Program-made: the position numbers and the translations under genes
Part shown: in pieces, positions 1 through 64,000 of the stretch
Layout: the number at the start of each line of letters is the position of its first letter
Position numbering within the stretch: the first letter of the stretch is position 1
From: Lysinibacillus fusiformis
Lineage (GTDB): Bacteria > Bacillota > Bacilli > Bacillales_A > Planococcaceae
Assembly: GCF_002845985.1 (NCBI RefSeq)
Contig: NZ_PDFK01000007.1
Coordinates: 62,001 to 126,000, forward strand
Length of the DNA stretch: 64,000 nucleotides
Reading direction: 5' to 3'
Notes under the pieces: model-generated
Database searches by the model: none
What the model saw: the letters and a program-made list of their open reading frames with translations, nothing else
What the model was told of the DNA's origin: nothing

Positions 1-465
1 AATTTTATTAAGCAAATTATCCCTCATCAAGTTGCAGCAATTCAAATGTCCGAAAACGTTTTACGCTATACAACGAATATCCCTGTACAAAATCTTGCAT
101 TAGAAATTATTCGAACTCACACAGAAATGGTTGAGAGTCTTGAAGCGATACAAAATCGATGTTGTGTCGTGCAAAATTCAGAGTATGAATTATACGAGTA
201 TATGTGTGCTTATAAAGAAATTACAGAAGCTATGTTCAATGCAATGTGTGCACCACCAGTATCGAATAGCATTAATATCAATTATCTACGAGAAATGATT
301 GTCCATCATCAGGGTGGTATCCGTCTGGCACAAAATGTGCTGAGATTCTGTATTTGCCAAGAATTAATCCCTATTTTACGTTGTATGATTCAAACACTTT
401 GTGAGCAACTAGAAGTTATGGAAAAGTTACTGGATAGCTTACAAAATTGTGATTGCGAATGCTAA
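1..465 (+). CDS. DUF305-like protein, 5' end cut by window
   Basis: The reading frame is open from base 1, so the start lies outside the window; 154 residues are visible. Two related helical halves can be seen. The second contains MIVHHQGGIRLAQ, which matches the DUF305 pattern (His-His followed by a small-residue helix). The first contains IIPHQVAAIQM, a degenerate copy with Pro-His in place of His-His. The visible part has eleven cysteines, including a CCVV pair and a C-terminal CDCEC, which is unusual for the family. DUF305 proteins are ferritin-like four-helix bundles often linked to metal handling, so metal binding is an inference. A spore-coat or other cysteine-rich structural role cannot be excluded. 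Confidence 0.6.
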   Translation, partial: NFIKQIIPHQVAAIQMSENVLRYTTNIPVQNLALEIIRTHTEMVESLEAIQNRCCVVQNSEYELYEYMCAYKEITEAMFNAMCAPPVSNSININYLREMIVHHQGGIRLAQNVLRFCICQELIPILRCMIQTLCEQLEVMEKLLDSLQNCDCEC

Positions 466-477
466 CACTTTATGTGA

Positions 478-511
478 AACGCTAAAGTCAGACATGATTT
501 TAGCGTTTTTT
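478..511 (+). terminator. Rho-independent terminator
   Basis: The arms AACGCTAAA and TTTAGCGTT are separated by 12 bases and followed by T residues. It lies just after the DUF305-like stop codon. Confidence 0.8.
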
Positions 512-730
512 CTGTGTAAAAATAGTGTTTAACAGGGAAAATGAGAAATTGTCAATAAAGTGGACAAAAGAATAAGACGGTGTAAAGAATTTTTTGAAAA
601 TCTATTTTTGTATTAGTGTTGTTGGTAAAATATATATGTTTTATTAGTTGAAGGCAATGAAGAAAGATCTATAATTCGTTTTAAAATATTGGTAATTTTT
701 ATTTACTTTATTACAAAAGGAGTGGTAACA

Positions 731-2482
731 ATGTTCAAAAGGAAGAAAATAAATCAAAATTATGATTATTTCTCAGCTGCGAAAAATTCAGATATTGAGG
801 CTAATGAACGCTTTAAAGAAAAGCTAGATTTTCTTGCTTTATCTAGAATTAGAAGAGAATCTGTTGGATTTTTACGCAAAATCTATGAAAATAATCGCCA
901 ACAAATACTCGACAATTTTTATGATCGTTTATTGGAAATTCCGGAATTTAACCAAGTTATCAATACGCATTCATCAGTAGAGCGTTTAAAAGGGCTTTTT
1001 GATTCACATTTTATAAGCCTATTTGATGATGAATTAGATTTAGATTATGTATTTAAACGACGTAAAATCGCTTATGTACATGCCCGAATCGGTGTACTGC
1101 CGAACTGGATGATTTCTGCCTATACACTCATTAACCAATTAATCATACCGCTGATTGTCAAAGAGCTATCAAGCGATCAAGAAAAAATGCTGGATGTCCT
1201 ATTGTCTTATGATAGTCTAGTAACGATCGACCAACAGATCATTTTAGAAACCTATATTGAAATTCAGGCTGGCTCTGTTGTAAATGGTTTAGGTGAAATT
1301 ATTACTTATAATACCCAGTTAGATACGATTAAGGAATTGATTGAATTTCAAGATATTCAGCAACAGGAGATTGTTGCAGCAGATCAATTGATGCACGAGC
1401 TAGATGAGAGTATTGAAGAAATCGCTGCATCTGTTGGTGATATTTCAGCCCAAACAAAGCATGCCTTTAAAAAATTAAATCAGGATTTAGAATCGTTACA
1501 ACAAGTATCATCCATTTTACAAACAACCGATGAAGGTCATAAATCCATGCAGGAGGATATAAAGCGTTTAGTGGAACGTGTCAATAGTGTAGCGAAGCTG
1601 ATGGAATTAATTAAGCGAATTGCAGATCAAACAAATTTATTGGCTTTAAATGCTTCTATTGAGGCGGCTCGTGCTGGAGAAGCGGGTAAAGGCTTTGCAG
1701 TTGTTGCGGAGGAAGTTCGAAAGCTTGCTGATGATACAAGTACATCTGTCAAATCTATACATACAGATATACAGGAGCTACTACATATTACGCATAATAT
1801 TAGTTCACTAACAACTCAATTTTCACAGGATTTACATCAAGGCGTCACGGATACCTTACATATTTCACAGACGCTTGCAGAGATAAATAAAAGTCTACAG
1901 CAGCAAGGAGCTCGCTTTGAGGAAATTGCCACAACGACAAAGGTACAAGCACAATCTGCTACAACTATTTCTGAACGTAACCATACTATCACGGAGAGTA
2001 TGCAAAAAAGTAAGATCATCGTTTTTGATATGGGCTCGGCTATCTACAAGTTAAGTAAAATGATTGACGGATACCGATCAACAACAATTTCTAAAAATTT
2101 TATTATTAGTCAGGAGGATATTATTGAATTAGCTATTACAGACCATTTATTATGGCGCTGGAAAATCTATAATCTACTGCTTGGCTTTGAAACAATGACA
2201 GAGCAGGATGTTGGCTCACCACAGGAGTCGCGCCTTGGTGAATGGTATTATGGTACAGGGAAAAAGCTACTAGGCGAAGAGCGTGTCTATGTAGAGTTAG
2301 AACAACCATTTATTCATGTCCATGATATAGCTAAAAAGGCGGTACGAGAATATAATATAGGCAATAAAGGGGAGGCTGAAAAATATCTGAAGGAAATTAC
2401 AGAAGAATCATATATTGTAATTGAAAAACTAAAGGCCTTAAAGGAAATTTTATTGAACGGGAAAAAACAATATATTCACTAA
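731..2482 (+). CDS. HemAT-like globin-coupled soluble chemoreceptor with C-terminal CZB-like domain
   Basis: This 583-residue soluble methyl-accepting protein has no membrane segments. Residues ~30-180 form a protoglobin sensor with His117 (VHARIG) as likely proximal haem ligand and Tyr64 as likely distal residue; their spacing of 53 equals that of Tyr70/His123 in B. subtilis HemAT. Residues ~215-450 are the MCP signalling coiled coil, with the hairpin tip at ~296-330 ([20 protein letters not shown]). Residues ~470-570 resemble a CZB zinc-binding domain: His472, Trp475, the RLGEW box at 501-505, then His529 and His531. Ser500 occupies the place where the usual zinc-ligand cysteine is expected. 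ATG 731 is preferred over an in-frame start at 689 because AAGGAGTG precedes it. Expected role: oxygen (and perhaps zinc or oxidant) taxis through CheA. Confidence 0.85.
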
Positions 2483-2490
2483 AAATTTGA

Positions 2491-2527
2491 GAGCAAGCTA
2501 ATGCTGGGATTAGCTTGCTCTTTTTTT
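2491..2527. terminator. Bidirectional terminator
   Basis: A perfect 12-bp stem (GAGCAAGCTAAT with its complement) and 6-base loop are followed by seven T. It serves the chemoreceptor gene and, on the other strand, the converging phosphoesterase gene. Confidence 0.85.
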
Positions 2528-3131
2528 ATATTTCTATTGACGAATCAATAGATGGGACACACATAAATGTTACGGTGCGCTGTGTGCTATCATAAAGACA
2601 CCATTCACGGTGGTCGACAACAGAACCAACATTGACACCATACTGTTTATTTTGTAAGGCAATTGGTTGGCCATAGCGAATACGAATGGGTAGTTTCTTT
2701 TGCTGATGATAAAGGCCTGATTCATGACTATGACCAAAGAAAAACAGTGGCTTATGAAAAGGAAGGAATGTTGGCTGCCAGCTTACACTCCATTTAAATT
2801 GATGTCCGTGTATTAGTGTCGCACCATCTATCTCTATCGTCTCAGGTAAAGCCTGAAAACGTTCGATGCCAGTGACCTGCGTAATGCGTTCCTCTTGATT
2901 ACCTCTTATAGAGGGGAAGGTTAGTAATTCTTCAAATTCGCTTTCTACTATGGCTGCCTTTTGTAAAGGTAAGCCAGATAAGGTTTGCGCTTTTTTCTTA
3001 CTGACGGTGCATTCATATAAATCACCTAAACCAATGATTTTTGCTTCCTCTGCTGTTTGTTGAATATGAGCTAGAACAGCTTTAGTATCTTCTATATTAG
3101 AATGTAAATCTCCTAAAAGTGCATAAAGCAT
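2526..3131 (-). CDS. Calcineurin-like metallophosphoesterase (YfcE/MJ0936 type)
   Basis: 201 residues from an ATG at 3131, preceded by AGGAAAGG on the minus strand; a longer in-frame start at 3176 has no such site. The metal-binding motifs occur in order: GDLHSN near the N-terminus, GLGDLYE, RGNQEE (in place of the common GNHD), HGH and FFGHSH. Small single-domain members of this family hydrolyse phosphodiesters or phosphomonoesters with two metal ions, but substrates are rarely known. The gene stands alone and converges on the chemoreceptor gene. The Gln in RGNQEE replaces the usual catalytic or metal-binding His, so the activity may differ. Confidence 0.8.
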   Translation of the reverse strand: MLYALLGDLHSNIEDTKAVLAHIQQTAEEAKIIGLGDLYECTVSKKKAQTLSGLPLQKAAIVESEFEELLTFPSIRGNQEERITQVTGIERFQALPETIEIDGATLIHGHQFKWSVSWQPTFLPFHKPLFFFGHSHESGLYHQQKKLPIRIRYGQPIALQNKQYGVNVGSVVDHREWCLYDSTQRTVTFMCVPSIDSSIEI

Positions 3132-3292
3132 GTCAATCCGGCCTTTCCTAAAAATAATCGTACAAATATCATACACCCAATAGAAATTGATAGAAAAGTA
3201 AAACGTCTAAGAATATTTCGTTACTTCTACTTCATATTTTGAATGTGTAGAAAAATTGCCATGAAACGCATTGCTTGTTAAAATATAATCAT

Positions 3293-3307
3293 AATTTTCT
3301 GAATTTT
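3293..3307 (+). promoter_or_regulatory. Possible CodY-like box
   Basis: AATTTTCTGAATTTT matches 13 of 15 positions of the CodY consensus. It lies 63 bp before the acyl-CoA ligase start. AT-rich DNA gives chance matches, so this is weak. Confidence 0.3.
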
Positions 3308-3369
3308 TAGTAGTTTCATAGTTTCAGACACTATCCAGCATTAAAAAATGAATTTTTGGAGGGTTTATA

Positions 3370-4866
3370 ATGACGATGTACATGACAGATATTCTTGAAA
3401 ACTATGCTGTGCAACAACCGAATGCAATTGCAACCTTGTATGATGGAAAAAAGTTGAGCTATCGCGATTTTTATCAACGTGTAGAAAGATTTGCAGCATA
3501 CCTACAAGAACAGGATTTTGAAAAAGATGATGTGATTGCATTATATACGCTCAATTCAGATTTGTTTTTAATCGCTTATTTAGGTGTCCAACTAGCAGGT
3601 TTTATTGTGATGCCTATTAACACTAAATTAGCAGCACCTGAGGTTGATTTTATTTTTAATCATTCACAAGCAAAGGGTCTCATTTATGATGAAAGGCTAG
3701 CAGAAGCATTGGAGGATGTTGCCTATACATTCCAACATACGATTGGATTTAAAGAAATGAGAAACATTTTTGAAAATGAGGGATGTGAAAGAAAGCTTGT
3801 ACAATTAGAGGCCCATGATACAGCAGTGGTCATGTATACTTCTGGGACAACAGGTAAACCAAAGGGCGTCATGCTAACACATCAAAATATCTTGGCTACT
3901 GCCGATATTTGGTCTTCTTCAATGAAAATGTCTAGCAAGGACAAGATGTTTATTTGTACACCTTTATTCCATTGTGCTGGCCTGCACGTCTTTGCTATGC
4001 CAATGTTCTATCAAGGAGGAACAGTTGTTATCGAAGAAGCATTTTCACCAACAAAAACGTTAGCGCAAATTGCCGCAACTGAAGCGACTATTTTCTTTGG
4101 TGTTCCATCCATGTATACCATCATTTTAAATACGCCTGGATTTAAGGAACATAGCTTTCATCATTTACGTTTATTATGTTACGGGGCTGCTCCAATGCCT
4201 TATGAGCTCGTAAAGCAAGTGAAAGAGGCATTTTCAAATGTAAAGGTTCAAAATCTCTATGGTCAAACCGAAAATTCACCTGCAGCTACCTCTTTATTAG
4301 ATAGGGATGCATTAACGAAAATTGGCTCTGTTGGGAAGCCATTAGCTCAGACGGAGGTATGCGTGGTTGATAGTGAAGGAAAGTCAGTACCAGCTGGCGA
4401 GGTTGGCGAAATTTGTGTTAAAGGGCCACAAGTAATGAAAGGTTATTTGCGCAATCCAGAGGAAACAGCTAGAACGATAAGAGATGGCTGGCTCTATTCA
4501 GGAGATTTAGGACGCTTTGATGAGGAAGGTTATTTATATATTGTAGATCGGAAAAAAGATATGATCATCCGTGGAGGGGAAAATATTTACCCGATTGAAG
4601 TGGAAGAAGTGCTATATCAAATGCCAGAAATTTTAGAGGCAGCAGTGATAGGATTACCACATGAAGTATATGGAGAGGTGCCAAAAGCATTTATTGTATT
4701 AAAGGAAGGGCAGTCACTCGATGAAAAGGCAATATTATCTTACTGCCAAACAAGACTTGCCAAATATAAAGTACCGTATGAAATTGCATTTTTAGTAGAA
4801 CTGCCGCGCAATGCTTCAGGTAAGGTGTTAAAGCATACATTACGACCTAAAGTGACGACGATTTAA
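3370..4866 (+). CDS. Class I adenylate-forming acyl-CoA ligase
   Basis: This 498-residue member of the acyl-CoA synthetase (ANL) superfamily would activate a carboxylic acid to an acyl-AMP and then to a CoA thioester. The P-loop motif YTSGTTGKPKGVMLTH lies at ~155-170 and LYGQTENSPAA at ~297. The hinge region YSGDLGRFDEEGY, then VDRKKDMIIRGGENIYP, lies at ~376-410, and PRNASGK, with the catalytic lysine, is near the C-terminus. GGAGGG sits seven bases before ATG 3370. Length and motifs fit medium- or long-chain fatty acid-CoA ligases of the YhfL/LcfA type; the substrate cannot be read from sequence. The gene is monocistronic, with a possible CodY-like box upstream. Confidence 0.85.
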   Translation: MTMYMTDILENYAVQQPNAIATLYDGKKLSYRDFYQRVERFAAYLQEQDFEKDDVIALYTLNSDLFLIAYLGVQLAGFIVMPINTKLAAPEVDFIFNHSQAKGLIYDERLAEALEDVAYTFQHTIGFKEMRNIFENEGCERKLVQLEAHDTAVVMYTSGTTGKPKGVMLTHQNILATADIWSSSMKMSSKDKMFICTPLFHCAGLHVFAMPMFYQGGTVVIEEAFSPTKTLAQIAATEATIFFGVPSMYTIILNTPGFKEHSFHHLRLLCYGAAPMPYELVKQVKEAFSNVKVQNLYGQTENSPAATSLLDRDALTKIGSVGKPLAQTEVCVVDSEGKSVPAGEVGEICVKGPQVMKGYLRNPEETARTIRDGWLYSGDLGRFDEEGYLYIVDRKKDMIIRGGENIYPIEVEEVLYQMPEILEAAVIGLPHEVYGEVPKAFIVLKEGQSLDEKAILSYCQTRLAKYKVPYEIAFLVELPRNASGKVLKHTLRPKVTTI

Positions 4867-5009
4867 GTACTATCCACGATGCATAGGCATAATTGTTAGC
4901 CAGTTTTTTCAAGCTTACTCGCAAGTTTCTGTGTACCTGCCGCTTCGCTTTCCATACAAAAAATTATGTCCTGAAATAAGATAAAATAGGAACGATTATA
5001 AAAGTATCG

Positions 5010-5015
5010 TATAAT
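5010..5015 (+). promoter_or_regulatory. Candidate -10 element
   Basis: TATAAT lies in the 224-bp gap before the lipoprotein gene, next to an inverted repeat (CGATTA...TATCG). No good -35 was seen. The rest of the gap shows nothing recognisable. Confidence 0.35.
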
Positions 5016-5090
5016 AGAGTCTACGACAAATTGAATAAATAGAATGGCGAAGGGATTACTCTTCCAATTAGAATAGGAGCGGAATTTGTC

Positions 5091-6080
5091 TTGTGGACGG
5101 GGTATAAACGCCTTTTACTTATAGGCATTTTGATTATTATGTTACTTTCGAGCTGTCAGCCATTTTCACAGCAAGAAGCAGAACAAAAAAATCCATTAAC
5201 TGTTTTAACGGTAGAATTTAATAGCGGGGCACCTATCCCCAATCTCTATGTCACAGTAACAGATGTACAAACAGGTGATGTAGTAGAGGAAGCGATTGGT
5301 TCAGAAGAGGGAGAAGCCGTATTCGCGAAGCTCAAGGCAGGGCGAGAATATACCATTGCTGCAACAACACTGGAAAATAGTACAACAAACGATGGATATA
5401 CAACAATCGAGAATTTTACGTATGATACAACGAAGCCATACTATCGATTGCAAACACACTTCTCTAGAGACGAGCAAGAATTAGATGTACCTGTTGTCAT
5501 GCAAAAGCCAGAGCTTCCACATGGCTGTGAAATAACATCACTCACAGCTGTCTTAAATTATTTTGGAATGAATGTTTCAAAGCTTGAAATGGCTGATAAC
5601 TATTTACCAAAGCAAAATATACGTACTGTAAACAACCAACGTTTTGGGCCAAATCCACATGAGGCTTTTGCAGGGAATCCGCGTGATAAAGCTCATGGTA
5701 TGTATGTTTTTGCTGAACCCATTGTTAAGGCGGCAGAGGCAGTCATTGCAGATAAACAAGCTGATTTACGCGTGTCAAATATGAGTAAGGCCTCACAGGA
5801 CGAGATTTTACAGCTTGTTCGCGAGGGGGTTCCTGTTGTAACATGGGTGACGCTTGATTTATCGTCACCTAAACGAAATGCAAATAGAGGCTGGATTTTT
5901 GAAGGTGAGACAACATCACATGAAGCCTATATGAACTTACATGCAGTTGTCTTGACAGGGCATTTAGGGGATAAAGTAGTAGTAATGGATCCATTAAAAG
6001 GTTATGTTACATACAATGTCGATCAATTTTTCAAAAGTTATCGGGAATTAGATCAGCAAGCCGTAGCTATTCATAAATAA
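5091..6080 (+). CDS. Lipoprotein with SpaA-like domain and C39-like cysteine peptidase domain
   Basis: 329 residues from TTG 5091, preceded by AGGAGCGG. The N-terminus is a lipoprotein signal peptide with lipobox LSSC (Cys22), so the protein should be anchored to the outer face of the membrane. Residues ~35-95 look like a small prealbumin/SpaA-like beta domain (PIPNLYVTV, then VFAKLKAGREYTI). Residues ~137-320 are a peptidase C39-like fold: Cys146 in LPHGCEITS, His284 in NLHAVVLTG and Asp300 in VVMDPLKG form the expected triad. Relatives (YvpB type) are secreted or surface proteins of unknown substrate. It is followed after 59 bp by the ATP-grasp gene, perhaps co-transcribed. A cell-wall role is an inference from location only. 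Confidence 0.8.
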   Translation: MWTGYKRLLLIGILIIMLLSSCQPFSQQEAEQKNPLTVLTVEFNSGAPIPNLYVTVTDVQTGDVVEEAIGSEEGEAVFAKLKAGREYTIAATTLENSTTNDGYTTIENFTYDTTKPYYRLQTHFSRDEQELDVPVVMQKPELPHGCEITSLTAVLNYFGMNVSKLEMADNYLPKQNIRTVNNQRFGPNPHEAFAGNPRDKAHGMYVFAEPIVKAAEAVIADKQADLRVSNMSKASQDEILQLVREGVPVVTWVTLDLSSPKRNANRGWIFEGETTSHEAYMNLHAVVLTGHLGDKVVVMDPLKGYVTYNVDQFFKSYRELDQQAVAIHK

Positions 6081-6139
6081 ATTAGCCATAAATCTTTAGT
6101 ATGTTACACTAATAAAAAAGCAGAAGTGAGTTGAGTAGA

Positions 6140-7372
6140 ATGGCCATTGAGCACGCTTTTTTACCGGTTTTACTTGGGGATGAGATGAATGCTTATGGCA
6201 TGGCCAGAGCATTTTACGAAGCCTATGGTGTGAAGCCACTTGCATTAAACCATACGAATATGGAAAAAATTCATCAAAGTGATTTACTGACTTTTCGTGA
6301 GGTACCGAGACTTCATATAGACGAACGATTTGTTACGGCACTTCAGGCTATTGCGCAGGAATTCGTTGATAAAAAATTACTGCTACTAGCCTGTGATGAA
6401 TTTTATGTCAAAAAAATAATAGAACATAAAGCGGAATTAGCAGAGGATTTCATTATTCCTTATGTAGATGCCACACTTGCTCAGCAGTTATTAACTCGTG
6501 AAAAGATGTATGAGCTTTGTGCACAATATGGTTTTCAATTTCCTGCCATGCATGTCTGCACGGTGAATGATTACGAGGACTACGACATGCCATTTGAGTA
6601 TCCAATTGTCATAAAGCCCATGAATATGACAAAATATGCTACATGTATTTTTCCTGGTAAGAAAAAAGTATATATTGCGTATGATAAGGATGAAAAGGAC
6701 AGTATATTCCATGCTATTTATAAGGAATCGGCCTATCGAGATGATCTTATGATTCAACAATATATTCCAGGGGAAGATGCGAATATGCTTGTTGTTAATG
6801 CCTATATAGGGCAGGATGGCAAGGCAAAACTTCTTGCGGTGGGTAATCCCATTTTAGAAGAGCATTCTCCAGAAGGGATTGGTCGTTATGTAGCCATCAT
6901 GACAACCTATCATCAGGAATTAATGGACAATGTAAAGACGTTCCTTGAAGCCATACAATTCCAAGGCTATGCTACATTTGATATGAAATATGATGATCGT
7001 GATGGTCAATATAAATTGTTGAGTATTGAATTACATAATGAACTTTCCAATTATTATGTGACAGCCAGTGGCTATAACTTCATGCAGTATGTGGCGGATG
7101 ATTATGTTCGAGGTAGTAAACAGTCGCTAACATACGTGCAAAACAAGCATCTTTGGACCATTGTACCAAATGGTGTACTTTTCAAATATGTACAAAATGA
7201 ACAGTTAGTCATTGAAGCGAAAAGTTTGATTCGCCAAGGGATGGCTACAGATTCTATTTTTAGTTATAAGGATATGAATGCGAAACGTTGGTTGAACGTT
7301 ACGCTTGATAATTTAAGCTTTTATCGCAAATATAAGAAATATTTTAATAACAAAGGTCTGTCAAATATATGA
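6140..7372 (+). CDS. ATP-grasp ligase, candidate D-aspartate ligase
   Basis: 410 residues from ATG 6140, which has AGAAGTGAG nine bases upstream; a TTG at 6131 would leave no room for a site. The central ATP-grasp fold shows YPIVIKPMNMTKY, MIQQYIPGEDANM and the metal-binding strand LLSIELHNELSNYY. The gene overlaps the aspartate racemase gene by four bases (ATGA), so the two are translationally coupled. Enterococcal Asl ligases are ATP-grasp enzymes that add D-Asp to the lysine side chain of peptidoglycan precursors, and Lysinibacillus walls are of the Lys-D-Asp type. Together these make D-aspartate ligase the best inference. Another D-amino-acid or amine ligase remains possible. Confidence 0.7.
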   Translation: MAIEHAFLPVLLGDEMNAYGMARAFYEAYGVKPLALNHTNMEKIHQSDLLTFREVPRLHIDERFVTALQAIAQEFVDKKLLLLACDEFYVKKIIEHKAELAEDFIIPYVDATLAQQLLTREKMYELCAQYGFQFPAMHVCTVNDYEDYDMPFEYPIVIKPMNMTKYATCIFPGKKKVYIAYDKDEKDSIFHAIYKESAYRDDLMIQQYIPGEDANMLVVNAYIGQDGKAKLLAVGNPILEEHSPEGIGRYVAIMTTYHQELMDNVKTFLEAIQFQGYATFDMKYDDRDGQYKLLSIELHNELSNYYVTASGYNFMQYVADDYVRGSKQSLTYVQNKHLWTIVPNGVLFKYVQNEQLVIEAKSLIRQGMATDSIFSYKDMNAKRWLNVTLDNLSFYRKYKKYFNNKGLSNI

Positions 7373-8070
7373 AAAAACAAACTTTAGGTATTATCGGTGG
7401 CGTAGGGCCACTTGCAACAATGTTTATTGGAGAAATGATTGTAAGACGTACGAAGGCACAAAAGGATCAGGAGCATTTGCATACGATCATTGATAATGAT
7501 ACAAATATTCCTGACCGTACGGCTTTTATTTTAGATAATAAAAAGGATAATCCAGTTCCAGTCATCATTGAGGATGCTAAAAAGTTAGCTTCTGTAGGGG
7601 CAAATATGATTGCAATCCCATGCAATACAGCCCATACGTTCTATCATGAAATTGATGAGGGCTCTCCCATTCCTGTATTGAATATGATTCGTGAAACGGC
7701 GAAGCGTGCTGCTGATTTAGGAGCAGAGCGTGTTGGAATTTTGGCAACAACAGGAACATTAACATCACGTATGTACCAGGAAGCCTTAGAGGAATATGGC
7801 ATTACACCAGTTGTTCCAGATAATGAGATGAGAGCCTATGTGATGACCATCATTTATGATTATGTCAAGGCTGGCAAGGATGTTACGTTGGAGGATTGGC
7901 AACCAATAGAAGAGGCGATGCTAGCATTAAATTGTGACCGCATTGTCTTAGGCTGTACAGAGCTATCTATTGTTAATAGGGATTTGAAATTAAATGAAAT
8001 TTATATTGATTCATTAATCGTTTTAGCTGAATGTGCCATTTTGGCTTGTGGCTATGAGCTAGTCGATTAG
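7369..8070 (+). CDS. Aspartate (or glutamate) racemase
   Basis: 233 residues of the Asp/Glu racemase family. The two catalytic cysteines of this cofactor-independent two-base mechanism are Cys85 (IPCNTAH) and Cys196 (LGCTELS). The N-terminal GIIGGVGPLAT is typical of aspartate racemases. The start overlaps the stop of the ATP-grasp gene by four bases. The likely role is conversion of L-Asp to D-Asp, feeding the preceding ligase for the peptidoglycan cross-bridge. Substrate preference (Asp or Glu) is inferred from the family branch and the context. Confidence 0.85.
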   Translation: MKKQTLGIIGGVGPLATMFIGEMIVRRTKAQKDQEHLHTIIDNDTNIPDRTAFILDNKKDNPVPVIIEDAKKLASVGANMIAIPCNTAHTFYHEIDEGSPIPVLNMIRETAKRAADLGAERVGILATTGTLTSRMYQEALEEYGITPVVPDNEMRAYVMTIIYDYVKAGKDVTLEDWQPIEEAMLALNCDRIVLGCTELSIVNRDLKLNEIYIDSLIVLAECAILACGYELVD

Positions 8071-8085
8071 TCGTTAAATAAATTG

Positions 8086-8180
8086 AAAAGGATCTGCTTG
8101 CTTTTCACGGGTAAGCTACAAGTCTTTAAAGAGTTGTGGTCAAGCTTACTTTTTTCCGTGTTGGGTTAGGCAGATTTTTT
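8086..8180 (+). terminator. Long imperfect hairpin / terminator, copy 1 of a repeated element
   Basis: An outer stem ATCTGC...GCAGAT followed by T residues encloses inner pairings CACGG/CCGTG and GTAAGCT/AGCTTAC. It ends the D-Asp pair. The left arm (TCTGCTTGCTTTTC, then CGGGTAAGC) is nearly repeated at 48928-48954. Confidence 0.6.
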
Positions 8181-8294
8181 ATGGAAGGAATCAATGGTTT
8201 CCTGAAACGATTGGACAATAGCTTCGTACATATAAAGTAGGAAACGGCGGAGTGTGTTAAACTAGTGTCAAGTAGATAGAAGGTGGGAAATAAC

Positions 8295-9443
8295 ATGTCA
8301 GTCATTAATTTATTAAAAGAAGAAATACAAGCAAAATGGAATTTTGAAACACCCATGAAAATTCAAGATGAAATGATACCAGCTATGCTTGAAGGCAAAG
8401 ATATTGTAGCGGAATCGCCAACAGGATCAGGTAAAACATTAGCGTATGTTTTACCATTATTGAATAAAGTGAATGGGGCAAAAAAGCAAACACAAGGACT
8501 GATTGTAGCTCCTTCACAAGAGCTTGCGATGCAGATTGTAGAAGTTATCCGTGAATGGACGGCAGGCACAGATATTACAGTTCAACAACTGATTGGTGGT
8601 GCCAATTCTGCTCGTCAAATTGAAAAGCTAAAGAAAAAACCAACGATTGTCGTTGGCACACCTGGTCGTTTAAATGAATTAGCACGGGCAGGGAAATTAA
8701 AACTAAAAGAAATTGAAACGGTTATTTTAGATGAGTGCGATCAATTACTGAGTCGTGAATACCGTGTTGTCGTCAAATCCTTTATCGAAGGCTCGGCTTT
8801 TGGCCGACAAGTCGTTGTTGTTTCGGCTACGATAACGGAGGAAATTGAATTAGTAGCAAGTCGTATGATGTTTGAACCTTTACGTTTTAAAATTAAACCT
8901 GAGGATATGTTAAAGGTCGGTAAAGTAGTACATTCGTTTGTGAAAGTAGAAGAACGTGATAAAACAGATTTCCTACGTCGACTCTCACATACAGAAGGCT
9001 TAAGAGCACTAGCTTTTGTCAATAATATCGATCAATTATTAATGAAGGAAACAAAACTGCAGTACCGCTCAGCACCAATTGTCACTCTTCATTCCGACAT
9101 GAAAAAAGAAGAACGAAAAAAAGCGTTAGATGCATTCCGTAAAGGAGATGCCCGTATTTTAATTGCCACAGATATTGCGGCTCGTGGTTTAGATATTGCT
9201 GGTTTAACACATGTTATTCATGTTGATGTACCACGAACAATTGAGCAGTATTTACATCGTTCAGGTCGTACAGGTCGTGCGGGCGCAGATGGTGAAGTAT
9301 TAACGTTATTATCGTATCATGATGAAAAAACGTATAAAAAGTGGACAAGGGAAGTACCAGGCAAGCCTGTGCAAAAAATATGGCATGATGGCAAGCTGAT
9401 GGAAGGTAATTCTAAAACAATTGGACAAAAGCGAGGGAATTAA
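8295..9443 (+). CDS. DEAD-box RNA helicase, YfmL-like
   Basis: 382 residues with ATG 8295 placed after GAAGGTGGG; an upstream GTG at 8283 is inside the binding site. The helicase motifs appear in order: SPTGSGKT (motif I), PSQELA (Ia), GTPGR (Ib), DECD (motif II, Cys in place of Ala), VSAT (III), ARGLDIA (V) and HRSGRTGRAG (VI). The length and the very short C-terminal tail match B. subtilis YfmL, a small DEAD-box protein linked to 50S ribosome assembly and cold growth, and not the longer CshA, CshB or DbpA types. The M29 aminopeptidase start follows one base after the stop, so the two form an operon. Confidence 0.85.
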   Translation: MSVINLLKEEIQAKWNFETPMKIQDEMIPAMLEGKDIVAESPTGSGKTLAYVLPLLNKVNGAKKQTQGLIVAPSQELAMQIVEVIREWTAGTDITVQQLIGGANSARQIEKLKKKPTIVVGTPGRLNELARAGKLKLKEIETVILDECDQLLSREYRVVVKSFIEGSAFGRQVVVVSATITEEIELVASRMMFEPLRFKIKPEDMLKVGKVVHSFVKVEERDKTDFLRRLSHTEGLRALAFVNNIDQLLMKETKLQYRSAPIVTLHSDMKKEERKKALDAFRKGDARILIATDIAARGLDIAGLTHVIHVDVPRTIEQYLHRSGRTGRAGADGEVLTLLSYHDEKTYKKWTREVPGKPVQKIWHDGKLMEGNSKTIGQKRGN

Positions 9444-9444
9444 T

Positions 9445-10674
9445 ATGACGTTTGAAGAAAAATTACAGGCATATGCAGAGCTTGCGGTAAAAGTGGGTGT
9501 CAACATCCAACCAGGTCAGTACCTATTAGTCAATACATCGGTAGATGCTTTGGATTTTGTTCGTTTAGTTGTTAAAGAGGCTTATAAGGCTGGCGCAGGA
9601 CGTGTACATGTGAATTTTTCAGATGACGAAATGGATCGTGCCTATTTTGAACATGCTTCTGACGAGGAGTTTAGTCGCTTCCCTGAATGGGTCGTAAAAA
9701 TGCGTGATGAGCTTATTGAACGTAAAGGGGCTCTATTATGGATTGATGCAGCAGATCCTGATAATTTGACAGGCATTCCGGCAGACAGATTAGCAACCCA
9801 CCAAAAAGTATCTGGTGCAGCATTGAAAAATTATCGTAATGCCGTCATGAAGGATTTAATTGCTTGGTCCATTGTTGCGGTCCCTTCACCTAAATGGGCA
9901 GCAAAGGTATTCCCCCATTTAACAGAAGAGCAGCAAGTACCTGCCTTATGGGAGGCAATCTTTAAAACAGTGCATATTGGGGAAGGCAATGCAGTGGACA
10001 ATTGGCGTCAGCATATAGCCAATTTAGAATCGCGTGCACAGCTTCTAAATAATAAAAAGTATGCAAAGCTTCACTATACAGCACCGGGTACAGATTTAAC
10101 AATTGCTTTAGCACCACAACATAAATGGGTTACGGGTGGCAGTAAAACGCCAGAGGATAATGTCTTTGTTGCCAATATGCCAACTGAAGAAGTGTATACT
10201 CTTCCAATGAAGCAAGGTGTAAACGGTTATGTCAGTAATTCAAAGCCATTAGTTTATCAAGGCAATATGATTGATGGCTTTAAATTAACATTTGAAGAGG
10301 GCAAAATTATTAAGGCAGAGGCTGAAGTTGGTCATGATTTATTACAAGAACTAATTCAAGTGGATGAAGGCTCAAGCTATTTAGGTGAAGTAGCACTTGT
10401 CCCTCACGAATCACCTATTTCAGCGTCAGAGATTTTATATTTCAATACATTATTCGATGAAAATGCTTCAAACCATTTAGCTATTGGTGAAGCATATCCG
10501 ACTTGCTTAGAAGGTGGTAGAGACTTAGAAAATGGTCAGCTTGAAGCATTAGGAGCTAATATTTCTGTGACACACGAAGATTTTATGATTGGCAGCGGAG
10601 AAATGGACATTGATGGTATTTTACCAGATGGTACGGTAGAGCCTATTTTCCGTAAGGGTAGCTGGGCTTTTTAA
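9445..10674 (+). CDS. ampS: M29-family aminopeptidase (AmpS type)
   Basis: 410 residues; ATG 9445 follows GCGAGGG at seven bases and begins one base after the helicase stop. M29 enzymes are cytosolic two-metal exo-aminopeptidases. The conserved C-terminal metal-site segments are present: MPTEEVYT, YLGEVALVPHESPIS, LFDENASNHLAIG and THEDFMIGS. The protein is clearly paralogous to the one encoded at 21970-23211; long stretches such as KYAKLHYTAPGTDLTI and its counterpart align without gaps. Its likely job is peptide turnover. Confidence 0.9.
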   Translation: MTFEEKLQAYAELAVKVGVNIQPGQYLLVNTSVDALDFVRLVVKEAYKAGAGRVHVNFSDDEMDRAYFEHASDEEFSRFPEWVVKMRDELIERKGALLWIDAADPDNLTGIPADRLATHQKVSGAALKNYRNAVMKDLIAWSIVAVPSPKWAAKVFPHLTEEQQVPALWEAIFKTVHIGEGNAVDNWRQHIANLESRAQLLNNKKYAKLHYTAPGTDLTIALAPQHKWVTGGSKTPEDNVFVANMPTEEVYTLPMKQGVNGYVSNSKPLVYQGNMIDGFKLTFEEGKIIKAEAEVGHDLLQELIQVDEGSSYLGEVALVPHESPISASEILYFNTLFDENASNHLAIGEAYPTCLEGGRDLENGQLEALGANISVTHEDFMIGSGEMDIDGILPDGTVEPIFRKGSWAF

Positions 10675-10705
10675 TCTTTAGTCAAAAAGAAAAGGAGGAG
10701 AGCAG

Positions 10706-11608
10706 ATGAGACGATTATGGAGCTTAATCGGTGTGACGATATTATCCATGACATATTGGACTTCATCTGCTTTTGCTCAAACGGAAAGCTACGTGGCGAT
10801 TGGAGATTCATTAGCTGCAGGTCAAACACCTTATCAAGAAATTGATGTAGGGTATAGTGATTTAATTGCCATGAAATTAAGTTCGATTGGACAATTATCG
10901 TTTTATACAAAAGAGCTCGCTTTTCCAGGCTTTACAACAGCGAATGTGTTAGACCGAATTCAATCGGAGGAAGCGCAACATTTATTAGCAAACGCCACAC
11001 TGATTACGGTGTCAGCAGGTGCCAATGATTTATTGCGTCTTGTTCAGGTGAACCCAAGTGCTGGAACTTTAGCTTTTTCACAGTTGCAGACAGATTACGC
11101 TTTAAACTTGGCGAGAAAAAATATGACAACGATTTTAGATGAGTTAGTAGAACGTGCACCAAAAGCAAAGGTATATGTCATGGGCTATTATTTTGCCTAT
11201 CCAACTGTCCATCCGTCGCAAAAAGAAGGAACCAATGCACAGCTAGTTAAATTAAATGCGATTTTACAGCAACAGGCAGAGCATGCAGGAGCAGTTTATG
11301 TAGATGTCTATGATGCCTTTGGATTGAATGGAACAAGCTATTTACCAAATAGTGCTGACGTCCACCCGAATGCTGAAGGCTATCGTCAAATGGCTAACTC
11401 ATTTTTACAGGCTTATAGTGGTAGTGATGCTTTACAGATTTCTTCATCAGAATTACCTAAGGCAAATCCTTTGTCATTTGAGGAAATTGTCAAGCAACAA
11501 TCATCAGCGAAGCCCCGGAAAGAGAAAGTGACACAACAACAGCCTGCTCGTGTTGCTTACGTTATTCAGGGATTCCCAGGTTATCAAGCTTTTATCAAAA
11601 ACATCTAA
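10706..11608 (+). CDS. Secreted SGNH/GDSL esterase-lipase
   Basis: 300 residues beginning with a signal peptide (RR start, hydrophobic core, likely cleavage after SAFA, ~residue 24). SGNH blocks: AIGDSLAAG (nucleophile Ser), VSAGANDLL (block III Asn) and DVHPNAEGY (catalytic Asp and His). AAGGAGGAG precedes the ATG. The C-terminal ~60 residues are polar and lysine-rich with no recognised fold, and end in a hydrophobic stretch (VAYVIQGFPGYQAF). Family members hydrolyse lipid, acetyl or acyl esters outside the cell; the substrate is unknown. The gene follows the aminopeptidase by 31 bp. Confidence 0.85.
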   Translation: MRRLWSLIGVTILSMTYWTSSAFAQTESYVAIGDSLAAGQTPYQEIDVGYSDLIAMKLSSIGQLSFYTKELAFPGFTTANVLDRIQSEEAQHLLANATLITVSAGANDLLRLVQVNPSAGTLAFSQLQTDYALNLARKNMTTILDELVERAPKAKVYVMGYYFAYPTVHPSQKEGTNAQLVKLNAILQQQAEHAGAVYVDVYDAFGLNGTSYLPNSADVHPNAEGYRQMANSFLQAYSGSDALQISSSELPKANPLSFEEIVKQQSSAKPRKEKVTQQQPARVAYVIQGFPGYQAFIKNI

Positions 11609-11624
11609 ATAATCGTTAGCAAAG

Positions 11625-11652
11625 GCATCTTACCCAATAAGATGCTTTTTTT
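11625..11652 (+). terminator. Rho-independent terminator
   Basis: Stem GCATCTTA/TAAGATGC with a five-base loop and seven T, after the esterase gene. Confidence 0.85.
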
Positions 11653-11750
11653 CTATGAAAGCCAATATTGGATAGAACTACTAAACTGCTAGAGAGCACT
11701 AGAGAGGCAATAGTCATGCTAAAATAGAAAGAAGACTAGGAGGTACAACA

Positions 11751-12908
11751 ATGAAAATATTTCATACAGCAGATTGGCACTTAGGAAAACTTGTTCAAGG
11801 TGTCTATATGACAGAAGATCAACAGTATATTCTCGAACAATTTATACAAGCGATAGATGAGGAAAAACCAGATGTAATTGTCATAGCAGGTGATCTATAT
11901 GACCGTTCGATGCCTCCTATAGAGGCAGTCAATTTACTAAATGATGTAGTAGCAAAAATTGTATTAGAGAAGAAGATTCCTGTTTTAGCGGTGGCGGGAA
12001 ATCATGATAGTGCAGGTCGACTGAATTTCGGTAGTCGTTTAATGAGTGATAGCGGTTTATATATCAAGGGTCAATTTACAAAAAATCATGCACCTATTGT
12101 TTTGAATGATGAGCATGGCGAAGTGCATTTCCATCTTGTACCGTATGCAGAGCCGGCTTCTATTCGCAGCATCTTTGAAGAAGAGGCAATCCGCTCTCAT
12201 CAAGATGCCATGCAAAAAATAATTGAGTATATCACGCCAGACATGGATTCAAGCAAACGTCATGTTTTTGTTGGACATGCTTTTGTAACGAAGTATGGTG
12301 AGGAAGAAGCGAATACAAGTGATTCAGAGCGACCGCTTTCCATAGGAGGCTCAGATTGTGTGAGTGCAGCTTTATTTAAACCCTTTCATTATACAGCACT
12401 TGGGCATCTACATAAGGCACATTTTGTCTTAAATGAAACCATTCGCTATGCAGGCTCTCCATTAAAATATTCGTTATCTGAGCATTTACATGAAAAAGGC
12501 TTTTTAATCATTGATTTAGATGAGCATGGTAATAGCACAGTAACTAAAAGAAAGCTTGTGCCAAGAAGAGATTTACGAGTAGTAGAAGGTCAATTAGAGG
12601 ATTTATTAAAGCTCACACCAAGTGATGATTATGTATTTGTCAGATTGACGGATACAACTTCGGTGTCTTCGCCGATGGAACGCATTCGCAGTGTGTTTCC
12701 GCACGCTATGCATGTGGAACGTAAGGTATTACGACAAGAGGTGTCGCGTGAGCTACAAGTTGTAGAAACGGAAAAACTAGAGGATATTGATTTATTCCGT
12801 TCTTTCTTTACCGATATTATCGGTATTCAGCCAGATGAAGATACGGAACGCCTTTTCACAGAGATGTTACAGGAATTATTAGATGAGGAGCGAGAGACAG
12901 TAAAATGA
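11751..12908 (+). CDS. sbcD: Nuclease SbcCD subunit D
   Basis: 385 residues of the Mre11/SbcD family; strong AGGAGGT site. Phosphoesterase motifs: HTADWHLGK (residues ~5-13), IAGDLYDRS, VAGNHDS, GHAFVTKYG and LGHLHKAH. With SbcC it forms the ATP-dependent SbcCD complex that opens hairpins and trims protein-blocked DNA ends. Its stop overlaps the sbcC start by four bases (ATGA), so the subunits are made in step. Confidence 0.95.
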   Translation: MKIFHTADWHLGKLVQGVYMTEDQQYILEQFIQAIDEEKPDVIVIAGDLYDRSMPPIEAVNLLNDVVAKIVLEKKIPVLAVAGNHDSAGRLNFGSRLMSDSGLYIKGQFTKNHAPIVLNDEHGEVHFHLVPYAEPASIRSIFEEEAIRSHQDAMQKIIEYITPDMDSSKRHVFVGHAFVTKYGEEEANTSDSERPLSIGGSDCVSAALFKPFHYTALGHLHKAHFVLNETIRYAGSPLKYSLSEHLHEKGFLIIDLDEHGNSTVTKRKLVPRRDLRVVEGQLEDLLKLTPSDDYVFVRLTDTTSVSSPMERIRSVFPHAMHVERKVLRQEVSRELQVVETEKLEDIDLFRSFFTDIIGIQPDEDTERLFTEMLQELLDEERETVK

Positions 12909-15900
12909 AGCCATTAAAGTTAACGATTACTGCATTTGGTCCCTATAAAGACACTGAAGTAATTGATTTTCAAGAACTAGGGGAACATCGATTGTTTGCT
13001 ATTTCTGGTAAAACCGGTGCTGGAAAAACAACCATTTTTGATGCCATTTGTTATGCCCTTTACGGATCAGGCAGTGGTGAGGATCGTCAGGATACGGCTT
13101 TACTGCGAAGTGGCTTTGCTCATGATGATATTTATACAGCTGTAGAGCTCATGTTTGAAATGCATGGAAGGGTCTATCAAATAATACGACAGCCCGGTCA
13201 TATTAAAGAAAAAAATAAAACGATTACTGGGAAGAAAATAGAGTTAGCTGAAGTAAAAGAGGGAAAGCTTGATTATAGCATTGTAGAGAAGCAGCAAACG
13301 CTTGAAGTCGATAAAAAATTGCAGGAAATAATAGGTCTCACAAAAGATCAATTTAGCCAAATTGTGATGCTACCTCAAGGTGAATTTCGCAAGCTATTAA
13401 CCTCAGATTCTACAAACAAAGAAGTTATTTTGCGGAAAATCTTTAAAACAGACCGCTTTGGTGTCATGACGAAAAAGCTTGATGCTAAACGAAAAGAGGC
13501 AGAGAGTGATCTACAACGTGCCAAACAATTAAAAGAACATTTACTTGGTCAAATTGACGGTGTCTTACCACAACGTTCATCAGCGTTATTCACATTAATT
13601 GCTGACAAAACGGAAAATTTACATCAACTAAAGCAGGCACTTGATGAGGAGATTATTTACTATACAAAATGTATTGAGGATGAACAGCTACAATATGAAG
13701 AAGCTTATAGCCTTCATCAAAAAGAACAAGAATATTATCGATTAGCTAAAACACTGAATGAGCAATTTGATGAGCAAGCGAATCGACAGCAGCGACTACA
13801 AATGCTGTTACAAGAGCAAGACGTATACAGAGCGAAGGAGCAGGAGATTGTTTTAGCAGAACAAGCAGAGCGACTTATGCTACTTGAACAACAATGCATT
13901 GATTTACGTGCTGAACTTAATGTAAAGGAACAAGCTTTTCAGCAAGCACAAGTTAAGCATCAGCAAACAGAAGAGCAACTGCAGCGAGCCCAAGAAAAAT
14001 ATAGGGTAGAAGAGGCGAAAGAGCCTGAGCGTCAACAAATTTTGCAGCAGGAATTGCAATTATTAGCGTCATTACCTAAATTCGAGGCCTATGAAAACAA
14101 CGTGCAGCAGCTGCAAATAGCTGAGCAATATGTTGAAACAGCAAAAATGGCGGTGGCTGATAACCTGACGTTATTGGAAAAAGAACAAGAGCAATTGCAG
14201 CAATTTTCTCAAACGATGGAAGGCTATGAAAAACAGGTTGAGCCATATGAAAGCTACTTAGAACAGTTACCGAAACTACGCGAACAGGTAGCTTTAGTCA
14301 AACAAGCTGAGAAATATAAAAGTGCCGTAGAGTTAGCACAGCAGGACGTAGCTTCCTCAGACATTCACTATCAAGAAAGTAAAAAGGCCCTTCTATTATT
14401 GCAGCAACGGTGGCTGACAAGTCAGGCTAGTATTTTAGCGGAACAGCTAAAGGAAGGGGAGCCCTGCCCTGTTTGTGGCAGTATGACTCACGAGAAAACA
14501 CATAAAGAGCAACTGGAAGTTATTGAACTTGCTCAAGTGGAAACGTTAAGAGTGAAGGCTTCTTCAGACGAGCGTATGTATCTAGAGAAGGCAGCACTTT
14601 TGTCATCTACGCAACAGCTTCTTCAAGATACATATCAGCAGCTAGAAGCACAGCATATTAAACAAGAAGACCAAGCACAGCTCATCGCTACTTTACACAA
14701 GACGGAGCAAGAGATTGCGAGCTTAAAAGTTGTCCATCATCAACTAGCAGATATGCGATTAAAGCTAAAGCATCAACGTGATAGAATAGAGCAGCTTAGA
14801 AATAAACAGATGGAATTAGAGCAATATTTAGCTGAGCACATGAAAGAATGGACAAGATTACAAGCGGTTGTAGAAGAACAGCTCAAGCAGATGCCAGCCA
14901 ATTTACCAACATTACAGCAATTAAAGCAACAACTTACGGATGTTAGTAAACAGAAAATGGATTTGCAAAAAACATGGCAAGAGAGTCAAGAAAATTTGCA
15001 TGTCGTAAAAGAAGCGACAAGTAATGCAAAACTAACTGTAGAAATCGCCAAACAATCTTTTGAGGAATTACAGCTCAAAATGAATGAAAAGCGGCAGCAA
15101 TTTTCAGCAAGCATGCAGGAAATCGGCTTTGACAGCTATGAGGAATACGCAGCTGCCAAACGGAGTGCGAGCCAATTGGAGGCGCTTCGCAAAGTATGCA
15201 GTGACTATGCTTTACAGGTACATACCCTGAAAATCCAAATAACTGAAGGGGCTATGTATCTTCAAGGGAAAGAGAAGCAAGATTTAGTGATGATGGAAGC
15301 AAAAGTAGAACAACTTCGTACAGCGTATGAGGAAGCATTTAAACGTTTGCAACAGATGAATGGTTTTGCACAAGCATGCCAGGGCTTTATAAAAAAAGTG
15401 GAAGAAACAGCGAGAGAGCTTCAGTTACTTGAACAAGAAGCTGGTCGAGTAAAGGAACTCTATGGATTATTAAACGGACAAAATTCGAAAAAGCTGTCCT
15501 TTGAGCGATACATTCAAATTAATTACTTAGACCAAATTACCGATGCCGCTAATATTCGTCTTTATCACTTATCAAATGGTCAATTTGAGCTTAGACGTTC
15601 TGATAGACTAGAAAAGCATGCGAAGCAAAGTGGGCTTGGGCTTGATGTATATGATGCCTATACGGATCAATTACGTGATGTGAAAACATTATCCGGTGGC
15701 GAAAAATTTAATGCTTCCTTAAGTCTTGCTTTAGGAATGGCAGATGTCATTCAAAGCTTCCAAGGGAATATTCATATTGAAACCATGTTTATTGATGAGG
15801 GCTTTGGCTCGCTTGATGAGGAATCTTTGAATAAAGCAATTGATACATTAATTGCTTTACAGGATTCTGGTCGTATGATTGGCGTGATTTCTCATGTGCC

Positions 15901-15985
15901 TGAATTAAAATCGGCGATGCCAGCGGTCTTACATGTAGAAAAAACATTGAATGGACATAGTCAAACCCACTTTGAAGTGAAATAA
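12905..15985 (+). CDS. sbcC: Nuclease SbcCD subunit C (SMC-like ATPase)
   Basis: 1026 residues. Walker A SGKTGAGKTT lies at ~34-43. Long Gln/Glu-rich coiled coils flank the zinc-hook CPVC at ~521-524. Near the C-terminus are the ABC signature LSGGEKFNASLSLA (~927) and Walker B TMFIDEGFGSLD (~959). The head domains bind ATP and SbcD, while the hook joins two SbcC molecules or two DNA ends. Length and layout are usual for the family. It is translationally coupled to sbcD. Confidence 0.95.
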   Translation: MKPLKLTITAFGPYKDTEVIDFQELGEHRLFAISGKTGAGKTTIFDAICYALYGSGSGEDRQDTALLRSGFAHDDIYTAVELMFEMHGRVYQIIRQPGHIKEKNKTITGKKIELAEVKEGKLDYSIVEKQQTLEVDKKLQEIIGLTKDQFSQIVMLPQGEFRKLLTSDSTNKEVILRKIFKTDRFGVMTKKLDAKRKEAESDLQRAKQLKEHLLGQIDGVLPQRSSALFTLIADKTENLHQLKQALDEEIIYYTKCIEDEQLQYEEAYSLHQKEQEYYRLAKTLNEQFDEQANRQQRLQMLLQEQDVYRAKEQEIVLAEQAERLMLLEQQCIDLRAELNVKEQAFQQAQVKHQQTEEQLQRAQEKYRVEEAKEPERQQILQQELQLLASLPKFEAYENNVQQLQIAEQYVETAKMAVADNLTLLEKEQEQLQQFSQTMEGYEKQVEPYESYLEQLPKLREQVALVKQAEKYKSAVELAQQDVASSDIHYQESKKALLLLQQRWLTSQASILAEQLKEGEPCPVCGSMTHEKTHKEQLEVIELAQVETLRVKASSDERMYLEKAALLSSTQQLLQDTYQQLEAQHIKQEDQAQLIATLHKTEQEIASLKVVHHQLADMRLKLKHQRDRIEQLRNKQMELEQYLAEHMKEWTRLQAVVEEQLKQMPANLPTLQQLKQQLTDVSKQKMDLQKTWQESQENLHVVKEATSNAKLTVEIAKQSFEELQLKMNEKRQQFSASMQEIGFDSYEEYAAAKRSASQLEALRKVCSDYALQVHTLKIQITEGAMYLQGKEKQDLVMMEAKVEQLRTAYEEAFKRLQQMNGFAQACQGFIKKVEETARELQLLEQEAGRVKELYGLLNGQNSKKLSFERYIQINYLDQITDAANIRLYHLSNGQFELRRSDRLEKHAKQSGLGLDVYDAYTDQLRDVKTLSGGEKFNASLSLALGMADVIQSFQGNIHIETMFIDEGFGSLDEESLNKAIDTLIALQDSGRMIGVISHVPELKSAMPAVLHVEKTLNGHSQTHFEVK

Positions 15986-15990
15986 ATAAA

Positions 15991-16036
15991 AGGCGTATTT
16001 CCAAAACAAGGGAATACGCCTGCTGTTTATTTTTTT
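15991..16036. terminator. Bidirectional terminator
   Basis: Stem AGGCGTATT...AATACGCC behind sbcC. Its right flank overlaps the stop codon of the small minus-strand gene that converges on it, so it can also end that transcript. Confidence 0.7.
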
Positions 16037-16149
16037 CGAGGGGTGGCTGTAGGTGTTGTCCCTTTTTTTGCAGCCATTACTTTTTTCACGATAGGAATAA
16101 CAATAGGTGCTAATTTTACGGCGGTTTTCACAACATTTGATACTTTCAT
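16027..16149 (-). CDS. Small cationic protein, 40 aa
   Basis: A 41-codon frame with ATG at 16147-16149 is preceded on the minus strand by AAGGAG at ten bases. The product begins MKVSNVVKTAVKLAPIVIP, continues through KKVMAAKKG and ends in TPTATPRKK. It has about ten Lys/Arg, no acidic residue and a short amphipathic or hydrophobic middle. I do not recognise a family. It lies downstream of the DUF4870-like gene on the same strand and ends at the shared terminator, so the two may be one transcript. It could be a small DNA-, RNA- or membrane-associated peptide; translation is inferred from the binding site. Confidence 0.6.
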   Translation of the reverse strand: MKVSNVVKTAVKLAPIVIPIVKKVMAAKKGTTPTATPRKK

Positions 16150-16204
16150 TCAAAAACAGCTCCTTTTACAATTACTACTACCTGTTTCGCTTAAAAATGA
16201 AACA

Positions 16205-16528
16205 TTAACGAATAACACGAACAGCTTGAATAATATTCCATATTACAATTCCTAGTGAGACGATGGCATAAATGGCAAACGAAACGAACCAAATAATCAA
16301 CATCGTATTATTGCCTGACGTTGGATCCAAATTAAATGTAGAAAAAACAAAGACAATAAAGAACAGAATGCCGAAAACAAAAGGAATTAAATGAGAGATA
16401 AGTGCACGAATTGAATGTCTTTTTACGTCACTATCTTTCGTAATAATGTACACAATTAATGGGACGATAAAAGGGGCGAAGAAAATACTTAAATAACTAA
16501 AGGCAGATAAAATTTTTTGGTTCTCCAT
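16205..16528 (-). CDS. DUF4870-like small membrane protein
   Basis: 107 residues; ATG 16528 follows AAAGGAGGT on the minus strand. It has about three to four hydrophobic segments. The start MENQKILSAFSYLSIFFAPFI and the following KDSDVKRHSIRALISHLIP match the DUF4870 pattern (a first membrane hairpin, then a cytosolic loop with a conserved His). The function of the family is unknown. The 40-aa cationic gene follows 55 bp downstream on the same strand. Confidence 0.75.
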   Translation of the reverse strand: MENQKILSAFSYLSIFFAPFIVPLIVYIITKDSDVKRHSIRALISHLIPFVFGILFFIVFVFSTFNLDPTSGNNTMLIIWFVSFAIYAIVSLGIVIWNIIQAVRVIR

Positions 16529-16660
16529 AGTTGTACCTCCTTTTTTAATATTTACGCATGAAAAACAGCAAAGTTTCAAAAAAATAATATATGGAAGAGG
16601 TTGTAATCCTTCTATCCTTTGCGTACAATGAGAATGTTCAAATAAATTCAGATGTAACGA

Positions 16661-16802
16661 CCACAAGGGGAGCTGATGATGTCAGCTGAGACTGGGCACG
16701 TAATGCCTTGACTCTTTGAACCTGTAAGTTAACGCTTGCGTAGGGATGTGGATAGAAACCGACACTAGTACGATGTGAGGCTCTGTCCTGGCATCGTTTT
16801 TT
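16661..16802 (+). ncRNA. TPP riboswitch (THI element) with downstream terminator
   Basis: The aptamer spans 16661-16751, closed by CCAC/GTGG. It carries the conserved pieces AGGGGAGC, GCTGAGAC, TTGAACCTG, then CTTGCGTAGGGATGTGG. An imperfect stem CGATG...CATCG followed by six T (16771-16802) forms the expression platform, so the switch probably acts by premature termination when thiamine pyrophosphate is bound. It controls thiT 98 bp downstream. Confidence 0.9.
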
Positions 16803-16899
16803 CATTCTTGAGGGAATAAAAAGGTGTCAGAAAGAGACATATCAGCGCATTTCTATTCCTGCTCTTGTATCCTACATCGGAACAAAGGAGAGAATATAT

Positions 16900-17460
16900 A
16901 TGGACAAAAAAAGACTATTAATGCTTGTGGAGATTGCGATATTTGCAGCAATCGCTCTTGTGCTTGATCAGGTTTCCTTTAAAGTATGGGCACAAGGTGG
17001 TTCTGTTAGTCTAGTCATGGTACCTATTATGTTAATAGCATTTCGCTGGGGCTTAGTAGCTGGGCTAACAACTGGATTACTCGTGGGTGTAATGCAAACC
17101 ATGTTTGGTGCTACGATTGTGCACTGGCTACAAGGATTCCTTGATTATGGTGTTGCTTTCACAGTTGTAGGATTAGCGGCGGTTGTGCGTGGACCCGTGT
17201 TGGCGGCTGCCAAAAATGCCAACAAAACAAAAATGGCACTTTACATTATATTAGGTACGGTGCTTGCGGGCTTCTTACGATATGCAGCCCACACGATGGC
17301 TGGCGCTGTATTTTTTGCAGAATATGCTGGCGATCAAAATGCATGGATCTATTCCATCATCTATAATGGTACATATATGCTACCAGCAACTATTTTAACG
17401 GCAATTGTAGGCGTTCTTTTATTCACAGCTGCTCCACAATTAATGCAAAGAAAAGCATAA
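16900..17460 (+). CDS. thiT: Thiamine ECF transporter S component
   Basis: 186 residues with about six membrane segments and the ThiT/YuaJ pattern (LVEIAIFAAIALVLD, SLVMVPIMLIAFRWG, GVMQTMFG, the WLQGFLDYG loop). It binds thiamine at high affinity and needs the shared EcfAA'T energising module, encoded elsewhere. AAAGGAGAG precedes the ATG. The TPP riboswitch upstream independently supports the substrate. Confidence 0.93.
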   Translation: MDKKRLLMLVEIAIFAAIALVLDQVSFKVWAQGGSVSLVMVPIMLIAFRWGLVAGLTTGLLVGVMQTMFGATIVHWLQGFLDYGVAFTVVGLAAVVRGPVLAAAKNANKTKMALYIILGTVLAGFLRYAAHTMAGAVFFAEYAGDQNAWIYSIIYNGTYMLPATILTAIVGVLLFTAAPQLMQRKA

Positions 17461-17465
17461 AACAT

Positions 17466-17494
17466 GCCCCTCACATTTGTGAAGGGGCTTTTTT
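17466..17494 (+). terminator. Rho-independent terminator
   Basis: Stem GCCCCTCAC/GTGAAGGGGC with a short loop and six T after thiT. Confidence 0.85.
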
Positions 17495-17603
17495 GTCGCA
17501 AATAACTCTTTGCGCACTTCGCAAAGTAAGGAAGCATACAATATTTAAAGCGTTTATCGTTATACGCATAACAAGTTATGTTATATTAAAGTATAGATAT
17601 TAG

Positions 17604-18377
<774 letters not shown>

Positions 18378-18392
18378 AATGCAATGAAATGA

Positions 18393-18437
18393 AAAATCCT
18401 GCTTACCAATTTATTTTTGGTAGGCAGGATTTTTTTT
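18393..18437. terminator. Bidirectional terminator
   Basis: Stem AATCCTGC(T)TACC with its complement, flanked by A and T runs, lies between mapB and the converging membrane-protein gene. Its right arm is part of the last codons of the minus-strand gene. Confidence 0.8.
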
Positions 18438-19124
18438 AATAAATAAAATACCAACAAAGAGAACACCACATAAAAAGAAGGCGGCGGTAGTGACAAGTAG
18501 CTCATCAAAACCATTATGTAAGGCGATTCCTATATAAGCCCAAATAAAAACACTAGGAAACAAAATATCAAAGTGATGGAAACGGATATGTAGCGCAAGT
18601 GCTCCACCTAATGTCAGCAAAATTACTGCCCAAAGAGGCGTACTAAGACCAAAGCCGTTCCAACCATAAGCCGTTAACGTAAAACTGATATTCGTAATAA
18701 AAATAAATGTCATCCATGCAAAATAAATGGAGAAAGGAATACGACCCGACATTGCTTTGTCATGAAGAGGGTACGTATTATACAACATAAATAAATACAA
18801 GACTAAGAGTAATGTAATGCCAAGTGAAACAATAAATAACTCATGATGCCATACGTATATCATCAATGCTTGCAATATATTTATGCAGCTAAAAAGCGCA
18901 GACTGTTTCATAGTTGTCTTTTTGATATTCATAACTAACCAATAACCGAGTAAAAAATAAATAAGAATCCAAATTACATGACTTACACTAACTGGTGCAA
19001 ATACTACAGAAAAGCGATTAGCGATTTCTAGCATAGATTGACCGTTGATATTCACGAAAAAGGATGAAAAGGTTAGGATGAGTGAGACAAGATAAGAAAT
19101 TGTCATCAAGATAAACCGAGGCAT
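18411..19124 (-). CDS. TspO-related tryptophan-rich membrane protein
   Basis: 237 residues with about seven to eight membrane segments. The stretch APVSVSHVIWILIYFLLGY corresponds to the P-x(n)-FSIWGLIY signature of the larger TspO/MBR-like bacterial proteins, and FSIYFAWMTFIFITNISF followed by GWNGFGLSTPLWAVILL matches their C-terminal half. GGGAGAGG precedes ATG 19124. Members bind porphyrins or other small hydrophobic ligands, but no role is known for this branch. An inverted repeat overlaps its probable promoter (19174-19199). Confidence 0.7.
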   Translation of the reverse strand: MPRFILMTISYLVSLILTFSSFFVNINGQSMLEIANRFSVVFAPVSVSHVIWILIYFLLGYWLVMNIKKTTMKQSALFSCINILQALMIYVWHHELFIVSLGITLLLVLYLFMLYNTYPLHDKAMSGRIPFSIYFAWMTFIFITNISFTLTAYGWNGFGLSTPLWAVILLTLGGALALHIRFHHFDILFPSVFIWAYIGIALHNGFDELLVTTAAFFLCGVLFVGILFIKKNPAYQK

Positions 19125-19173
19125 GTTTTCCTCTCCCTTCGTGTTAGATTTTATAGGGAAAAGACAAATAAGT

Positions 19174-19199
19174 ATAGTGCTGTCACTATTTTTATTATA
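19174..19199 (-). promoter_or_regulatory. Putative promoter -10 with adjoining operator dyad
   Basis: On the minus strand TATAAT (19194-19199) is followed at once by the perfect dyad ATAGTGCTGTCACTAT (19174-19189), which would cover the transcription start of the TspO-like gene. No clear -35 was found. Confidence 0.4.
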
Positions 19200-19322
19200 A
19201 CGGAAACTTTCAACAATGTATCGTGTTGTTTTGCTCGTAATATCTACAATTTACCATCTCAATAGGCATCCATATATTTCTTTAGTACAATAAGAATATC
19301 CAACCAAAAGGAGTGAAGTTTC

Positions 19323-20147
19323 ATGGCACAAAATTTGAAAAACCTAGACCTATCCATTGAACTAGATAAAAAGATGTATAAAAAGAAATTAAAAGTACTC
19401 CAATATGAAATGTTAAATGCACAGCAGTTTTTACTAAAAAACAAAATAGGTTTAATCTTAGTATTTGAAGGAATGGATGCTGCTGGTAAAGGTGGCGCGA
19501 TCAAACGATTGATTGAACGTGTAGATCCGCGCGGTTATGTGGTACACCCTATCTCAGCTCCACAGCCACATGAATTACGCTATAACTATTTACAAAGATT
19601 CTGGAGAAAATTACCGCAGCATGGACAAATCGCTATTTTCGACCGCTCATGGTATGGACGTGTACTAGTAGAGCGTATCGAAGGCTTTGCAACAAAGGAT
19701 GAATGGTCTCGTGCGTATGAAGAAATTAATAATTTCGAGAAAATTTTAACTGCGGGAGATTACATAATTATTAAGTTCTGGCTACATGTTTCAGATGAAG
19801 AGCAATTAAAACGCTTTAAAGAACGTGAAGAAAACCCTTATAAATCTTGGAAGCTAACAGACGAGGATTGGCGGAATCGAGAAAAATCACCACAATATAT
19901 TGAAGCGGCGAATGCAATGTTTGACAAGACAGATAAAAAGGATGCTCCATGGATTTTAGTTGCTGGAGACGATAAAAAACATGCGCGTGTTCAGGTGCTT
20001 CAAGAAACAATTGCACATATTGAACGTGAGGCTCAAAAACGTGGTTTTCATCTAACAAATGTATTAGCTAATGGACAGCTAGAGGATGCTGATTCATCCA
20101 GTTTAGAAATAATAAATGAGAAAAAGCAAGAACAAAAAACAAAATAA
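19323..20147 (+). CDS. ppk2: Polyphosphate kinase 2 family protein
   Basis: 274 residues with an AAAAGGAGTG site. The PPK2 fold is clear: Walker A EGMDAAGKGGAIKRL (~49-63), the catalytic and lid segment FDRSWYGRVLVERIEGF (~106-122), and SDEEQLKRFKEREENPYKSWK after it. PPK2 enzymes move phosphate from polyphosphate to AMP, ADP or GDP. A single-domain protein of this length fits a class I or III enzyme; which nucleotide it uses cannot be said. Confidence 0.9.
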   Translation: MAQNLKNLDLSIELDKKMYKKKLKVLQYEMLNAQQFLLKNKIGLILVFEGMDAAGKGGAIKRLIERVDPRGYVVHPISAPQPHELRYNYLQRFWRKLPQHGQIAIFDRSWYGRVLVERIEGFATKDEWSRAYEEINNFEKILTAGDYIIIKFWLHVSDEEQLKRFKEREENPYKSWKLTDEDWRNREKSPQYIEAANAMFDKTDKKDAPWILVAGDDKKHARVQVLQETIAHIEREAQKRGFHLTNVLANGQLEDADSSSLEIINEKKQEQKTK

Positions 20148-20153
20148 TAAAAT

Positions 20154-20208
20154 GGTGCTGCTGTAACAATAAGACATGAGCTGTTTTAGTTGTAGCAGCA
20201 TCTTTTTT
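20154..20208 (+). terminator. Rho-independent terminator
   Basis: A 14-bp stem, complete if G-T pairs are counted, is followed by seven T after ppk2. Confidence 0.75.
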
Positions 20209-20358
20209 TACATACAATGAAATAAAACTAGGGTTTACAATCATTAGATTGTAGCCAATGTGAACAGAGAATGAGAAATGTACTGATATTTATTGGAAGG
20301 CTAGTGTGGAGAAATGGTGCTTAAAATTTGGAATTTATTAAGAAAAAAGGGTGGGAAT

Positions 20359-20901
20359 GTGGTAACGATAAAGGGGGAAAAATGCTACATCCGCACATTC
20401 CAAGAAAAAGATGCACGAAGTTTATCGGGTCTCGTAAGCCGCAATAAATACTTTTGGTCTGTATACGAGCCACTACAAAAACCTGAATATTATACAGTTG
20501 ATGCTCAATATAAAAAAATTCAAGAGAGTCTCTATTTAATGGAGTCAAAACGAGAATTTACTTTTGGTATTTTTGAGCATGGAACAAATAATCTAATAGG
20601 GCATATTGCACTTTATGCTGTAAAACGCTTACCGTACTCAAGTGCATTTGTTGGCTATGCGATGGATGAAATCTATGTAGGCAAGGGAATCGTCACAGAG
20701 GCTGTAAATATGGTGGTGAGATTCGCATTCGATCAAATTGGTTTACACCGTGTAGAGGCATATGTCTCTACACAAAATAACCCCTCTATGCGCGTATTAG
20801 AGAAGGCTGGATTTCAACAAGAGGGTCTGCTAAGGAGGCTACTGTATATTAATGGCCGATGGGTAGATCACTATATGTATGCGCGTTTAGAGGATGAATA
20901 G
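20359..20901 (+). CDS. GNAT N-acetyltransferase, RimJ/RimL type
   Basis: 180 residues from GTG 20359, preceded by AAAAGG; ATG 20314 would add 15 residues outside the domain and is the alternative. The fold shows YIRTFQEKDA at the N-terminus, the central strand FGIFEHGTNNLIGHIAL, the acetyl-CoA loop MDEIYVGKGIVTEAV (a variant of the usual Q/RxxGxG/A) and VSTQNNPSMRVLEKAGFQQEG. RimJ/RimL-like enzymes acetylate N-termini or small amines. The target is unknown. Confidence 0.85.
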   Translation: MVTIKGEKCYIRTFQEKDARSLSGLVSRNKYFWSVYEPLQKPEYYTVDAQYKKIQESLYLMESKREFTFGIFEHGTNNLIGHIALYAVKRLPYSSAFVGYAMDEIYVGKGIVTEAVNMVVRFAFDQIGLHRVEAYVSTQNNPSMRVLEKAGFQQEGLLRRLLYINGRWVDHYMYARLEDE

Positions 20902-20903
20902 AA

Positions 20904-20946
20904 AAACAAGTGCCTATCCTTCACGAGAGATGGGCACTTGTTTTTT
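20904..20946. terminator. Bidirectional terminator
   Basis: The arms AACAAGTGCC and GGCACTTGTT lie between converging genes, with A and T runs outside. Confidence 0.85.
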
Positions 20947-20954
20947 ATTAGCTA

Positions 20955-21515
20955 TTATTTGCTACCGTCTTCAATTAAATCAAGATGACCTGTATTCGGA
21001 TCAATGATTAAACCATGAACAGGAACGTCTTTCACCATTAATGGGTGATTACGAATCGTATCGACACTTTTCTTAACACTTGTTGCTACGTCACCGAAAC
21101 CACGTAAAAATTCTTTTAAATCAAAACCAGAATATTCCAACATTTTGATTGTTTCTGGATCAATACCCCTTGTCACCATTTCACTAAGCATAGCATCAGG
21201 GTCAACTGCACTCATTCCGCAGTCATAATGTCCAACGACATACACTTCATCAGCTTGTAGGCCATAGACAGCCACTAATAAACTACGCATAACTGCACCG
21301 AAAGGATGGCTTACTAATGCGCCAGCACTTTTCACTATTTTTACATCGCCATTCCGCAAATTCATAGCTTTTGGTAAAAGCTCTACAAGACGAGTATCCA
21401 TACAAGATAAAACAACAATACGTTTATCAGGATATTTTGTAGTGATGAATGGTTCATATTTCTTTTCTTGTACAAACTCTTTATTAAACTCTAAAATATC
21501 TTGTAACATTGTCAT
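20955..21515 (-). CDS. Beta-class carbonic anhydrase
   Basis: 186 residues. The zinc site is Cys38 (SCMDTR, with Asp40 and Arg42 as the catalytic pair), His96 and Cys99 (VVGHYDCGM). It interconverts CO2 and bicarbonate in the cytosol. Length and motifs match the small YtiB-like enzymes of Bacilli. A GGAAGGG site lies ten bases before ATG 21515; a second ATG two codons in is an alternative start. Confidence 0.92.
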   Translation of the reverse strand: MTMLQDILEFNKEFVQEKKYEPFITTKYPDKRIVVLSCMDTRLVELLPKAMNLRNGDVKIVKSAGALVSHPFGAVMRSLLVAVYGLQADEVYVVGHYDCGMSAVDPDAMLSEMVTRGIDPETIKMLEYSGFDLKEFLRGFGDVATSVKKSVDTIRNHPLMVKDVPVHGLIIDPNTGHLDLIEDGSK

Positions 21516-21657
21516 GAATATTGCTCCCTTCCTTACAAAAATATTTTAGAGCAAAACGTTCAATATGCAAACAATAAAGACTTTTTTCAGATAATTTTTA
21601 CAATAAAGAAGCAGTTTCCTACGCTTTAATAGATGAAAATAACTTGTAAGTGATAAA

Positions 21658-21690
21658 AAAACAGCTACCATTGCAGTAGCTGTTTTTTTA
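21658..21690. terminator. Terminator hairpin
   Basis: AACAGCTAC and GTAGCTGTT, a seven-base loop, with A and T runs outside. No plus-strand gene precedes it, so it probably ends the 44-aa gene on the minus strand. Confidence 0.75.
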
Positions 21691-21694
21691 TACA

Positions 21695-21829
21695 TTAATA
21701 TTCTTCGTTTGGCTTTGGATCTACAGTTACTGAAGACTTGCTATCTAAACCAACTTGTAGGTAGTGGATGAAGAATCCCGTTGAAATTAATAAAACTGCT
21801 GAAAAGCCAAGAACAGTTGTAATGAACAT
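21695..21829 (-). CDS. Small single-pass membrane protein, 44 aa
   Basis: A 45-codon frame with ATG 21827-21829 is preceded by GAGAGGAG on the minus strand and followed directly by a terminator. The product starts MFITTVLGFSAVLLISTGFF, a single hydrophobic segment, and ends in the hydrophilic tail SKSSVTVDPKPNEEY. I do not recognise a family. Its own binding site and terminator argue for a real gene. Small proteins of this kind often sit as accessory subunits in respiratory or transport complexes, but nothing here shows which. Confidence 0.65.
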   Translation of the reverse strand: MFITTVLGFSAVLLISTGFFIHYLQVGLDSKSSVTVDPKPNEEY

Positions 21830-21969
21830 TATTAGAGCTCCTCTCTACTTAAATGATCTACTAAACTTCCCTAAAACAATTATACAATAGGTTACTAGGA
21901 AAATCTAAGGATAATTTATGACAACCTTAACATACTTAGCCTAGAATACTATTAGTAGGAATGGATTAT

Positions 21970-23211
21970 TTAGATTGCCCAATTTCCATCGCGGAATATT
22001 GGGTCTATTTGATCATCATGAGTAATTCCAGCTATATTCATCTTATCCGATCCAATCATAAAGTCTACATGTGTCAAGCTTTGGTTAAGACCATGTGCAC
22101 TTAATTCCTCAGAAGTCATTTCTTTACCACCCTCAATGCAAAATGCGTAGGCACTGCCAATGGCTAAATGATTCGAGGCATTTTCATCGAATAATGTATT
22201 GTAAAATAATAAATTAGATTGTGAAATAGGTGATTGATGTGGAACTAATGCTATTTCACCAAGATAATGAGCACCCTCATCTGTTTCAATAAGGGAAGCT
22301 AAAATTTCTTGTCCTTGCTCTGCCTTCACGTCAATGATACGACCATCCTTAAATGTTAAAGTGAAATGATCGATAATATTGCCTCCGTAGCTTAATGGCT
22401 TAGTACTGGAAACATACCCATTAACACCTGTTTTTAAAGGGGCTGTAAAAATTTCTTCTGTAGGCATATTGGCCATAAATGCTTGGCCCTGTGTATTAAT
22501 ACTACTGCCACCTGTCCACACATGATGTGTAGGTAACTCAATAGTTAGGTCAGTGCCTGGAGCAGTATAGTGGAGCGACTTATATTGCTTCCCATTTAAA
22601 TAATCAGCTTTGCTATGTAATTCCTGATCGTGAGCATGCCAAGCTTCTATAGAATGTTCAACGTCAATACGTGTCGCTGCAAAGATGGCTTCCCATAATG
22701 CATCCATTTGTTGTTCCTCTTGTAAGTGAGGGAATACTTTTGCTGCCCAGGCTTTAGATGGAGCAGCGATAACTGACCAACTAAATTTATCAGACTGTAG
22801 CGATTGATAATAGTTTGCTAATGCTTTACCAGATGCTTTTTGGAAGGCCATGATTCTGTCACGCTCTATACCTTTTAGTAAATCTGGATTTTGTGAGCTA
22901 ATGCTTAAGAAAGCGGCTCCGTGTTCAACCAACCATTCACGCTCTTGCACTTTCCATGGCGGGAAGAAATCAAATGAGTCTTTTGGTGCTCCCTCATAAC
23001 GAGCACGTACAAGCTCGTCATCCGATAAATCGACAAATACCTGTTTTGCACCATTTTTATAAGCTATTTTGGTAATTATTTGCGCCAATTTTAGGTTATC
23101 AGTCGAACAGCTTATATAAAGATACTGACCTTTTTGGATATTTACTCCTACTTTCACAGCTAATTCGGCATATTTTAGTAATTTTGTGTTAAATGATAAT
23201 AACAAATTCAT
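21970..23211 (-). CDS. M29-family aminopeptidase, second copy
   Basis: 413 residues, paralogous over its whole length to the enzyme at 9445-10674. It has the same metal-site segments: MPTEEIFTAPL, YLGEIALVPHQSPIS, LFDENASNHLAIG and THVDFMIGS. The ATG at 23211 lies only two bases from AAAGGGG. A TTG two codons later (23205) is better spaced, so the true start may be there. It stands alone, divergent from motAB. The two copies may differ in peptide preference or regulation. Confidence 0.88.
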   Translation of the reverse strand: MNLLLSFNTKLLKYAELAVKVGVNIQKGQYLYISCSTDNLKLAQIITKIAYKNGAKQVFVDLSDDELVRARYEGAPKDSFDFFPPWKVQEREWLVEHGAAFLSISSQNPDLLKGIERDRIMAFQKASGKALANYYQSLQSDKFSWSVIAAPSKAWAAKVFPHLQEEQQMDALWEAIFAATRIDVEHSIEAWHAHDQELHSKADYLNGKQYKSLHYTAPGTDLTIELPTHHVWTGGSSINTQGQAFMANMPTEEIFTAPLKTGVNGYVSSTKPLSYGGNIIDHFTLTFKDGRIIDVKAEQGQEILASLIETDEGAHYLGEIALVPHQSPISQSNLLFYNTLFDENASNHLAIGSAYAFCIEGGKEMTSEELSAHGLNQSLTHVDFMIGSDKMNIAGITHDDQIDPIFRDGNWAI

Positions 23212-23402
23212 ATCCCCTTTCGATATAAGACAGTTTAGTGTAATATTCTTAATTCAATATAATCAAAAATGGTCGAAATGTGAATAAAAAGCATTAATTA
23301 CATCGAAAAATAAGTGAAATACATTTATACTAGGAATATATATATTTAAAATATGGAAAAACAGACGAAAATAACAGTAATAGTAGATTTGGAGGTTCTA
23401 GG

Positions 23403-24206
23403 ATGGATAAATCGTCGATTATAGGGTTAATATTTGCCTTAGTAGCACTATTAACGGGGATGGTGATGAAGGGTGTAAGCTTAAGTGCATTTTATAACCC
23501 TGCAGCCATTCTAATTATCATTTTTGGTACTATTTCAGCAGTAACAATTGCCTTTCCAATGCAAGAGTTAAAGCGCGTACCGAAGCTATTTAAAATTCTT
23601 TTTAAAGAAACGAAATTAGCGAATGATATAGAAATTATTAAAATGTTTTCACAATGGGCTGACTTAGCTCGTCGTGAAGGACTATTAGCACTTGAAAGCA
23701 AGGCTTCTGAAATTGAAGATCCATTTTTAAAAAATGGTCTTACATTAGCAATTGATGGTCAAAATGCTGACTACATCCGTGATGTACTAACGGAAGAAGT
23801 GGAAGCAATGGAAGAGCGTCATGCTAGTGGGTCTGCTATTTTTACGCAAGCAGGTACATATGCACCAACTTTAGGGGTTCTTGGTGCAGTAGTAGGGTTA
23901 ATCGCCGCATTGGCTGATATGAACGATATCGAAAAGCTTGGACATGCTATTTCGGCTGCTTTCATGGCTACATTACTCGGTATCTTTACAGGTTATGTTT
24001 TATGGCACCCATTTGCGAACAAGTTAAAGCGTAAGTCTGCTTTAGAAGTAAAACAAAAGAGAATGATGATTGAGGGTATCCTTTCAGTATTAGAAGGGGA
24101 GGCTCCACGTGTAATTGAACAGAAACTATCATCATACTTAACGATGGAAGAACGTCGTCAAATTTCTGGTGAAAGCGGGGCGGGTGGCCTTGGCAAAGAA
24201 AGCTAA
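23403..24206 (+). CDS. motA: Flagellar motor stator protein MotA
   Basis: 267 residues with four membrane segments, GGAGGT before the ATG, and close agreement with Bacillus MotA throughout: MDKSSIIGLIFALVALLTGM, NPAAILIIIFGTISAV, TQAGTYAPTLGVLGAVVGLI, then GHAISAAFMATLLGIFTGYV and WHPFANKLKRKS. The cytoplasmic loop carries the charged residues that touch FliG. The H+-type MotA fits better than the Na+-type MotP. It overlaps motB. The 190-bp upstream gap shows no convincing sigma-D promoter. Confidence 0.93.
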   Translation: MDKSSIIGLIFALVALLTGMVMKGVSLSAFYNPAAILIIIFGTISAVTIAFPMQELKRVPKLFKILFKETKLANDIEIIKMFSQWADLARREGLLALESKASEIEDPFLKNGLTLAIDGQNADYIRDVLTEEVEAMEERHASGSAIFTQAGTYAPTLGVLGAVVGLIAALADMNDIEKLGHAISAAFMATLLGIFTGYVLWHPFANKLKRKSALEVKQKRMMIEGILSVLEGEAPRVIEQKLSSYLTMEERRQISGESGAGGLGKES

Positions 24207-24954
24207 GAAAAAAAAGCATGATGAACATATTGATGAATCTTGGTTAGTTCCATACGCAGATATTTTAACTTTGCTCTTAGCTGTGTTTATTATTTTATTT
24301 GCCTCAAGTTCAGTTGATCAAGAAAAGTTAGAGAGAATGTCGGCGGTATTTAGTCAAGTATTTGACGGTGGAACAAGCTTTCTAGAGCAGCCTGCACCAG
24401 TACCAAGCCCGAATGCAGATAGCGACCAAACGCCACAGCAAAATTCGGCCTATTTAAAGGATCAACAAGAGCTAGCAGCTATTAAAGATAGTGTGGACAA
24501 CTTTATTGCAGTTAATGAGATGGAAGGTCAATTTGCAACTGAAATGACAGATGAGGGATTGCTTGTAACTATCCGTGATAGTATTTTATTTGATCCTGGT
24601 AAAGCAACGATTAAACCAGAATATATTCCAATTGCAAAAGAGCTTGCGGATGTATTAGTGTCTAATCCACCTCGTAATATTGTTATTACAGGTCATACAG
24701 ATAATGTGCCAGCTGGCCCTAACTTCTCATCAAACTTGGAGTTATCATTAATGCGTGCGTCTAATTTTTACATGGTATTATTAGATAGTAATTCACAATT
24801 AAAGTCTGAGAACTTTAGTGCGAAAGGCTATGGTGAAAACCGAGCGATTGCTCCAAACGATACAGCAGAAGGTCGTGCACAGAACCGACGTGTAGAAGTG
24901 CTTATTCAGCCATTGGTTACCGAAGATGGTTCAGAAGCAAAAAATACACAATAA
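24190..24954 (+). CDS. motB: Flagellar motor stator protein MotB
   Basis: 254 residues from TTG 24190, inside the end of motA; this start gives MAKKAKKKKHDEH, like B. subtilis MotB, while GTG 24169 would add seven residues. Asp24 in PYADILTLLL is the proton-binding residue of the single membrane segment. After a Pro/Gln-rich plug region, an OmpA-like peptidoglycan-binding domain follows (ITGHTDNVPAG, LELSLMRASN, GYGENRAIAPN, GRAQNRRVEV). With MotA it forms the stator that drives flagellar rotation. Confidence 0.92.
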   Translation: MAKKAKKKKHDEHIDESWLVPYADILTLLLAVFIILFASSSVDQEKLERMSAVFSQVFDGGTSFLEQPAPVPSPNADSDQTPQQNSAYLKDQQELAAIKDSVDNFIAVNEMEGQFATEMTDEGLLVTIRDSILFDPGKATIKPEYIPIAKELADVLVSNPPRNIVITGHTDNVPAGPNFSSNLELSLMRASNFYMVLLDSNSQLKSENFSAKGYGENRAIAPNDTAEGRAQNRRVEVLIQPLVTEDGSEAKNTQ

Positions 24955-24955
24955 T

Positions 24956-25003
24956 AAAAAGCTATTAGCGGCTGACCAATCGTCACATGCTAATAGCTTT
25001 TAT
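24956..25003. terminator. Bidirectional terminator
   Basis: Arms AAAAAGCTATTAGC and GCTAATAGCTTTTA between motB and the converging yfkK-like gene. Confidence 0.8.
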
Positions 25004-25008
25004 TTACT

Positions 25009-25230
25009 TTACTTACGTAAAGACCCCAATTCAGCAACAATCGCTTGCATTTCACTTGGGCTAAATGTTTCTCTTTTCATCACCATCTCATATAAATACA
25101 CTAAATCTTCATAATTAGCTTCATCGAAATGTTCTGATTTCATTGCATCAACATTCACCATGCGTAGCTTGTCCTTCATTTGATCCACCATATACACTAC
25201 GTTTTCCTTAGACGGAACTGATAAATCCAT
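25009..25230 (-). CDS. yfkK: UPF0435/DUF1128 family protein (YfkK)
   Basis: 73 residues of the short, acidic helical DUF1128 family, with the typical ends [19 protein letters not shown] and [31 protein letters not shown] lies upstream on the minus strand. The function is unknown. It sits next to a YihY-type gene, as yfkK and yfkH are close in B. subtilis. Confidence 0.85.
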
Positions 25231-25353
25231 TTTTTACCCTACCTTTCATAATCCTCGCACATATCATTTCATTGAATAAAAAAAATGTCAACTCCGTATT
25301 TGAGCATTGCTTTAAAAATAGACTGTTATTGGGTAGAATAAGTGCAGGAAGCT

Positions 25354-25378
25354 GTTTATTTATGAAATAATAGGGAAT
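25354..25378 (+). promoter_or_regulatory. Putative sigma-B promoter
   Basis: GTTTAT (25354-25359), 13 bases, then GGGAAT (25373-25378) fits the sigma-B pattern GTTTAA-N13-15-GGGWAT. It lies 31 bp before the YtxH-like gene. Confidence 0.6.
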
Positions 25379-25408
25379 ATGCAAATACACAAGCAGGGGG
25401 TTATAAAT

Positions 25409-25735
25409 ATGGGTCAGAGTAAATTATTAGCTTCAATCGTAGCAGGAGCAGCAGTTGGTGCTGCATTAAGTATGCTCGATCGTACAACGCGTGAAACAAC
25501 AATTGCTACAACTAAAAAAATGAAGGAAGCCATCACATATTATGCATCAAATCGTGAAGAACTACAGGTGCTAGTGGAGGAAAAAGTGCTGGCAGCAAAA
25601 GTGCTTTGTGAAAGCGTGTCTGATAATGTTAACACGATTGCTGAGAAGGTTGATGAATTTAAAGAATTACCTTCCACAATACAAGGGATGATTGAGGACA
25701 CGAAATCAGCCTTTACTTTACCTGAAAAAGAGTAA
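25409..25735 (+). CDS. YtxH-like general stress protein
   Basis: 108 residues from ATG 25409, after CAGGGGG; an in-frame start at 25379 overlaps the sigma-B promoter and is rejected. The N-terminus LLASIVAGAAVGAALSMLD is the glycine/alanine-rich membrane hook of YtxH-type proteins, followed by a long amphipathic helix. YtxH proteins are sigma-B-dependent stress proteins in B. subtilis; their molecular role is unknown. The YihY-type gene follows 22 bp later, probably on the same transcript. Confidence 0.75.
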   Translation: MGQSKLLASIVAGAAVGAALSMLDRTTRETTIATTKKMKEAITYYASNREELQVLVEEKVLAAKVLCESVSDNVNTIAEKVDEFKELPSTIQGMIEDTKSAFTLPEKE

Positions 25736-25757
25736 AGGAAGCTTTAGGAGGAATTAT

Positions 25758-26675
25758 ATGGAAGGAAAAAAAGCAACAATGCAAAATGCTTTTGGGTTCG
25801 TAAAGTCGTTTGTCTCTCCTGAGGAGGAATCGATTGACGTGATGACATCCAAAGGCTTTGTTCAAGATTTAATAAGTCGGCTAAAGCGAGTTGAAATATC
25901 TGCGCTTGCTGCACAATTGGCTTATTTCTTTTTACTATCGTTCTTCCCCTTACTTATTTTCTTAGTGACGCTATTACCGTATCTAAATTTAGAAACGACA
26001 CAGGTCTATTCATTTTTAGTGAATATCTTACCAGATGAAGTGTATAAGCTGATTGAAAATACGCTGAATGAGATTTTAACAAATCGAAATAGTAGTTTAT
26101 TGTCCATCGGGGTTCTCGGTACAATTTGGTCTGCATCGAAAGGTATTAATGCGCTTATTCGAGCTTTAAATAAAGCCTATGATACAGAGGGGAGAGCTGG
26201 CATATTGGATAGAGGGTTGTCACTGGTTTTTACAATCGCTCTTGTAATTGTGATGGCTGTCGCTCTCTTACTACCAGTTTTTGGTCAGCAAATAGGGCAT
26301 TTCCTATTTTCAATCGTTGGAATTGAGGAGCAATTTGAATCTATTTGGCACAAATTAAGATGGTCAATACCACCTTTACTTATTTTTATCGTTTTAATGG
26401 GAATCTACTGGGTCGTTCCAAATACAAGCCCGCGTTTAAAAATAATGGGTGTATGGCCAGGGGCGATGTTTGCGACACTTGCCTGGTTAGCAGTCACATA
26501 TGGTTTCTCTTTCTATATTAATAATTTTGCAAATTATTCTGCTACATATGGTAGTATCGGTGGTGTCATTATTTTAATGCTCTGGTTATACTTTACGGGG
26601 ATTATTATCATCTTTGGTGGGGTATTAAATGCTACCATGCAAAAAAGGGCACTACAAAAAGAACTTCATGAGTAA
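25758..26675 (+). CDS. yfkH: YihY/BrkB family membrane protein (YfkH-like)
   Basis: 305 residues from ATG 25758, after AGGAGG. Six membrane segments in the YihY/virulence factor BrkB (formerly RNase BN) pattern: LAAQLAYFFLLSFFPLLIFL, LGTIWSASKGINALIRALNKAY, VPNTSPRLKIMGVWPGA and YGSIGGVIILMLWLYFTG. Despite the old name, an RNase activity is not supported for this family; transport is more likely. It is probably expressed with the YtxH-like gene from the putative sigma-B promoter. Confidence 0.85.
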   Translation: MEGKKATMQNAFGFVKSFVSPEEESIDVMTSKGFVQDLISRLKRVEISALAAQLAYFFLLSFFPLLIFLVTLLPYLNLETTQVYSFLVNILPDEVYKLIENTLNEILTNRNSSLLSIGVLGTIWSASKGINALIRALNKAYDTEGRAGILDRGLSLVFTIALVIVMAVALLLPVFGQQIGHFLFSIVGIEEQFESIWHKLRWSIPPLLIFIVLMGIYWVVPNTSPRLKIMGVWPGAMFATLAWLAVTYGFSFYINNFANYSATYGSIGGVIILMLWLYFTGIIIIFGGVLNATMQKRALQKELHE

Positions 26676-26696
26676 GGAAATAACAATAAAACAAAA

Positions 26697-26735
26697 TGAG
26701 CCTCGCTTTTCTTTATGAGAAAGGCGAGGCTTTGT
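26697..26735. terminator. Bidirectional terminator
   Basis: GCCTCGC/GCGAGGC with an imperfect inner stem, between converging yfkH-like and pfeT genes. Confidence 0.75.
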
Positions 26736-26737
26736 CA

Positions 26738-28642
26738 TTAGATATTTTTATTGAGCATGCGTAAACCGTTTAAAATAACTAGAATTGTACTACCTTCATG
26801 TCCGATTACACCTAAAGGTAGGTCGACTACTTGTAAAAAGTTAGAGGCGATTAATAAAACAATAACACCGATAGAGAAGAAGATATTTTGTTTTACAATA
26901 CGCTGCATTTTACGAGATAAGCGCACAGCATAAGCAATTTTGGATAAATCATTTTTCATTAACACAACATCCGCTGTTTCTAATGCAACGTCTGTTCCTT
27001 CACCCATCGCAATGCCAGTAGTTGCCGTAGCTAATGCAGGGGCATCGTTAATACCGTCGCCGACCATTCCAACAAATTGATGTTGTGTAAGTAGGCGTTT
27101 CATTTCAGTAACTTTTGTTTCAGGTAGACATTCTGCTACATATTCGGTAACGCCAGCTTCCTTTGCAATGACTTTGGCTGTTTTTTCATTGTCACCTGTG
27201 AGCATTACTACTTGAATACCGAGATCTTTTAATAGAGCTACAGCCTTTTTAGCTTCGCTGCGTACAGTATCTTTTAGAGCTGTTAAGGCAACAATACCAT
27301 GCTGATCCCGAATAAAAATAACTGTTTTCCCTTCTGCGGCAAGTTTTGTAGCTGCACTATTTGCAAAGTCATTGGCAAGCTGAGTACCAACAAACTCAGG
27401 TTTCCCTACTTGATACTCCTCATTGTGGATCGTCCCTTTTATACCCCAACCAGGAATATCCTCGATTGTTGCCTGTGGTAATGTGTTAATTCCTTCTGCT
27501 TTAGCGTATGTGGTAATGGCTTGAGCTAGTGGGTGATTGGATTGCGATTCAATCCCTGCAAGCTTTGCTAAAGCTAGATTACGATCTACGCCTTCTCGGA
27601 CAATAAAGTCTGTAACAACTGGTTTCCCCTGTGTTAAAGTACCTGTTTTATCGACAGCTAAAGCACGTAAAACACTGAGATGCTCTAAATGTAAGCCACC
27701 TTTAAAAAGCACACCATTTTTTGCACCATTTGAGATGGCTGCTAGTGTTGCAGGCATAATTGATGCTACGAGTGCACAAGGGGATGCAACCACCAATAAC
27801 ACCATTGCTCGGTAAAATGTCGTTGTCCAATCCCAGCCGAGTAAAAAGTGGGGAAGGAACATCATTAAGGCAACACCTAATAACACAAATTTTACATAAG
27901 ACCCCTCAAATTTTTCGATGAATTGTTGTGAGGGAGATTTTTCACTTTGCGCACTTTGGACAAGTTGTATAATTTTTTTGAAAAGTGTTTCTGAATTTGC
28001 TTTGGTCATTTCCATCGTAATAGCACCATTTAAATTTACTGTGCCTGCAAATACTTCGTCACCTTCGATTTTTGAGACAGGCAGCGGCTCTCCACTAATA
28101 GCCGATTCATCAATAGAAGACTGTCCTTTGAAAATAATACCGTCTGCTGGAATGCGTTCACCTGGTTTTATCAATAAATGATCGCCGATATTTAACGTGG
28201 ACACGGACACTTTCATAGGTTCAAATTCGCCACGCACTAACCAAGCTTCTTCTGGCTGTAAATTCATAAGTGCTGATATTTCACGATGACTTTTATTCAT
28301 TGCATATGTTTCAAGTGCACCACTTACTGCGAAAATGAAAATAAGAATAGCTCCCTCTGTCCAATAGCCGATTGCTGCAGAACCAATGGCGGCTAATACC
28401 ATCAATAGCTCTACATTTAATTTTCGATCTTCAATCGTTTCTTCAATGCCCTCTTTTGCTTTTGCGAATCCACCTACAAAAAATGCAATTAAATATAGTA
28501 GAACTGAAGCAGTTGTTTGTCCGCTCGTATCTAAACGCCATGCAAGTAAGATGAAAATGCCCGCCATCAATGCAGCGATCAATTCAGCATGTTCTTTTGT
28601 TTTCTCAATTAAATTTATATTTTCTCGATTAGAGTATTCCAT
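26738..28642 (-). CDS. pfeT: P1B-4 metal-exporting ATPase, PfeT/ZosA-like
   Basis: 634 residues with no N-terminal heavy-metal domain. The diagnostic P1B-4 pair is present: SPC in membrane helix 6 (residues 287-289) and HEGST in helix 8 (615-619). Others are SGEP (183-186), the phosphorylated Asp331 in DKTGTLT, HP in SNHPLA, and GDGINDAPAL. P1B-4 pumps export Fe(II), Co(II) or Zn(II). B. subtilis PfeT, of nearly equal length, exports Fe(II) under PerR repression and Fur activation. Upstream here are one PerR-like and two Fur-like boxes, which favours iron. AGGAGGG precedes ATG 28642. Confidence 0.9.
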   Translation of the reverse strand: MEYSNRENINLIEKTKEHAELIAALMAGIFILLAWRLDTSGQTTASVLLYLIAFFVGGFAKAKEGIEETIEDRKLNVELLMVLAAIGSAAIGYWTEGAILIFIFAVSGALETYAMNKSHREISALMNLQPEEAWLVRGEFEPMKVSVSTLNIGDHLLIKPGERIPADGIIFKGQSSIDESAISGEPLPVSKIEGDEVFAGTVNLNGAITMEMTKANSETLFKKIIQLVQSAQSEKSPSQQFIEKFEGSYVKFVLLGVALMMFLPHFLLGWDWTTTFYRAMVLLVVASPCALVASIMPATLAAISNGAKNGVLFKGGLHLEHLSVLRALAVDKTGTLTQGKPVVTDFIVREGVDRNLALAKLAGIESQSNHPLAQAITTYAKAEGINTLPQATIEDIPGWGIKGTIHNEEYQVGKPEFVGTQLANDFANSAATKLAAEGKTVIFIRDQHGIVALTALKDTVRSEAKKAVALLKDLGIQVVMLTGDNEKTAKVIAKEAGVTEYVAECLPETKVTEMKRLLTQHQFVGMVGDGINDAPALATATTGIAMGEGTDVALETADVVLMKNDLSKIAYAVRLSRKMQRIVKQNIFFSIGVIVLLIASNFLQVVDLPLGVIGHEGSTILVILNGLRMLNKNI

Positions 28643-28655
28643 CTATATCCCTCCT

Positions 28656-28674
28656 GATAATGAAAATCAATATC
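28656..28674 (-). promoter_or_regulatory. Fur-like box 1
   Basis: GATAATGAAAATCAATATC matches 16 of 19 positions of the classical Fur box and contains a 7-1-7 core TGATAAT-G-AAAATCA. It directly abuts the pfeT ribosome binding site. Confidence 0.6.
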
Positions 28675-28710
28675 AAAACCTTTATAAATTAATATTTATT
28701 AAAGTTTTTA

Positions 28711-28730
28711 ATTGAAAATGGATTTCAATT
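28711..28730 (-). promoter_or_regulatory. Fur-like box 2
   Basis: The dyad ATTGAAAATGGATTTCAAT resembles a 7-1-7 Fur core (TGAAAAT...ATTTCA). It lies between box 1 and the PerR-like box. Confidence 0.45.
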
Positions 28731-28744
28731 ACCATCTCTTTTAT

Positions 28745-28759
28745 TTAGAATTATTATAA
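28745..28759 (-). promoter_or_regulatory. PerR-like box over pfeT -10
   Basis: TTAGAATTATTATAA differs at one position from the Per box TTATAATNATTATAA. Read on the minus strand it includes TATAAT, with a weak -35 TTTATT 17 bases upstream, so PerR binding would block the pfeT promoter. Confidence 0.65.
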
Positions 28760-28841
28760 CAAAGGAATTTATAAAAATAAAGTAGGAAGTTTGAAGGATA
28801 TTTACTTTGACCATAGGGTGATGATGATAGGGGATTTTAAA

Positions 28842-28882
28842 TAAAAAAAGCACAGTCTATTCACTAGGAATATTCTGTGCCT
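28842..28882 (-). terminator. Terminator of the fumarase gene
   Basis: Read on the minus strand, GCACAG...CTGTGC with an imperfect inner stem is followed by seven T. Confidence 0.7.
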
Positions 28883-28927
28883 TACAAAATGGTGCAATCA
28901 AATGGATGACTACTACCGTTTATTTAA

Positions 28928-30466
28928 TTAGAAAACTCTTTCTGCATGCAAAGCAAGTTTATCTAATGATGATTTATCGACATCTGCATGTAGAGAGTTA
29001 CCATGTGAGTCCATTGTTACAACTGCTGTAAAGTTTTCTACATTTAAGTGCCACATAGCTTCAGGAATACCAAATTCCATTAAATCAACGCCGTCAACAC
29101 CTTTAATGCAGTCTGCATAGTATTGGGCTGCTCCACCGATTGCATTTAAGTAAACGCCACCATGTTCATTTAGAGCTTTTAATGTTTTTGGTCCCATTCC
29201 ACCTTTACCAATCACAGCACGGATACCGAATTTTTTCATAATATCACCTTGGTAAGGCTCCTCACGAATAGAAGTAGTTGGTCCAGCTGCTTTTACTGTC
29301 CAGTGGCCTTCCTCATCTTTTGCCATTACAGGTCCGCAGTGATAAATAACTTGTCCATTTAAGTCCACTGGTGCATCGTGGCTCATTAAATGGTGGTGGA
29401 TAGCGTCACGGCCAGTATACATACGACCAGTAATAGAAACGACATCTCCCACTTTTAGTGAGCGAATTTGTTCTTCCGTAATTGGTGCAGTAAGCTCTAC
29501 TAGATTTGTAGTTGTATCTTCTGTTGTAGCAGCTACTTCATCTTCTTTGAACGTGATTTTTTCACCTTCTTGGTAGTGCCAATTCATAATTTCACCTGTT
29601 TGTGGATCGATGTCCACAGCCATACGACGGTAAGCCCAGCAGTTATAAGCTACAGATACATAGAAGGAAGCAGGGATACGGTGCATCACTCCAATTTTAC
29701 AGCCTAGTAATGTTGCTTCACCACCGAAGCCCATTGTACCAATACCAAATGTATTAGCTGTTTTGACAACATACTCTTCTAATTTTGCAAGATCTGAATT
29801 TGGGTTTGTATCTTCAACATGGCGGAATAATTGTTCTTTTGCTAAATCGTAGCCAGAAGAACGATCTCCACCAATGCCTACACCGATGAAACCAGCTGAA
29901 CAGCCCTGACCTTGTGCTTGGTACACAGAGTGTAAAATACATTTACGAATACCGTCTAAGTCACGACCTGCACGACCAAGACCTTCTAATTCGCATGGTA
30001 AGCTGTACTGAATGTTTTTATTTTCACAGCCGCCGCCTTTTAGAATTAATTTAATTGTAATGTAATCTTTTTCCCATTGTTCGAATTTCATAACTGGTAA
30101 ACCATCACCAAGGTTATTCCCACTGTTTGCACCAGTTAAAGAATCTACCGCGTTTGGACGTAATTTAGCATCTGCTGTTGTATCATTGATTGCTTTTTTG
30201 ATTGCAGCTTTAATTTCTAATTGGTTTACGCCAACAGGTGTATAGATTTTGAAAGTTGGTAGCCCTGTATCCTGACAAATTGGTGACACATTATCTTCTG
30301 CCATAATAATATTATTTGCAATTGTGTCTAAGCTCATTGCAGCACGTGTACCAGCATTCTCAGCTTCTTTTGCTTTTTTAATAGCACGACGTACATCCTT
30401 AGGTAAATTCGTAGATGTTTCAGTAATTAAATCATAAAGACTTTTCTCCAAAGTTTGTAGATTCAT
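28928..30466 (-). CDS. fumA: Class I (iron-sulfur) fumarate hydratase
   Basis: 512 residues joining the alpha (TtdA-like) and beta (TtdB-like) parts of class I fumarases in one chain. Likely [4Fe-4S] cysteines: Cys64 (SPICQDTG), then those in GGGCENKN and GQGCSAGF. The beta part begins around VELTAPITEEQIRSLKVGD and carries GRDAIHHHLM and SIREEPYQGDIMKKFGIRA. It converts fumarate to malate in the TCA cycle. A GGGGGG run precedes the ATG. B. subtilis relies on the unrelated class II FumC; carrying an oxygen-sensitive enzyme next to an iron exporter may be chance. The symbol is by family only. Confidence 0.9.
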   Translation of the reverse strand: MNLQTLEKSLYDLITETSTNLPKDVRRAIKKAKEAENAGTRAAMSLDTIANNIIMAEDNVSPICQDTGLPTFKIYTPVGVNQLEIKAAIKKAINDTTADAKLRPNAVDSLTGANSGNNLGDGLPVMKFEQWEKDYITIKLILKGGGCENKNIQYSLPCELEGLGRAGRDLDGIRKCILHSVYQAQGQGCSAGFIGVGIGGDRSSGYDLAKEQLFRHVEDTNPNSDLAKLEEYVVKTANTFGIGTMGFGGEATLLGCKIGVMHRIPASFYVSVAYNCWAYRRMAVDIDPQTGEIMNWHYQEGEKITFKEDEVAATTEDTTTNLVELTAPITEEQIRSLKVGDVVSITGRMYTGRDAIHHHLMSHDAPVDLNGQVIYHCGPVMAKDEEGHWTVKAAGPTTSIREEPYQGDIMKKFGIRAVIGKGGMGPKTLKALNEHGGVYLNAIGGAAQYYADCIKGVDGVDLMEFGIPEAMWHLNVENFTAVVTMDSHGNSLHADVDKSSLDKLALHAERVF

Positions 30467-30595
30467 TGGTATTGCCCCCCATAGAAAAATTGATTATTTC
30501 CACGTTACATTATACTCTTTTCAACTAATGAAAAAAAGAGTCCTTATCTGAGAGCCCTAAATTAAAGCTTGTTTTCATAGTATTTTGAGAAGGGG

Positions 30596-30624
30596 TTGAT
30601 TTAATAGAACGTTTGTTCTAAAAT
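30596..30624 (+). promoter_or_regulatory. Sigma-A promoter with LexA-like box in the spacer
   Basis: TTGATT (30596-30601), a 17-bp spacer and TAAAAT (30619-30624). The spacer contains the dyad AGAACGTTTGTTCT (30606-30619), close to the Gram-positive SOS box CGAAC-N4-GTTCG. It controls the YwqG-family gene. Confidence 0.6.
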
Positions 30625-30655
30625 AGAAGTGAATCCACAATTAGGAGGAATTTGA

Positions 30656-31456
30656 ATGGCTGCTAAAACTTTACTTGAATTACCGGAAGAATTTGAAAAA
30701 TATAGACCATTAATAGAAGAAACAATGAAGCCTGTTGTATTGGTTGATACGAAGGTAAGCAAAACATCTTTATTTCAAAGTAAGTTTGCAGGGGATCCCT
30801 ATTTTCCACTGTCGATGGAATATCCAACAAATAACAATGGACAACCTTTGAAGCTATTAGCTCAAATTAATTTTACAGAAGTACCAAAGCATCTAGCGAA
30901 TTTTCCAAAAGAGGGTATATTACAGTTTTATATTGATGGTTATGACGATGTATTAGGAATGGATTTTGATAATGGACAAAATCAAGAAGGATTTCGTGTT
31001 ATCTTCCATGAATCGATCGTGCATGATGAAACAAAGCTCGTTCAAGATTTTTCATTTGTCAAATTAGTGGATGAGGAGATGTATTTTCCTGTAGAGTGTG
31101 AAATGGCACTATCCTTTCAAGCAGGCTTTGAACCATTGTCCATTGATGATTTTAGAAGTAATGACATGTACGCCAGTATCTTAACATCAATAGAGGATGA
31201 TGATACATTAGAAGATGCTTTCTATGATGCTTTGACTGGTGATGGACATAAAATAGGTGGGTATCCGTACTTTACACAGGAAGATCCACGAGCATACGGT
31301 GATTATACGGACTCTACAATCATGTTATTACAGATTGATAGTGTAGGTGATGATATCCTTTGGGGCGATTGTGGTGTCGGCAACTTCTTCATTACAGCAG
31401 AAGAGCTAAACAATAAAGATTTTAGCAAGGTACTTTATAATTGGGACTGCCACTAA
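30656..31456 (+). CDS. ywqG: YwqG family protein (DUF1963)
   Basis: 266 residues of the YwqG/DUF1963 family, with the hallmarks SKFAGDPYFP, LLAQINFTEVP, GILQFYIDG, HKIGGYPYFTQEDPR and a final LLQIDS...WGDCGVGNFFI. The family is water-soluble, beta-rich and of unknown function. AGGAGG precedes the ATG. The LexA-like box between the promoter elements suggests DNA-damage control, which is an inference from sequence only. Confidence 0.85.
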   Translation: MAAKTLLELPEEFEKYRPLIEETMKPVVLVDTKVSKTSLFQSKFAGDPYFPLSMEYPTNNNGQPLKLLAQINFTEVPKHLANFPKEGILQFYIDGYDDVLGMDFDNGQNQEGFRVIFHESIVHDETKLVQDFSFVKLVDEEMYFPVECEMALSFQAGFEPLSIDDFRSNDMYASILTSIEDDDTLEDAFYDALTGDGHKIGGYPYFTQEDPRAYGDYTDSTIMLLQIDSVGDDILWGDCGVGNFFITAEELNNKDFSKVLYNWDCH

Positions 31457-31458
31457 AA

Positions 31459-31494
31459 AAACAAGCGAGCGCATAATGTGCTCGCTTGTTTTTG
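31459..31494. terminator. Bidirectional terminator
   Basis: AACAAGCGAGC/GCTCGCTTGTT with a nine-base loop, between converging genes. Confidence 0.85.
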
Positions 31495-31499
31495 ACTCA

Positions 31500-31685
31500 T
31501 TATTGTTCACGAGCATTAAACTGCTCCATTTTATCTTCTAAATCATCCATCATTTGAATTAAGCGATCGATATCCTCTAATTCAGCAGTTTCGGGATCAA
31601 GGGCATCTAATACTTCTAAAAAAATTTCAAGACGCTCTTTTAAGTAGGTTACTTGCTGTTTTTTATCAGTGATTGGCTTTGACAT
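31500..31685 (-). CDS. SE1561 family small protein
   Basis: 61 residues, acidic and helical, starting MSKPITDKKQQVTYLKERL and rich in LEDIDRLIQMMDDLE heptads. It matches my recollection of the SE1561 family, small Bacilli proteins of unknown function. GAGGTG lies seven bases before the ATG on the minus strand. Confidence 0.75.
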   Translation of the reverse strand: MSKPITDKKQQVTYLKERLEIFLEVLDALDPETAELEDIDRLIQMMDDLEDKMEQFNAREQ

Positions 31686-31741
31686 TCGTACACCTCATTT
31701 CATCCCTTTTATCGTAGCTGATTTGGGCTTAAATTTCAATG

Positions 31742-31760
31742 TTTAGGTAAACACCTAGGA
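31742..31760. promoter_or_regulatory. Possible operator dyad
   Basis: TTTAGGTAAACACCTAGG contains TAGGT-AAAC-ACCTA, in the 370-bp gap between the SE1561 gene and the MFS gene. No regulator can be named. Confidence 0.25.
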
Positions 31761-31841
31761 CTAAGAGATTAATTTTAAAAATCAATAGGCAGAATATTTA
31801 CAATATTGAGGATGTATGTTAAAGTTGTTTTAAGATAAAGT

Positions 31842-32013
31842 AAAGGAGCTGATTGGAAAAAGTATCATTGCAAAGCTAACTCGAAAAGGAGGGAGTTTAA
31901 ACAAGTATCCGGTAATAATCAAAAGCCGAATTTCGTGTTTATACAATTAAATGAATATAAGGATTAGTTAGGCCTTAGCGTAAAATCACATGTGGTGAGC
32001 GCTAAGGCTTTTT
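31842..32013 (+). promoter_or_regulatory. Attenuator-like leader of the MFS gene
   Basis: The leader holds AAAGGAGC followed by a TTG-started 8-codon frame (31853-31879, LEKVSLQS), a second strong site AAAAGGAGGG (31885-31894) with no long frame behind it, and a terminator GCCTTAGCG/CGCTAAGGC plus five T (31972-32013) ending 43 bp before the MFS start. Such layouts occur in antibiotic-inducible leaders. Function is an inference. Confidence 0.4.
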
Positions 32014-32055
32014 GATATGCTGTTCTTTGGGAGAATGACGATATTGGAGGAAAAG

Positions 32056-33240
32056 ATGACATACTTCTCAGATTACAGCAAAAAACGATTTACCATTTTA
32101 GTATTAATTGTATCCATATCAGGCTTTTCACAAGGGATGCTGTTACCGCTTATTTCGATCATATTTGAACGGGATGGCGTATCCTCTGCATTGAATGGCT
32201 TGAATGCAACAGGCTTATACATAGGAACACTATTAATCTCACCATTTATCGAGCAGCCTTTACGAAAATGGGGCTACAAACCAATTATTTTAGTTGGAGG
32301 AGCACTTGTTTTTGCATCTTTGCTAGCATTTCCCTTCTGGAAAAGTGTGACCTTCTGGTTTGTCCTTCGTTTGCTCATTGGAGTAGGGGACCATGCCTTG
32401 CATTATGCGACCCAAACATGGATTACAAGCACAGCAGATCATAAAAGTTTGGGAAAAGGAATGGCCATCTATGGCTTGTCATTTAGTATAGGCTTTGCCG
32501 TAGGGCCACTTATGGTGAAGCTGATTGAGATTGCTGAAGCGTTACCGTTTATCATATCATCCATCATGTGCTTGTTTGCATGGTCTTTTGTATTTTTCTT
32601 ACAAAATGAAAAACCTGAGCGACTAACAGGCGACTTAAATGCAAGAGGATGGCAACGCTACAAAATGGCTATTTTATTTGGATGGATGGCGTTTTTAGGA
32701 CCTTTCGTTTATGGATTCCTTGAGTCTTCATTAAATGCTTTATTCCCAGTTTATGCTTTACGCAAAGGCTACGAAGTAGGTATGATCCCTATTATTCTAT
32801 CTGTCTTTACATTTGGTGGGATTTTAACACAAGTACCACTTGGTGCATTAGGGGATAAAGTAGGAAGACGGAATATCTTGATGGTAGGCTCGTTTGGAGG
32901 CGCTATGCTTTTTGCAATCGCCAGCTTTTTAGAGCACTCTCAATTAGCTGTGGCTATAGCATTTTTCTTAACAGGCACTTTAGTTGGCTCCATGTTTTCT
33001 TTAGGGATTACATACATGGCTGATCTAACACCAAAAGAGTTACTGCCTACAGGAAATTTACTTTGTGGAATTGCTTTAAGTATTGGTAGTTTAACAGGGC
33101 CTTTTTTAGGTGGCGTTTATATAGAATATGTAAAAAATTATAGCTTCCTTTTACTTGTAGCAATGTTGTTGCTAGCTGTTGCTATGGTGCTACTTGTATT
33201 TGGACGCCAAAAGCATAAACAAACATTAATGGCAAAATAA
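32056..33240 (+). CDS. MFS transporter, multidrug-efflux type
   Basis: 394 residues, twelve membrane segments, ATG 32056 after GGAGG; starts at 32017 and 32035 lack a site. The loop 2-3 region has EQPLRKWGYKPIILVGG and the loop 8-9 motif is GALGDKVGRRNILMVG, the standard MFS signature. The helix 4-5 segment LLIGVGDHALHYATQTWIT is unusual in having Asp and His within the membrane. The substrate cannot be read from sequence; the family placement suggests drug or metabolite export. The long leader with a terminator hairpin suggests expression is induced. Confidence 0.8.
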   Translation: MTYFSDYSKKRFTILVLIVSISGFSQGMLLPLISIIFERDGVSSALNGLNATGLYIGTLLISPFIEQPLRKWGYKPIILVGGALVFASLLAFPFWKSVTFWFVLRLLIGVGDHALHYATQTWITSTADHKSLGKGMAIYGLSFSIGFAVGPLMVKLIEIAEALPFIISSIMCLFAWSFVFFLQNEKPERLTGDLNARGWQRYKMAILFGWMAFLGPFVYGFLESSLNALFPVYALRKGYEVGMIPIILSVFTFGGILTQVPLGALGDKVGRRNILMVGSFGGAMLFAIASFLEHSQLAVAIAFFLTGTLVGSMFSLGITYMADLTPKELLPTGNLLCGIALSIGSLTGPFLGGVYIEYVKNYSFLLLVAMLLLAVAMVLLVFGRQKHKQTLMAK

Positions 33241-33243
33241 AAA

Positions 33244-33270
33244 GAGCGGGGCTCATCTCCCGCTCAAAAA
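33244..33270 (+). terminator. Rho-independent terminator (first of two)
   Basis: GAGCGGG/CCCGCTC, followed by an A-rich stretch and not by T, directly after the MFS gene. Confidence 0.55.
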
Positions 33271-33271
33271 C

Positions 33272-33312
33272 AAAAAACGCCCAGCAAATCCGTGCTGTTA
33301 TGGCGTTTTTTT
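33272..33312 (+). terminator. Rho-independent terminator (second of two)
   Basis: AAAACGCC...GGCGTTTT with inner AGCA/TGCT pairing and seven T. Confidence 0.8.
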
Positions 33313-33414
33313 GCGTAACAAGGATGTTCCGTCCAAGTTACATAGGTTTGGCACCTAGAAATGTATTATACAGGCATGTTCTTATGAAAGCAATAAAAAA
33401 TAAAATGGGTAATT

Positions 33415-33444
33415 TTGGACTTTATACATCTTTCTCTTTATAAT
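33415..33444 (+). promoter_or_regulatory. Sigma-A-like promoter
   Basis: TTGGAC and TATAAT, 18 bases apart, 34 bp before the coiled-coil gene. Confidence 0.6.
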
Positions 33445-33477
33445 GAAAGAACACTTGCTTAAGAAGGAGGTTTTATC

Positions 33478-34113
33478 ATGACTGAAATGAAAAAACTATC
33501 TATTCATCGTGCCTTAACAGAATTAAAGATGCTGAACCTACGAATTGAGACAGCGACGAATGAGGTTAGTGCAGTAGTAGCTAATCGAAAAAGTAATCGT
33601 AAAATGAAGGGTGTAGACATTCAAGAATATGAAAAGCAAATGCAAGCGTCCTATGATAAGGTGGTAGGCTTGATTAGCTATCGAAATAAAATAAAAGCTC
33701 TAGTTGTACAGTCTAACGCTAGCACAAAGGTGATAGTTGGTAAGGAAGAAATGACTGTAGCAGAGGCAATCGAACGGAAACAATCTATTCAATATGAAAA
33801 GAATTTGCTAGAAATCATGCAGCATCAATATCGTTCAACCATTAATACCGTTGCCAAAGAAAATGATGCATTACCTGCAAAACTGGAAACCTATTTAATT
33901 AACATATTAGGTAATAAAGATAAACAGTCTCCAGATGAAGTCAAATTACATACTGAAACATTTATGAAGAGAAATGAGTATGAAATCATTGATCCTTTAA
34001 ATGTCAAAAAACAAATTGAGTCATTGAGCACTCGTATTGAAGAATTTGAATCAGAGGTTGATGCTGTCCTATCGGAATCAAATGCTACGACATTTATTGA
34101 AGTGGAAGCTTAA
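33478..34113 (+). CDS. Orphan coiled-coil protein, possibly phage-related
   Basis: 211 residues, mostly charged helix, with AAGGAGG before the ATG and its own promoter. Segments that look conserved in type: KKLSIHRALTELKMLNLRI at the start, KVVGLISYRNKIKALVVQSN in the middle and EYEIIDPLNVKKQIESLSTRIEEFESEVDAVLSESNAT (two pieces) at the end. I recall similar proteins in Bacillus and Staphylococcus phages, but cannot confirm a family. No membrane segment, signal or catalytic motif is seen. It stands alone between two hairpin-rich gaps. It could be a leftover of a prophage or a single defence/moron gene. Confidence 0.65.
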   Translation: MTEMKKLSIHRALTELKMLNLRIETATNEVSAVVANRKSNRKMKGVDIQEYEKQMQASYDKVVGLISYRNKIKALVVQSNASTKVIVGKEEMTVAEAIERKQSIQYEKNLLEIMQHQYRSTINTVAKENDALPAKLETYLINILGNKDKQSPDEVKLHTETFMKRNEYEIIDPLNVKKQIESLSTRIEEFESEVDAVLSESNATTFIEVEA

Positions 34114-34407
34114 CGAAATAAATAGGCATGGTCTAGCGAAAATGGAAAACGAAAAGTCGCTCGCGCTTAAAGGCATGTGTGCGAGTTAAAACGTAAAACA
34201 TGTCTTACTCAAAGGAAACTTTCAACTAAACTGATATGAAGGTTTAAAGGTTAAAGGTGAAAGATCAAAACTTACGTGTCAAAGTTCTTTTGATAAAAGC
34301 TAAAAGTTTAACATTTAAAAATCTATTAAATCCTGGGGTATTGGTTAAGGTATCGACTTTTCTGGACCGTCCATCATCCACCAGGCAGCCTGTGCTGTGC
34401 GTGACAT

Positions 34408-34492
34408 AAAAAGGACATCTCAATTTATTTTGAGATGTCCTTTCAGACTGTAATTACAGTCTGACACATCAATTAATTTTGATGTGTTTTTT
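34408..34492 (+). repeat. Three tandem hairpins
   Basis: Three adjoining inverted repeats: AAAGGACATCTCA with its complement (34409-34443), the perfect 20-bp palindrome CAGACTGTAATTACAGTCTG (34444-34463), and ACACATCAA/TTGATGTGT (34464-34487) followed by six T. The last could be a terminator. The 466-bp gap otherwise holds no gene except an unsupported 20-codon frame on the minus strand (34345-34407). Confidence 0.7.
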
Positions 34493-34529
34493 ATTTATTC
34501 ATTCATTCATATAAAAAGGAAACCAAGGT

Positions 34530-34565
34530 AAAAAAGATGCAGCCTGTAATATACAGACTGCATCT
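34530..34565 (-). terminator. Terminator of the RNA methyltransferase gene
   Basis: Read on the minus strand, AGATGCAGTCTGTA/TACAGGCTGCATCT is followed by T residues. Its arms resemble the nearby 34444-34463 palindrome. Confidence 0.8.
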
Positions 34566-34579
34566 AAAAAGTCGCCAAA

Positions 34580-35977
34580 CTATTTCTGATACTCAGGTTT
34601 CAAAACCATGCTGCAAACGCATTCCACCTGCGCCGTCTGTGCGAACATATCGACAGGCTGGATATACTCAACATGATAAAGCTTTGATAATTGTTGTAAA
34701 TCCTTCGCCAAAGTGGATGGATTACAGGACGTATAAACAAAACGCTTAGGTTTTAGCTTAAGCACTGTTCGAATAAATTCTGGTGCTAGTCCAGTTCGTG
34801 GTGGGTCTACTGTAATGACATCTGGAGTAAAACCTTCCTTGCGCCATTTGGCAAGGACACTTTCGGCTGTGCCGACTGCGTATTTTGTATGCTTGAAGCC
34901 ATGGTTGCGCGCATTTTTACGCGCATCTTGAATGCTTTCTGGAATGACATCCATCCCACGTACTTCTTTCGCCTGATCTGCTAGCCATAGCCCAATTGTT
35001 CCAACACCGCAATAGGCGTCAACGACTGTTTCTTTCCCCGTTAATGCAGCGGCTTTTTTTATTTCATCATAAAGATGAACAGTTTGTGTTGGATTTAGCT
35101 GGAAGAAGGCACGAGCTGATAAATCAAAGGCTAGTTCACCAAGCTCTTCATGAATCGTTTCCTTGCCATCCAGTACAATGGTTTCATCACCAAATATTAA
35201 TGATGTTTTTTCACGATTAATATTTTGTGCTATCGATACGATACTCGGATCGATTTTTTTTATACGTGTGATAAGTTCAGTTAAATGAGGGATTTCTTTT
35301 CGTGTTGTGACAAGAACTACTTGTGTCTCACCAGTACGAATCCCTGTACGTACAACAATCGTACGCACTAAACCATCTAGCGTACGACCGTCGTATATAG
35401 TGATATTTAGTTTTTGCAAAATCTTTCTTGTGGCTACGGTAATTTTAGAAGTGACTGGGTGCTGTACGAGACAATCATTAATATTCAAGAGCTTATTGCT
35501 TCCTTCAGCAAATAAACCTGCGTATACACGCTTACCCTCTTTACGTACTTGGAATTGGCTTTTATTACGATAGTGCCAAGGATTATCCATACCAAGTGTT
35601 TTACGTACTTCGATCGTTTCAGTTAAAGGTTTGGCATAACGTTCTAATGCTTGAATGACAATGTCTCGCTTTTCAAGTAGCTGTTTATTGTATGTCATAT
35701 GTTGAAGTTGACAGCCGCCACATTCGTTATAAACTGGGCAAGGTGCCTCCTGACGATGCTTCGAAGCTTTACGAATGTCTAAAACTTCTGCTTCAGCAAA
35801 ATTACGCTGTGTTTTCGTCACCTGAGCTGTAATTTCTTCTCCGGGAATAGCTCCTTTTACAAAAACTACATTACGTTTATAAAACCCTACACCCTCACCA
35901 TTAATACCAAGCCTTTTTATTGTTAGTGGGAATTTTTGTCCCACGGTCATTGTTGTTTGCTGCGTCAAACATTCCAC
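34580..35977 (-). CDS. RNA (uracil-5-)-methyltransferase, RlmCD/YfjO type
   Basis: 465 residues of the TrmA/RumA family. An N-terminal TRAM domain (~10-70) is followed by an iron-sulfur site, Cys80, Cys86 and Cys89 in [12 protein letters not shown] plus a later Cys in NDCLVQHP. The SAM-binding loop is [21 protein letters not shown] follows, and the nucleophile is Cys418 in [10 protein letters not shown]. Such enzymes make 5-methyluridine in 23S rRNA. B. subtilis has two, RlmCD (YefA) and YfjO; being next to pdaA points to the YfjO position, so the target base is uncertain. Confidence 0.88.
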
Positions 35978-36005
35978 GTCCCTGCTCTATAATGTCATCT
36001 CCCCA

Positions 36006-36830
36006 TTATAACGAAGGAGCAGGCGATTGCAAAGCGACAGGAAAATCTTCATATTCCAATACTAAATCGTCAAGCGATAAGAAGGTATAGCCCTGCTTTT
36101 TAGCTTCCGCAATAAACATTGGTAAAGCTTCGGCATTATCCTGTGCTACAGTATGCATTAAAATAACAGCACCAGGATGTAATTGTTCCATAAGTGCGTT
36201 ATAGGCATAATCCGCACCACGACGTTCATCCTTCATCCAATCCTTGAAAGCCACAGACCAGAAAATATGGCGATAGCCTTCAGCATTTCCGACTTCTAAA
36301 AGTTTTGCATTGAAAGAACCTTCAGGTGGCCGAGCATATGTTGTACGATCGATTCCAGTTAATTCACGTAACTTCCCATCAAATTTCTGCCATTCCGTAC
36401 GCATTCCATCTGGAGAAAGTCGCGCCATATTGGGATGACCGTATGAATGATTCCCAATAATATGACCGTCTTCCACCATGCGTTTCACTAAATCGCTGGC
36501 ACTGTCTAAATAATGCCCTGTTAAAAAGAAAGTTGCTGGTACATTTTCTTTTTTCAATGTATCCAAAATACTTTCAGTAAAGCCGTTTTCATAGCCATTA
36601 TCAAATGTTAAATAGGCAATTTTTTTATCTGGCTTTCCTTTGTAAATCGCACCATATTGGTCAAGTAGCTGATCAAGCTGCGCTCCTGCTTCCGCCTGCT
36701 CACCATTTTTAGCACGCTTAAAGCCCCAATGGTGCTCATCAGAACCAGCAGCGAAATAAGGATTAATACTAATTCCTGCGGCAATAATAAAAGTAGCAAT
36801 TACCGCACCTACAATATGTTGTTTCCACAT
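36006..36830 (-). CDS. pdaA: Polysaccharide deacetylase PdaA (spore cortex delta-lactam synthesis)
   Basis: 274 residues with an N-terminal signal or anchor helix (~5-28). NodB-type motifs carry the PdaA variants: TFDNGYENG (Asp77), HSYGHP (His128, His132), RPPEGSFN and FWSVAFKDW, and HTVAQDNAEAL near the end. PdaA removes the N-acetyl group from muramic acid in the spore cortex, letting CwlD products become muramic delta-lactam, which germination enzymes need. A sigma-G-like promoter lies upstream, as expected for forespore expression. Confidence 0.92.
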   Translation of the reverse strand: MWKQHIVGAVIATFIIAAGISINPYFAAGSDEHHWGFKRAKNGEQAEAGAQLDQLLDQYGAIYKGKPDKKIAYLTFDNGYENGFTESILDTLKKENVPATFFLTGHYLDSASDLVKRMVEDGHIIGNHSYGHPNMARLSPDGMRTEWQKFDGKLRELTGIDRTTYARPPEGSFNAKLLEVGNAEGYRHIFWSVAFKDWMKDERRGADYAYNALMEQLHPGAVILMHTVAQDNAEALPMFIAEAKKQGYTFLSLDDLVLEYEDFPVALQSPAPSL

Positions 36831-36855
36831 AAAAAACGCATCCTTTCTTTTTCAT

Positions 36856-36886
36856 TAGAATGCGTAGTTTATAAAAAAATTATCCA
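36856..36886 (-). promoter_or_regulatory. Putative sigma-G promoter of pdaA
   Basis: Minus strand: TGGATA (36881-36886), 18 bases, CATTCTA (36856-36862), near the sigma-G pattern TGMATA-N17/18-CATNNTA. B. subtilis pdaA is sigma-G-dependent. Confidence 0.5.
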
Positions 36887-36898
36887 ACTTAATTTTTG

Positions 36899-37807
36899 CT
36901 AATTCTGAGCTTTTAGCAAATCTTCAAGTGCTTGCTTTAAAACAGGATATTTAAATGTAAAATGATGTTGTTGTAAAACAGTGGGCAGCACATGTTGTCC
37001 TTCTAAAACAAGCGAACTTTGTTCACCAAGAGCTAAACGCATCGCAAAACTTGGGACAGGTATCCAATGGCGTCTGCCCATGACTTCTGCGATTGTTTGT
37101 CCGAACTCTTTCATTCGCATAGCATTTGGAGCTGTTACATTAAATGGACCACGAATATTTTCATTTATAATCGCGAAATAAATTGCGCGTACTACATCAT
37201 CAATATGTACCCAAGAGAGCCATTGTTCACCAGAACCAATTGTTCCACCTATATACATTTGATAGGGCAATAGCATAGGTGGTAGAGCACCGCTATTTCG
37301 GCCTAAGATGACACCAAAGCGTGCAAAAGCCACGCGAATCCCTAATGATTCTGCTCGTTTCGCATGTCGTTCCCAATCATGGACGGTTGTACCCAAAAAA
37401 TCATGGGCATAGTCCATAAAATCCTCATGATAGACAGCTTCTGTAGAAGTAGGATAAATCCCCACGGCACTAGCATTGATAAGAACTTTAGGCTTTGACG
37501 TTAGCAAGTCCATTATCTTCACTAATTCAAGCGTTGCATTCATTCGGCTCCAATAAATAGCCTTCTTCTGTTTTTTCGTCCAGCGCCCATCATTTAATGA
37601 AACACCTGCTAAATTAACAAAGGCATCAGCACCCTCTAAAAAAGGCAAAGGCTGCTCGTGCTGCTGTAGCCATTGTACATAGTGAATACCATTTTCTAGT
37701 CTTGAGTGATGACGTGTTAAGACAAAAACATCATGTCCATTATCCTGTAATAGCTTTATGAGTGCACTCCCGACAAAGCCAGTGCCACCTGCAATAACGA
37801 TTTTCAT
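36899..37807 (-). CDS. yfhF: TIGR01777-type NAD(P)-dependent epimerase (YfhF)
   Basis: 302 residues from ATG 37807, after AGAGGTG; a frame extension to 37879 is not supported. The Rossmann motif GGTGFVGSALI is at the N-terminus, NLAGVSLNDGRWT, then INASAVGIYP, ARFGVILGRNSGALP and WLSWVHIDDVVRAI follow, and a C-terminal DUF1731-like segment ends with FKYPVLKQALEDLL. This extended-SDR group (YfcH/SULA type) has no proven substrate. It is divergent from recX, as in B. subtilis (yfhF-recX), with the 21-bp repeat array between. Confidence 0.85.
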   Translation of the reverse strand: MKIVIAGGTGFVGSALIKLLQDNGHDVFVLTRHHSRLENGIHYVQWLQQHEQPLPFLEGADAFVNLAGVSLNDGRWTKKQKKAIYWSRMNATLELVKIMDLLTSKPKVLINASAVGIYPTSTEAVYHEDFMDYAHDFLGTTVHDWERHAKRAESLGIRVAFARFGVILGRNSGALPPMLLPYQMYIGGTIGSGEQWLSWVHIDDVVRAIYFAIINENIRGPFNVTAPNAMRMKEFGQTIAEVMGRRHWIPVPSFAMRLALGEQSSLVLEGQHVLPTVLQQHHFTFKYPVLKQALEDLLKAQN

Positions 37808-37907
37808 AACAAGCACCTCTTCTCTGATCGAATAAAAACACTTACTAGTAAGTTTAACACTTAACTCAAAAGCGAACATCTTCAGTGCATTCCAGAATAA
37901 GCGTAAA

Positions 37908-38222
37908 TACTCGCGGAAGGAAGAGGAATACTTGCGGAGTGAAGAGAAATACTCGCGAAGTGAAGAGAAATACTCGCGGAGTGAAGAGAAATACTCGCGG
38001 AGTGAAGAGAAATACTCGCGGAGTGAAGAGAAATACTCGCGGAGTGAAGAGAAATACTCGCGGAGTGAAGAGAAATACTCGCGGAGTGAAGAGGAATACT
38101 TGCGGAGTGAAGAGGAATACTCGCGGAGTGAAGAGAAATACTCGCGGAGTGAAGAAGAATACTCGCGGAGTGAAGAGGAATACTCGCGGAGTGAAGAGAA
38201 ATACTCGCGAATGAAAGCAAAA
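37908..38222. repeat. Tandem array of a 21-bp repeat, 15 units
   Basis: Fifteen head-to-tail units of exactly 21 bp begin at 37908 and every 21 bp to 38202; the first and last are diverged. The unit starts TACTCGCGGAGTGAAG and ends AGAAA or AGGAA. Each holds the small dyad ACTC-GCG-GAGT. Because 21 is a multiple of three, several frames on both strands stay open across the array; these are not treated as genes. It fills the divergent gap between yfhF and recX. Confidence 0.95.
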
Positions 38223-38258
38223 CCCTCTTGTCAGATCACTGCTCCCTTAAAAAAGAAA

Positions 38259-38267
38259 TGCTATAAT
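38259..38267 (+). promoter_or_regulatory. Extended -10 promoter of recX
   Basis: TGCTATAAT, 22 bp before the recX start; no good -35. The same string precedes ntdP and ygaD. Confidence 0.5.
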
Positions 38268-38289
38268 ATGCAATAGTGAGGTGTTTGCT

Positions 38290-39093
38290 ATGCGTATAAT
38301 TACGAAAATTGCACGTCAAAAAAACAATCCTGAACGATATAATATCTATATAAATGAGGAATATGCTTTTCCAGTTGATGAAGCCATACTTATTCAATTC
38401 GGTTTAACAAAGGGAAAGGTGCTTGATGAATTTGAAATCCAAGAGATTGCCTATGAGGATGAAATACGTAAGGCCTTTAATAAGGGGTTAAACTTTCTTT
38501 CTTATCAAATGCGAAGCGAGCATGAGGTGAAGAAAAAACTGCTCGCATTAGATTTTGGAGAAGCCGTAATATTGGAGGCAATTCAGAAGTTAAAGTCTTA
38601 TGGCTTTATCAATGATGAAAACTATTCAAAGGCATTGCTTGATACCAAGAAGGCTACGATGAAAAAAGGGCCGAGAGCCATTAGACAAGATCTTATTAAA
38701 AAGGGCATTGAGAAAAATTTGCAGGATGAAGTGCTTGCTACATATAGTTTTGAGGAACAATTAAAACTGGCAATGCAGTTAGCGGAGAAAATTATTCGCT
38801 CACAGAATAAGAAAACGCCAACACAAATAAAGACCAAGATCCAGGACTTTCTTTTAAGAAAAGGTTATGCATTTCCGATCGTGGAAGAGGTGCTTAGCCA
38901 AGTTGAGATAGTGCAGGATGATGATAACTGGCAGCAGTTATTAAATACTCAAGGCGAAAAAGTTTGGAAAAAGTATGTATCGAAGTATACTGGTTATGAG
39001 CTAAAGATGAAAGTTAAACAGGCGCTCTATCAAAAGGGTTTTCCTATAGAAATAATAGATCGTTTTATAGAAGAGAAGGAGAATGAAGAATGA
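38290..39093 (+). CDS. recX: Recombination regulator RecX
   Basis: 267 residues from ATG 38290, six bases after GTGAGGTG. The RecX three-helix repeats are clear: FLSYQMRSEHEVKKKLLALDF, YGFINDENYSKALLDTKKA, then KGPRAIRQDLIKKGI and FLLRKGYAF...VEEVL. RecX modulates RecA filaments. Its stop overlaps the yfhH start by four bases, so recX-yfhH-yfhJ form an operon. Confidence 0.92.
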   Translation: MRIITKIARQKNNPERYNIYINEEYAFPVDEAILIQFGLTKGKVLDEFEIQEIAYEDEIRKAFNKGLNFLSYQMRSEHEVKKKLLALDFGEAVILEAIQKLKSYGFINDENYSKALLDTKKATMKKGPRAIRQDLIKKGIEKNLQDEVLATYSFEEQLKLAMQLAEKIIRSQNKKTPTQIKTKIQDFLLRKGYAFPIVEEVLSQVEIVQDDDNWQQLLNTQGEKVWKKYVSKYTGYELKMKVKQALYQKGFPIEIIDRFIEEKENEE

Positions 39094-39419
39094 ACGAAAA
39101 AAATTATGCTGCGATGACCGAGCACGAACTGCGAGAAGAAATTGCTTTTCTAAAAGAGAAAGCTCGAAAGGCAGAACAGCTAGGAATTCTCAATGAGTTT
39201 GCTGTTTATGAGCGCAAAGCTTTAATGGCAGCAGCGTATTTAGTAGATCTGGATACGATTGTTCCTGGAGAAATGTATCGTATTGATGGTTCAGATAATG
39301 AGTTTTTCCAAGTAGATTATTTAAAGGGTCGCTTTGCTTGGGGACATCGTTTAGGCGGGGACAAGTACCAAGAGGCATTACCTGTATCGATATTATCCCC
39401 TGTAAAGGCGGGTAAGTAA
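39090..39419 (+). CDS. yfhH: YfhH family protein (DUF1811)
   Basis: 109 residues, start overlapping recX (ATGA). The N-terminal helix MTEHELREEIAFLKEKARKAEQLG is followed by a beta part with VPGEMYRIDGSDNEFFQVDYLKG and FAWGHRLGG, typical of DUF1811. The function is unknown. Its constant place next to recX in Bacilli is the main context. Confidence 0.88.
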   Translation: MNEKNYAAMTEHELREEIAFLKEKARKAEQLGILNEFAVYERKALMAAAYLVDLDTIVPGEMYRIDGSDNEFFQVDYLKGRFAWGHRLGGDKYQEALPVSILSPVKAGK

Positions 39420-39689
39420 ATGGAAGAAAAACTTGAAAAATTAACAGCAGAGTTACTAGCAAAAAATCCACAAATGTCTGTTGGACGGGCACGAGTTTGG
39501 GTGGAATTATTATGGAGTGATTTTGAATCAACAGCTGCGAAAGCAGGATATGCTTATCGTGGGGCAGAGTACACAGAAAATCTTGTGCGTCAATTAATTG
39601 CAAGCTATGGTGATAAATTACATGTTTTTGCAGGACGCAATCCGAAATATGCTCATTTCTTAGATGCCAGTGATGATATGTTACAATAA
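39420..39689 (+). CDS. yfhJ: YfhJ family protein (WVELL domain)
   Basis: 89 residues starting right after the yfhH stop. It contains the namesake segment GRARVWVELLWSDFESTAAKAG and a conserved GDKLHVFAGRNPKYAHFL. This is a small cytosolic family of unknown function, and the last gene of the recX operon. Confidence 0.88.
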   Translation: MEEKLEKLTAELLAKNPQMSVGRARVWVELLWSDFESTAAKAGYAYRGAEYTENLVRQLIASYGDKLHVFAGRNPKYAHFLDASDDMLQ

Positions 39690-39690
39690 T

Positions 39691-39720
39691 AAAACCCTGA
39701 CCACTATTGGTCAGGGTTTA
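39691..39720. terminator. Bidirectional terminator
   Basis: AAACCCTGACCA/TGGTCAGGGTTT with a four-base loop. Confidence 0.85.
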
Positions 39721-39724
39721 CTGC

Positions 39725-40711
39725 TTAATTACTTGCGCCAATTTGTAGCTTTTTCTGTAGTTTATCTTCTGTAAAAATCCACCCTGTATAAGACGTAACA
39801 ATTTCATAATCATCGTTTAAATGTGCAACAGCTACGAAAGGATAGCGATTATCACTACGATAACGTAAATCGATTAACCTTACTTCTGTTAAGCCATTTT
39901 CAAGTTCTGAAATTTCCCATCTGTACATTGGAGAGAAGGACACAAATGCAGCTAGATTAGAATCTTTCATTGCCGCATCTATAACTGGAGTTTTAGGTAA
40001 AGGCTTGATTTCGAATTTATCGTAAATATTAACAGTCCTTCCATAAGCACGCCCAACATAATAATGAGTCTTAGACTTGGCTGCGATTCGCCAGTGGAAG
40101 AAGCGCATTGTAGGTGCTACAATAACATATTCCTCGTCCTGAATGGTATGATGCACAGCTTTTTTTACAGCTCTTTGAACAGCAAATCGTAAAATATAAT
40201 AAATCACAATTACGATATACATGATACTAAATGTCCAAACTGGATTTGTGCCAAATGCCCATAACACTATACCGAGGCAATGTAAGGAAAAGATAATTGG
40301 ATCGAATGTATTGATGACACCTAATGCTACCCATTTTTTAGAGAATGGCCGAATTGCTTGCGTACCATAGGCGTTAAAAATATCAACAAAGACATGAAGG
40401 CCAACAGCTAAAAAGGTCCAAAGCCATAAATGAAACACATTTACGTCTTGCAAAATAAGCGATAAAACAACTGTAATTAAAATAGGCCAAATAGCCACAG
40501 CTGGTAGTGAATGTGTAATTCCTCGATGATGTCGAATATAGATAGCGTTATTACGTAGCTTTAACACAGTGTCGACATCTGGAGCTTGTGAGCCAATAAT
40601 TGTCCCTGCCATTACTGCTGTAAAAGTCATTGAATGATTGGCTACTACAGGGTCGGCTAATGCAAGACCGCCAAGGGCAATACCCATAACGAAATGTGTA
40701 CCTGAATCCAA
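39725..40711 (-). CDS. yfhP: YfhP-type membrane-bound metal-dependent hydrolase
   Basis: 328 residues from a TTG start at 40711, preceded by AGGAGTGG on the minus strand. The DUF457/YdjM pattern is visible: GTHFVMGIALGGLA, IIGSQAPDVDT, RHHRGITHSLPAVAIWP (His and Asp metal-site candidates) and HVFVDIFNAYGTQAI, spread over about five membrane segments. A soluble C-terminal domain of ~130 residues follows. It is divergent from mutY, as yfhP and mutY (yfhQ) are neighbours in B. subtilis. Substrate unknown. Confidence 0.85.
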   Translation of the reverse strand: MDSGTHFVMGIALGGLALADPVVANHSMTFTAVMAGTIIGSQAPDVDTVLKLRNNAIYIRHHRGITHSLPAVAIWPILITVVLSLILQDVNVFHLWLWTFLAVGLHVFVDIFNAYGTQAIRPFSKKWVALGVINTFDPIIFSLHCLGIVLWAFGTNPVWTFSIMYIVIVIYYILRFAVQRAVKKAVHHTIQDEEYVIVAPTMRFFHWRIAAKSKTHYYVGRAYGRTVNIYDKFEIKPLPKTPVIDAAMKDSNLAAFVSFSPMYRWEISELENGLTEVRLIDLRYRSDNRYPFVAVAHLNDDYEIVTSYTGWIFTEDKLQKKLQIGASN

Positions 40712-40907
40712 AAATATCCACTCCTAGTATGCGGTAAAATCGAGTACAATGTGCATACATCTTTATTTCAATAATAATAAAAGATCTATTAAATTTTATG
40801 ACATTCAAGCAAAGGAGACGATTTTTGTCGACTAAACCCGAATGTTCTTTTCTTAATTGTATACCCTTTTCATCATAAATTAAATCGTAAAAACAACGGA
40901 GGTCACT

Positions 40908-41942
40908 GTGAATTACCCATATGTAACAGAATTTCGACAATCTTTAGTCGACTGGTTTAACGCTGAGAAACGCGACTTACCGTGGAGACATACAACTGAC
41001 CCTTATAAAATTTGGGTATCAGAAGTGATGCTACAGCAGACACGTGTCGACACAGTTATTCCTTATTACAATCGTTTTATGGAAAGTTTTCCAACATTAG
41101 ATTTGCTCGCAGAAGCACCACAAGAATACTTACTGAAGCATTGGGAAGGTCTTGGGTATTATTCTCGAGCTCGCAACTTACAAGCAGGTGCTCGTGAGGT
41201 TTTAGAAAATTACGGAGGCGTAGTACCAGACAATCGCCACGAAATATCAAAATTAAAAGGTGTTGGTCCCTATACTGCAGGTGCTATTTTAAGTATTGCC
41301 TACAACAAGCCTGAACATGCAGTAGACGGTAATGTTATGCGAGTCTTAAGTAGGGTACTTGATATACATGATGACATCGCTATGCCAAAAAAGAAGAAAG
41401 TTTTCGAAGTAGCGGTGGAGAAACTCATTGATCCTGAGCATGCTTCCTCTTTTAACCAAGGTTTAATGGAACTCGGCGCGCTTATTTGTACACCTACCTC
41501 GCCCAAATGTTTATTATGCCCAGTACGAGAATATTGTACGGCGTTTAATGAAGGGGAACCAGACAAATTACCTGTCAAATCAAAAAAAATAAAAATGAAG
41601 CACCTTACATATGATGTCCTTGTATGTGAAGATGAAAACGGACGATTTTTAATGCAGCAGCGTCCTGAGAAAGGTCTACTTGCTAATCTATGGCAATTTC
41701 CGATGATTGACACAAGCCAATCTACAGTAGAAAACTTTAAAAAAGAATTTACAGTAAATGTTCATGCCGAACATGAGTTGCTTACATTTAAACATGTTTT
41801 TTCACATTTAACTTGGCATATAAATAGCTATTATATGAAATGTGAGTCTTTTGCGCAGGGCGACTGGCTAAGCCGAGAGCAAATAGAACGTTTGCCGATG
41901 CCTGTCCCGATGCTAAAAATTTGGGAAGAAGTCAAAAAGTAA
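40908..41942 (+). CDS. mutY: A/G-specific adenine glycosylase MutY
   Basis: 344 residues from GTG 40908, after CGGAGGT. Catalytic Glu39 (SEVMLQQTR) and Asp140 (VDGNVMRV) are present, with the helix-hairpin-helix LKGVGPYTAGAI between. The [4Fe-4S] cluster ligands are Cys194, Cys201, Cys204 and Cys210. The C-terminal Nudix-like domain (LTYDVLV...LWQFP) reads 8-oxoG. It removes adenine opposite 8-oxoguanine. Confidence 0.95.
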   Translation: MNYPYVTEFRQSLVDWFNAEKRDLPWRHTTDPYKIWVSEVMLQQTRVDTVIPYYNRFMESFPTLDLLAEAPQEYLLKHWEGLGYYSRARNLQAGAREVLENYGGVVPDNRHEISKLKGVGPYTAGAILSIAYNKPEHAVDGNVMRVLSRVLDIHDDIAMPKKKKVFEVAVEKLIDPEHASSFNQGLMELGALICTPTSPKCLLCPVREYCTAFNEGEPDKLPVKSKKIKMKHLTYDVLVCEDENGRFLMQQRPEKGLLANLWQFPMIDTSQSTVENFKKEFTVNVHAEHELLTFKHVFSHLTWHINSYYMKCESFAQGDWLSREQIERLPMPVPMLKIWEEVKK

Positions 41943-41983
41943 ATCGCAGGAAATTAAATCCATCTTAAAATAATCAATTCATG

Positions 41984-42014
41984 AGCATAAAAGTCATCAC
42001 CTCAGTACACAATA
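41984..42014 (+). promoter_or_regulatory. Putative sigma-G promoter of the sspE-like gene
   Basis: AGCATA (41984-41989), 18 bases, CACAATA (42008-42014), near the sigma-G pattern, 23 bp before the start codon. Confidence 0.55.
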
Positions 42015-42037
42015 ACTAGCGTGGAGGTGAATGAAGG

Positions 42038-42214
42038 ATGAAAAAACAAAACAACCAAAATTTCCAACCGAATAAAAACATGCAACGTCAAAGTGAAGAG
42101 TTTGGTTATGAAACGGACGTAAATGAAGTGCAAAAGCAAAATGCAAAAGCAGAGCAAAAGAAAGCTCCAGCTTCAGGCCGTTTCTCTAAAACTAACCAAG
42201 ATTTAGGTGAGTAA
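42038..42214 (+). CDS. sspE: Gamma-type small acid-soluble spore protein (SspE-like)
   Basis: 58 residues, ATG 42038 seven bases after GGAGGTGA. The polar, Gln/Asn/Lys-rich sequence contains EEFGYETDVNEVQKQNAKAE followed by KKAPASGRFSK, which matches one repeat of gamma-type SASPs (FGTETNVQQVKQQNAQAE-type) including the GPR protease site region (EFGYETD). Gamma SASPs store amino acids in the spore core and are degraded by GPR at germination. It has one repeat only, shorter than the two-repeat B. subtilis SspE. Its place after mutY and before ygaC agrees with sspE in B. subtilis, and a sigma-G-like promoter precedes it. Confidence 0.85.
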   Translation: MKKQNNQNFQPNKNMQRQSEEFGYETDVNEVQKQNAKAEQKKAPASGRFSKTNQDLGE

Positions 42215-42246
42215 CACTTTGTAACTGCATAACTGCATTTACCTCT

Positions 42247-42293
42247 AAGGGGCTGTCTAAAATCCGAAAAGATGAAAAAGACAGCCCCTTTCT
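42247..42293 (+). terminator. Rho-independent terminator
   Basis: AAGGGGCTGTCT/AGACAGCCCCTT followed by a short T run, after the sspE-like gene. Confidence 0.75.
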
Positions 42294-42460
42294 AATTGCT
42301 AAGAAAATCCTCTAAAAGTGGTATAGTGTTGCAATTAATTAAATAATCCCACTGAGGCTGACAAGCTTATAAAAATCGCTTTAATTGACTAAATTTTATA
42401 CTAATTCAAAATGGCGTAGTGAAATTTGTGGTTTTCTAACTACACCTTTCGCGTACACAT

Positions 42461-42469
42461 TGCTATAAT
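42461..42469 (+). promoter_or_regulatory. Extended -10 promoter of ntdP
   Basis: TGCTATAAT, 52 bp before the ATG; no convincing -35. Confidence 0.5.
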
Positions 42470-42521
42470 ATACTAGAGACTGCTAGATTTAGGTAGCATA
42501 GACGAAAAGGTGGGCTTCAAA

Positions 42522-43070
42522 ATGGCATTACCGGTAGAAGGAGAAACGATACAAATACATAGTTATAAGCACAATGGCCGTATCCACCGTGTTTGGCAAG
42601 AAACGATGGTTTTAAAAGGAACAAAGAATATCGTTATCGGTGCGAATGAACGGACCCTTGTGACAGAATCCGATGGTCGGACATGGCTAACGAGAGAGCC
42701 TTCTATTTGTTACTTTCATGCGGAACACTGGTTTAACATCATCTGTATGCTACGTGAAGACGGTGTGTATTATTATTGTAATCTAAGCTCACCATTTGTT
42801 TTCGATAATAATGCCATTAAATATATCGACTATGATTTAGACATTAAAGTTTATCCTGACATGTCTTATACCCTCTTAGATGAGGATGAATATGAGCTTC
42901 ATCGTAAGGAAATGTCTTATCCTGAAGTCATTGATAAAATTTTAAAGCGCAATGTCGATAAATTAATAAGCTGGATTCAACAAAAAAGAGGACCATTTGC
43001 ACCCGACTTCATCGATGTCTGGACAAATCGTTACAAGTTCCAGCTTGATATGCAGTCAGATGATTGTTAG
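42522..43070 (+). CDS. ntdP: Nucleoside tri-/diphosphatase (YgaC, DUF402)
   Basis: 182 residues from ATG 42522, after AAAGGTGGG; GTG 42510 lies within that site. It aligns with Bacillus YgaC almost throughout: [50 protein letters not shown] and [20 protein letters not shown] (the acidic metal-binding stretch). The DUF402 family includes the S. aureus and B. subtilis enzymes that hydrolyse nucleoside di- and triphosphates. Confidence 0.9.
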
Positions 43071-43072
43071 TG

Positions 43073-43105
43073 ACACCTATTAGTTTACCTAATAGGTGTT
43101 TTTTT
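43073..43105 (+). terminator. Rho-independent terminator
   Basis: ACACCTATTA/TAATAGGTGT with seven T after ntdP. Confidence 0.85.
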
Positions 43106-43184
43106 GTTGGATACAGCCAACTGTAAAGAGAGAAGTAAAATAGTTCGCTGTAAAGTCAATATAACTGTATTTTAATCAAAATAT

Positions 43185-43193
43185 TGCTATAAT
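43185..43193 (+). promoter_or_regulatory. Extended -10 promoter of ygaD
   Basis: TGCTATAAT, 56 bp before the TTG start. Confidence 0.45.
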
Positions 43194-43249
43194 ACGTAGG
43201 GCATTCATAATCGAATGTCTGTTTCTTTTTGTAAGGATGTGATGAAAAG

Positions 43250-44995
43250 TTGGGAAGCATAAAGCGGTATATGCGCTTTGTAAAACCATATACATGGGAA
43301 ATTATTTTAACGATTATCATTGGTATAGTGAAATTTGCTATTCCCCTGTTTATTCCACTACTCATTAAAATTGTGTTAGATGATATTATTGCAGCAGAAG
43401 ACCTAACAGATGTAGATAAAACAAAAGAGCTGTTATATTGGTTAGGCGGAACCATTATTGTGTTCTTTATTATCCGTCCACCAATCGAGTATTATCGTCA
43501 ATATTTTGCACAACACGTTAGTAATAAGGTGTTGTTTGATATTCGTAAGGAAATCTACGCACATTTACAGCGATTAAGTTTAAAATATTATGCCAATACA
43601 CGTGCTGGAGATGTTATATCAAGGGTCATTAATGATGTTGAGCAAACGAAGAACTTTGTTATGACGGGGTTAATGAATGTTTGGCTGGACCTAGCGACGA
43701 TTATTATTGCGATTGTCATTATGCTAACAATGGATGTAAAGCTGACATTAGTCGCATTAGTCGCTTTCCCATTTTATGCATTAAGTGTGAAATACTTTTT
43801 TGGCAAACTGCGAGCTTTAACACGTAAACGTTCTCAAGCACTTGCGGGTGTACAAAGTTATTTACATGAACGTGTAGCTGGTATGAGCATTATTAAGAGT
43901 TTCACACTAGAAAAGCATGAACAAAAATTATTTGATACAGCAAATGGGGAATTTTTAGAAAAGGCACTCGACCAAACAAAGTGGAATGCTAAGTCATTTG
44001 CAGTAGTTAATACAATCACGGATGTAGCGCCATTGTTGGTCATAGCCTATGCGGGCTACCAAGTCATAAATGGATCACTTTCAGTTGGAACAATGGTTGC
44101 TTTTATTGCTTATATTGAACGATTGTATGGTCCACTTCGCCGCCTTGTAAGTGCCTCGACTACTTTGACGCAGTCGATCGCCTCAATGGATCGGATGTTT
44201 GAATTAATAGATGAGCCTTATGAAGTGAAAAACAAGGACAATGCTCGTGAACTACTACGTGCAAATGGGGAAGTTTGCTTTCACAACGTGTCCTTCCAAT
44301 ATGAAAAAGTTGGCGCATCTATTTTAAATGCTATCGATTTTACGATTAATCCTGGAGAAACTGTTGCATTTGTTGGGATGAGTGGTGGTGGTAAATCCAC
44401 GATTATCAGTTTGATTCCTCGTTTTTACGATACAACAAGTGGTAAGGTGACGATTGATGGACACGATGTACGAGATATCACTATACATTCGTTACGCTCA
44501 CAGATTGGTATTGTTCTGCAAGATAATATACTTTTTAGTGATTCTGTTAAAGAAAATATTTTAATGGGACGACCAGATGCAACAGATGAACAAGTCATTG
44601 AGGCAGCTAAAGCTGCAAATGCACATGACTTTATTATGGGTTTGCCTAATGGCTATGATACAAAGGTTGGAGAACGAGGTGTAAAGCTATCTGGCGGGCA
44701 AAAACAACGGGTTGCTATTGCGCGAGTATTTTTAAAAAATCCACCGATTTTAATCCTTGATGAAGCTACTTCTGCGTTAGATTTAGAAAGTGAAGCATTG
44801 ATTCAAGAATCACTCGATAAACTTGCTCATGAACGGACGACCATTATCATCGCACATCGTCTGTCTACTATTACCCATGCGGATAAGATTTTCGTCATAG
44901 ATCATGGGCAATTAATAGAAAATGGTACACATGAACAATTAATGGACAGACAAGGAACCTATTATAATTTATTCCAAGTACAGCATTTAGATTAA
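43250..44995 (+). CDS. ygaD: ABC half-transporter, multidrug/lipid exporter type (YgaD)
   Basis: 581 residues from a TTG at 43250, with AAGGATGTGA upstream. Six membrane helices (~residues 15-310) precede an ATPase domain: Walker [12 protein letters not shown]-loop VLQDN, signature LSGGQKQR, Walker B ILILDEAT and H-loop AHRLST. The fusion of permease and ATPase, working as a homodimer, is typical of type IV exporters (MsbA/Sav1866). Its place after ygaC matches B. subtilis ygaD. Substrate unknown. Confidence 0.9.
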
Positions 44996-45022
44996 AAATT
45001 ATATGATATATGGAATTTTTTT

Positions 45023-45057
45023 AAAATAGCCTTTCATTTGATGAAGGCTATTTTTTT
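45023..45057 (+). terminator. Rho-independent terminator
   Basis: AAATAGCCTT/AAGGCTATTT with T run after ygaD. Confidence 0.8.
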
Positions 45058-45132
45058 GTTATAAAGGCGAAAAAACTATCTCTTTATAAGATTTAGTTAT
45101 TATGAAATGAGATTAATGTAGAAATACTATGT

Positions 45133-45147
45133 AATTTGGAGAATATT
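45133..45147 (+). promoter_or_regulatory. CodY-like box 1
   Basis: AATTTGGAGAATATT, 12 of 15 positions of the CodY consensus AATTTTCWGAAAATT, in the peptide-transporter promoter region. Confidence 0.4.
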
Positions 45148-45178
45148 AGTGATTGAAAGAGCAAAGATTTTTAGGTAG

Positions 45179-45193
45179 AATTATCTGAAAATA
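45179..45193 (+). promoter_or_regulatory. CodY-like box 2
   Basis: AATTATCTGAAAATA, 13 of 15 positions of the CodY consensus, directly upstream of a weak promoter (TTTAAC 45199-45204, TATTAA 45221-45226). CodY represses the dpp operon of B. subtilis. Confidence 0.55.
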
Positions 45194-45273
45194 GGGAATT
45201 TAACAAAAGTTATAGTATGCTATTAATAACATTATACAACTAAGTAAAATATAGGTAGGGTGGGACGTTGCGC

Positions 45274-46287
45274 ATGAGGAAGAAGCTACTAGAAATAAAA
45301 GGTTTAAAAACAACCTTTTTCACAGATAATGGACAAATTCCTGCTGTAGATGATATCGATTTTTCTGTCCATGAAGGAGAAATTTTAGGAATTGTAGGAG
45401 AGTCGGGAAGCGGAAAAAGCGTTACGTCACTGTCCATCATGGGATTGATCCCATCACCACCAGGGAAAATAACAGGTGGCGAAATTTTGCTAGATGGCAA
45501 AAATCTAGCGCTATGTACAGATAAACAAATGCAAAAAATACGTGGAAAAGACATTGCAATGATTTTCCAGGAACCAATGACTTCTCTAAATCCATTGTTT
45601 ACGATTGGTGACCAGCTTAAAGAAGCGATTCAAATTCATAATCCTAAATGGTCGAAAAAGGATGCGTTTGCAAGAGCGGTTGAAATTATGAAACTTGTCG
45701 GTTTACCACGGGCTGAGGAATTGTTAAAGGATTACCCCCACCAGCTATCTGGAGGAATGCGTCAAAGGGTTATGATTGCCATGGCACTTGTTTGTGATCC
45801 TCAAGTATTAATTGCAGACGAGCCTACAACCGCATTAGATGTGACGATTCAGGCTCAAATATTACAGCTCATGAAAGACTTAAATAAACGGTTGAATACA
45901 GCTGTGTTGTTAATTACACATGATTTGGGCGTTGTAGCGGAGACTTGTGAGCGAGTGATTGTAATGTATGCTGGACAAATCGTGGAAGAGGCACCGATTC
46001 AAGAAGTTTTTACTAATCCGAAACATCCTTATACACAAGGACTTATTCAATCAGTACCTGATATGCGTTATAAAAAAGACAATCTGTATTCTATTCCTGG
46101 TAGTGTACCAAAACCTGGGAGCATCCAGGTCGGCTGTCGATTTGCGGCACGCTGTGAACATGCGATGGAACGTTGTTTACAAGAAACACCACCTTTATTT
46201 GAGGCAGCAGAGAACCATAAATCGAGATGTTTTTTACTAGAGAAGCAGGGGGTGGAACAGCGTGTCGAAAGCGTTATTAAAGGTTGA
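45274..46287 (+). CDS. dppD: Peptide ABC transporter ATPase, DppD/OppD type
   Basis: 337 residues from ATG 45274, nine bases after GGGTGGG; a TTG six bases earlier is too close to it. Walker [12 protein letters not shown]-loop [13 protein letters not shown], signature LSGGMRQRV, Walker [13 protein letters not shown], and the C-terminal oligopeptide-type extension with Cys residues ([16 protein letters not shown]) that can hold an iron-sulfur cluster. First gene of a D-F-A-B-C operon; it overlaps dppF by 26 bases. Confidence 0.9.
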
Positions 46288-47251
46288 TGGTTTAAAAAAA
46301 TATTTTCCTATTCGAAAGGGTGTCCTGAATTCACATGCTGGGGATGTGAAGGCGGTGGATGATGTTTCATTTGAGGTATTTGAGGGAGAAACATTAGGCA
46401 TTGTTGGAGAGTCAGGCTGTGGTAAATCCACAACAGGCCGCTTATTAATGCGTTTATTGGAGCCAACGGAAGGTAAAATAGAATTCGCAGGTAAAATAAT
46501 TTCAGAATTATCCAATAATGAAATGAGGAAGGCACGTAGAGATATTCAAATGATTTTTCAGGATCCCTATGCCTCATTAAATCCGCGCCATAACATCGGC
46601 AAAATTTTAGAGGAGCCCCTTATTGTTCATGGCATAGGGAATGCCAAAGAGCGGAAACAAAAGGTGTTGGAGCTACTTGAGATTGTTGGATTGAATGAAT
46701 ATCATATCAAGCGTTATCCGCACCAGTTTAGCGGAGGGCAAAGGCAGCGTATCGGAATTGCTAGAGCCTTGATGACCAACCCGCGCTTAATTATTGCGGA
46801 CGAGCCAGTATCTGCGCTAGATGTGTCCATTCAGGCACAAGTATTAAATTTATTGCAAAAGCTGCAAAAGGATTTAAAGCTGACTTATATTTTTATTTCC
46901 CATGATTTAGGGGTAGTGCGCCACATCAGCAATCGTGTTGGCGTAATGTACCTAGGTAAATTAGTAGAGTTGACAGCGAGTGAGGACTTATATGCTGAAC
47001 CGCTTCATCCATATACACAGGCACTCTTATCTTCGGTCCCTGTTCCTGATCCGATGTTTGAACGGGAACAGATCATTATTTCTGGAGATATTCCGAGTGC
47101 ATCAAACCCGCCAAGCGGTTGTACTTTCCATACGAGATGTCCTTTTAAAAAGGAGCAATGCTCACAAGTAGTACCTAAAATGCAAGAAGTAAAACCGGGT
47201 CATTATGTTGCTTGCCATCTTTATGAGGCGCTTCAACATTCAATGATATAA
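46262..47251 (+). CDS. dppF: Peptide ABC transporter ATPase, DppF/OppF type
   Basis: 329 residues from GTG 46262, after GGGGGTGG. Walker [27 protein letters not shown], signature FSGGQRQRI, Walker [15 protein letters not shown], and a C-terminal [14 protein letters not shown] cluster segment. It pairs with DppD as the heterodimeric motor on the two permeases. The start lies inside the dppD end, so translation is coupled. Confidence 0.9.
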
Positions 47252-47272
47252 AAACTCATAGGGGGAAATTTA

Positions 47273-48889
47273 ATGAAGAAAAAGAAGCTTTGGACTTTAG
47301 GTGTAATGCTACTCCTTATTCTCTCGACAATCTTAGCAGCTTGTGGCGGCTCAGATACTAAGGATACGGGTAGTAAAGATACATCAACTGGTGGCGATAC
47401 AGCTGGCAGTGGTGAACCAAAAATATTAGTGTATGGTCGTGGTGGAGATTCAGTAGCACTAGACCCTGCTGTTGTTACAGACGGTGAATCTTTTACGGTA
47501 ACAGCTAATATTTATGAAACATTAGTAAACTTCGGTGAACAAGATGTAACGATTCAACCTGGGTTAGCAAAATCATGGGAGGCTTCAGAAGATGGATTAA
47601 CTTATACTTTTGAGCTACAAGAAGGTGTGAAGTTCCATGATGGTACAGATTTTAATGCCGAGGCAGTTGTAAAAAATATTGAACGTTGGAAGTCAAGTAC
47701 TGATAAATATCCTTATTTTAGCTCCCAATTTGTCGTTGGAGACAAACAAGTAATCGAATCAGTTACTGCTGAAGGTGACTATAAGGTTGTATTTAAGTTA
47801 AGTCAACCACAAGCACCATTCCTAAAGAATTTAGCCATGTCCCCATTTGCGATTGCTTCGCCTACAGCATTTGAGGCAGATGAAGAAGGCTTATCTGCAA
47901 ATCCAGTAGGAACAGGTCCATTCAAATTTGTTAGCTGGGTACGTAATGATTCTGTAACGATTGAGAAAAACCCAGACTACTATATTGATGGCTATCCAAA
48001 ATTAGATAAAGTTATTTATCGTTCTATTCCAGATAACTCTGCGCGTTTAAATGATTTGTTAGCAGGCAATATTGATGTGGCTGATGGTTTAAGTCCATCT
48101 GATAAAGCAACAATCGAAGGCGATGCTAAATTACAATTAATCGAACGTCCATCTATGAACGTTGGTTATCTAGGTTTAACAGTGACTCGACCACCATTCG
48201 ATAATGTCAAAGTGCGTCAAGCAGTCAACTATGCAATTGATAAGCAAGCATTGGTGGATGCATTTTATGAAGGACTAGCTGAACCAGCGAAAAACCCAAT
48301 GCCACCAGTAATTTCAGGTTATAACGATGATGTTACAGGCTATACGTATGATCCTGAAAAGGCGAAGGCATTACTTGCTGAAGCAGGCTATGATGGTAAA
48401 GAAATTGAGTTATGGGCAATGCCAGTACCACGTCCATACATGCCAGACGGACAAAAAGTAGCAGAAGCGATTCAAAAGAACTTAGAAGATGTAGGCATTA
48501 AATCTAAAATTGTATCATTTGAATGGGCTACTTATTTAGAAAAAGCACAAAATGGTGAAGCGGATGCATTCTTACTTGGCTGGACAGGTGATAATGGAGA
48601 TGCGGATAACTTCCTATACACGTTATTAGACGGCGATAATATCGGTTCTAACAACTATACATTCTATGACAATCCAGAATTACACAAAATATTGACAGCT
48701 GCTCAAACTGAAATTGATGAGGACAAGCGTAATGAACTTTATAAGCAAGCTCAAGTCATGATTTCTGAGGATGCTCCATGGGTTCCACTTGCTCACTCTA
48801 TTCCAATTTTAGCTGCTAATGCGAAAGTGACGAATTATATTGCGCATCCTACAGGTTCTGACCGTTTAGATGCAGTAGATATTCAATAG
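47273..48889 (+). CDS. dppA: Peptide-binding lipoprotein (SBP family 5)
   Basis: 538 residues. Lipoprotein signal with lipobox LAAC (Cys ~24), a Gly/Ser/Thr/Asp-rich linker, then the family 5 fold: LVNFGEQDVTIQPGLAKSWE, TYTFELQEGVKFHDGT (the family signature), NPVGTGPFKFVSW and KVRQAVNYAIDKQALVD. It captures peptides outside the membrane for DppBC. Dipeptide or oligopeptide preference cannot be settled; nickel and glutathione binders are in the same family. A hairpin after it may cut expression of the downstream permeases. Confidence 0.88.
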   Translation: MKKKKLWTLGVMLLLILSTILAACGGSDTKDTGSKDTSTGGDTAGSGEPKILVYGRGGDSVALDPAVVTDGESFTVTANIYETLVNFGEQDVTIQPGLAKSWEASEDGLTYTFELQEGVKFHDGTDFNAEAVVKNIERWKSSTDKYPYFSSQFVVGDKQVIESVTAEGDYKVVFKLSQPQAPFLKNLAMSPFAIASPTAFEADEEGLSANPVGTGPFKFVSWVRNDSVTIEKNPDYYIDGYPKLDKVIYRSIPDNSARLNDLLAGNIDVADGLSPSDKATIEGDAKLQLIERPSMNVGYLGLTVTRPPFDNVKVRQAVNYAIDKQALVDAFYEGLAEPAKNPMPPVISGYNDDVTGYTYDPEKAKALLAEAGYDGKEIELWAMPVPRPYMPDGQKVAEAIQKNLEDVGIKSKIVSFEWATYLEKAQNGEADAFLLGWTGDNGDADNFLYTLLDGDNIGSNNYTFYDNPELHKILTAAQTEIDEDKRNELYKQAQVMISEDAPWVPLAHSIPILAANAKVTNYIAHPTGSDRLDAVDIQ

Positions 48890-48922
48890 TAAACTTCATT
48901 TTCTAATTGAATAGAGGAGTTT

Positions 48923-48984
48923 AAAAGAATCTGCTTGCTTTTCTGCGGGTAAGCCGTGGAAATCTCGCAGATTCTTTTCTAGTA
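48923..48984 (+). terminator. Hairpin after the binding-protein gene, copy 2 of a repeated element
   Basis: AAAAGAATCTGC/GCAGATTCTTTT with T-rich ends. The left arm and loop (TCTGCTTGCTTTTC, then GCGGGTAAGC) nearly repeat 8092-8117. In the middle of an operon such a stem often lowers downstream expression. Confidence 0.65.
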
Positions 48985-49116
48985 ATAGATAATCATTTTC
49001 TCCTGTGTGAAAGATCACTCATCTAAACATTCAAAATCGTTTGGTGAAGGTTCAACCTTTCAACAGTATATAAAGACTTCAAAGTAGATTATGAAAATCA
49101 TAGAGAGGTGATGAAG

Positions 49117-50121
49117 ATGCTTCACTATATGGGGAGACGTTTACTCCAGCTAATCCCAGTTTTGCTTGGAATGACTTTTATCGTCTTTATGTTGATACGC
49201 GCAATACCTGGTAATCCAGCACAAGTTATTTTAGGACAACAGGCGACAAAAGAGGCGGTCGAGGCGTTAAACGCAAGTTTAGGATTAGATAAGCCTTGGT
49301 ATACACAATATTTTAGTTATTTAGCAGGCATTTTTCAGGGAGATTTAGGTGTTTCCTTACGTACAAAATTACCTGTATCAGAAGAAATTTTTCCATACTT
49401 AGCAGCAACAGCTGAACTTGCATTTTTCGCAATGATTATTGCCATTGTTATTGGGGTGAATGCGGGTATTATTTCTGCATGGTTCCAAAATTCTTGGTTC
49501 GATTATACAGCGATGGTGGTGGCATTAGTTGGTGTATCTGTACCTGTATTCTGGTTAGGCTTGATGGAACAGTGGACATTTAGTAGTCAGCTTGGCTGGT
49601 TACCTACTTCTGGTCGAGAGGATGTTCGAAATCCAATAACCTCTATAACCCATTTTTATTTATTGGATACGCTCATTCAAGGGCGCTTTGATCAATTTAT
49701 TGAAGTTGTAAAGAGATTAATATTACCAGGGGTTGCACTGGCAACTATTCCTATGGCTATTATTGCAAGAATCACAAGATCTTCTATGTTAGAAGTTATG
49801 CGCTCAGATTATGTACGTACTGCAAGAGCAAAAGGCCAAAAAATGTTTATTGTTGTGTATAAGCATGCTCTAAAGAACGCCATTATTCCTGTAATAACGG
49901 TAATCGGGTTACAGACGGGGTTACTGCTAGGTGGTGCCATTCTAACAGAGACGATTTTTAGTTGGCCAGGAATTGGTCGTTATATTTATGATGCGATTGG
50001 CTTCAGGGATTATCCTGTCATTCAATCAGGTATTCTAATCGTTGCATTTATTTTCATCATGATTAACTTAATCGTGGACTTACTGTATACAGTGATTGAT
50101 CCACGTATTAAATACAAATAG
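49117..50121 (+). CDS. dppB: Peptide ABC transporter permease, DppB/OppB type
   Basis: 334 residues from ATG 49117, six bases after GAGAGGTG; earlier GTG/ATG codons at 49108 and 49111 overlap this site. Six membrane helices; the N-terminal RRLLQLIPVLLGMTFIVF and the EAA loop SDYVRTARAKGQKM that docks the ATPase are typical. The end TETIFSWPGIGRYIYDAI is a family signature. Confidence 0.9.
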   Translation: MLHYMGRRLLQLIPVLLGMTFIVFMLIRAIPGNPAQVILGQQATKEAVEALNASLGLDKPWYTQYFSYLAGIFQGDLGVSLRTKLPVSEEIFPYLAATAELAFFAMIIAIVIGVNAGIISAWFQNSWFDYTAMVVALVGVSVPVFWLGLMEQWTFSSQLGWLPTSGREDVRNPITSITHFYLLDTLIQGRFDQFIEVVKRLILPGVALATIPMAIIARITRSSMLEVMRSDYVRTARAKGQKMFIVVYKHALKNAIIPVITVIGLQTGLLLGGAILTETIFSWPGIGRYIYDAIGFRDYPVIQSGILIVAFIFIMINLIVDLLYTVIDPRIKYK

Positions 50122-50133
50122 AAGGGAGCTGCA

Positions 50134-51030
50134 ATGATGACTGGAGCAATTGACATAAAAAAAGAAGCAGCACCAGTTCAAGAACGGGCGGTCGGTCCAT
50201 GGTTAGAGGGCTGGCGAAGCTTTAAAAAGAGCAAAATCTCTTTAATAGGTGCAGGGATTGTTATATTTTTTATATTACTTGCTGTAGTAGGACCGCTCGT
50301 TGCACCACAAGGGATAAATGAACAAGATTTATCGAAGCGTTTACTAGCGCCATCAGGTGATCATTGGTTTGGAACGGATGATTTTGGGCGAGATATTTTT
50401 TCTAGAATCATTCATGGTGCACGGATTTCGCTATGGGTAGGCTTTTTTTCAGTTGTTTTATCGGTAATTGTGGGTAGTTTGCTTGGTATTATCGCCGGTT
50501 ATTATGGTAAATGGATTGATACAATTATTTCACGTATTTTTGATATTATGCTCGCTTTCCCTAGTATGCTATTAGCGATTGCTGTTGTGTCGGTACTAGG
50601 ACCATCCTTACAAAATGCATTAATTGCCATTGCCATTATTAACATACCGAATTTTGGACGTTTAATTCGTTCCAAAGTGTTGAGCGTCAAAGAAGAAGAG
50701 TATATTGTCTCGGCAAAAGCAATAGGCATGCGTGATTCACGAATTTTATTTTCACATATTTTGCCGAATTCTATGACGCCTATTATTGTACAAGGAACGC
50801 TTGCAATTGCGACTGCCATCATCGAAGCAGCAGCATTAGGCTTCCTCGGACTGGGCGCTCAAGCACCAGCACCTGAGTGGGGAAAAATGTTAGCAGATGC
50901 TCGAAAGTTTTTATTAAATGCTCCTTGGACTATGATTTTCCCAGGATTAGCAATTATGCTAACGGTTCTTGGCTTTAACCTGATGGGAGATGGCTTAAGA
51001 GATGCACTCGATCCAAAGATGAAAAGTTAG
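50134..51030 (+). CDS. dppC: Peptide ABC transporter permease, DppC/OppC type
   Basis: 298 residues, GAAGGGAGC before the ATG. An N-terminal cytosolic tail precedes six membrane helices; GTDDFGRDIFSRIIHGARISL and the EAA loop EEEYIVSAKAIGMRDSRILF are characteristic, as is LGFLGLGAQAPAPEWG. It is the last gene of the operon and pairs with DppB. Confidence 0.9.
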   Translation: MMTGAIDIKKEAAPVQERAVGPWLEGWRSFKKSKISLIGAGIVIFFILLAVVGPLVAPQGINEQDLSKRLLAPSGDHWFGTDDFGRDIFSRIIHGARISLWVGFFSVVLSVIVGSLLGIIAGYYGKWIDTIISRIFDIMLAFPSMLLAIAVVSVLGPSLQNALIAIAIINIPNFGRLIRSKVLSVKEEEYIVSAKAIGMRDSRILFSHILPNSMTPIIVQGTLAIATAIIEAAALGFLGLGAQAPAPEWGKMLADARKFLLNAPWTMIFPGLAIMLTVLGFNLMGDGLRDALDPKMKS

Positions 51031-51040
51031 TTAAATACTG

Positions 51041-51070
51041 TAGCCTTCTACTAGTTAGAAGGTTTTTTTT
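51041..51070 (+). terminator. Rho-independent terminator
   Basis: CCTTCTA/TTAGAAGG with eight T closes the peptide-transporter operon. The following ~240 bp hold a TATAAT at 51271-51276, a possible promoter of the Ter locus, and nothing else I recognise. Confidence 0.75.
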
Positions 51071-51314
51071 AGCTATTTTGCCCATCTATACGAAAGGGAA
51101 TAAAAGGAACTCTTTTACAGCAAAATCGTTTTAAAGAGTAGTAGGTAACAGGAGGGATTTTCTAAAAATAAGCGAAAATATCTTTTAGGAGCCATTAATT
51201 GAATTTTTTGTCACGTTATTTTAGACTTAAAAAGTAGAAAAATTTTATTTTAGTAGATTATTACTTACCATATAATCTTTCAGTTGAAATACATATTTGA
51301 GGAGGGTGTTAAAA

Positions 51315-51932
51315 TTGGGGATTAATTTACAAAAAGGGCAACGAGTTGATTTAACAAAAGGTAACGCAGGTTTAAATAAAATTAAAGTAGGTTTAGGGTG
51401 GGACCCTGTAGCGCAAGAGAAAAGTGGCGGCTTTTTAGGAGGTTTATTTTCTAGTAGAAATAGTGGTAGTGGCAGAAGCATAGACTGTGATGCTTCAGTC
51501 TTAATGCTGCAAGATGATAAGGTGATAGCTGGAGACGATGTTGTTTACTTTGGAAAATTAACAAGTAATTGCGGCTCTGTTCGCCATTCTGGTGATAATT
51601 TAACAGGAGACGGCGATGGCGATGATGAAGTAATTACAATTGAGCTATCGTCTGTACCAACGCAATATAACAAACTTGTGTTTGTTGTAAACATTTATGA
51701 TGCAGCAGGTCGTAATCAACATTTCGGTATGATTCAAAATGCATATATTCGTGTGTATGATGACAGGACAGGAAGCGAACTAATTCGCTATAATTTAACT
51801 GATAATTATTCGAATTTAACGACGTTAGTCTGTGGAGAAATTTACCGTCATAATAGTGACTGGAAATTTGCTGCAGTTGGTACGGGAACGAATGATATAA
51901 AACTTGGCGATGTTGTTCGAAGATATCAATAA
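51315..51932 (+). CDS. TerD-family protein, divergent copy (YceC position)
   Basis: 205 residues from TTG 51315, eight bases after AGGAGGG. It shares the TerD start (GINLQKGQRVDLTK) and the stretch [19 protein letters not shown] that carries acidic calcium-binding residues. Where its two neighbours have GGxDFDLD it instead has a Gly/Ser-rich insertion (SGGFLGGLFSSRNSGSGRS) and then IDCDASV, and its C-terminus lacks the GYQGGLAAL ending. TerD proteins are cytosolic calcium-binding stress proteins; the acidic site here looks altered. First gene of the Ter operon. Confidence 0.88.
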   Translation: MGINLQKGQRVDLTKGNAGLNKIKVGLGWDPVAQEKSGGFLGGLFSSRNSGSGRSIDCDASVLMLQDDKVIAGDDVVYFGKLTSNCGSVRHSGDNLTGDGDGDDEVITIELSSVPTQYNKLVFVVNIYDAAGRNQHFGMIQNAYIRVYDDRTGSELIRYNLTDNYSNLTTLVCGEIYRHNSDWKFAAVGTGTNDIKLGDVVRRYQ

Positions 51933-51962
51933 ATAAATGACTATATAGGAGGAATAAAGAGT

Positions 51963-52544
51963 ATGGGAATTTCACTACAAAAAGGTCAAAAGGTAGATTT
52001 AACAAAAACAAATCCAGGATTAACAAATGTTGTTGTAGGTTTAGGCTGGGATACAAATAAATATGACGGTGGTAATGATTTTGATTTAGATTCATCTGTA
52101 TTTTTACTGGCTGATACAGGCAAAGTAGCTGATCAAAATGACTTTATTTTCTACAACAATACAACAGGTGGCAATGGTTCAGTTGAACATTCGGGCGATA
52201 ATTTAACGGGTGTTGGTGAAGGTGACGATGAAGTGGTAAAAGTTGCATTAACGCAAGTGCCTGCTCATGTTCAACGATTAGCCTTCACTGTAACAATCCA
52301 TGATGCAGAGTCTCGTAGTCAGAATTTCGGAATGGTGTCTAATGCGTATATTCGTATTGTTAATGCTGCTTCCAACGAGGAAATTATCCGTTATGATTTA
52401 GGCGAGGATTTCAGTATTGAAACAGCTATCGTAGTAGGGGAATTATACCGCCATAATGGAGAATGGAAATTTAATGCAATTGGTGCTGGCTACCAAGGTG
52501 GCTTAGCTGCTTTATGTAATGATTACGGCTTAAGTGTAAACTAA
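51963..52544 (+). CDS. TerD-family calcium-binding stress protein (YceD-like)
   Basis: 193 residues after TAGGAGGA. Canonical Ter[61 protein letters not shown] and the end [11 protein letters not shown]. The two acidic stretches (DFDLD and GEGDDE) form the calcium sites known from TerD structures. TerD paralogues, with TerC, give resistance to tellurite, phage and colicins in enterobacteria and belong to envelope-stress regulons in B. subtilis. Confidence 0.92.
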
Positions 52545-52577
52545 AATTTCATCTTTGGACAGAAAGGGAGATTTTGA

Positions 52578-53153
52578 ATGGCTATTCAATTAAGTAAAGG
52601 GCAACGTATTGATTTAACCAAGCAAGACCCAGGATTAAATAGCATTGGCATTGGCTTAGGCTGGGATGTTAAGCAATTTGATGGTGGGCAAGACTTTGAC
52701 CTCGATGCATCTGTATTTTTACTAGATGCATCAGGTAAATGTCGTAATGAACAAGATTTTATCTTCTATAATAATTTAGCGAGTCTAGACCAATCTGTTG
52801 TTCATACAGGTGATAATCGTACGGGTGAAGGTGATGGGGATGATGAAAAGATTCTTGTCAACTTAAAGCAAGTATCACCTCAAATTGAAAAGATTGTGGT
52901 AACGGTTACCATCTATGATGCTGAGGGTCGTCATCAAAACTTCGGACAAGTACTAAATGCTTATGTGCGATTGACAAATGAAGATTCGGGATCAGAGGTA
53001 TTACGCTATGATTTAGGCGAAGATTTCAGTATTGAAACTGCCGTTGTATTTTGTGAGCTTTACCGTCATAATAGCGAGTGGAAATTTGCCGCAGTAGGCT
53101 CAGGCTATCAGGGTGGACTAGCAGCATTAATCAACGCATATGGCCTACAGTAA
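52578..53153 (+). CDS. TerD-family calcium-binding stress protein (YceE-like)
   Basis: 191 residues after GAAAGGGAG. Close to the preceding gene: IQLSKGQRIDLTKQDPGL, GGQDFDLDASVFLL, HTGDNRTGEGDGDDEKI, NFGQVLNAYVRL and [11 protein letters not shown]. The tandem arrangement and strong likeness point to duplication. The spacing of 33 bp and own binding site fit one operon with terC. Confidence 0.92.
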   Translation: MAIQLSKGQRIDLTKQDPGLNSIGIGLGWDVKQFDGGQDFDLDASVFLLDASGKCRNEQDFIFYNNLASLDQSVVHTGDNRTGEGDGDDEKILVNLKQVSPQIEKIVVTVTIYDAEGRHQNFGQVLNAYVRLTNEDSGSEVLRYDLGEDFSIETAVVFCELYRHNSEWKFAAVGSGYQGGLAALINAYGLQ

Positions 53154-53188
53154 CGAGTAGGGTATAGGTACATGACGGGGGATCTTCG

Positions 53189-53935
53189 GTGGATGTAATA
53201 AACGAGATATTAAATACATATGCACAGTTTTTTAACTGGCAGATGTGGGGACAAGTTTTAACAGATCCAGTATCATGGGGCCTTATTTTTTCATTGATTA
53301 TTATGGAGGGGCTATTGTCTGCAGACAATGCGCTTGTTTTAGCAGTACTTGTTAAACATCTTCCACAGCATCAGCGGAAAAAAGCGCTAATGTATGGGAT
53401 GTTTGGGGCTTATTTTTTCCGATTTCTCTTCATCGGTATTGGCGTTTACCTCGTAAAATTCTCTATTGTTAAAGTGATCGGTGCAACTTATTTAATGTGG
53501 TTAGTCATATTACATTTTAAAAATAAAAGCACTGATGAAGGAGACGCACACGAGTTTAAGAAGACAGGTTGGATGGTTCGAGTCTTTGGTACTTTCTGGG
53601 CGACTGTTATCTCAGTTGAATTAATGGATATCGCCTTTTCAGTAGACTCTATATTAGCGGCATTTGCCATATCCGATCAAGTATGGGTTCTTTTATTAGG
53701 TGGAGTTTTAGGCATTATTATGATGCGTACCATCGCTGGTGTATTTCTTTCATTGATTGAACGAGTACCAGAACTTGAAACGACTGCCTATATTTTAATT
53801 GCCATTATTGCATTGAAAATGTTTGCTAGTATTTTTGGATTCCATCTTTCACATGAAGTATTCTTTATTATTTTAATTGCTGCATTCTTATTGACGTTTA
53901 TTGTTCACAAGATGAATAAGAAAACAGCAGTGTAA
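53189..53935 (+). CDS. terC: TerC-family integral membrane protein (YceF-like)
   Basis: 248 residues from GTG 53189, after ACGGGGG. About seven membrane segments; the two conserved acidic motifs are EGLLSADNALVLAVL in helix 2 and ELMDIAFSVDSILAAFA in helix 5, thought to bind metal. Such TerC/Alx proteins export or sense metal ions (manganese for several members) and support metalation of secreted enzymes. In the Ter system TerC works with TerD proteins at the membrane. Confidence 0.9.
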   Translation: MDVINEILNTYAQFFNWQMWGQVLTDPVSWGLIFSLIIMEGLLSADNALVLAVLVKHLPQHQRKKALMYGMFGAYFFRFLFIGIGVYLVKFSIVKVIGATYLMWLVILHFKNKSTDEGDAHEFKKTGWMVRVFGTFWATVISVELMDIAFSVDSILAAFAISDQVWVLLLGGVLGIIMMRTIAGVFLSLIERVPELETTAYILIAIIALKMFASIFGFHLSHEVFFIILIAAFLLTFIVHKMNKKTAV

Positions 53936-53939
53936 ACAA

Positions 53940-53986
53940 GGCACTGTATTGGTCTGTATAGAACAGGCTGATACAGTGCTTTTTTC
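53940..53986 (+). terminator. Terminator between terC and the enzyme genes
   Basis: GCACTGTAT/ATACAGTGC with a 21-base loop and six T. It splits the locus into TerD/TerC genes and the enzyme cassette, which may be reached by read-through or have its own promoter. Confidence 0.7.
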
Positions 53987-54018
53987 ACAAAAGGCATAGT
54001 TATCGGGGAGAGGATTAG

Positions 54019-55212
54019 ATGCAACACTTTGCAACAGAAGCAGAGACGATTTTTTTTAAGAAGCCACAGCCTTTTACTAAGTGGGAAACGCCAGATATTT
54101 TATCATATGCTCTAGGTGCGACTCTGTATATGCCAGCTTCTATGCCTGCGATTGTGAGTTTGATTCAATCACAAAAATATCAAGAACTCACATCACTCGT
54201 CATTGATCTGGAGGATGCAGTAGGCGATATAGAATTACGAGATTGTGAAGCGAAGCTGATGGAGGATATTAGTGAGCTATATGCACTCTATCAACAAAAA
54301 AAATTATTACTTCAGGATCTACCATTACTTTTTATTCGTGTACGTCATGTTGAGCAATTTCAAAGGTTAACAACTATTTTAGGGAAAAAGCAAGAAATAC
54401 TAGCGGGCTATGTATTTCCAAAGTTTACAGCAGCACAGGGCGCCCGTTATTTTGAGCTTCTTGAACAAACAATTTTAGAAAATGACTTAATTCTATATGG
54501 TATGCCGATTTTAGAGAGCCGTGAGGTGCTATATAAGGAATCTCGCATGGAAGCATTATTAGACATTAAGGCAGTGCTACATCAATACAGAGCTCGTGTA
54601 TTAAATGTACGTATTGGTGCCACTGATTTCTGTGGCATTTATGGAATTCGTCGTCGTATGGACTCGACCATTTATGATATCAGTGTGATCCGTGATTGTA
54701 TTGCAGATATTGTCAACGTCCTTGGTCGTGAGGAAGATGGGTTTGTTATCTCGGGGCCTGTGTGGGAGTATTTTAGTAATCAGCGTGTATTAAAGCCTGC
54801 ATTAAGAGAAACACCATTTAGTGAAAAGGGAGCTCTTGATACGAGGAAAGCATTATTAGACGATTGTTTAGATGGATTAATGAAAGAAGTGTTAATGGAT
54901 AAACAAAATGGTATTGTGGGAAAAACAATTATTCATCCTAGTCATATCCGTGTTGTTCATGCCCTCTATGCCATTTCCTATGAAGAATATTTAGATGCGC
55001 TAAGTATTGTAGAGAATAATGATGGTCGCAAAGGTGTGATGAAAAGTCACTATGCGAACAAGATGAATGAAATCAAACCACATATGAGATGGGCACAGCG
55101 AATATTAAAACAGGCACAAGTCTATGGTGTCTATCATGAATCTGTCGATTTTGCCTCACTCTTATTAAATTCAGAAATAGGTGGTAGTGTTTATGCAACA
55201 ACAAATGAGTAA
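54019..55212 (+). CDS. HpcH/HpaI aldolase/citrate-lyase-like enzyme of the Ter cassette
   Basis: 397 residues after GGGGAGAGG. The TIM-barrel lyase motifs are visible: SLVIDLEDAVGD (Asp/Glu for Mg and CoA-type substrates), YVFPKFTAAQGA, YGMPILESREVL, RIGATDFCGIYG and GKTIIHPSHI. Related enzymes cleave or form carbon-carbon bonds with pyruvate- or acyl-CoA-like substrates. Within Ter loci this aldolase-like gene usually travels with two phosphoribosyltransferase-like genes and a HAD phosphatase and is predicted to act on a sugar-phosphate or nucleoside-like product. It overlaps the next gene by 20 bases. Confidence 0.85.
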   Translation: MQHFATEAETIFFKKPQPFTKWETPDILSYALGATLYMPASMPAIVSLIQSQKYQELTSLVIDLEDAVGDIELRDCEAKLMEDISELYALYQQKKLLLQDLPLLFIRVRHVEQFQRLTTILGKKQEILAGYVFPKFTAAQGARYFELLEQTILENDLILYGMPILESREVLYKESRMEALLDIKAVLHQYRARVLNVRIGATDFCGIYGIRRRMDSTIYDISVIRDCIADIVNVLGREEDGFVISGPVWEYFSNQRVLKPALRETPFSEKGALDTRKALLDDCLDGLMKEVLMDKQNGIVGKTIIHPSHIRVVHALYAISYEEYLDALSIVENNDGRKGVMKSHYANKMNEIKPHMRWAQRILKQAQVYGVYHESVDFASLLLNSEIGGSVYATTNE

Positions 55213-56554
55213 ATTAAGCATTTTACCGGATTATTCAATCGATATTGAAATTACCCACAATCCGCATAATTTTGCGCTAACCGACTTGTTTAAAATGGCA
55301 GCTCGTATTAATAAGAAAAGGCAATTTTTGTTTGTAAGCACCGTACTTGGTAAACATTTAGCTGTGCGCCCGCAAGTGCCCTTACTGACAGGGACTCTGC
55401 TAGCCATGATGTATCATAAGCATCTTACTGGACAAAAAGTAGCAGCTTCATCAGCAGTCGTTAAAGCTTTAAAAGAGGGTGCGGGTTTGTCAGAAGTACA
55501 AAATTCTACAGAGGGTAGCCTCGAGTTAGCACAAGAAACATTGTTCGTTGGATTTGCCGAGACAGCTACTGCACTAGGACATGCGGTATTTAACGCATAC
55601 GATTCGAATGCAATGTATATTCACACAACACGTGAAGTGCTTCCCGATTTTGAACCATTTGTTACATTTGAGGAAGAACACTCCCATGCGACAAGCCATA
55701 GAATTTATACTGAGGAGCCAGAAGTGTTACTACAAGCTAAACGCATTGTGTTAATTGATGATGAGATTACTACTGGTAATACGGTTATTAATATCATTCA
55801 AACATTAAGACGGAAATTTCCGTTAGTTAAGCAGTATGCTGTGCTCTCTATTTTAGATTGGCGTTCTGAACAGCAACAAAAGATTTTTCAGCAATTAGAA
55901 GAGCAATGGGGTATTTCCATTGTGTTCATCTCAATCATGTGTGGACACTTTAACTGTTCGGGTATACCAAGCTTAACGAGCACACAGCCTAATATACTAA
56001 CACAACCTACAAATAATCTAACACTATGGCCAATTCAAGAATCTATTGATCGTAAGTTTTATCGATCTATTGCTGAGAATAAATTCGTAAATAGTCAACC
56101 CTATCTAGTAGCAACAGGGAGATTTATGCTCACGTCAAAACAGCATTTTCAACAAAAGAAAATGTTACAGACCATCGCCAAGCAATTACAAAAGCTTCGT
56201 ACACATGGTCCGGCATTAGTTATTGGAACAGGTGAGTTTATGTATGTCCCTATGCAAATTGCCTCTTATTTAGGAAACGACGTTTATTTTCAATCAACTA
56301 CTCGTAGTCCAATCTATTGTACGGATGATTTAGGATACACGATTACTGAAAAAATAGCCTTTGAAAGTCCAGAGAATAATGGCGTTGATAATTATTTATA
56401 TAATATACAAAGCCAGTCCTACACGGAACTTTTCTTTATGGTGGAACGTATAGCAAGTAAAGAGGTTGTTGCTCGTGTGGTAAATGAGTTACAAATATTA
56501 AGTAACGCCAAGGTCTACGTGATTTGTATGCATGAATGGGAGGTAGAACAATGA
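55193..56554 (+). CDS. Phosphoribosyltransferase with TRSP domain, Ter cassette
   Basis: 453 residues from ATG 55193, eight bases after ATAGGTGG; earlier GTG codons at 55181 and 55187 fall in that site. The PRPP-binding loop is IVLIDDEITTGNTVIN (~residues 186-201); upstream FAETATALGHAVF and SHRIYTEEPE are typical of this branch. The C-terminal third (IGTGEFMYVPMQIASYLG, FQSTTRSPIY) is the TRSP domain found only in Ter-type proteins. It should transfer phosphoribose to, or release it from, an unknown base. It overlaps both neighbours, so the cassette is tightly coupled. Confidence 0.85.
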   Translation: MQQQMSKLSILPDYSIDIEITHNPHNFALTDLFKMAARINKKRQFLFVSTVLGKHLAVRPQVPLLTGTLLAMMYHKHLTGQKVAASSAVVKALKEGAGLSEVQNSTEGSLELAQETLFVGFAETATALGHAVFNAYDSNAMYIHTTREVLPDFEPFVTFEEEHSHATSHRIYTEEPEVLLQAKRIVLIDDEITTGNTVINIIQTLRRKFPLVKQYAVLSILDWRSEQQQKIFQQLEEQWGISIVFISIMCGHFNCSGIPSLTSTQPNILTQPTNNLTLWPIQESIDRKFYRSIAENKFVNSQPYLVATGRFMLTSKQHFQQKKMLQTIAKQLQKLRTHGPALVIGTGEFMYVPMQIASYLGNDVYFQSTTRSPIYCTDDLGYTITEKIAFESPENNGVDNYLYNIQSQSYTELFFMVERIASKEVVARVVNELQILSNAKVYVICMHEWEVEQ

Positions 56555-57651
56555 TTTCAACTTTGCAGCCAGACAAAATGGGGAGCTATGCACCAGAGGA
56601 TGTTCTATTTTTATTGCGTGATATTGGGCAAGTTTATCTTGAACTGGATAATGAAAAACGTGAACAGCTTATTCAATCAGGCACACATTATTCTGAAATG
56701 CTACCAATGGAAAGGCAACCATCTAACACCTATATGAATCTTTTTTATAAAACGTTAGATGCGCATGCAGAGAGAATAGCCATCGCTGTTGGAGTGGTGG
56801 CAGAGCAAATCATTGAAAATAGAGGGTTAGAAAACTTAGTGCTTGTTAGTTTAGCAAGGGCAGGTACACCCATTGGCATTTTAATCAAACGGTATATAGC
56901 CATGCGATATAGGGTGAATATTCCACATTACTCTATTTCTATACTACGTGGTCGAGGGTTTGATGAGGTAGCGATCCGTTACATTTTGACACAGCATCCC
57001 CTAGGAAATCTTCAATTTATTGATGGTTGGACAGGAAAAGGGGCAATTACCAATGAATTAATCCAATCCTGTCAAAAATTTAATGCGCAACAGCCCGGAC
57101 AATTAAATGCCAATTTAGCTGTATTGGCTGATCCTGGGCATTGTGCTACCATCTATGGAACTCGTCAAGACTTTTTAATCCCGTCTGCTTGTTTAAATTC
57201 GACTGTATCTGGATTGGTGAGTAGAACGGTGTTAAATTTACAGTTCATGGATGCAAATGACTTTCATGGTGCTAAATACTACAAAGAGTTAGAAGATATG
57301 GATGTCTCTAACCTGTACATAGAACGTATCGTCACATGTTTTGAACATGTACAGAGTACGATATTGCAACAATTTCAAGAGCAGGTTATCGCTCCTATTA
57401 CTTGGGAGGGCATGAAGTCTGTGCAAAAGATTCAACGCGATTTTGGCATTGAGAATATTCATTTTATCAAACCAGGTGTAGGTGAGACGACTAGAGTGTT
57501 GCTTCGACGGTTACCATGGAAAATTTTAATTAATCCACAGTACTTGCATGAATTGGAACATATTTTATTATTAGCCAAAGAAAAAAATGTACAGGTAGAA
57601 GAATATTCGAATATGTCCTATGCATGTTGTGGCTTAATCAAAGCATTATAG
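56551..57651 (+). CDS. StiP-type protein with C-terminal PELOTA domain, Ter cassette
   Basis: 366 residues; ATG 56551 overlaps the previous stop (ATGA) and follows GGGAGGTA. The N-terminal two thirds show the StiP pattern: LVLVSLARAGTPIGILIKRY, HYSISILRGRGFDEVAI, FIDGWTGKGAITNEL and ADPGHCATIYGTRQDFLIPSA, annotated in databases as a cysteine protease related in fold to phosphoribosyltransferases. The last ~70 residues (IHFIKPGVGETTRVLLRRLP, then YACCGLIKAL) are a PELOTA-type RNA-binding domain. The DGWTGKG loop resembles a PRPP loop, so a second transferase or nucleotide-binding role is as likely as proteolysis. Confidence 0.8.
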   Translation: MISTLQPDKMGSYAPEDVLFLLRDIGQVYLELDNEKREQLIQSGTHYSEMLPMERQPSNTYMNLFYKTLDAHAERIAIAVGVVAEQIIENRGLENLVLVSLARAGTPIGILIKRYIAMRYRVNIPHYSISILRGRGFDEVAIRYILTQHPLGNLQFIDGWTGKGAITNELIQSCQKFNAQQPGQLNANLAVLADPGHCATIYGTRQDFLIPSACLNSTVSGLVSRTVLNLQFMDANDFHGAKYYKELEDMDVSNLYIERIVTCFEHVQSTILQQFQEQVIAPITWEGMKSVQKIQRDFGIENIHFIKPGVGETTRVLLRRLPWKILINPQYLHELEHILLLAKEKNVQVEEYSNMSYACCGLIKAL

Positions 57652-57662
57652 AGGAGATTATG

Positions 57663-58475
57663 ATGATACTATTTACATCGGATTTAGATAGAACGCTTAT
57701 TTATTCTCAACGTATGATGGAGAGTTTTCCACCAGTTACAGAGACAGTGGTCGTTGAACACAAGGCGGAGAAAGCAATGAGCATGATGACGCAGGCAACA
57801 GCATCTCTATTGCAACAGATACACCAACAAACAATATTTGTACCTGTTACGACTAGGGCATTACATCAATATAAAAGAATTCATTTTATTAGTGATATGT
57901 GTCCTGCTTTTGCAATTACAAGCAATGGGGGTACAATATTAGAAAAGGGCCAGCCCTCTGAAAAATGGACGAAAACACTATGTAGACGTATTGAAGATTC
58001 TTCAATCCCACGAGAGGATCTGTTAAAGCATTTTCAATCAATTAAATCCGATACATGGCTACAACGTTCTTTGTATATAGATGATCTGTTTTATGTACAC
58101 CATGTGGATCTTGAAACTTTACCACACGTGGAATTACAAGCTATGATTCAAGAGTTTGATACGTATGGCTGGTATGTTCTTTTACAAGGTAAAAAATTGT
58201 ATTTTATGCCCAAGGTACTGACGAAGGAAGCGGCTATCGAATATATGAAAGAGTTCTGTACATACGATGTGCATATAGCGGCAGGGGATTCTATTATGGA
58301 TTATGGAATGCTGGCAATGGCTGATTTAGCTTTTACACCGAATCATGGAGATTTAAAGGATAAACAGCCAAAAGTTTTACAAAATACAACTTACTCGGCT
58401 TATAATGGTGAAGCATTTACCAAAGATTTGCTAGATACGGTTTTACAGATGACTTCACAACAGACAATAGTATAA
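57663..58475 (+). CDS. HAD-family phosphatase, Ter cassette
   Basis: 270 residues from ATG 57663, six bases after GAGGAG; the ATG three bases earlier is possible. HAD motifs: SDLDRTLIYS (Asp7 nucleophile, Asp9 acid), PVTTRAL (motif II Thr) and HIAAGDSIMDYGMLAMAD (motif IV). A Cof-type cap sits between motifs II and III. Likely a sugar-phosphate or nucleotide phosphatase that finishes the product of the preceding enzymes. Confidence 0.85.
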   Translation: MILFTSDLDRTLIYSQRMMESFPPVTETVVVEHKAEKAMSMMTQATASLLQQIHQQTIFVPVTTRALHQYKRIHFISDMCPAFAITSNGGTILEKGQPSEKWTKTLCRRIEDSSIPREDLLKHFQSIKSDTWLQRSLYIDDLFYVHHVDLETLPHVELQAMIQEFDTYGWYVLLQGKKLYFMPKVLTKEAAIEYMKEFCTYDVHIAAGDSIMDYGMLAMADLAFTPNHGDLKDKQPKVLQNTTYSAYNGEAFTKDLLDTVLQMTSQQTIV

Positions 58476-58567
58476 GCTTTCAATTATTTTTGTCATAAGG
58501 TAGAGTCGTCCTATGACAAATGAATGCTTCAGCATATGCTGAGGATGATTTTAGGAGGTGCGTTTGT

Positions 58568-60199
58568 ATGCAAACAATCACAATTAAATCAGTGTTGGAG
58601 CGTCATCCTGATGATTGGCTACAGGCGTTTCAAGATTCACCAAAGGATCGTGCATTTTATGAGGAAACAGCACAACAAGTTAGTTTTAGTAGGATTGCTG
58701 TTCGTGTATTAGGTGTACCAATCGAAGAAGATGATTATTTCAATTCGTTATTTACATTGTCACAAAACGCTAATATCCATATTTTAAGTGAAGAATTAAA
58801 TAAGCATATTGAACAAAAGGATTTTCAAGCCATACAAACAATTTTATCGCAGCATCAACAAACGCCAAAAGGGCTATCTATTAATCGTCTAGTGGCGATG
58901 ATGTATGGTCATCAGTTAATACCAAAGCATGATGATGGTGTTATGAATCGCCATTTACAATTAGCGACCATTAAAGTAGTAGAACTATTTCAACAACAAC
59001 AATCGTTAGGTCTGCTAGCAAATGATTTTCGCCGATTTTTAATTGATATGGTGAAGTGGCTAAAAAACCATTGGATTATATGGACAAAATCCATGAAACC
59101 GACTGATGATTTTCCTAAAGTTGTTTGGTATGGGGAAGCCACTATAAGTCAGCGTTATTTCTTATTACTATTAATGGAGCTTGGCTGTGACGTCTTAATT
59201 TTCCATCCAGCTAAAATAGATGAATTGGCAGAGATTGACCCTACCGATACATTCTCTATCACGTACGCATATGCTAATCAAACAACTTTACAGCCATTTC
59301 CTGATAAGCTTCGTGATCGGCAGGCAACGGTAGGTTATCGCTCTAGTCAGCATTTTGAACAATTAATGCATGATCAACAATCAGGTGTCTATAAGCCTTG
59401 GCAGTTCAAAGATTTTATGCCACGTTCATTAACATTACGGATGACATATGATGATATTTTTATTTATGCAAAAGAGAAGGCTTTGGTTCGACCGCAGTTT
59501 GAAGTGATTGGAGATGAGGTAGTCATCCCAGTCATATTTGCAAAAATTAGTGGTGTTTCAAGCCAAAGAGAAGAATACTGGCAACAAATGCATCAATTAC
59601 TGGCAAGTTCGCAAACCGTTTTTGTACAGGAATTTCCTTATGCAGCAACAAGCAGAGCCAATTTTCATTTTCATTATAAGCATTGTTTAGTGAATGGGGA
59701 GCTGTCAGTAGAGCGTATTATGCAAAGTGATTGGTGGCAATATGGTGAGTTAACATTGGAGCTACAGCGTGCAATCGCCCACACGATAAAAACTTCCTGC
59801 GAGCAGCCCATGTTGAAACAACAGCCAAATGAGACTTTATATGATTTACAGTTATTTTTATTCAAACAAATGACGATGATTCCTCAGGATATCCTGCGAT
59901 TAATGCAAAGCTTTGATTATTCACAAGATGTACCCAAACTGGTATTATATCAAGCACCTCAGCAACCAGCTTTATCACGTGAGGACATGGCATTATTGGC
60001 ATTTTTAAATCGTTTTGGTATGGATATTATATTTTATAATCCGACAGGCCAACTTGACTTAGAAAAGCATTTGCAAGAGGATACATTCGATGTACATCGT
60101 TTAGAACATATGCTATTTGACTTGCCCTATGAAGAACCAAAACAGCAAAAAACTGCACCCGATAAAATCATTAAAAAACTCTTTAATCGTTTTTTCTAA
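58568..60199 (+). CDS. yceG: YceG-family protein of the Ter operon
   Basis: 543 residues from ATG 58568, after AGGAGGTG; the in-frame ATG at 58520 has no site. Recognised as YceG by length, operon position before TelA and segments such as IAVRVLGVPIEEDDYFNSLFT, WYGEATISQRYFLLLLMELG, VLIFHPAKID, DDIFIYAKEKALVRPQFEVI and LALLAFLNRFGMDIIFYNPTGQ-type ends. Two internal segments (LLLLMELGCDVLIFHP and LLAFLNRFGMDIIFYNP) look like an internal duplication. No catalytic motif is known; no membrane segment is seen. Confidence 0.8.
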   Translation: MQTITIKSVLERHPDDWLQAFQDSPKDRAFYEETAQQVSFSRIAVRVLGVPIEEDDYFNSLFTLSQNANIHILSEELNKHIEQKDFQAIQTILSQHQQTPKGLSINRLVAMMYGHQLIPKHDDGVMNRHLQLATIKVVELFQQQQSLGLLANDFRRFLIDMVKWLKNHWIIWTKSMKPTDDFPKVVWYGEATISQRYFLLLLMELGCDVLIFHPAKIDELAEIDPTDTFSITYAYANQTTLQPFPDKLRDRQATVGYRSSQHFEQLMHDQQSGVYKPWQFKDFMPRSLTLRMTYDDIFIYAKEKALVRPQFEVIGDEVVIPVIFAKISGVSSQREEYWQQMHQLLASSQTVFVQEFPYAATSRANFHFHYKHCLVNGELSVERIMQSDWWQYGELTLELQRAIAHTIKTSCEQPMLKQQPNETLYDLQLFLFKQMTMIPQDILRLMQSFDYSQDVPKLVLYQAPQQPALSREDMALLAFLNRFGMDIIFYNPTGQLDLEKHLQEDTFDVHRLEHMLFDLPYEEPKQQKTAPDKIIKKLFNRFF

Positions 60200-60221
60200 T
60201 GGCAGGAAGGAGGCGGCACGA

Positions 60222-61256
60222 ATGTCAAATATCTCGAAGACGTTGGAGCAGCTGACCTTAGAAACCGCTGACACCGTCAAAGAACAGTTGCGAGACCATG
60301 CAGAGGTACAGCAAATGGCCAATCGAATCAATATAAAAAATCAGTTAGAACTATTGGCGCTGGGGAAAGAGCCAGCGACAAAATTAGCTACATTTGCAGA
60401 TCAGATTTTAGCTATTATTACCCGCTCAACTTCCTTCGAATCAAATGAATTATTTAAGCAGCTTGAAGCCTTAATGCAGACATTCGATAAAAAAGATTTT
60501 ACTGAGCAAAAGGGCTTTTTTAAAAAGCTATTTGCACGTAAAACTAAAAATGATGAAGATTTATTTGCCAAATACAATGTACTGGGTAGAGATATTGAGA
60601 AAATTCATTATCATTTTGTGTTGATGGAAGAGGAATTAGCGAAGGATAATCGAATACTTGCACGATTATATAACGAGGACTTGATGTACTATCTTGAACT
60701 AGAAAAATATATCGTAGCTACTGATATAAAATTACATGAAGTACAAACAACATTGATTCCGATGTATGAAAAGCAGAGCGAGGCTGGTAATCAGGTGGCG
60801 AAAATGGAGCTGAATAGTTTGCAAGCAATTGCTGAAATGCTCCGACAAAAAATAGATGAATTAGAAAAATCACGTATGGTCGCCATTTTAACAGCTCCGC
60901 AAATCGAAATGCTACGTCATGGCAATAGTGAACTGATGGAACAAATTAATGGCGCTTTTGTTAAGACCATCCCTGTTTTTAAAATGGGATTAATGAATGC
61001 AGTGAATGATAGGCGACAACAATTACAAAATCAATCTGCATCAGCCTTTGAAAATCGTCTGAAGCAATTCGGAGGAGCTAGCGATGAAGCGGTGCAATTA
61101 AGCACTGCTATGGCTCAGCAATCAGGCCCAACACAGAGCCTTGAAGAAATGTGGGACATTATTGTTTCAGGTATTGAAAATTATCAGCATTTACGTGATG
61201 AGCAAACGGTAAAACGTCAGCAAGCAGAGCAACAGCTGCTAACATTGCGAAACTAA
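60222..61256 (+). CDS. telA: TelA-family toxic-anion resistance protein (YceH-like)
   Basis: 344 residues from ATG 60222, after AAGGAGG. It is all alpha-helical, with GFFKKLFARKTKNDEDLFAKY, VATDIKLHEVQTTLIPMYEKQ, LRQKIDELEKSRMVAILTAPQIEMLR and TMWDII-like EEMWDIIVSGIENY near the end, matching TelA/KlaA. TelA proteins are linked to tellurite and cell-envelope antimicrobial resistance; the mechanism is unknown. It is the last gene of the Ter locus. Confidence 0.9.
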   Translation: MSNISKTLEQLTLETADTVKEQLRDHAEVQQMANRINIKNQLELLALGKEPATKLATFADQILAIITRSTSFESNELFKQLEALMQTFDKKDFTEQKGFFKKLFARKTKNDEDLFAKYNVLGRDIEKIHYHFVLMEEELAKDNRILARLYNEDLMYYLELEKYIVATDIKLHEVQTTLIPMYEKQSEAGNQVAKMELNSLQAIAEMLRQKIDELEKSRMVAILTAPQIEMLRHGNSELMEQINGAFVKTIPVFKMGLMNAVNDRRQQLQNQSASAFENRLKQFGGASDEAVQLSTAMAQQSGPTQSLEEMWDIIVSGIENYQHLRDEQTVKRQQAEQQLLTLRN

Positions 61257-61265
61257 CACCCTTCC

Positions 61266-61298
61266 TCTAAAGTAGGTCACTACTTGGAGGATTTTTTT
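61266..61298 (+). terminator. Rho-independent terminator
   Basis: CCTCTAAAGTAG/CTACTTGGAGG (one mismatch) with seven T closes the Ter locus. Confidence 0.8.
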
Positions 61299-61308
61299 GT
61301 ATAGTAAA

Positions 61309-61372
61309 AGCGACAGATTAATCTTGATTTAGCGGGTGTTCAAACTCCCTTGATTTAAGATCATCTGTCGCT
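61309..61372. terminator. Long hairpin ending the ygaE transcript
   Basis: AGCGACAGAT...ATCTGTCGCT with further inner pairing (ATCTT/AAGAT), just after the ygaE stop on the minus strand. Confidence 0.55.
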
Positions 61373-61383
61373 TAAAACGCTAG

Positions 61384-62472
61384 TTAAATAAATTCTTCTT
61401 CAAATTCTACATTGATTTCATGTCCATGATGACTTTGATAGGATACGATGAGTGTATCTAGATGCTCTAGATTTTCCTCATAATCTAAAATACGCGATAG
61501 TATATAAAGTAGGTGATAGCTAGAAAATTCCATATCGCCTTCTTCACGAGCAAAGTTGACTTGCTTGATGAAAATTTCCATCAGTTCATTGCGTTGGACA
61601 TAGTCGATGCTTTTACTCCACTGTGAATGCTCAGGCTTTAATTTCCCTGTATATTTCAAGAGCAATTGTTCATGGTATGTTAATAAGGAATCAAGTCGCT
61701 CCTGTATCATCAAGTGAAATTGTGTAGGTAGCTGCGCCAATTCGTTTTCATGCTTATGCAAACGCTGTAGTAATTCTAAGCTTTTTTTGGAAGTTAAAAT
61801 CATTTGACGATAGACTACAAGTTTACGTGCTTTCACATACTTTTTATTTTTGAAGTAATTACGTTCTTCCTTGAATAAATCATACAGCGTATCCACGCGC
61901 AACATACGGCTTTTAAATTTACTTAATGCTCCCTTTGTGGATGTATGCTCAGAAGCCTGACGTACAGCAAGTCGTGTCCAACGAATAATATCGTCCTGTA
62001 AAATATAGATTTTACGGAATAGCTTTACCTCGTATTTCGGTGGTAGGAAAACAAGGTTAACAACAAATGCTGCTAACACTCCAACTAATATAGTAACAAA
62101 GCGTATCAATCCAAACGTTAAGAAGTCATCGCCTTGAAATTCCATAATAGCCACAACTGACACCAACGCCAACGAAAGCGATTTTTCAAGTTTAAACTTC
62201 AACATTAAACCAATAGCTATTATGACGGCTATGCCAATGGCAACAACATGATGGCCAAAGAGTAAGCCAAACATAACGGCGATAGTCGCACCTATAATAT
62301 TTGCCTGCACTTGCTCTACAATAGTTTGATATGAACGATAAATAGAAGGCTGAATCGCAAAAATGGCTGCAATTCCAGCAAAAACAGGTGAAGGGAGCTT
62401 TAATAATTCTGCGATAAACAGTGCTAAGACAATAGCGACACCAGTTTTAAATACACGGGCACCTAATTTCAT
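61384..62472 (-). CDS. ygaE: Aromatic-acid-exporter-like membrane protein (YgaE)
   Basis: 362 residues. Five to six membrane segments in the first ~145 residues (IVLALFIAELLKLPSPVFAG, AIFAIQPSIYRSYQTIVEQ, NIIGATIAVMFGLLFGHHVV) followed by a long helical cytosolic part: the ArAE_1/FUSC-like layout. AAAGGA precedes the ATG. The substrate is unknown. Its neighbour gsaB upstream agrees with the B. subtilis ygaE-gsaB pair. The C-terminus is strongly acidic (NVEFEEEFI). Confidence 0.85.
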   Translation of the reverse strand: MKLGARVFKTGVAIVLALFIAELLKLPSPVFAGIAAIFAIQPSIYRSYQTIVEQVQANIIGATIAVMFGLLFGHHVVAIGIAVIIAIGLMLKFKLEKSLSLALVSVVAIMEFQGDDFLTFGLIRFVTILVGVLAAFVVNLVFLPPKYEVKLFRKIYILQDDIIRWTRLAVRQASEHTSTKGALSKFKSRMLRVDTLYDLFKEERNYFKNKKYVKARKLVVYRQMILTSKKSLELLQRLHKHENELAQLPTQFHLMIQERLDSLLTYHEQLLLKYTGKLKPEHSQWSKSIDYVQRNELMEIFIKQVNFAREEGDMEFSSYHLLYILSRILDYEENLEHLDTLIVSYQSHHGHEINVEFEEEFI

Positions 62473-62563
62473 AAAGATGTCCTTTCTGTCTAATATTTTT
62501 TAGTTTCTTTACATTATAGAAGGAAGTGCACATAAAATACATAGATTTGTATGCTTGAATATG

Positions 62564-62595
62564 AAAAAGGCGACTTTTACTAACAAGTCGCCTTT
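62564..62595 (-). terminator. Terminator of the gsaB gene
   Basis: Minus strand: AAAGGCGACTT/AAGTCGCCTTT followed by T residues, between gsaB and ygaE. Confidence 0.8.
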
Positions 62596-62609
62596 GTATT
62601 GTCACATGC

Positions 62610-63896
62610 TTACAATTGAGAAAACGCAGTATCTACGGCTTTAATAGTTTCAAGAATATCTGCTTCCGTATGCTCAGTTGTTAAGAACCACGCTTCATAT
62701 TTAGAAGGAGCTAGATTGATACCTTGCTCAAGCATCAATTTAAAGAAACGACCAAAGATTTCACCGTCAGAGTTTTCAGCTTGGTCGTAGTTTTCTACTT
62801 TCACATCTGTAAAGTAAATCGTTAGTGCCCCTTTGAGGCGATTTAATGTGATGGTTACGCCATGCTTCTTGGCAGCAGCTAAAATACCCTCTTCTAGAAT
62901 TCCACCTAATCGATCCATTTCATCGTAAATACCTGGTGTTTGTAGCACTTCTAGGCAGGCAATCCCTGCTTGCATAGAGGCAGGGTTTCCAGCCATCGTA
63001 CCTGCTTGATATGCAGGGCCGAGGGGGGCAACTGTATCCATAATTTCTTTACGACCACCGTATGCTCCGATTGGTAAGCCACCGCCAATAACTTTACCCA
63101 GTGCTGTTAGATCAGGTGTTAGACCGAGTAAATTTTGAGCACCACCATAGTGGAAGCGGAAGGCTGTGATGACTTCATCGTAAATCGTTAAAGCACCTTT
63201 TTCTTTTGCTGTCGCATGTACTAATTCAAGGAAACCTGGGTTTGGTTCCACAATACCGAAGTTGCCTACGATTGGTTCAATTAAGATCGCTGCAATTTCC
63301 TCGCCCCATTTATTCATAGCTTCTGTAAAGGCTTCAGGGCTATTGAAAGGTACCGTAATAACTTCTTCAGCAGTCGAAGTTGTTACACCTGCTGAATCAG
63401 GCGTTCCTAATGTAGCTGGGCCAGAACCGGCAGCTACTAATACTAAATCGAAGTGACCGTGGTAGCAACCAGCAAATTTCATGATTTTTGTTCGGCCTGT
63501 ATAGGCGCGTGCAACACGAATAGTTGTCATAACAGCCTCAGTACCAGAGTTGTTAAAACGCACTTTGTCCATAGATGGGATGGCTTCTTTTAGCATTTTT
63601 GCGAAAGTAACCTCATATTCAGTTGGCGTTCCAAACAATGTACCATTTTCAGCTGCATGTGTAATGGCCTTTGCAATATGAGGATGGCCATGACCAGTAA
63701 CGATTGGTCCATATGCTGCTAGATAGTCGATATAACGATTGCCATCTACATCCCAAAAATAAGCGCCTTTTCCTCGAGCCATTGCCACAGGAGAACCGCC
63801 ACCTACTGCTTTATATGAACGAGAAGGGCTGTTTACACCACCCACGATATGCTGTATAGCCTCTGCATGTATTGCTTCAGATTTTGCGTGATTCAT
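62610..63896 (-). CDS. gsaB: Glutamate-1-semialdehyde 2,1-aminomutase (GsaB/HemL)
   Basis: 428 residues, full length, GTTAGGAGG before ATG 63896. Class III PLP aminotransferase fold: [16 protein letters not shown] at the N-terminus, [17 protein letters not shown] (PLP phosphate), [14 protein letters not shown] and the PLP lysine Lys268 in ALGKVIGGG. It converts glutamate-1-semialdehyde to 5-aminolevulinate for haem. Since it is next to ygaE and not in a hemAXCDBL cluster, it is the Bacillus second copy, GsaB. The last ~100 bases of the window show no gene. Confidence 0.93.
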
Positions 63897-64000
63897 AGAA
63901 TTGCCTCCTAACTTTTTATACGTAATCTATTGTAGACCTATCGTTGTAAGAAATCCAAAGAAATTAAGGAATATGACTTGATTTGTTACTTAGAGTAAAA

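Follow-up and report, generated by a model that had tools for sequence, protein, structure and literature searches.

The Ter stress locus of Lysinibacillus fusiformis carries four adjacent genes, for a CitE-like lyase, a PRTase_2-TRSP protein, a StiP-PELOTA protein and a HAD phosphatase, that probably form a single conserved biosynthetic module within the Ter system, one that consumes PRPP and has a riboside product that would act as a ligand or signal for TerD and TerC. The locus lies in a window of 64,000 nucleotides, by which we mean the whole stretch of DNA that was analyzed. A biosynthetic interpretation of Ter is already published and is not new: the prediction of a nucleoside-signal pathway dates from 2012 and was repeated in 2021 (PMC7824862), and its attribution to Anantharaman, Iyer and Aravind in 2012 agrees with the title and thesis cited in PMC7824862 and PMC8115787. 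The present analysis adds the tie of the HAD enzyme to the Pseudomonas aeruginosa structures 6D3V and 6CJ0, the predicted PRTase fold of StiP, the apparent TRSP repeat, fusions of PRTase and StiP, and a terminator between terC and the cassette.

Layout of the locus

Ten intact open frames, all on the + strand, occupy positions 51315..61256 in the order of three TerD paralogues, TerC, lyase, PRTase_2-TRSP, StiP-PELOTA, HAD, YceG and TelA (Table 1), and profile searches bore out all ten identities proposed in an earlier note on this DNA, that of the HAD weakly in Pfam. By these profiles, TerD and TerC stand beside adjacent PRTase_2-TRSP, StiP-PELOTA and HAD genes, as in a Ter system with a biosynthetic cassette. 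TerD paralogue 1 has an insertion and reads IDCD where paralogues 2 and 3 have a DFDLD motif. The close packing of the enzyme genes that had been remarked upon is confirmed: lyase and PRTase overlap by ~20 nt (taking ATG 55193 as the PRTase start, with GTG 55181 as an alternative), PRTase and StiP overlap by 4 nt, and the HAD gene follows after an 11-nt gap.

Table 1. Genes and terminators of the Ter locus, in window coordinates
Feature	Position	Strand	Evidence
Intrinsic terminator 5' of locus	51036..51072	+	hairpin -9.7 kcal/mol then T run; 5/200 shuffles equal; also in terminator scan
TerD paralogue 1	51315..51932	+	PF02342 8e-69; TTG start; 205 aa
TerD paralogue 2	51963..52544	+	PF02342 4e-86
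TerD paralogue 3	52578..53153	+	PF02342 3.5e-83
TerC family membrane protein, YkoY subfamily	53189..53935	+	PF03741 3e-51; TIGR03716 3.6e-73 (over cut-off)
Intrinsic terminator, terC/cassette boundary	53938..53988	+	20-bp stem, -29.4 kcal/mol, z -7.4, 0/200 shuffles
CitE/HpcH-like TIM-barrel C-C bond lyase	54019..55212	+	C-C_Bond_Lyase PF15617 1.2e-123
PRTase_2-TRSP	55193..56554	+	PRTase_2 PF15609 8.7e-71; TRSP PF12500 2.2e-38
StiP-PELOTA	56551..57651	+	StiP PF11202 2.3e-104; PELOTA_1 PF15608 1.6e-33
HAD-IIB sugar-phosphate-type phosphatase	57663..58475	+	profile match 7.6e-37 to P. aeruginosa trehalose-phosphatase family
YceG	58568..60199	+	YceG_bac PF14266 1.3e-104, matched in two stretches
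TelA	60222..61256	+	PF05816 9e-55
Terminator 3' of TelA	61263..61300	+	hairpin -15.3 kcal/mol then T run; 1/200 shuffles equal

The cassette is embedded in the Ter locus by position, as had been claimed, but a very strong intrinsic terminator lies in the 83 nt that separate terC from the lyase gene; 0 of 60 shuffles matched it in a separate scan for a hairpin followed by a T run. Because of this terminator, a single simple transcript that spans terDC and the cassette is unlikely, and the dose or timing of the cassette is therefore probably set apart from that of TerD/TerC in the L. fusiformis genome. Among 54 terC-lyase gaps, that of the window included, 6 were under 30 nt and 1 was too long; of the 47 scored, 31 did better than at least 57 of 60 shuffles and the other 16 fell short, the 31 coming from related loci, some near-identical, and not being independent cases.

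The gene that precedes the 5' terminator is, as read by eye, an oligopeptide-transport permease. A general terminator scan found 6 against 5.4 expected, with the terC hairpin absent from its list, and the result of a promoter scan (45 sites against 39.3 expected) was set aside. There is no Rfam match to the Mn riboswitch (yybP-ykoY) at terC; a TPP riboswitch is the sole Rfam match within the 64-kb window.

Co-inheritance with TerD

Among 299 Bacillota genomes, StiP occurs in 15, spread over 10 families, and PRTase_2 over its cut-off in the same 15. TerD is present in all of these, and elsewhere as one broken fragment (hypergeometric p 2e-24 for StiP within TerD genomes, with kinship of the genomes ignored). 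The cassette HAD (E<=1e-10, at most 8 candidates scored per genome) was found in 14 genomes, all among the 15. At E<1e-90 the lyase, too, is present in 14 of the 15, and outside them in a single genome (G095). Weak generic matches reach further: PRTase_2 below cut-off in 62 more genomes, and lyase-family matches in 40 genomes beyond the 14 with StiP, 39 of them weak and the strong one being G095. The earlier note had named ordinary housekeeping pathways as the competing placement of these enzymes; that reading is rejected, StiP, PRTase_2 over cut-off and the HAD at E<=1e-10 being confined to TerD-bearing genomes among the 299. A defense-system reading was rejected as well: PADLOC, applied to 8 of the 10 proteins, gave only weak PRTase_III-A matches to the PRTase (best 5e-6).

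In 80 loci, taken as the best 80 of 593 relatives, the order lyase-PRTase-StiP-HAD is kept in 74 (69, and 5 with a split or doubled match) and TerD lies inside the locus in 75, a count that tblastn reproduces; 4 of the 6 loci that lack the full order, and 4 of the 5 that lack TerD, are truncated on one side by a contig end. When tblastn and profile matches are combined, the lyase is found in 76 loci and TerC in 59. The proposed coupling of the four enzymes to one another and to TerD therefore holds, but co-inheritance with telA is looser. YceG (39 loci) and TelA (38 by profile) are less tightly linked to the cassette than TerD is; 12 more loci carry a second cluster, the representative of which Pfam identifies as TelA, and the count rises to 50 of 80 if the other members of that cluster are TelA too.

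Several observations count against the module model. Two loci (L103 and L118) have StiP-HAD with neither lyase nor PRTase detected, contig ends being no explanation, and on a viral contig (L179) the cassette is present but no TerD was detected within 21 kb. Bacillus subtilis, our control, has TerD and YceG without StiP, so Ter can work without the cassette. In the viral contig, macro-domain and ADP-ribosylglycohydrolase genes adjoin the cassette, and in Acinetobacter phage vB_AbaM_ME3 an NAD synthetase and a macro-domain protein lie 5 to 7 kb from it. Such neighbors would suit a module that responds to stress by degrading or salvaging damaged nucleotides or ADP-ribose products and makes no signal, but these are two cases only. 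The list of 26 neighbor clusters takes in families that occur in 5 or more of 83 loci; no such family appeared in the 10 of them that were searched, 2 of the 10 having no Pfam match. We consider salvage improbable and retain the biosynthetic module.

The cassette is widespread, which adds weight to the question of its product. StiP relatives occur on 2567 of 72,556 plasmid records, and among 5426 complete E. coli genomes the cassette is found in 954 (~1/6) and terDC, counted apart, in 1010. On gammaproteobacterial plasmids, the same enzymes and an ATP-grasp protein adjoin the ter genes.

Two proteins with a predicted PRTase fold

The PRTase_2 domain has an intact PRPP-loop motif (VLIDDEITTGNT) and its closest fold by Foldseek is APRT, while TRSP, in the same protein, resembles a degenerate second copy of the PRTase domain. 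PRTase and StiP are fused in a single reading frame in 13 of the 77 loci with both.

The StiP domain carries the annotation "cysteine protease", yet we confidently predict that it has a PRTase fold. In its AlphaFold model (pLDDT 93.9) the best Foldseek match is PyrR (E 1.2e-5), and PyrR or HGPRT entries account for all 46 matches at E<=1e-3, some of them with 4ra- codes that we take to be HGPRT. Sequence searches were less telling: against the PDB, the best match of the StiP sequence was non-significant (1ufr, PyrR, E 1.1, a mere hint), those of its profile were weak (best 0.12, to 40S S12, then L24 and L7Ae proteins), and no profile similarity to PRTase_2 was detected (hhalign probability 0.5). 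An alignment of 18 StiP sequences has 27 invariant residues, 8 of which lie within the two PRTase loops, a conserved RAG loop (R103 A104 G105) and an FIDGWTGKG loop (D158 G159 W160 G162 G164). At the PRPP-loop position, the conserved DGWTGKG (158-164) has a single acid, where type I PRTases have two acids followed by TG. Compared with the canonical loop, this one is shorter and carries DG in place of DD, so StiP could be a binding rather than a catalytic PRTase, like the regulator PyrR; this and the absence of detectable profile similarity to PRTase_2 are further points against the module model. Its partner domain in StiP-PELOTA belongs to a PELOTA/L7Ae-like RNA-binding family (PF15608).

A cysteine protease, with the operon as a stress proteolysis unit, would agree with the family name and with the conservation of Cys214 in 58 and of His46, His126 and His239 in all of 60 StiP sequences, mostly from Bacillota and Actinobacteria. 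In the set of 18, however, Cys214 is found in 15, the exceptions being the Escherichia, phage ME3 and G189 proteins, and the predicted fold is that of a PRTase; we therefore regard a protease as highly improbable. These readings of StiP and of TRSP, together with the link of the phosphatase to known structures, provide concrete enzymes, active sites and assays.

The lyase and an optional ATP-grasp protein

The lyase family profile finds structures of the citrate lyase type, with 3qll as the best match (9.3e-8). The cassette can do without this enzyme, which is absent at the divergent locus in genome G189 and was not found in the 29 kb read in phage ME3; the earlier proposal of a single four-enzyme pathway is thus upheld as to tight coupling and weakened as to the lyase. 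ATP-grasp (PF15632) is likewise optional and occurs in 21 of the 80 related loci. The best match to the Ter-type ATP-grasp in the L. fusiformis genome is not strong (9.9e-10, in a 1072-aa frame).

The HAD phosphatase and its substrate

General profiles match the HAD protein weakly: Hydrolase_3 at 4.7e-4, slightly under the Pfam cut-off, and in NCBIfam the SPP subfamily at 3.5e-7 and HAD-IIB at 2e-4, which likewise fall short of their cut-offs. Its own family takes in the PDB entries 6D3V, 6D3W and 6CJ0, a P. aeruginosa "trehalose phosphatase", and the window protein has the HAD motifs and matches that family's profile over nearly its whole length (Table 1). 6D3V/6CJ0 are ~92% identical to the HAD of a P. 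aeruginosa plasmid ter cassette, to which the window HAD is 24% identical (E 5e-10, direct BLASTP); the window HAD is a distant relative of the crystallized enzyme. The catalytic motifs (D7, D9, T11, T63, K188, G208 D209 S210, D213) are invariant in 16 sequences. A limited search of partly available literature found no earlier tie of this P. aeruginosa enzyme to Ter.

The name of these relatives is itself a point against the module model, and Cross reportedly described, in FASEB J in 2018, specific hydrolysis of trehalose-6-phosphate (T6P). Were T6P the substrate, the cassette would feed osmoprotectant metabolism. The structures are named accordingly, and phosphatase activity was assayed for the extrachromosomal P. 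aeruginosa enzyme, a near relative (PMC6838324). But the cassette has no trehalose gene and two PRTases would be left without a role. Moreover, T6P synthase (PF00982) is absent from 14 of 15 cassette genomes, that of L. fusiformis included, which makes another sugar phosphate the likelier substrate; T6P from sugar uptake could be an alternative source. Neither the window HAD nor that of the P. aeruginosa plasmid matched the OtsB family (PF02358) at 0.01, and the Escherichia marmotae HAD gave one sub-threshold match (16.1 of 27 bits). We give T6P itself very little credence. The earlier statement that the substrates of these enzymes are unproven needs a qualifier, as HAD relatives have structures and one phosphatase assay, and this link makes the product prediction of 2012 testable.

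Discussion

In the module that we propose, the CitE-like lyase, where present, and in some lineages an ATP-grasp ligase would prepare or trim an acceptor. PRTase_2-TRSP and StiP-PELOTA may then jointly move 5-phosphoribosyl from PRPP onto it, and the HAD enzyme would take off the 5-phosphate. The resulting riboside would be a ligand or signal used by TerD/TerC proteins at the membrane.

A nucleoside-like product, as claimed earlier, fits this scheme, but as only one of at least two fitting product classes. As a special case of the module, one or both PRTases would build a nucleotide on an unusual base, with an N- or C-link, and the HAD would turn that nucleotide into a nucleoside signal. The nearest folds, PyrR/HGPRT for StiP and APRT for PRTase_2, are nucleobase PRTases, and PMC7824862 states the Ter model in this form. 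Fold similarity nevertheless leaves the acceptor unfixed, and the affinities of the HAD family are more with sugar phosphates, as for sucrose/trehalose phosphatases; we put a nucleoside at a little short of an even chance.

Alternatively, PRPP could give 5-phosphoribosyl to a hydroxyl acceptor and the HAD dephosphorylate it to a disaccharide-like ribofuranoside, as CriT and CrpP act in Bcs3, a product that we hold possible though doubtful. In a more specific and, we think, unlikely form, the product would be an O-linked ribofuranoside signal or protectant and not a nucleoside, made by a PRPP-dependent glycosyltransferase complex of the two PRTase-fold proteins, in which TRSP would serve as a built-in pseudo-subunit; the HAD would be the 5-phosphate phosphatase, and the P. 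aeruginosa "trehalose phosphatase" a member of the same family acting on a substitute substrate.

Known systems share parts of the proposed module. The Ter-like genes of B. subtilis, which we take to be yceC-H, have TerD and YceG homologues as in L. fusiformis, with StiP missing. By prediction, StiP and PRTase_2 share a fold with PyrR/HGPRT and APRT/XPRT, but StiP differs from PyrR/HGPRT by its shorter DG-type PRPP loop and PELOTA domain, and PRTase_2 from APRT/XPRT by the added TRSP. CriT/CrpP of Bcs3 combine a PRTase fold and a HAD phosphatase with PRPP as donor, as we propose for the cassette; Bcs3 is a capsule polymerase, and profile comparison showed no sequence relation. The P. aeruginosa enzyme of 6D3V/6D3W/6CJ0 has its HAD family in common with the cassette, at the low identity given above for its plasmid near-twin. 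In the jumbo phage vB_AbaM_ME3, whose Ter genes are reported in PMC7824862, PRTase_2, HAD and StiP stand beside TerD and a TerC-like protein as in the cassette, but no lyase was found in the 29 kb read there. Finally, the plasmid Ter cluster of Enterobacteria and Pseudomonas has the order ATP-grasp-PRTase-HAD-StiP-lyase, whereas L. fusiformis has lyase-PRTase-StiP-HAD, YceG in place of the TerW/TerY-type genes and no Ter-type ATP-grasp gene found in its genome; the E. marmotae and P. aeruginosa plasmids nonetheless place the same four families beside TerC/TerD.

The ter locus and its transcription

The ten genes that the earlier note had named in the ter locus of the window, those for three TerD proteins, TerC, the PF15617 lyase, PRTase_2-TRSP, StiP-PELOTA, the HAD phosphatase, YceG and TelA, are all intact, and the four enzyme genes are as tightly packed as it had described. 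The lyase and PRTase genes overlap by about 20 nt, the PRTase and StiP genes by 4 nt, and only 11 nt separate StiP from the HAD gene, a spacing that leaves no room for a terminator-type break. The genome assembly measures 4.58 Mb; among the named loci listed, the StiP closest to that of the window is from L. fusiformis (81% identity).

The gap between terC and the lyase gene holds a 20-bp hairpin plus T run (-29.4 kcal/mol) that beats 200 of 200 shuffles; the close relatives L099 and L100 carry it too, in recognisable form. We surveyed this gap in 54 loci, window included, in which terC was the nearest family detected ahead of the lyase; 47 gaps were scored, 6 were under 30 nt and 1 was skipped. 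A hairpin-plus-T element reached by at most 3 of 60 shuffles was present in 31 of the 47, where about 3 are expected by chance, these loci being related rather than independent. Such hairpins make the cassette enzymes look insulated from terDC in many Bacilli, as far as sequence can indicate; terC and the lyase gene abut in a few other loci.

Features of the window and of related loci
Locus	Coordinates	Strand	Feature
Window	51315-61256		Ten-gene ter locus
Window	51315-51932		First TerD: glycine/serine-rich insertion, lacks the DFDLD motif present in the other two TerD
Window	16656-16763	+	TPP riboswitch RF00059, 65.5 bits
Window	62610-63896	-	Candidate glutamate-1-semialdehyde aminotransferase-like frame, downstream of the ter locus; named by eye
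L146	13797-14897		Second, divergent type of TelA located downstream of the cassette, as in 11 other Paenibacillus-type loci
L118 (Paenibacillus oenotherae)	9953-12988		StiP-HAD-ATP-grasp near contig end; PRTase, lyase and TerD absent from 10 kb upstream
L179 (IMGVR_UViG_3300019373_000210, viral-collection contig)	613-16366		Lyase-PRTase-StiP-HAD-ATP-grasp, adjoining FtsK, VWA, papain-fold glutamine-deamidase-type toxin, macro domain and ADP-ribosylglycohydrolase; no TerD detected in 21 kb
L098 (MT836648.1, labelled Bacteriophage sp.)	6092-14804		PRTase, StiP, opposite-strand lyase, YceG, TelA, three TerD
L093 (genome G095)	1847-13397		Stand-alone PF15617 lyase; other genes in the row: ATP-grasp, PrpD, aldo-keto reductase, TPP enzyme, fumarase, DegT aminotransferase, nucleotidyltransferase, GDP-mannose dehydratase
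L125, L110 and relatives	4653-7385 (L125), 4961-5641 (L110)		P-type cation ATPase (7 loci) and AIM24 protein (9 loci) clusters near the cassette, named from representatives

Co-inheritance and the core of the cassette

One set of 299 Bacillota genomes was searched for every family. StiP occurs in 15, PRTase_2 over the cut-off in the identical 15, and TerD in all of these plus G066, where it is a fragment with a stop. The 15 StiP genomes thus lie within the 16 TerD genomes, in agreement with the proposed co-inheritance with TerD (p = 2e-24 assuming independent genomes, which they are not). YceG was found in 10 genomes, every one among the 15. The cassette HAD profile (E<=1e-10, at most 8 candidates scored per genome) and the lyase (E<1e-90) each reached 14 of the 15, the lyase also G095, whose gene row places the PF15617 family in sugar-type clusters as well.

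The best 80 of 593 relatives, a sample that leans to Bacillota, contain StiP (80), HAD (79), PRTase (77), TerD (75), lyase (75), TerC (58), YceG (39), TelA (38) and ATP-grasp (21); a tblastn recount raised lyase and TerC by one each. A second TelA-type cluster, with a representative that Pfam assigns to TelA, occurs in 12 further loci (L146 and 11 others) that the profile built on the window-type TelA missed, and would bring TelA to 50 of 80. The order lyase-PRTase-StiP-HAD is kept in 74 of the 80, if 5 loci whose hits are split or doubled are counted, and four of the six remaining loci sit at contig ends, the exceptions being L103 and L118. In G189, the fifteenth StiP genome, a divergent PRTase-StiP-HAD-TerD row lacks the lyase, and in Acinetobacter phage vB_AbaM_ME3 PRTase, HAD and StiP are present and the lyase was not detected. 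Given these rows and the 21 loci with ATP-grasp, the core of the cassette is PRTase, StiP and HAD, with the lyase as a frequent and ATP-grasp as an optional partner.

A single reading frame encodes both the PRTase and the StiP domain in 13 of the 77 loci with a PRTase, for example in streptomycetes, Pelosinus, Alkaliphilus and one Lysinibacillus MAG, which is good evidence that the two act together. An Alkaliphilus plasmid annotation also includes P-type cation ATPase and AIM24 genes. The L098 record may be bacterial DNA, not phage.

TRSP as a putative repeat of the PRTase domain

APRT and XPRT match the predicted model of PRTase_2-TRSP (pLDDT 94.0) over about residues 24-252. Within this protein, hhalign aligned the TRSP part to the PRTase part with a probability of 78.6 (E 1.7e-5), and none of the 14 further pairs compared exceeded 1.9; the values were 85.4 (E 5.8e-6) with 18 diverse rows and 61.6 (E 7.8e-5) with row sets sharing only the window. 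The alignment pairs GFAET with GTGEF and HTTRE with STTRS, and sets a degenerate stretch opposite the DDE PRPP loop. We infer that TRSP is a degenerate repeat of the PRTase domain, and it may serve the protein as an internal second subunit.

The HAD phosphatase

A profile of 16 cassette HADs, gammaproteobacterial and phage members included, matches 6D3V and 6CJ0, both titled "trehalose phosphatase" (E 7.6e-37). The ter locus of the P. aeruginosa plasmid p12939-PER has its HAD gene, itself annotated as trehalose-6-phosphatase, flanked by those for PRTase and StiP. The product of this HAD gene is 24% identical to the window HAD (E 5e-10) and about 92% identical to 6D3V (231 of 251 residues, counted on the alignment), with cysteines at positions 85, 231 and 239. 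The two structures are presumably the P. aeruginosa enzymes of Cross 2018, one chromosomal and one extrachromosomal, an attribution that fits the sequence match.

Phosphatase activity was assayed for an extrachromosomal P. aeruginosa TPP, with Cys85 and Cys231 named, in PMC6838324. Judging by where its cysteines lie and by the match in sequence, this protein is probably the ter-cassette HAD. The earlier note had described the product, the substrates of the enzymes and the link to TerC/TerD as unproven; for the phosphatase step, structures have very probably been solved and an activity measured, though under a different name. In Bacillota the enzyme is unlikely to act natively on trehalose-6-phosphate, since the family of its synthase is missing from 14 of 15 cassette genomes.

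Relation to known systems

The locus of the window is an ordinary member of the published Ter cassette kind. Papers citing the 2012 work support the attribution of the nucleoside-signal pathway to it; the idea is stated, and phage ME3 named, in PMC7824862, and how TerC and the cassette interact is called unclear in PMC8115787. As far as our searches show, the HAD-structure link, the TRSP repeat and the StiP/PRTase findings are not tied together in the papers searched. An O-riboside is a conceivable though rather improbable product, suggested by analogy with the Bcs3 capsule pair of CriT, a PRTase-fold ribofuranosyltransferase, and CrpP, a HAD phosphatase, which shares with the cassette the pairing of a PRTase fold with a HAD enzyme.
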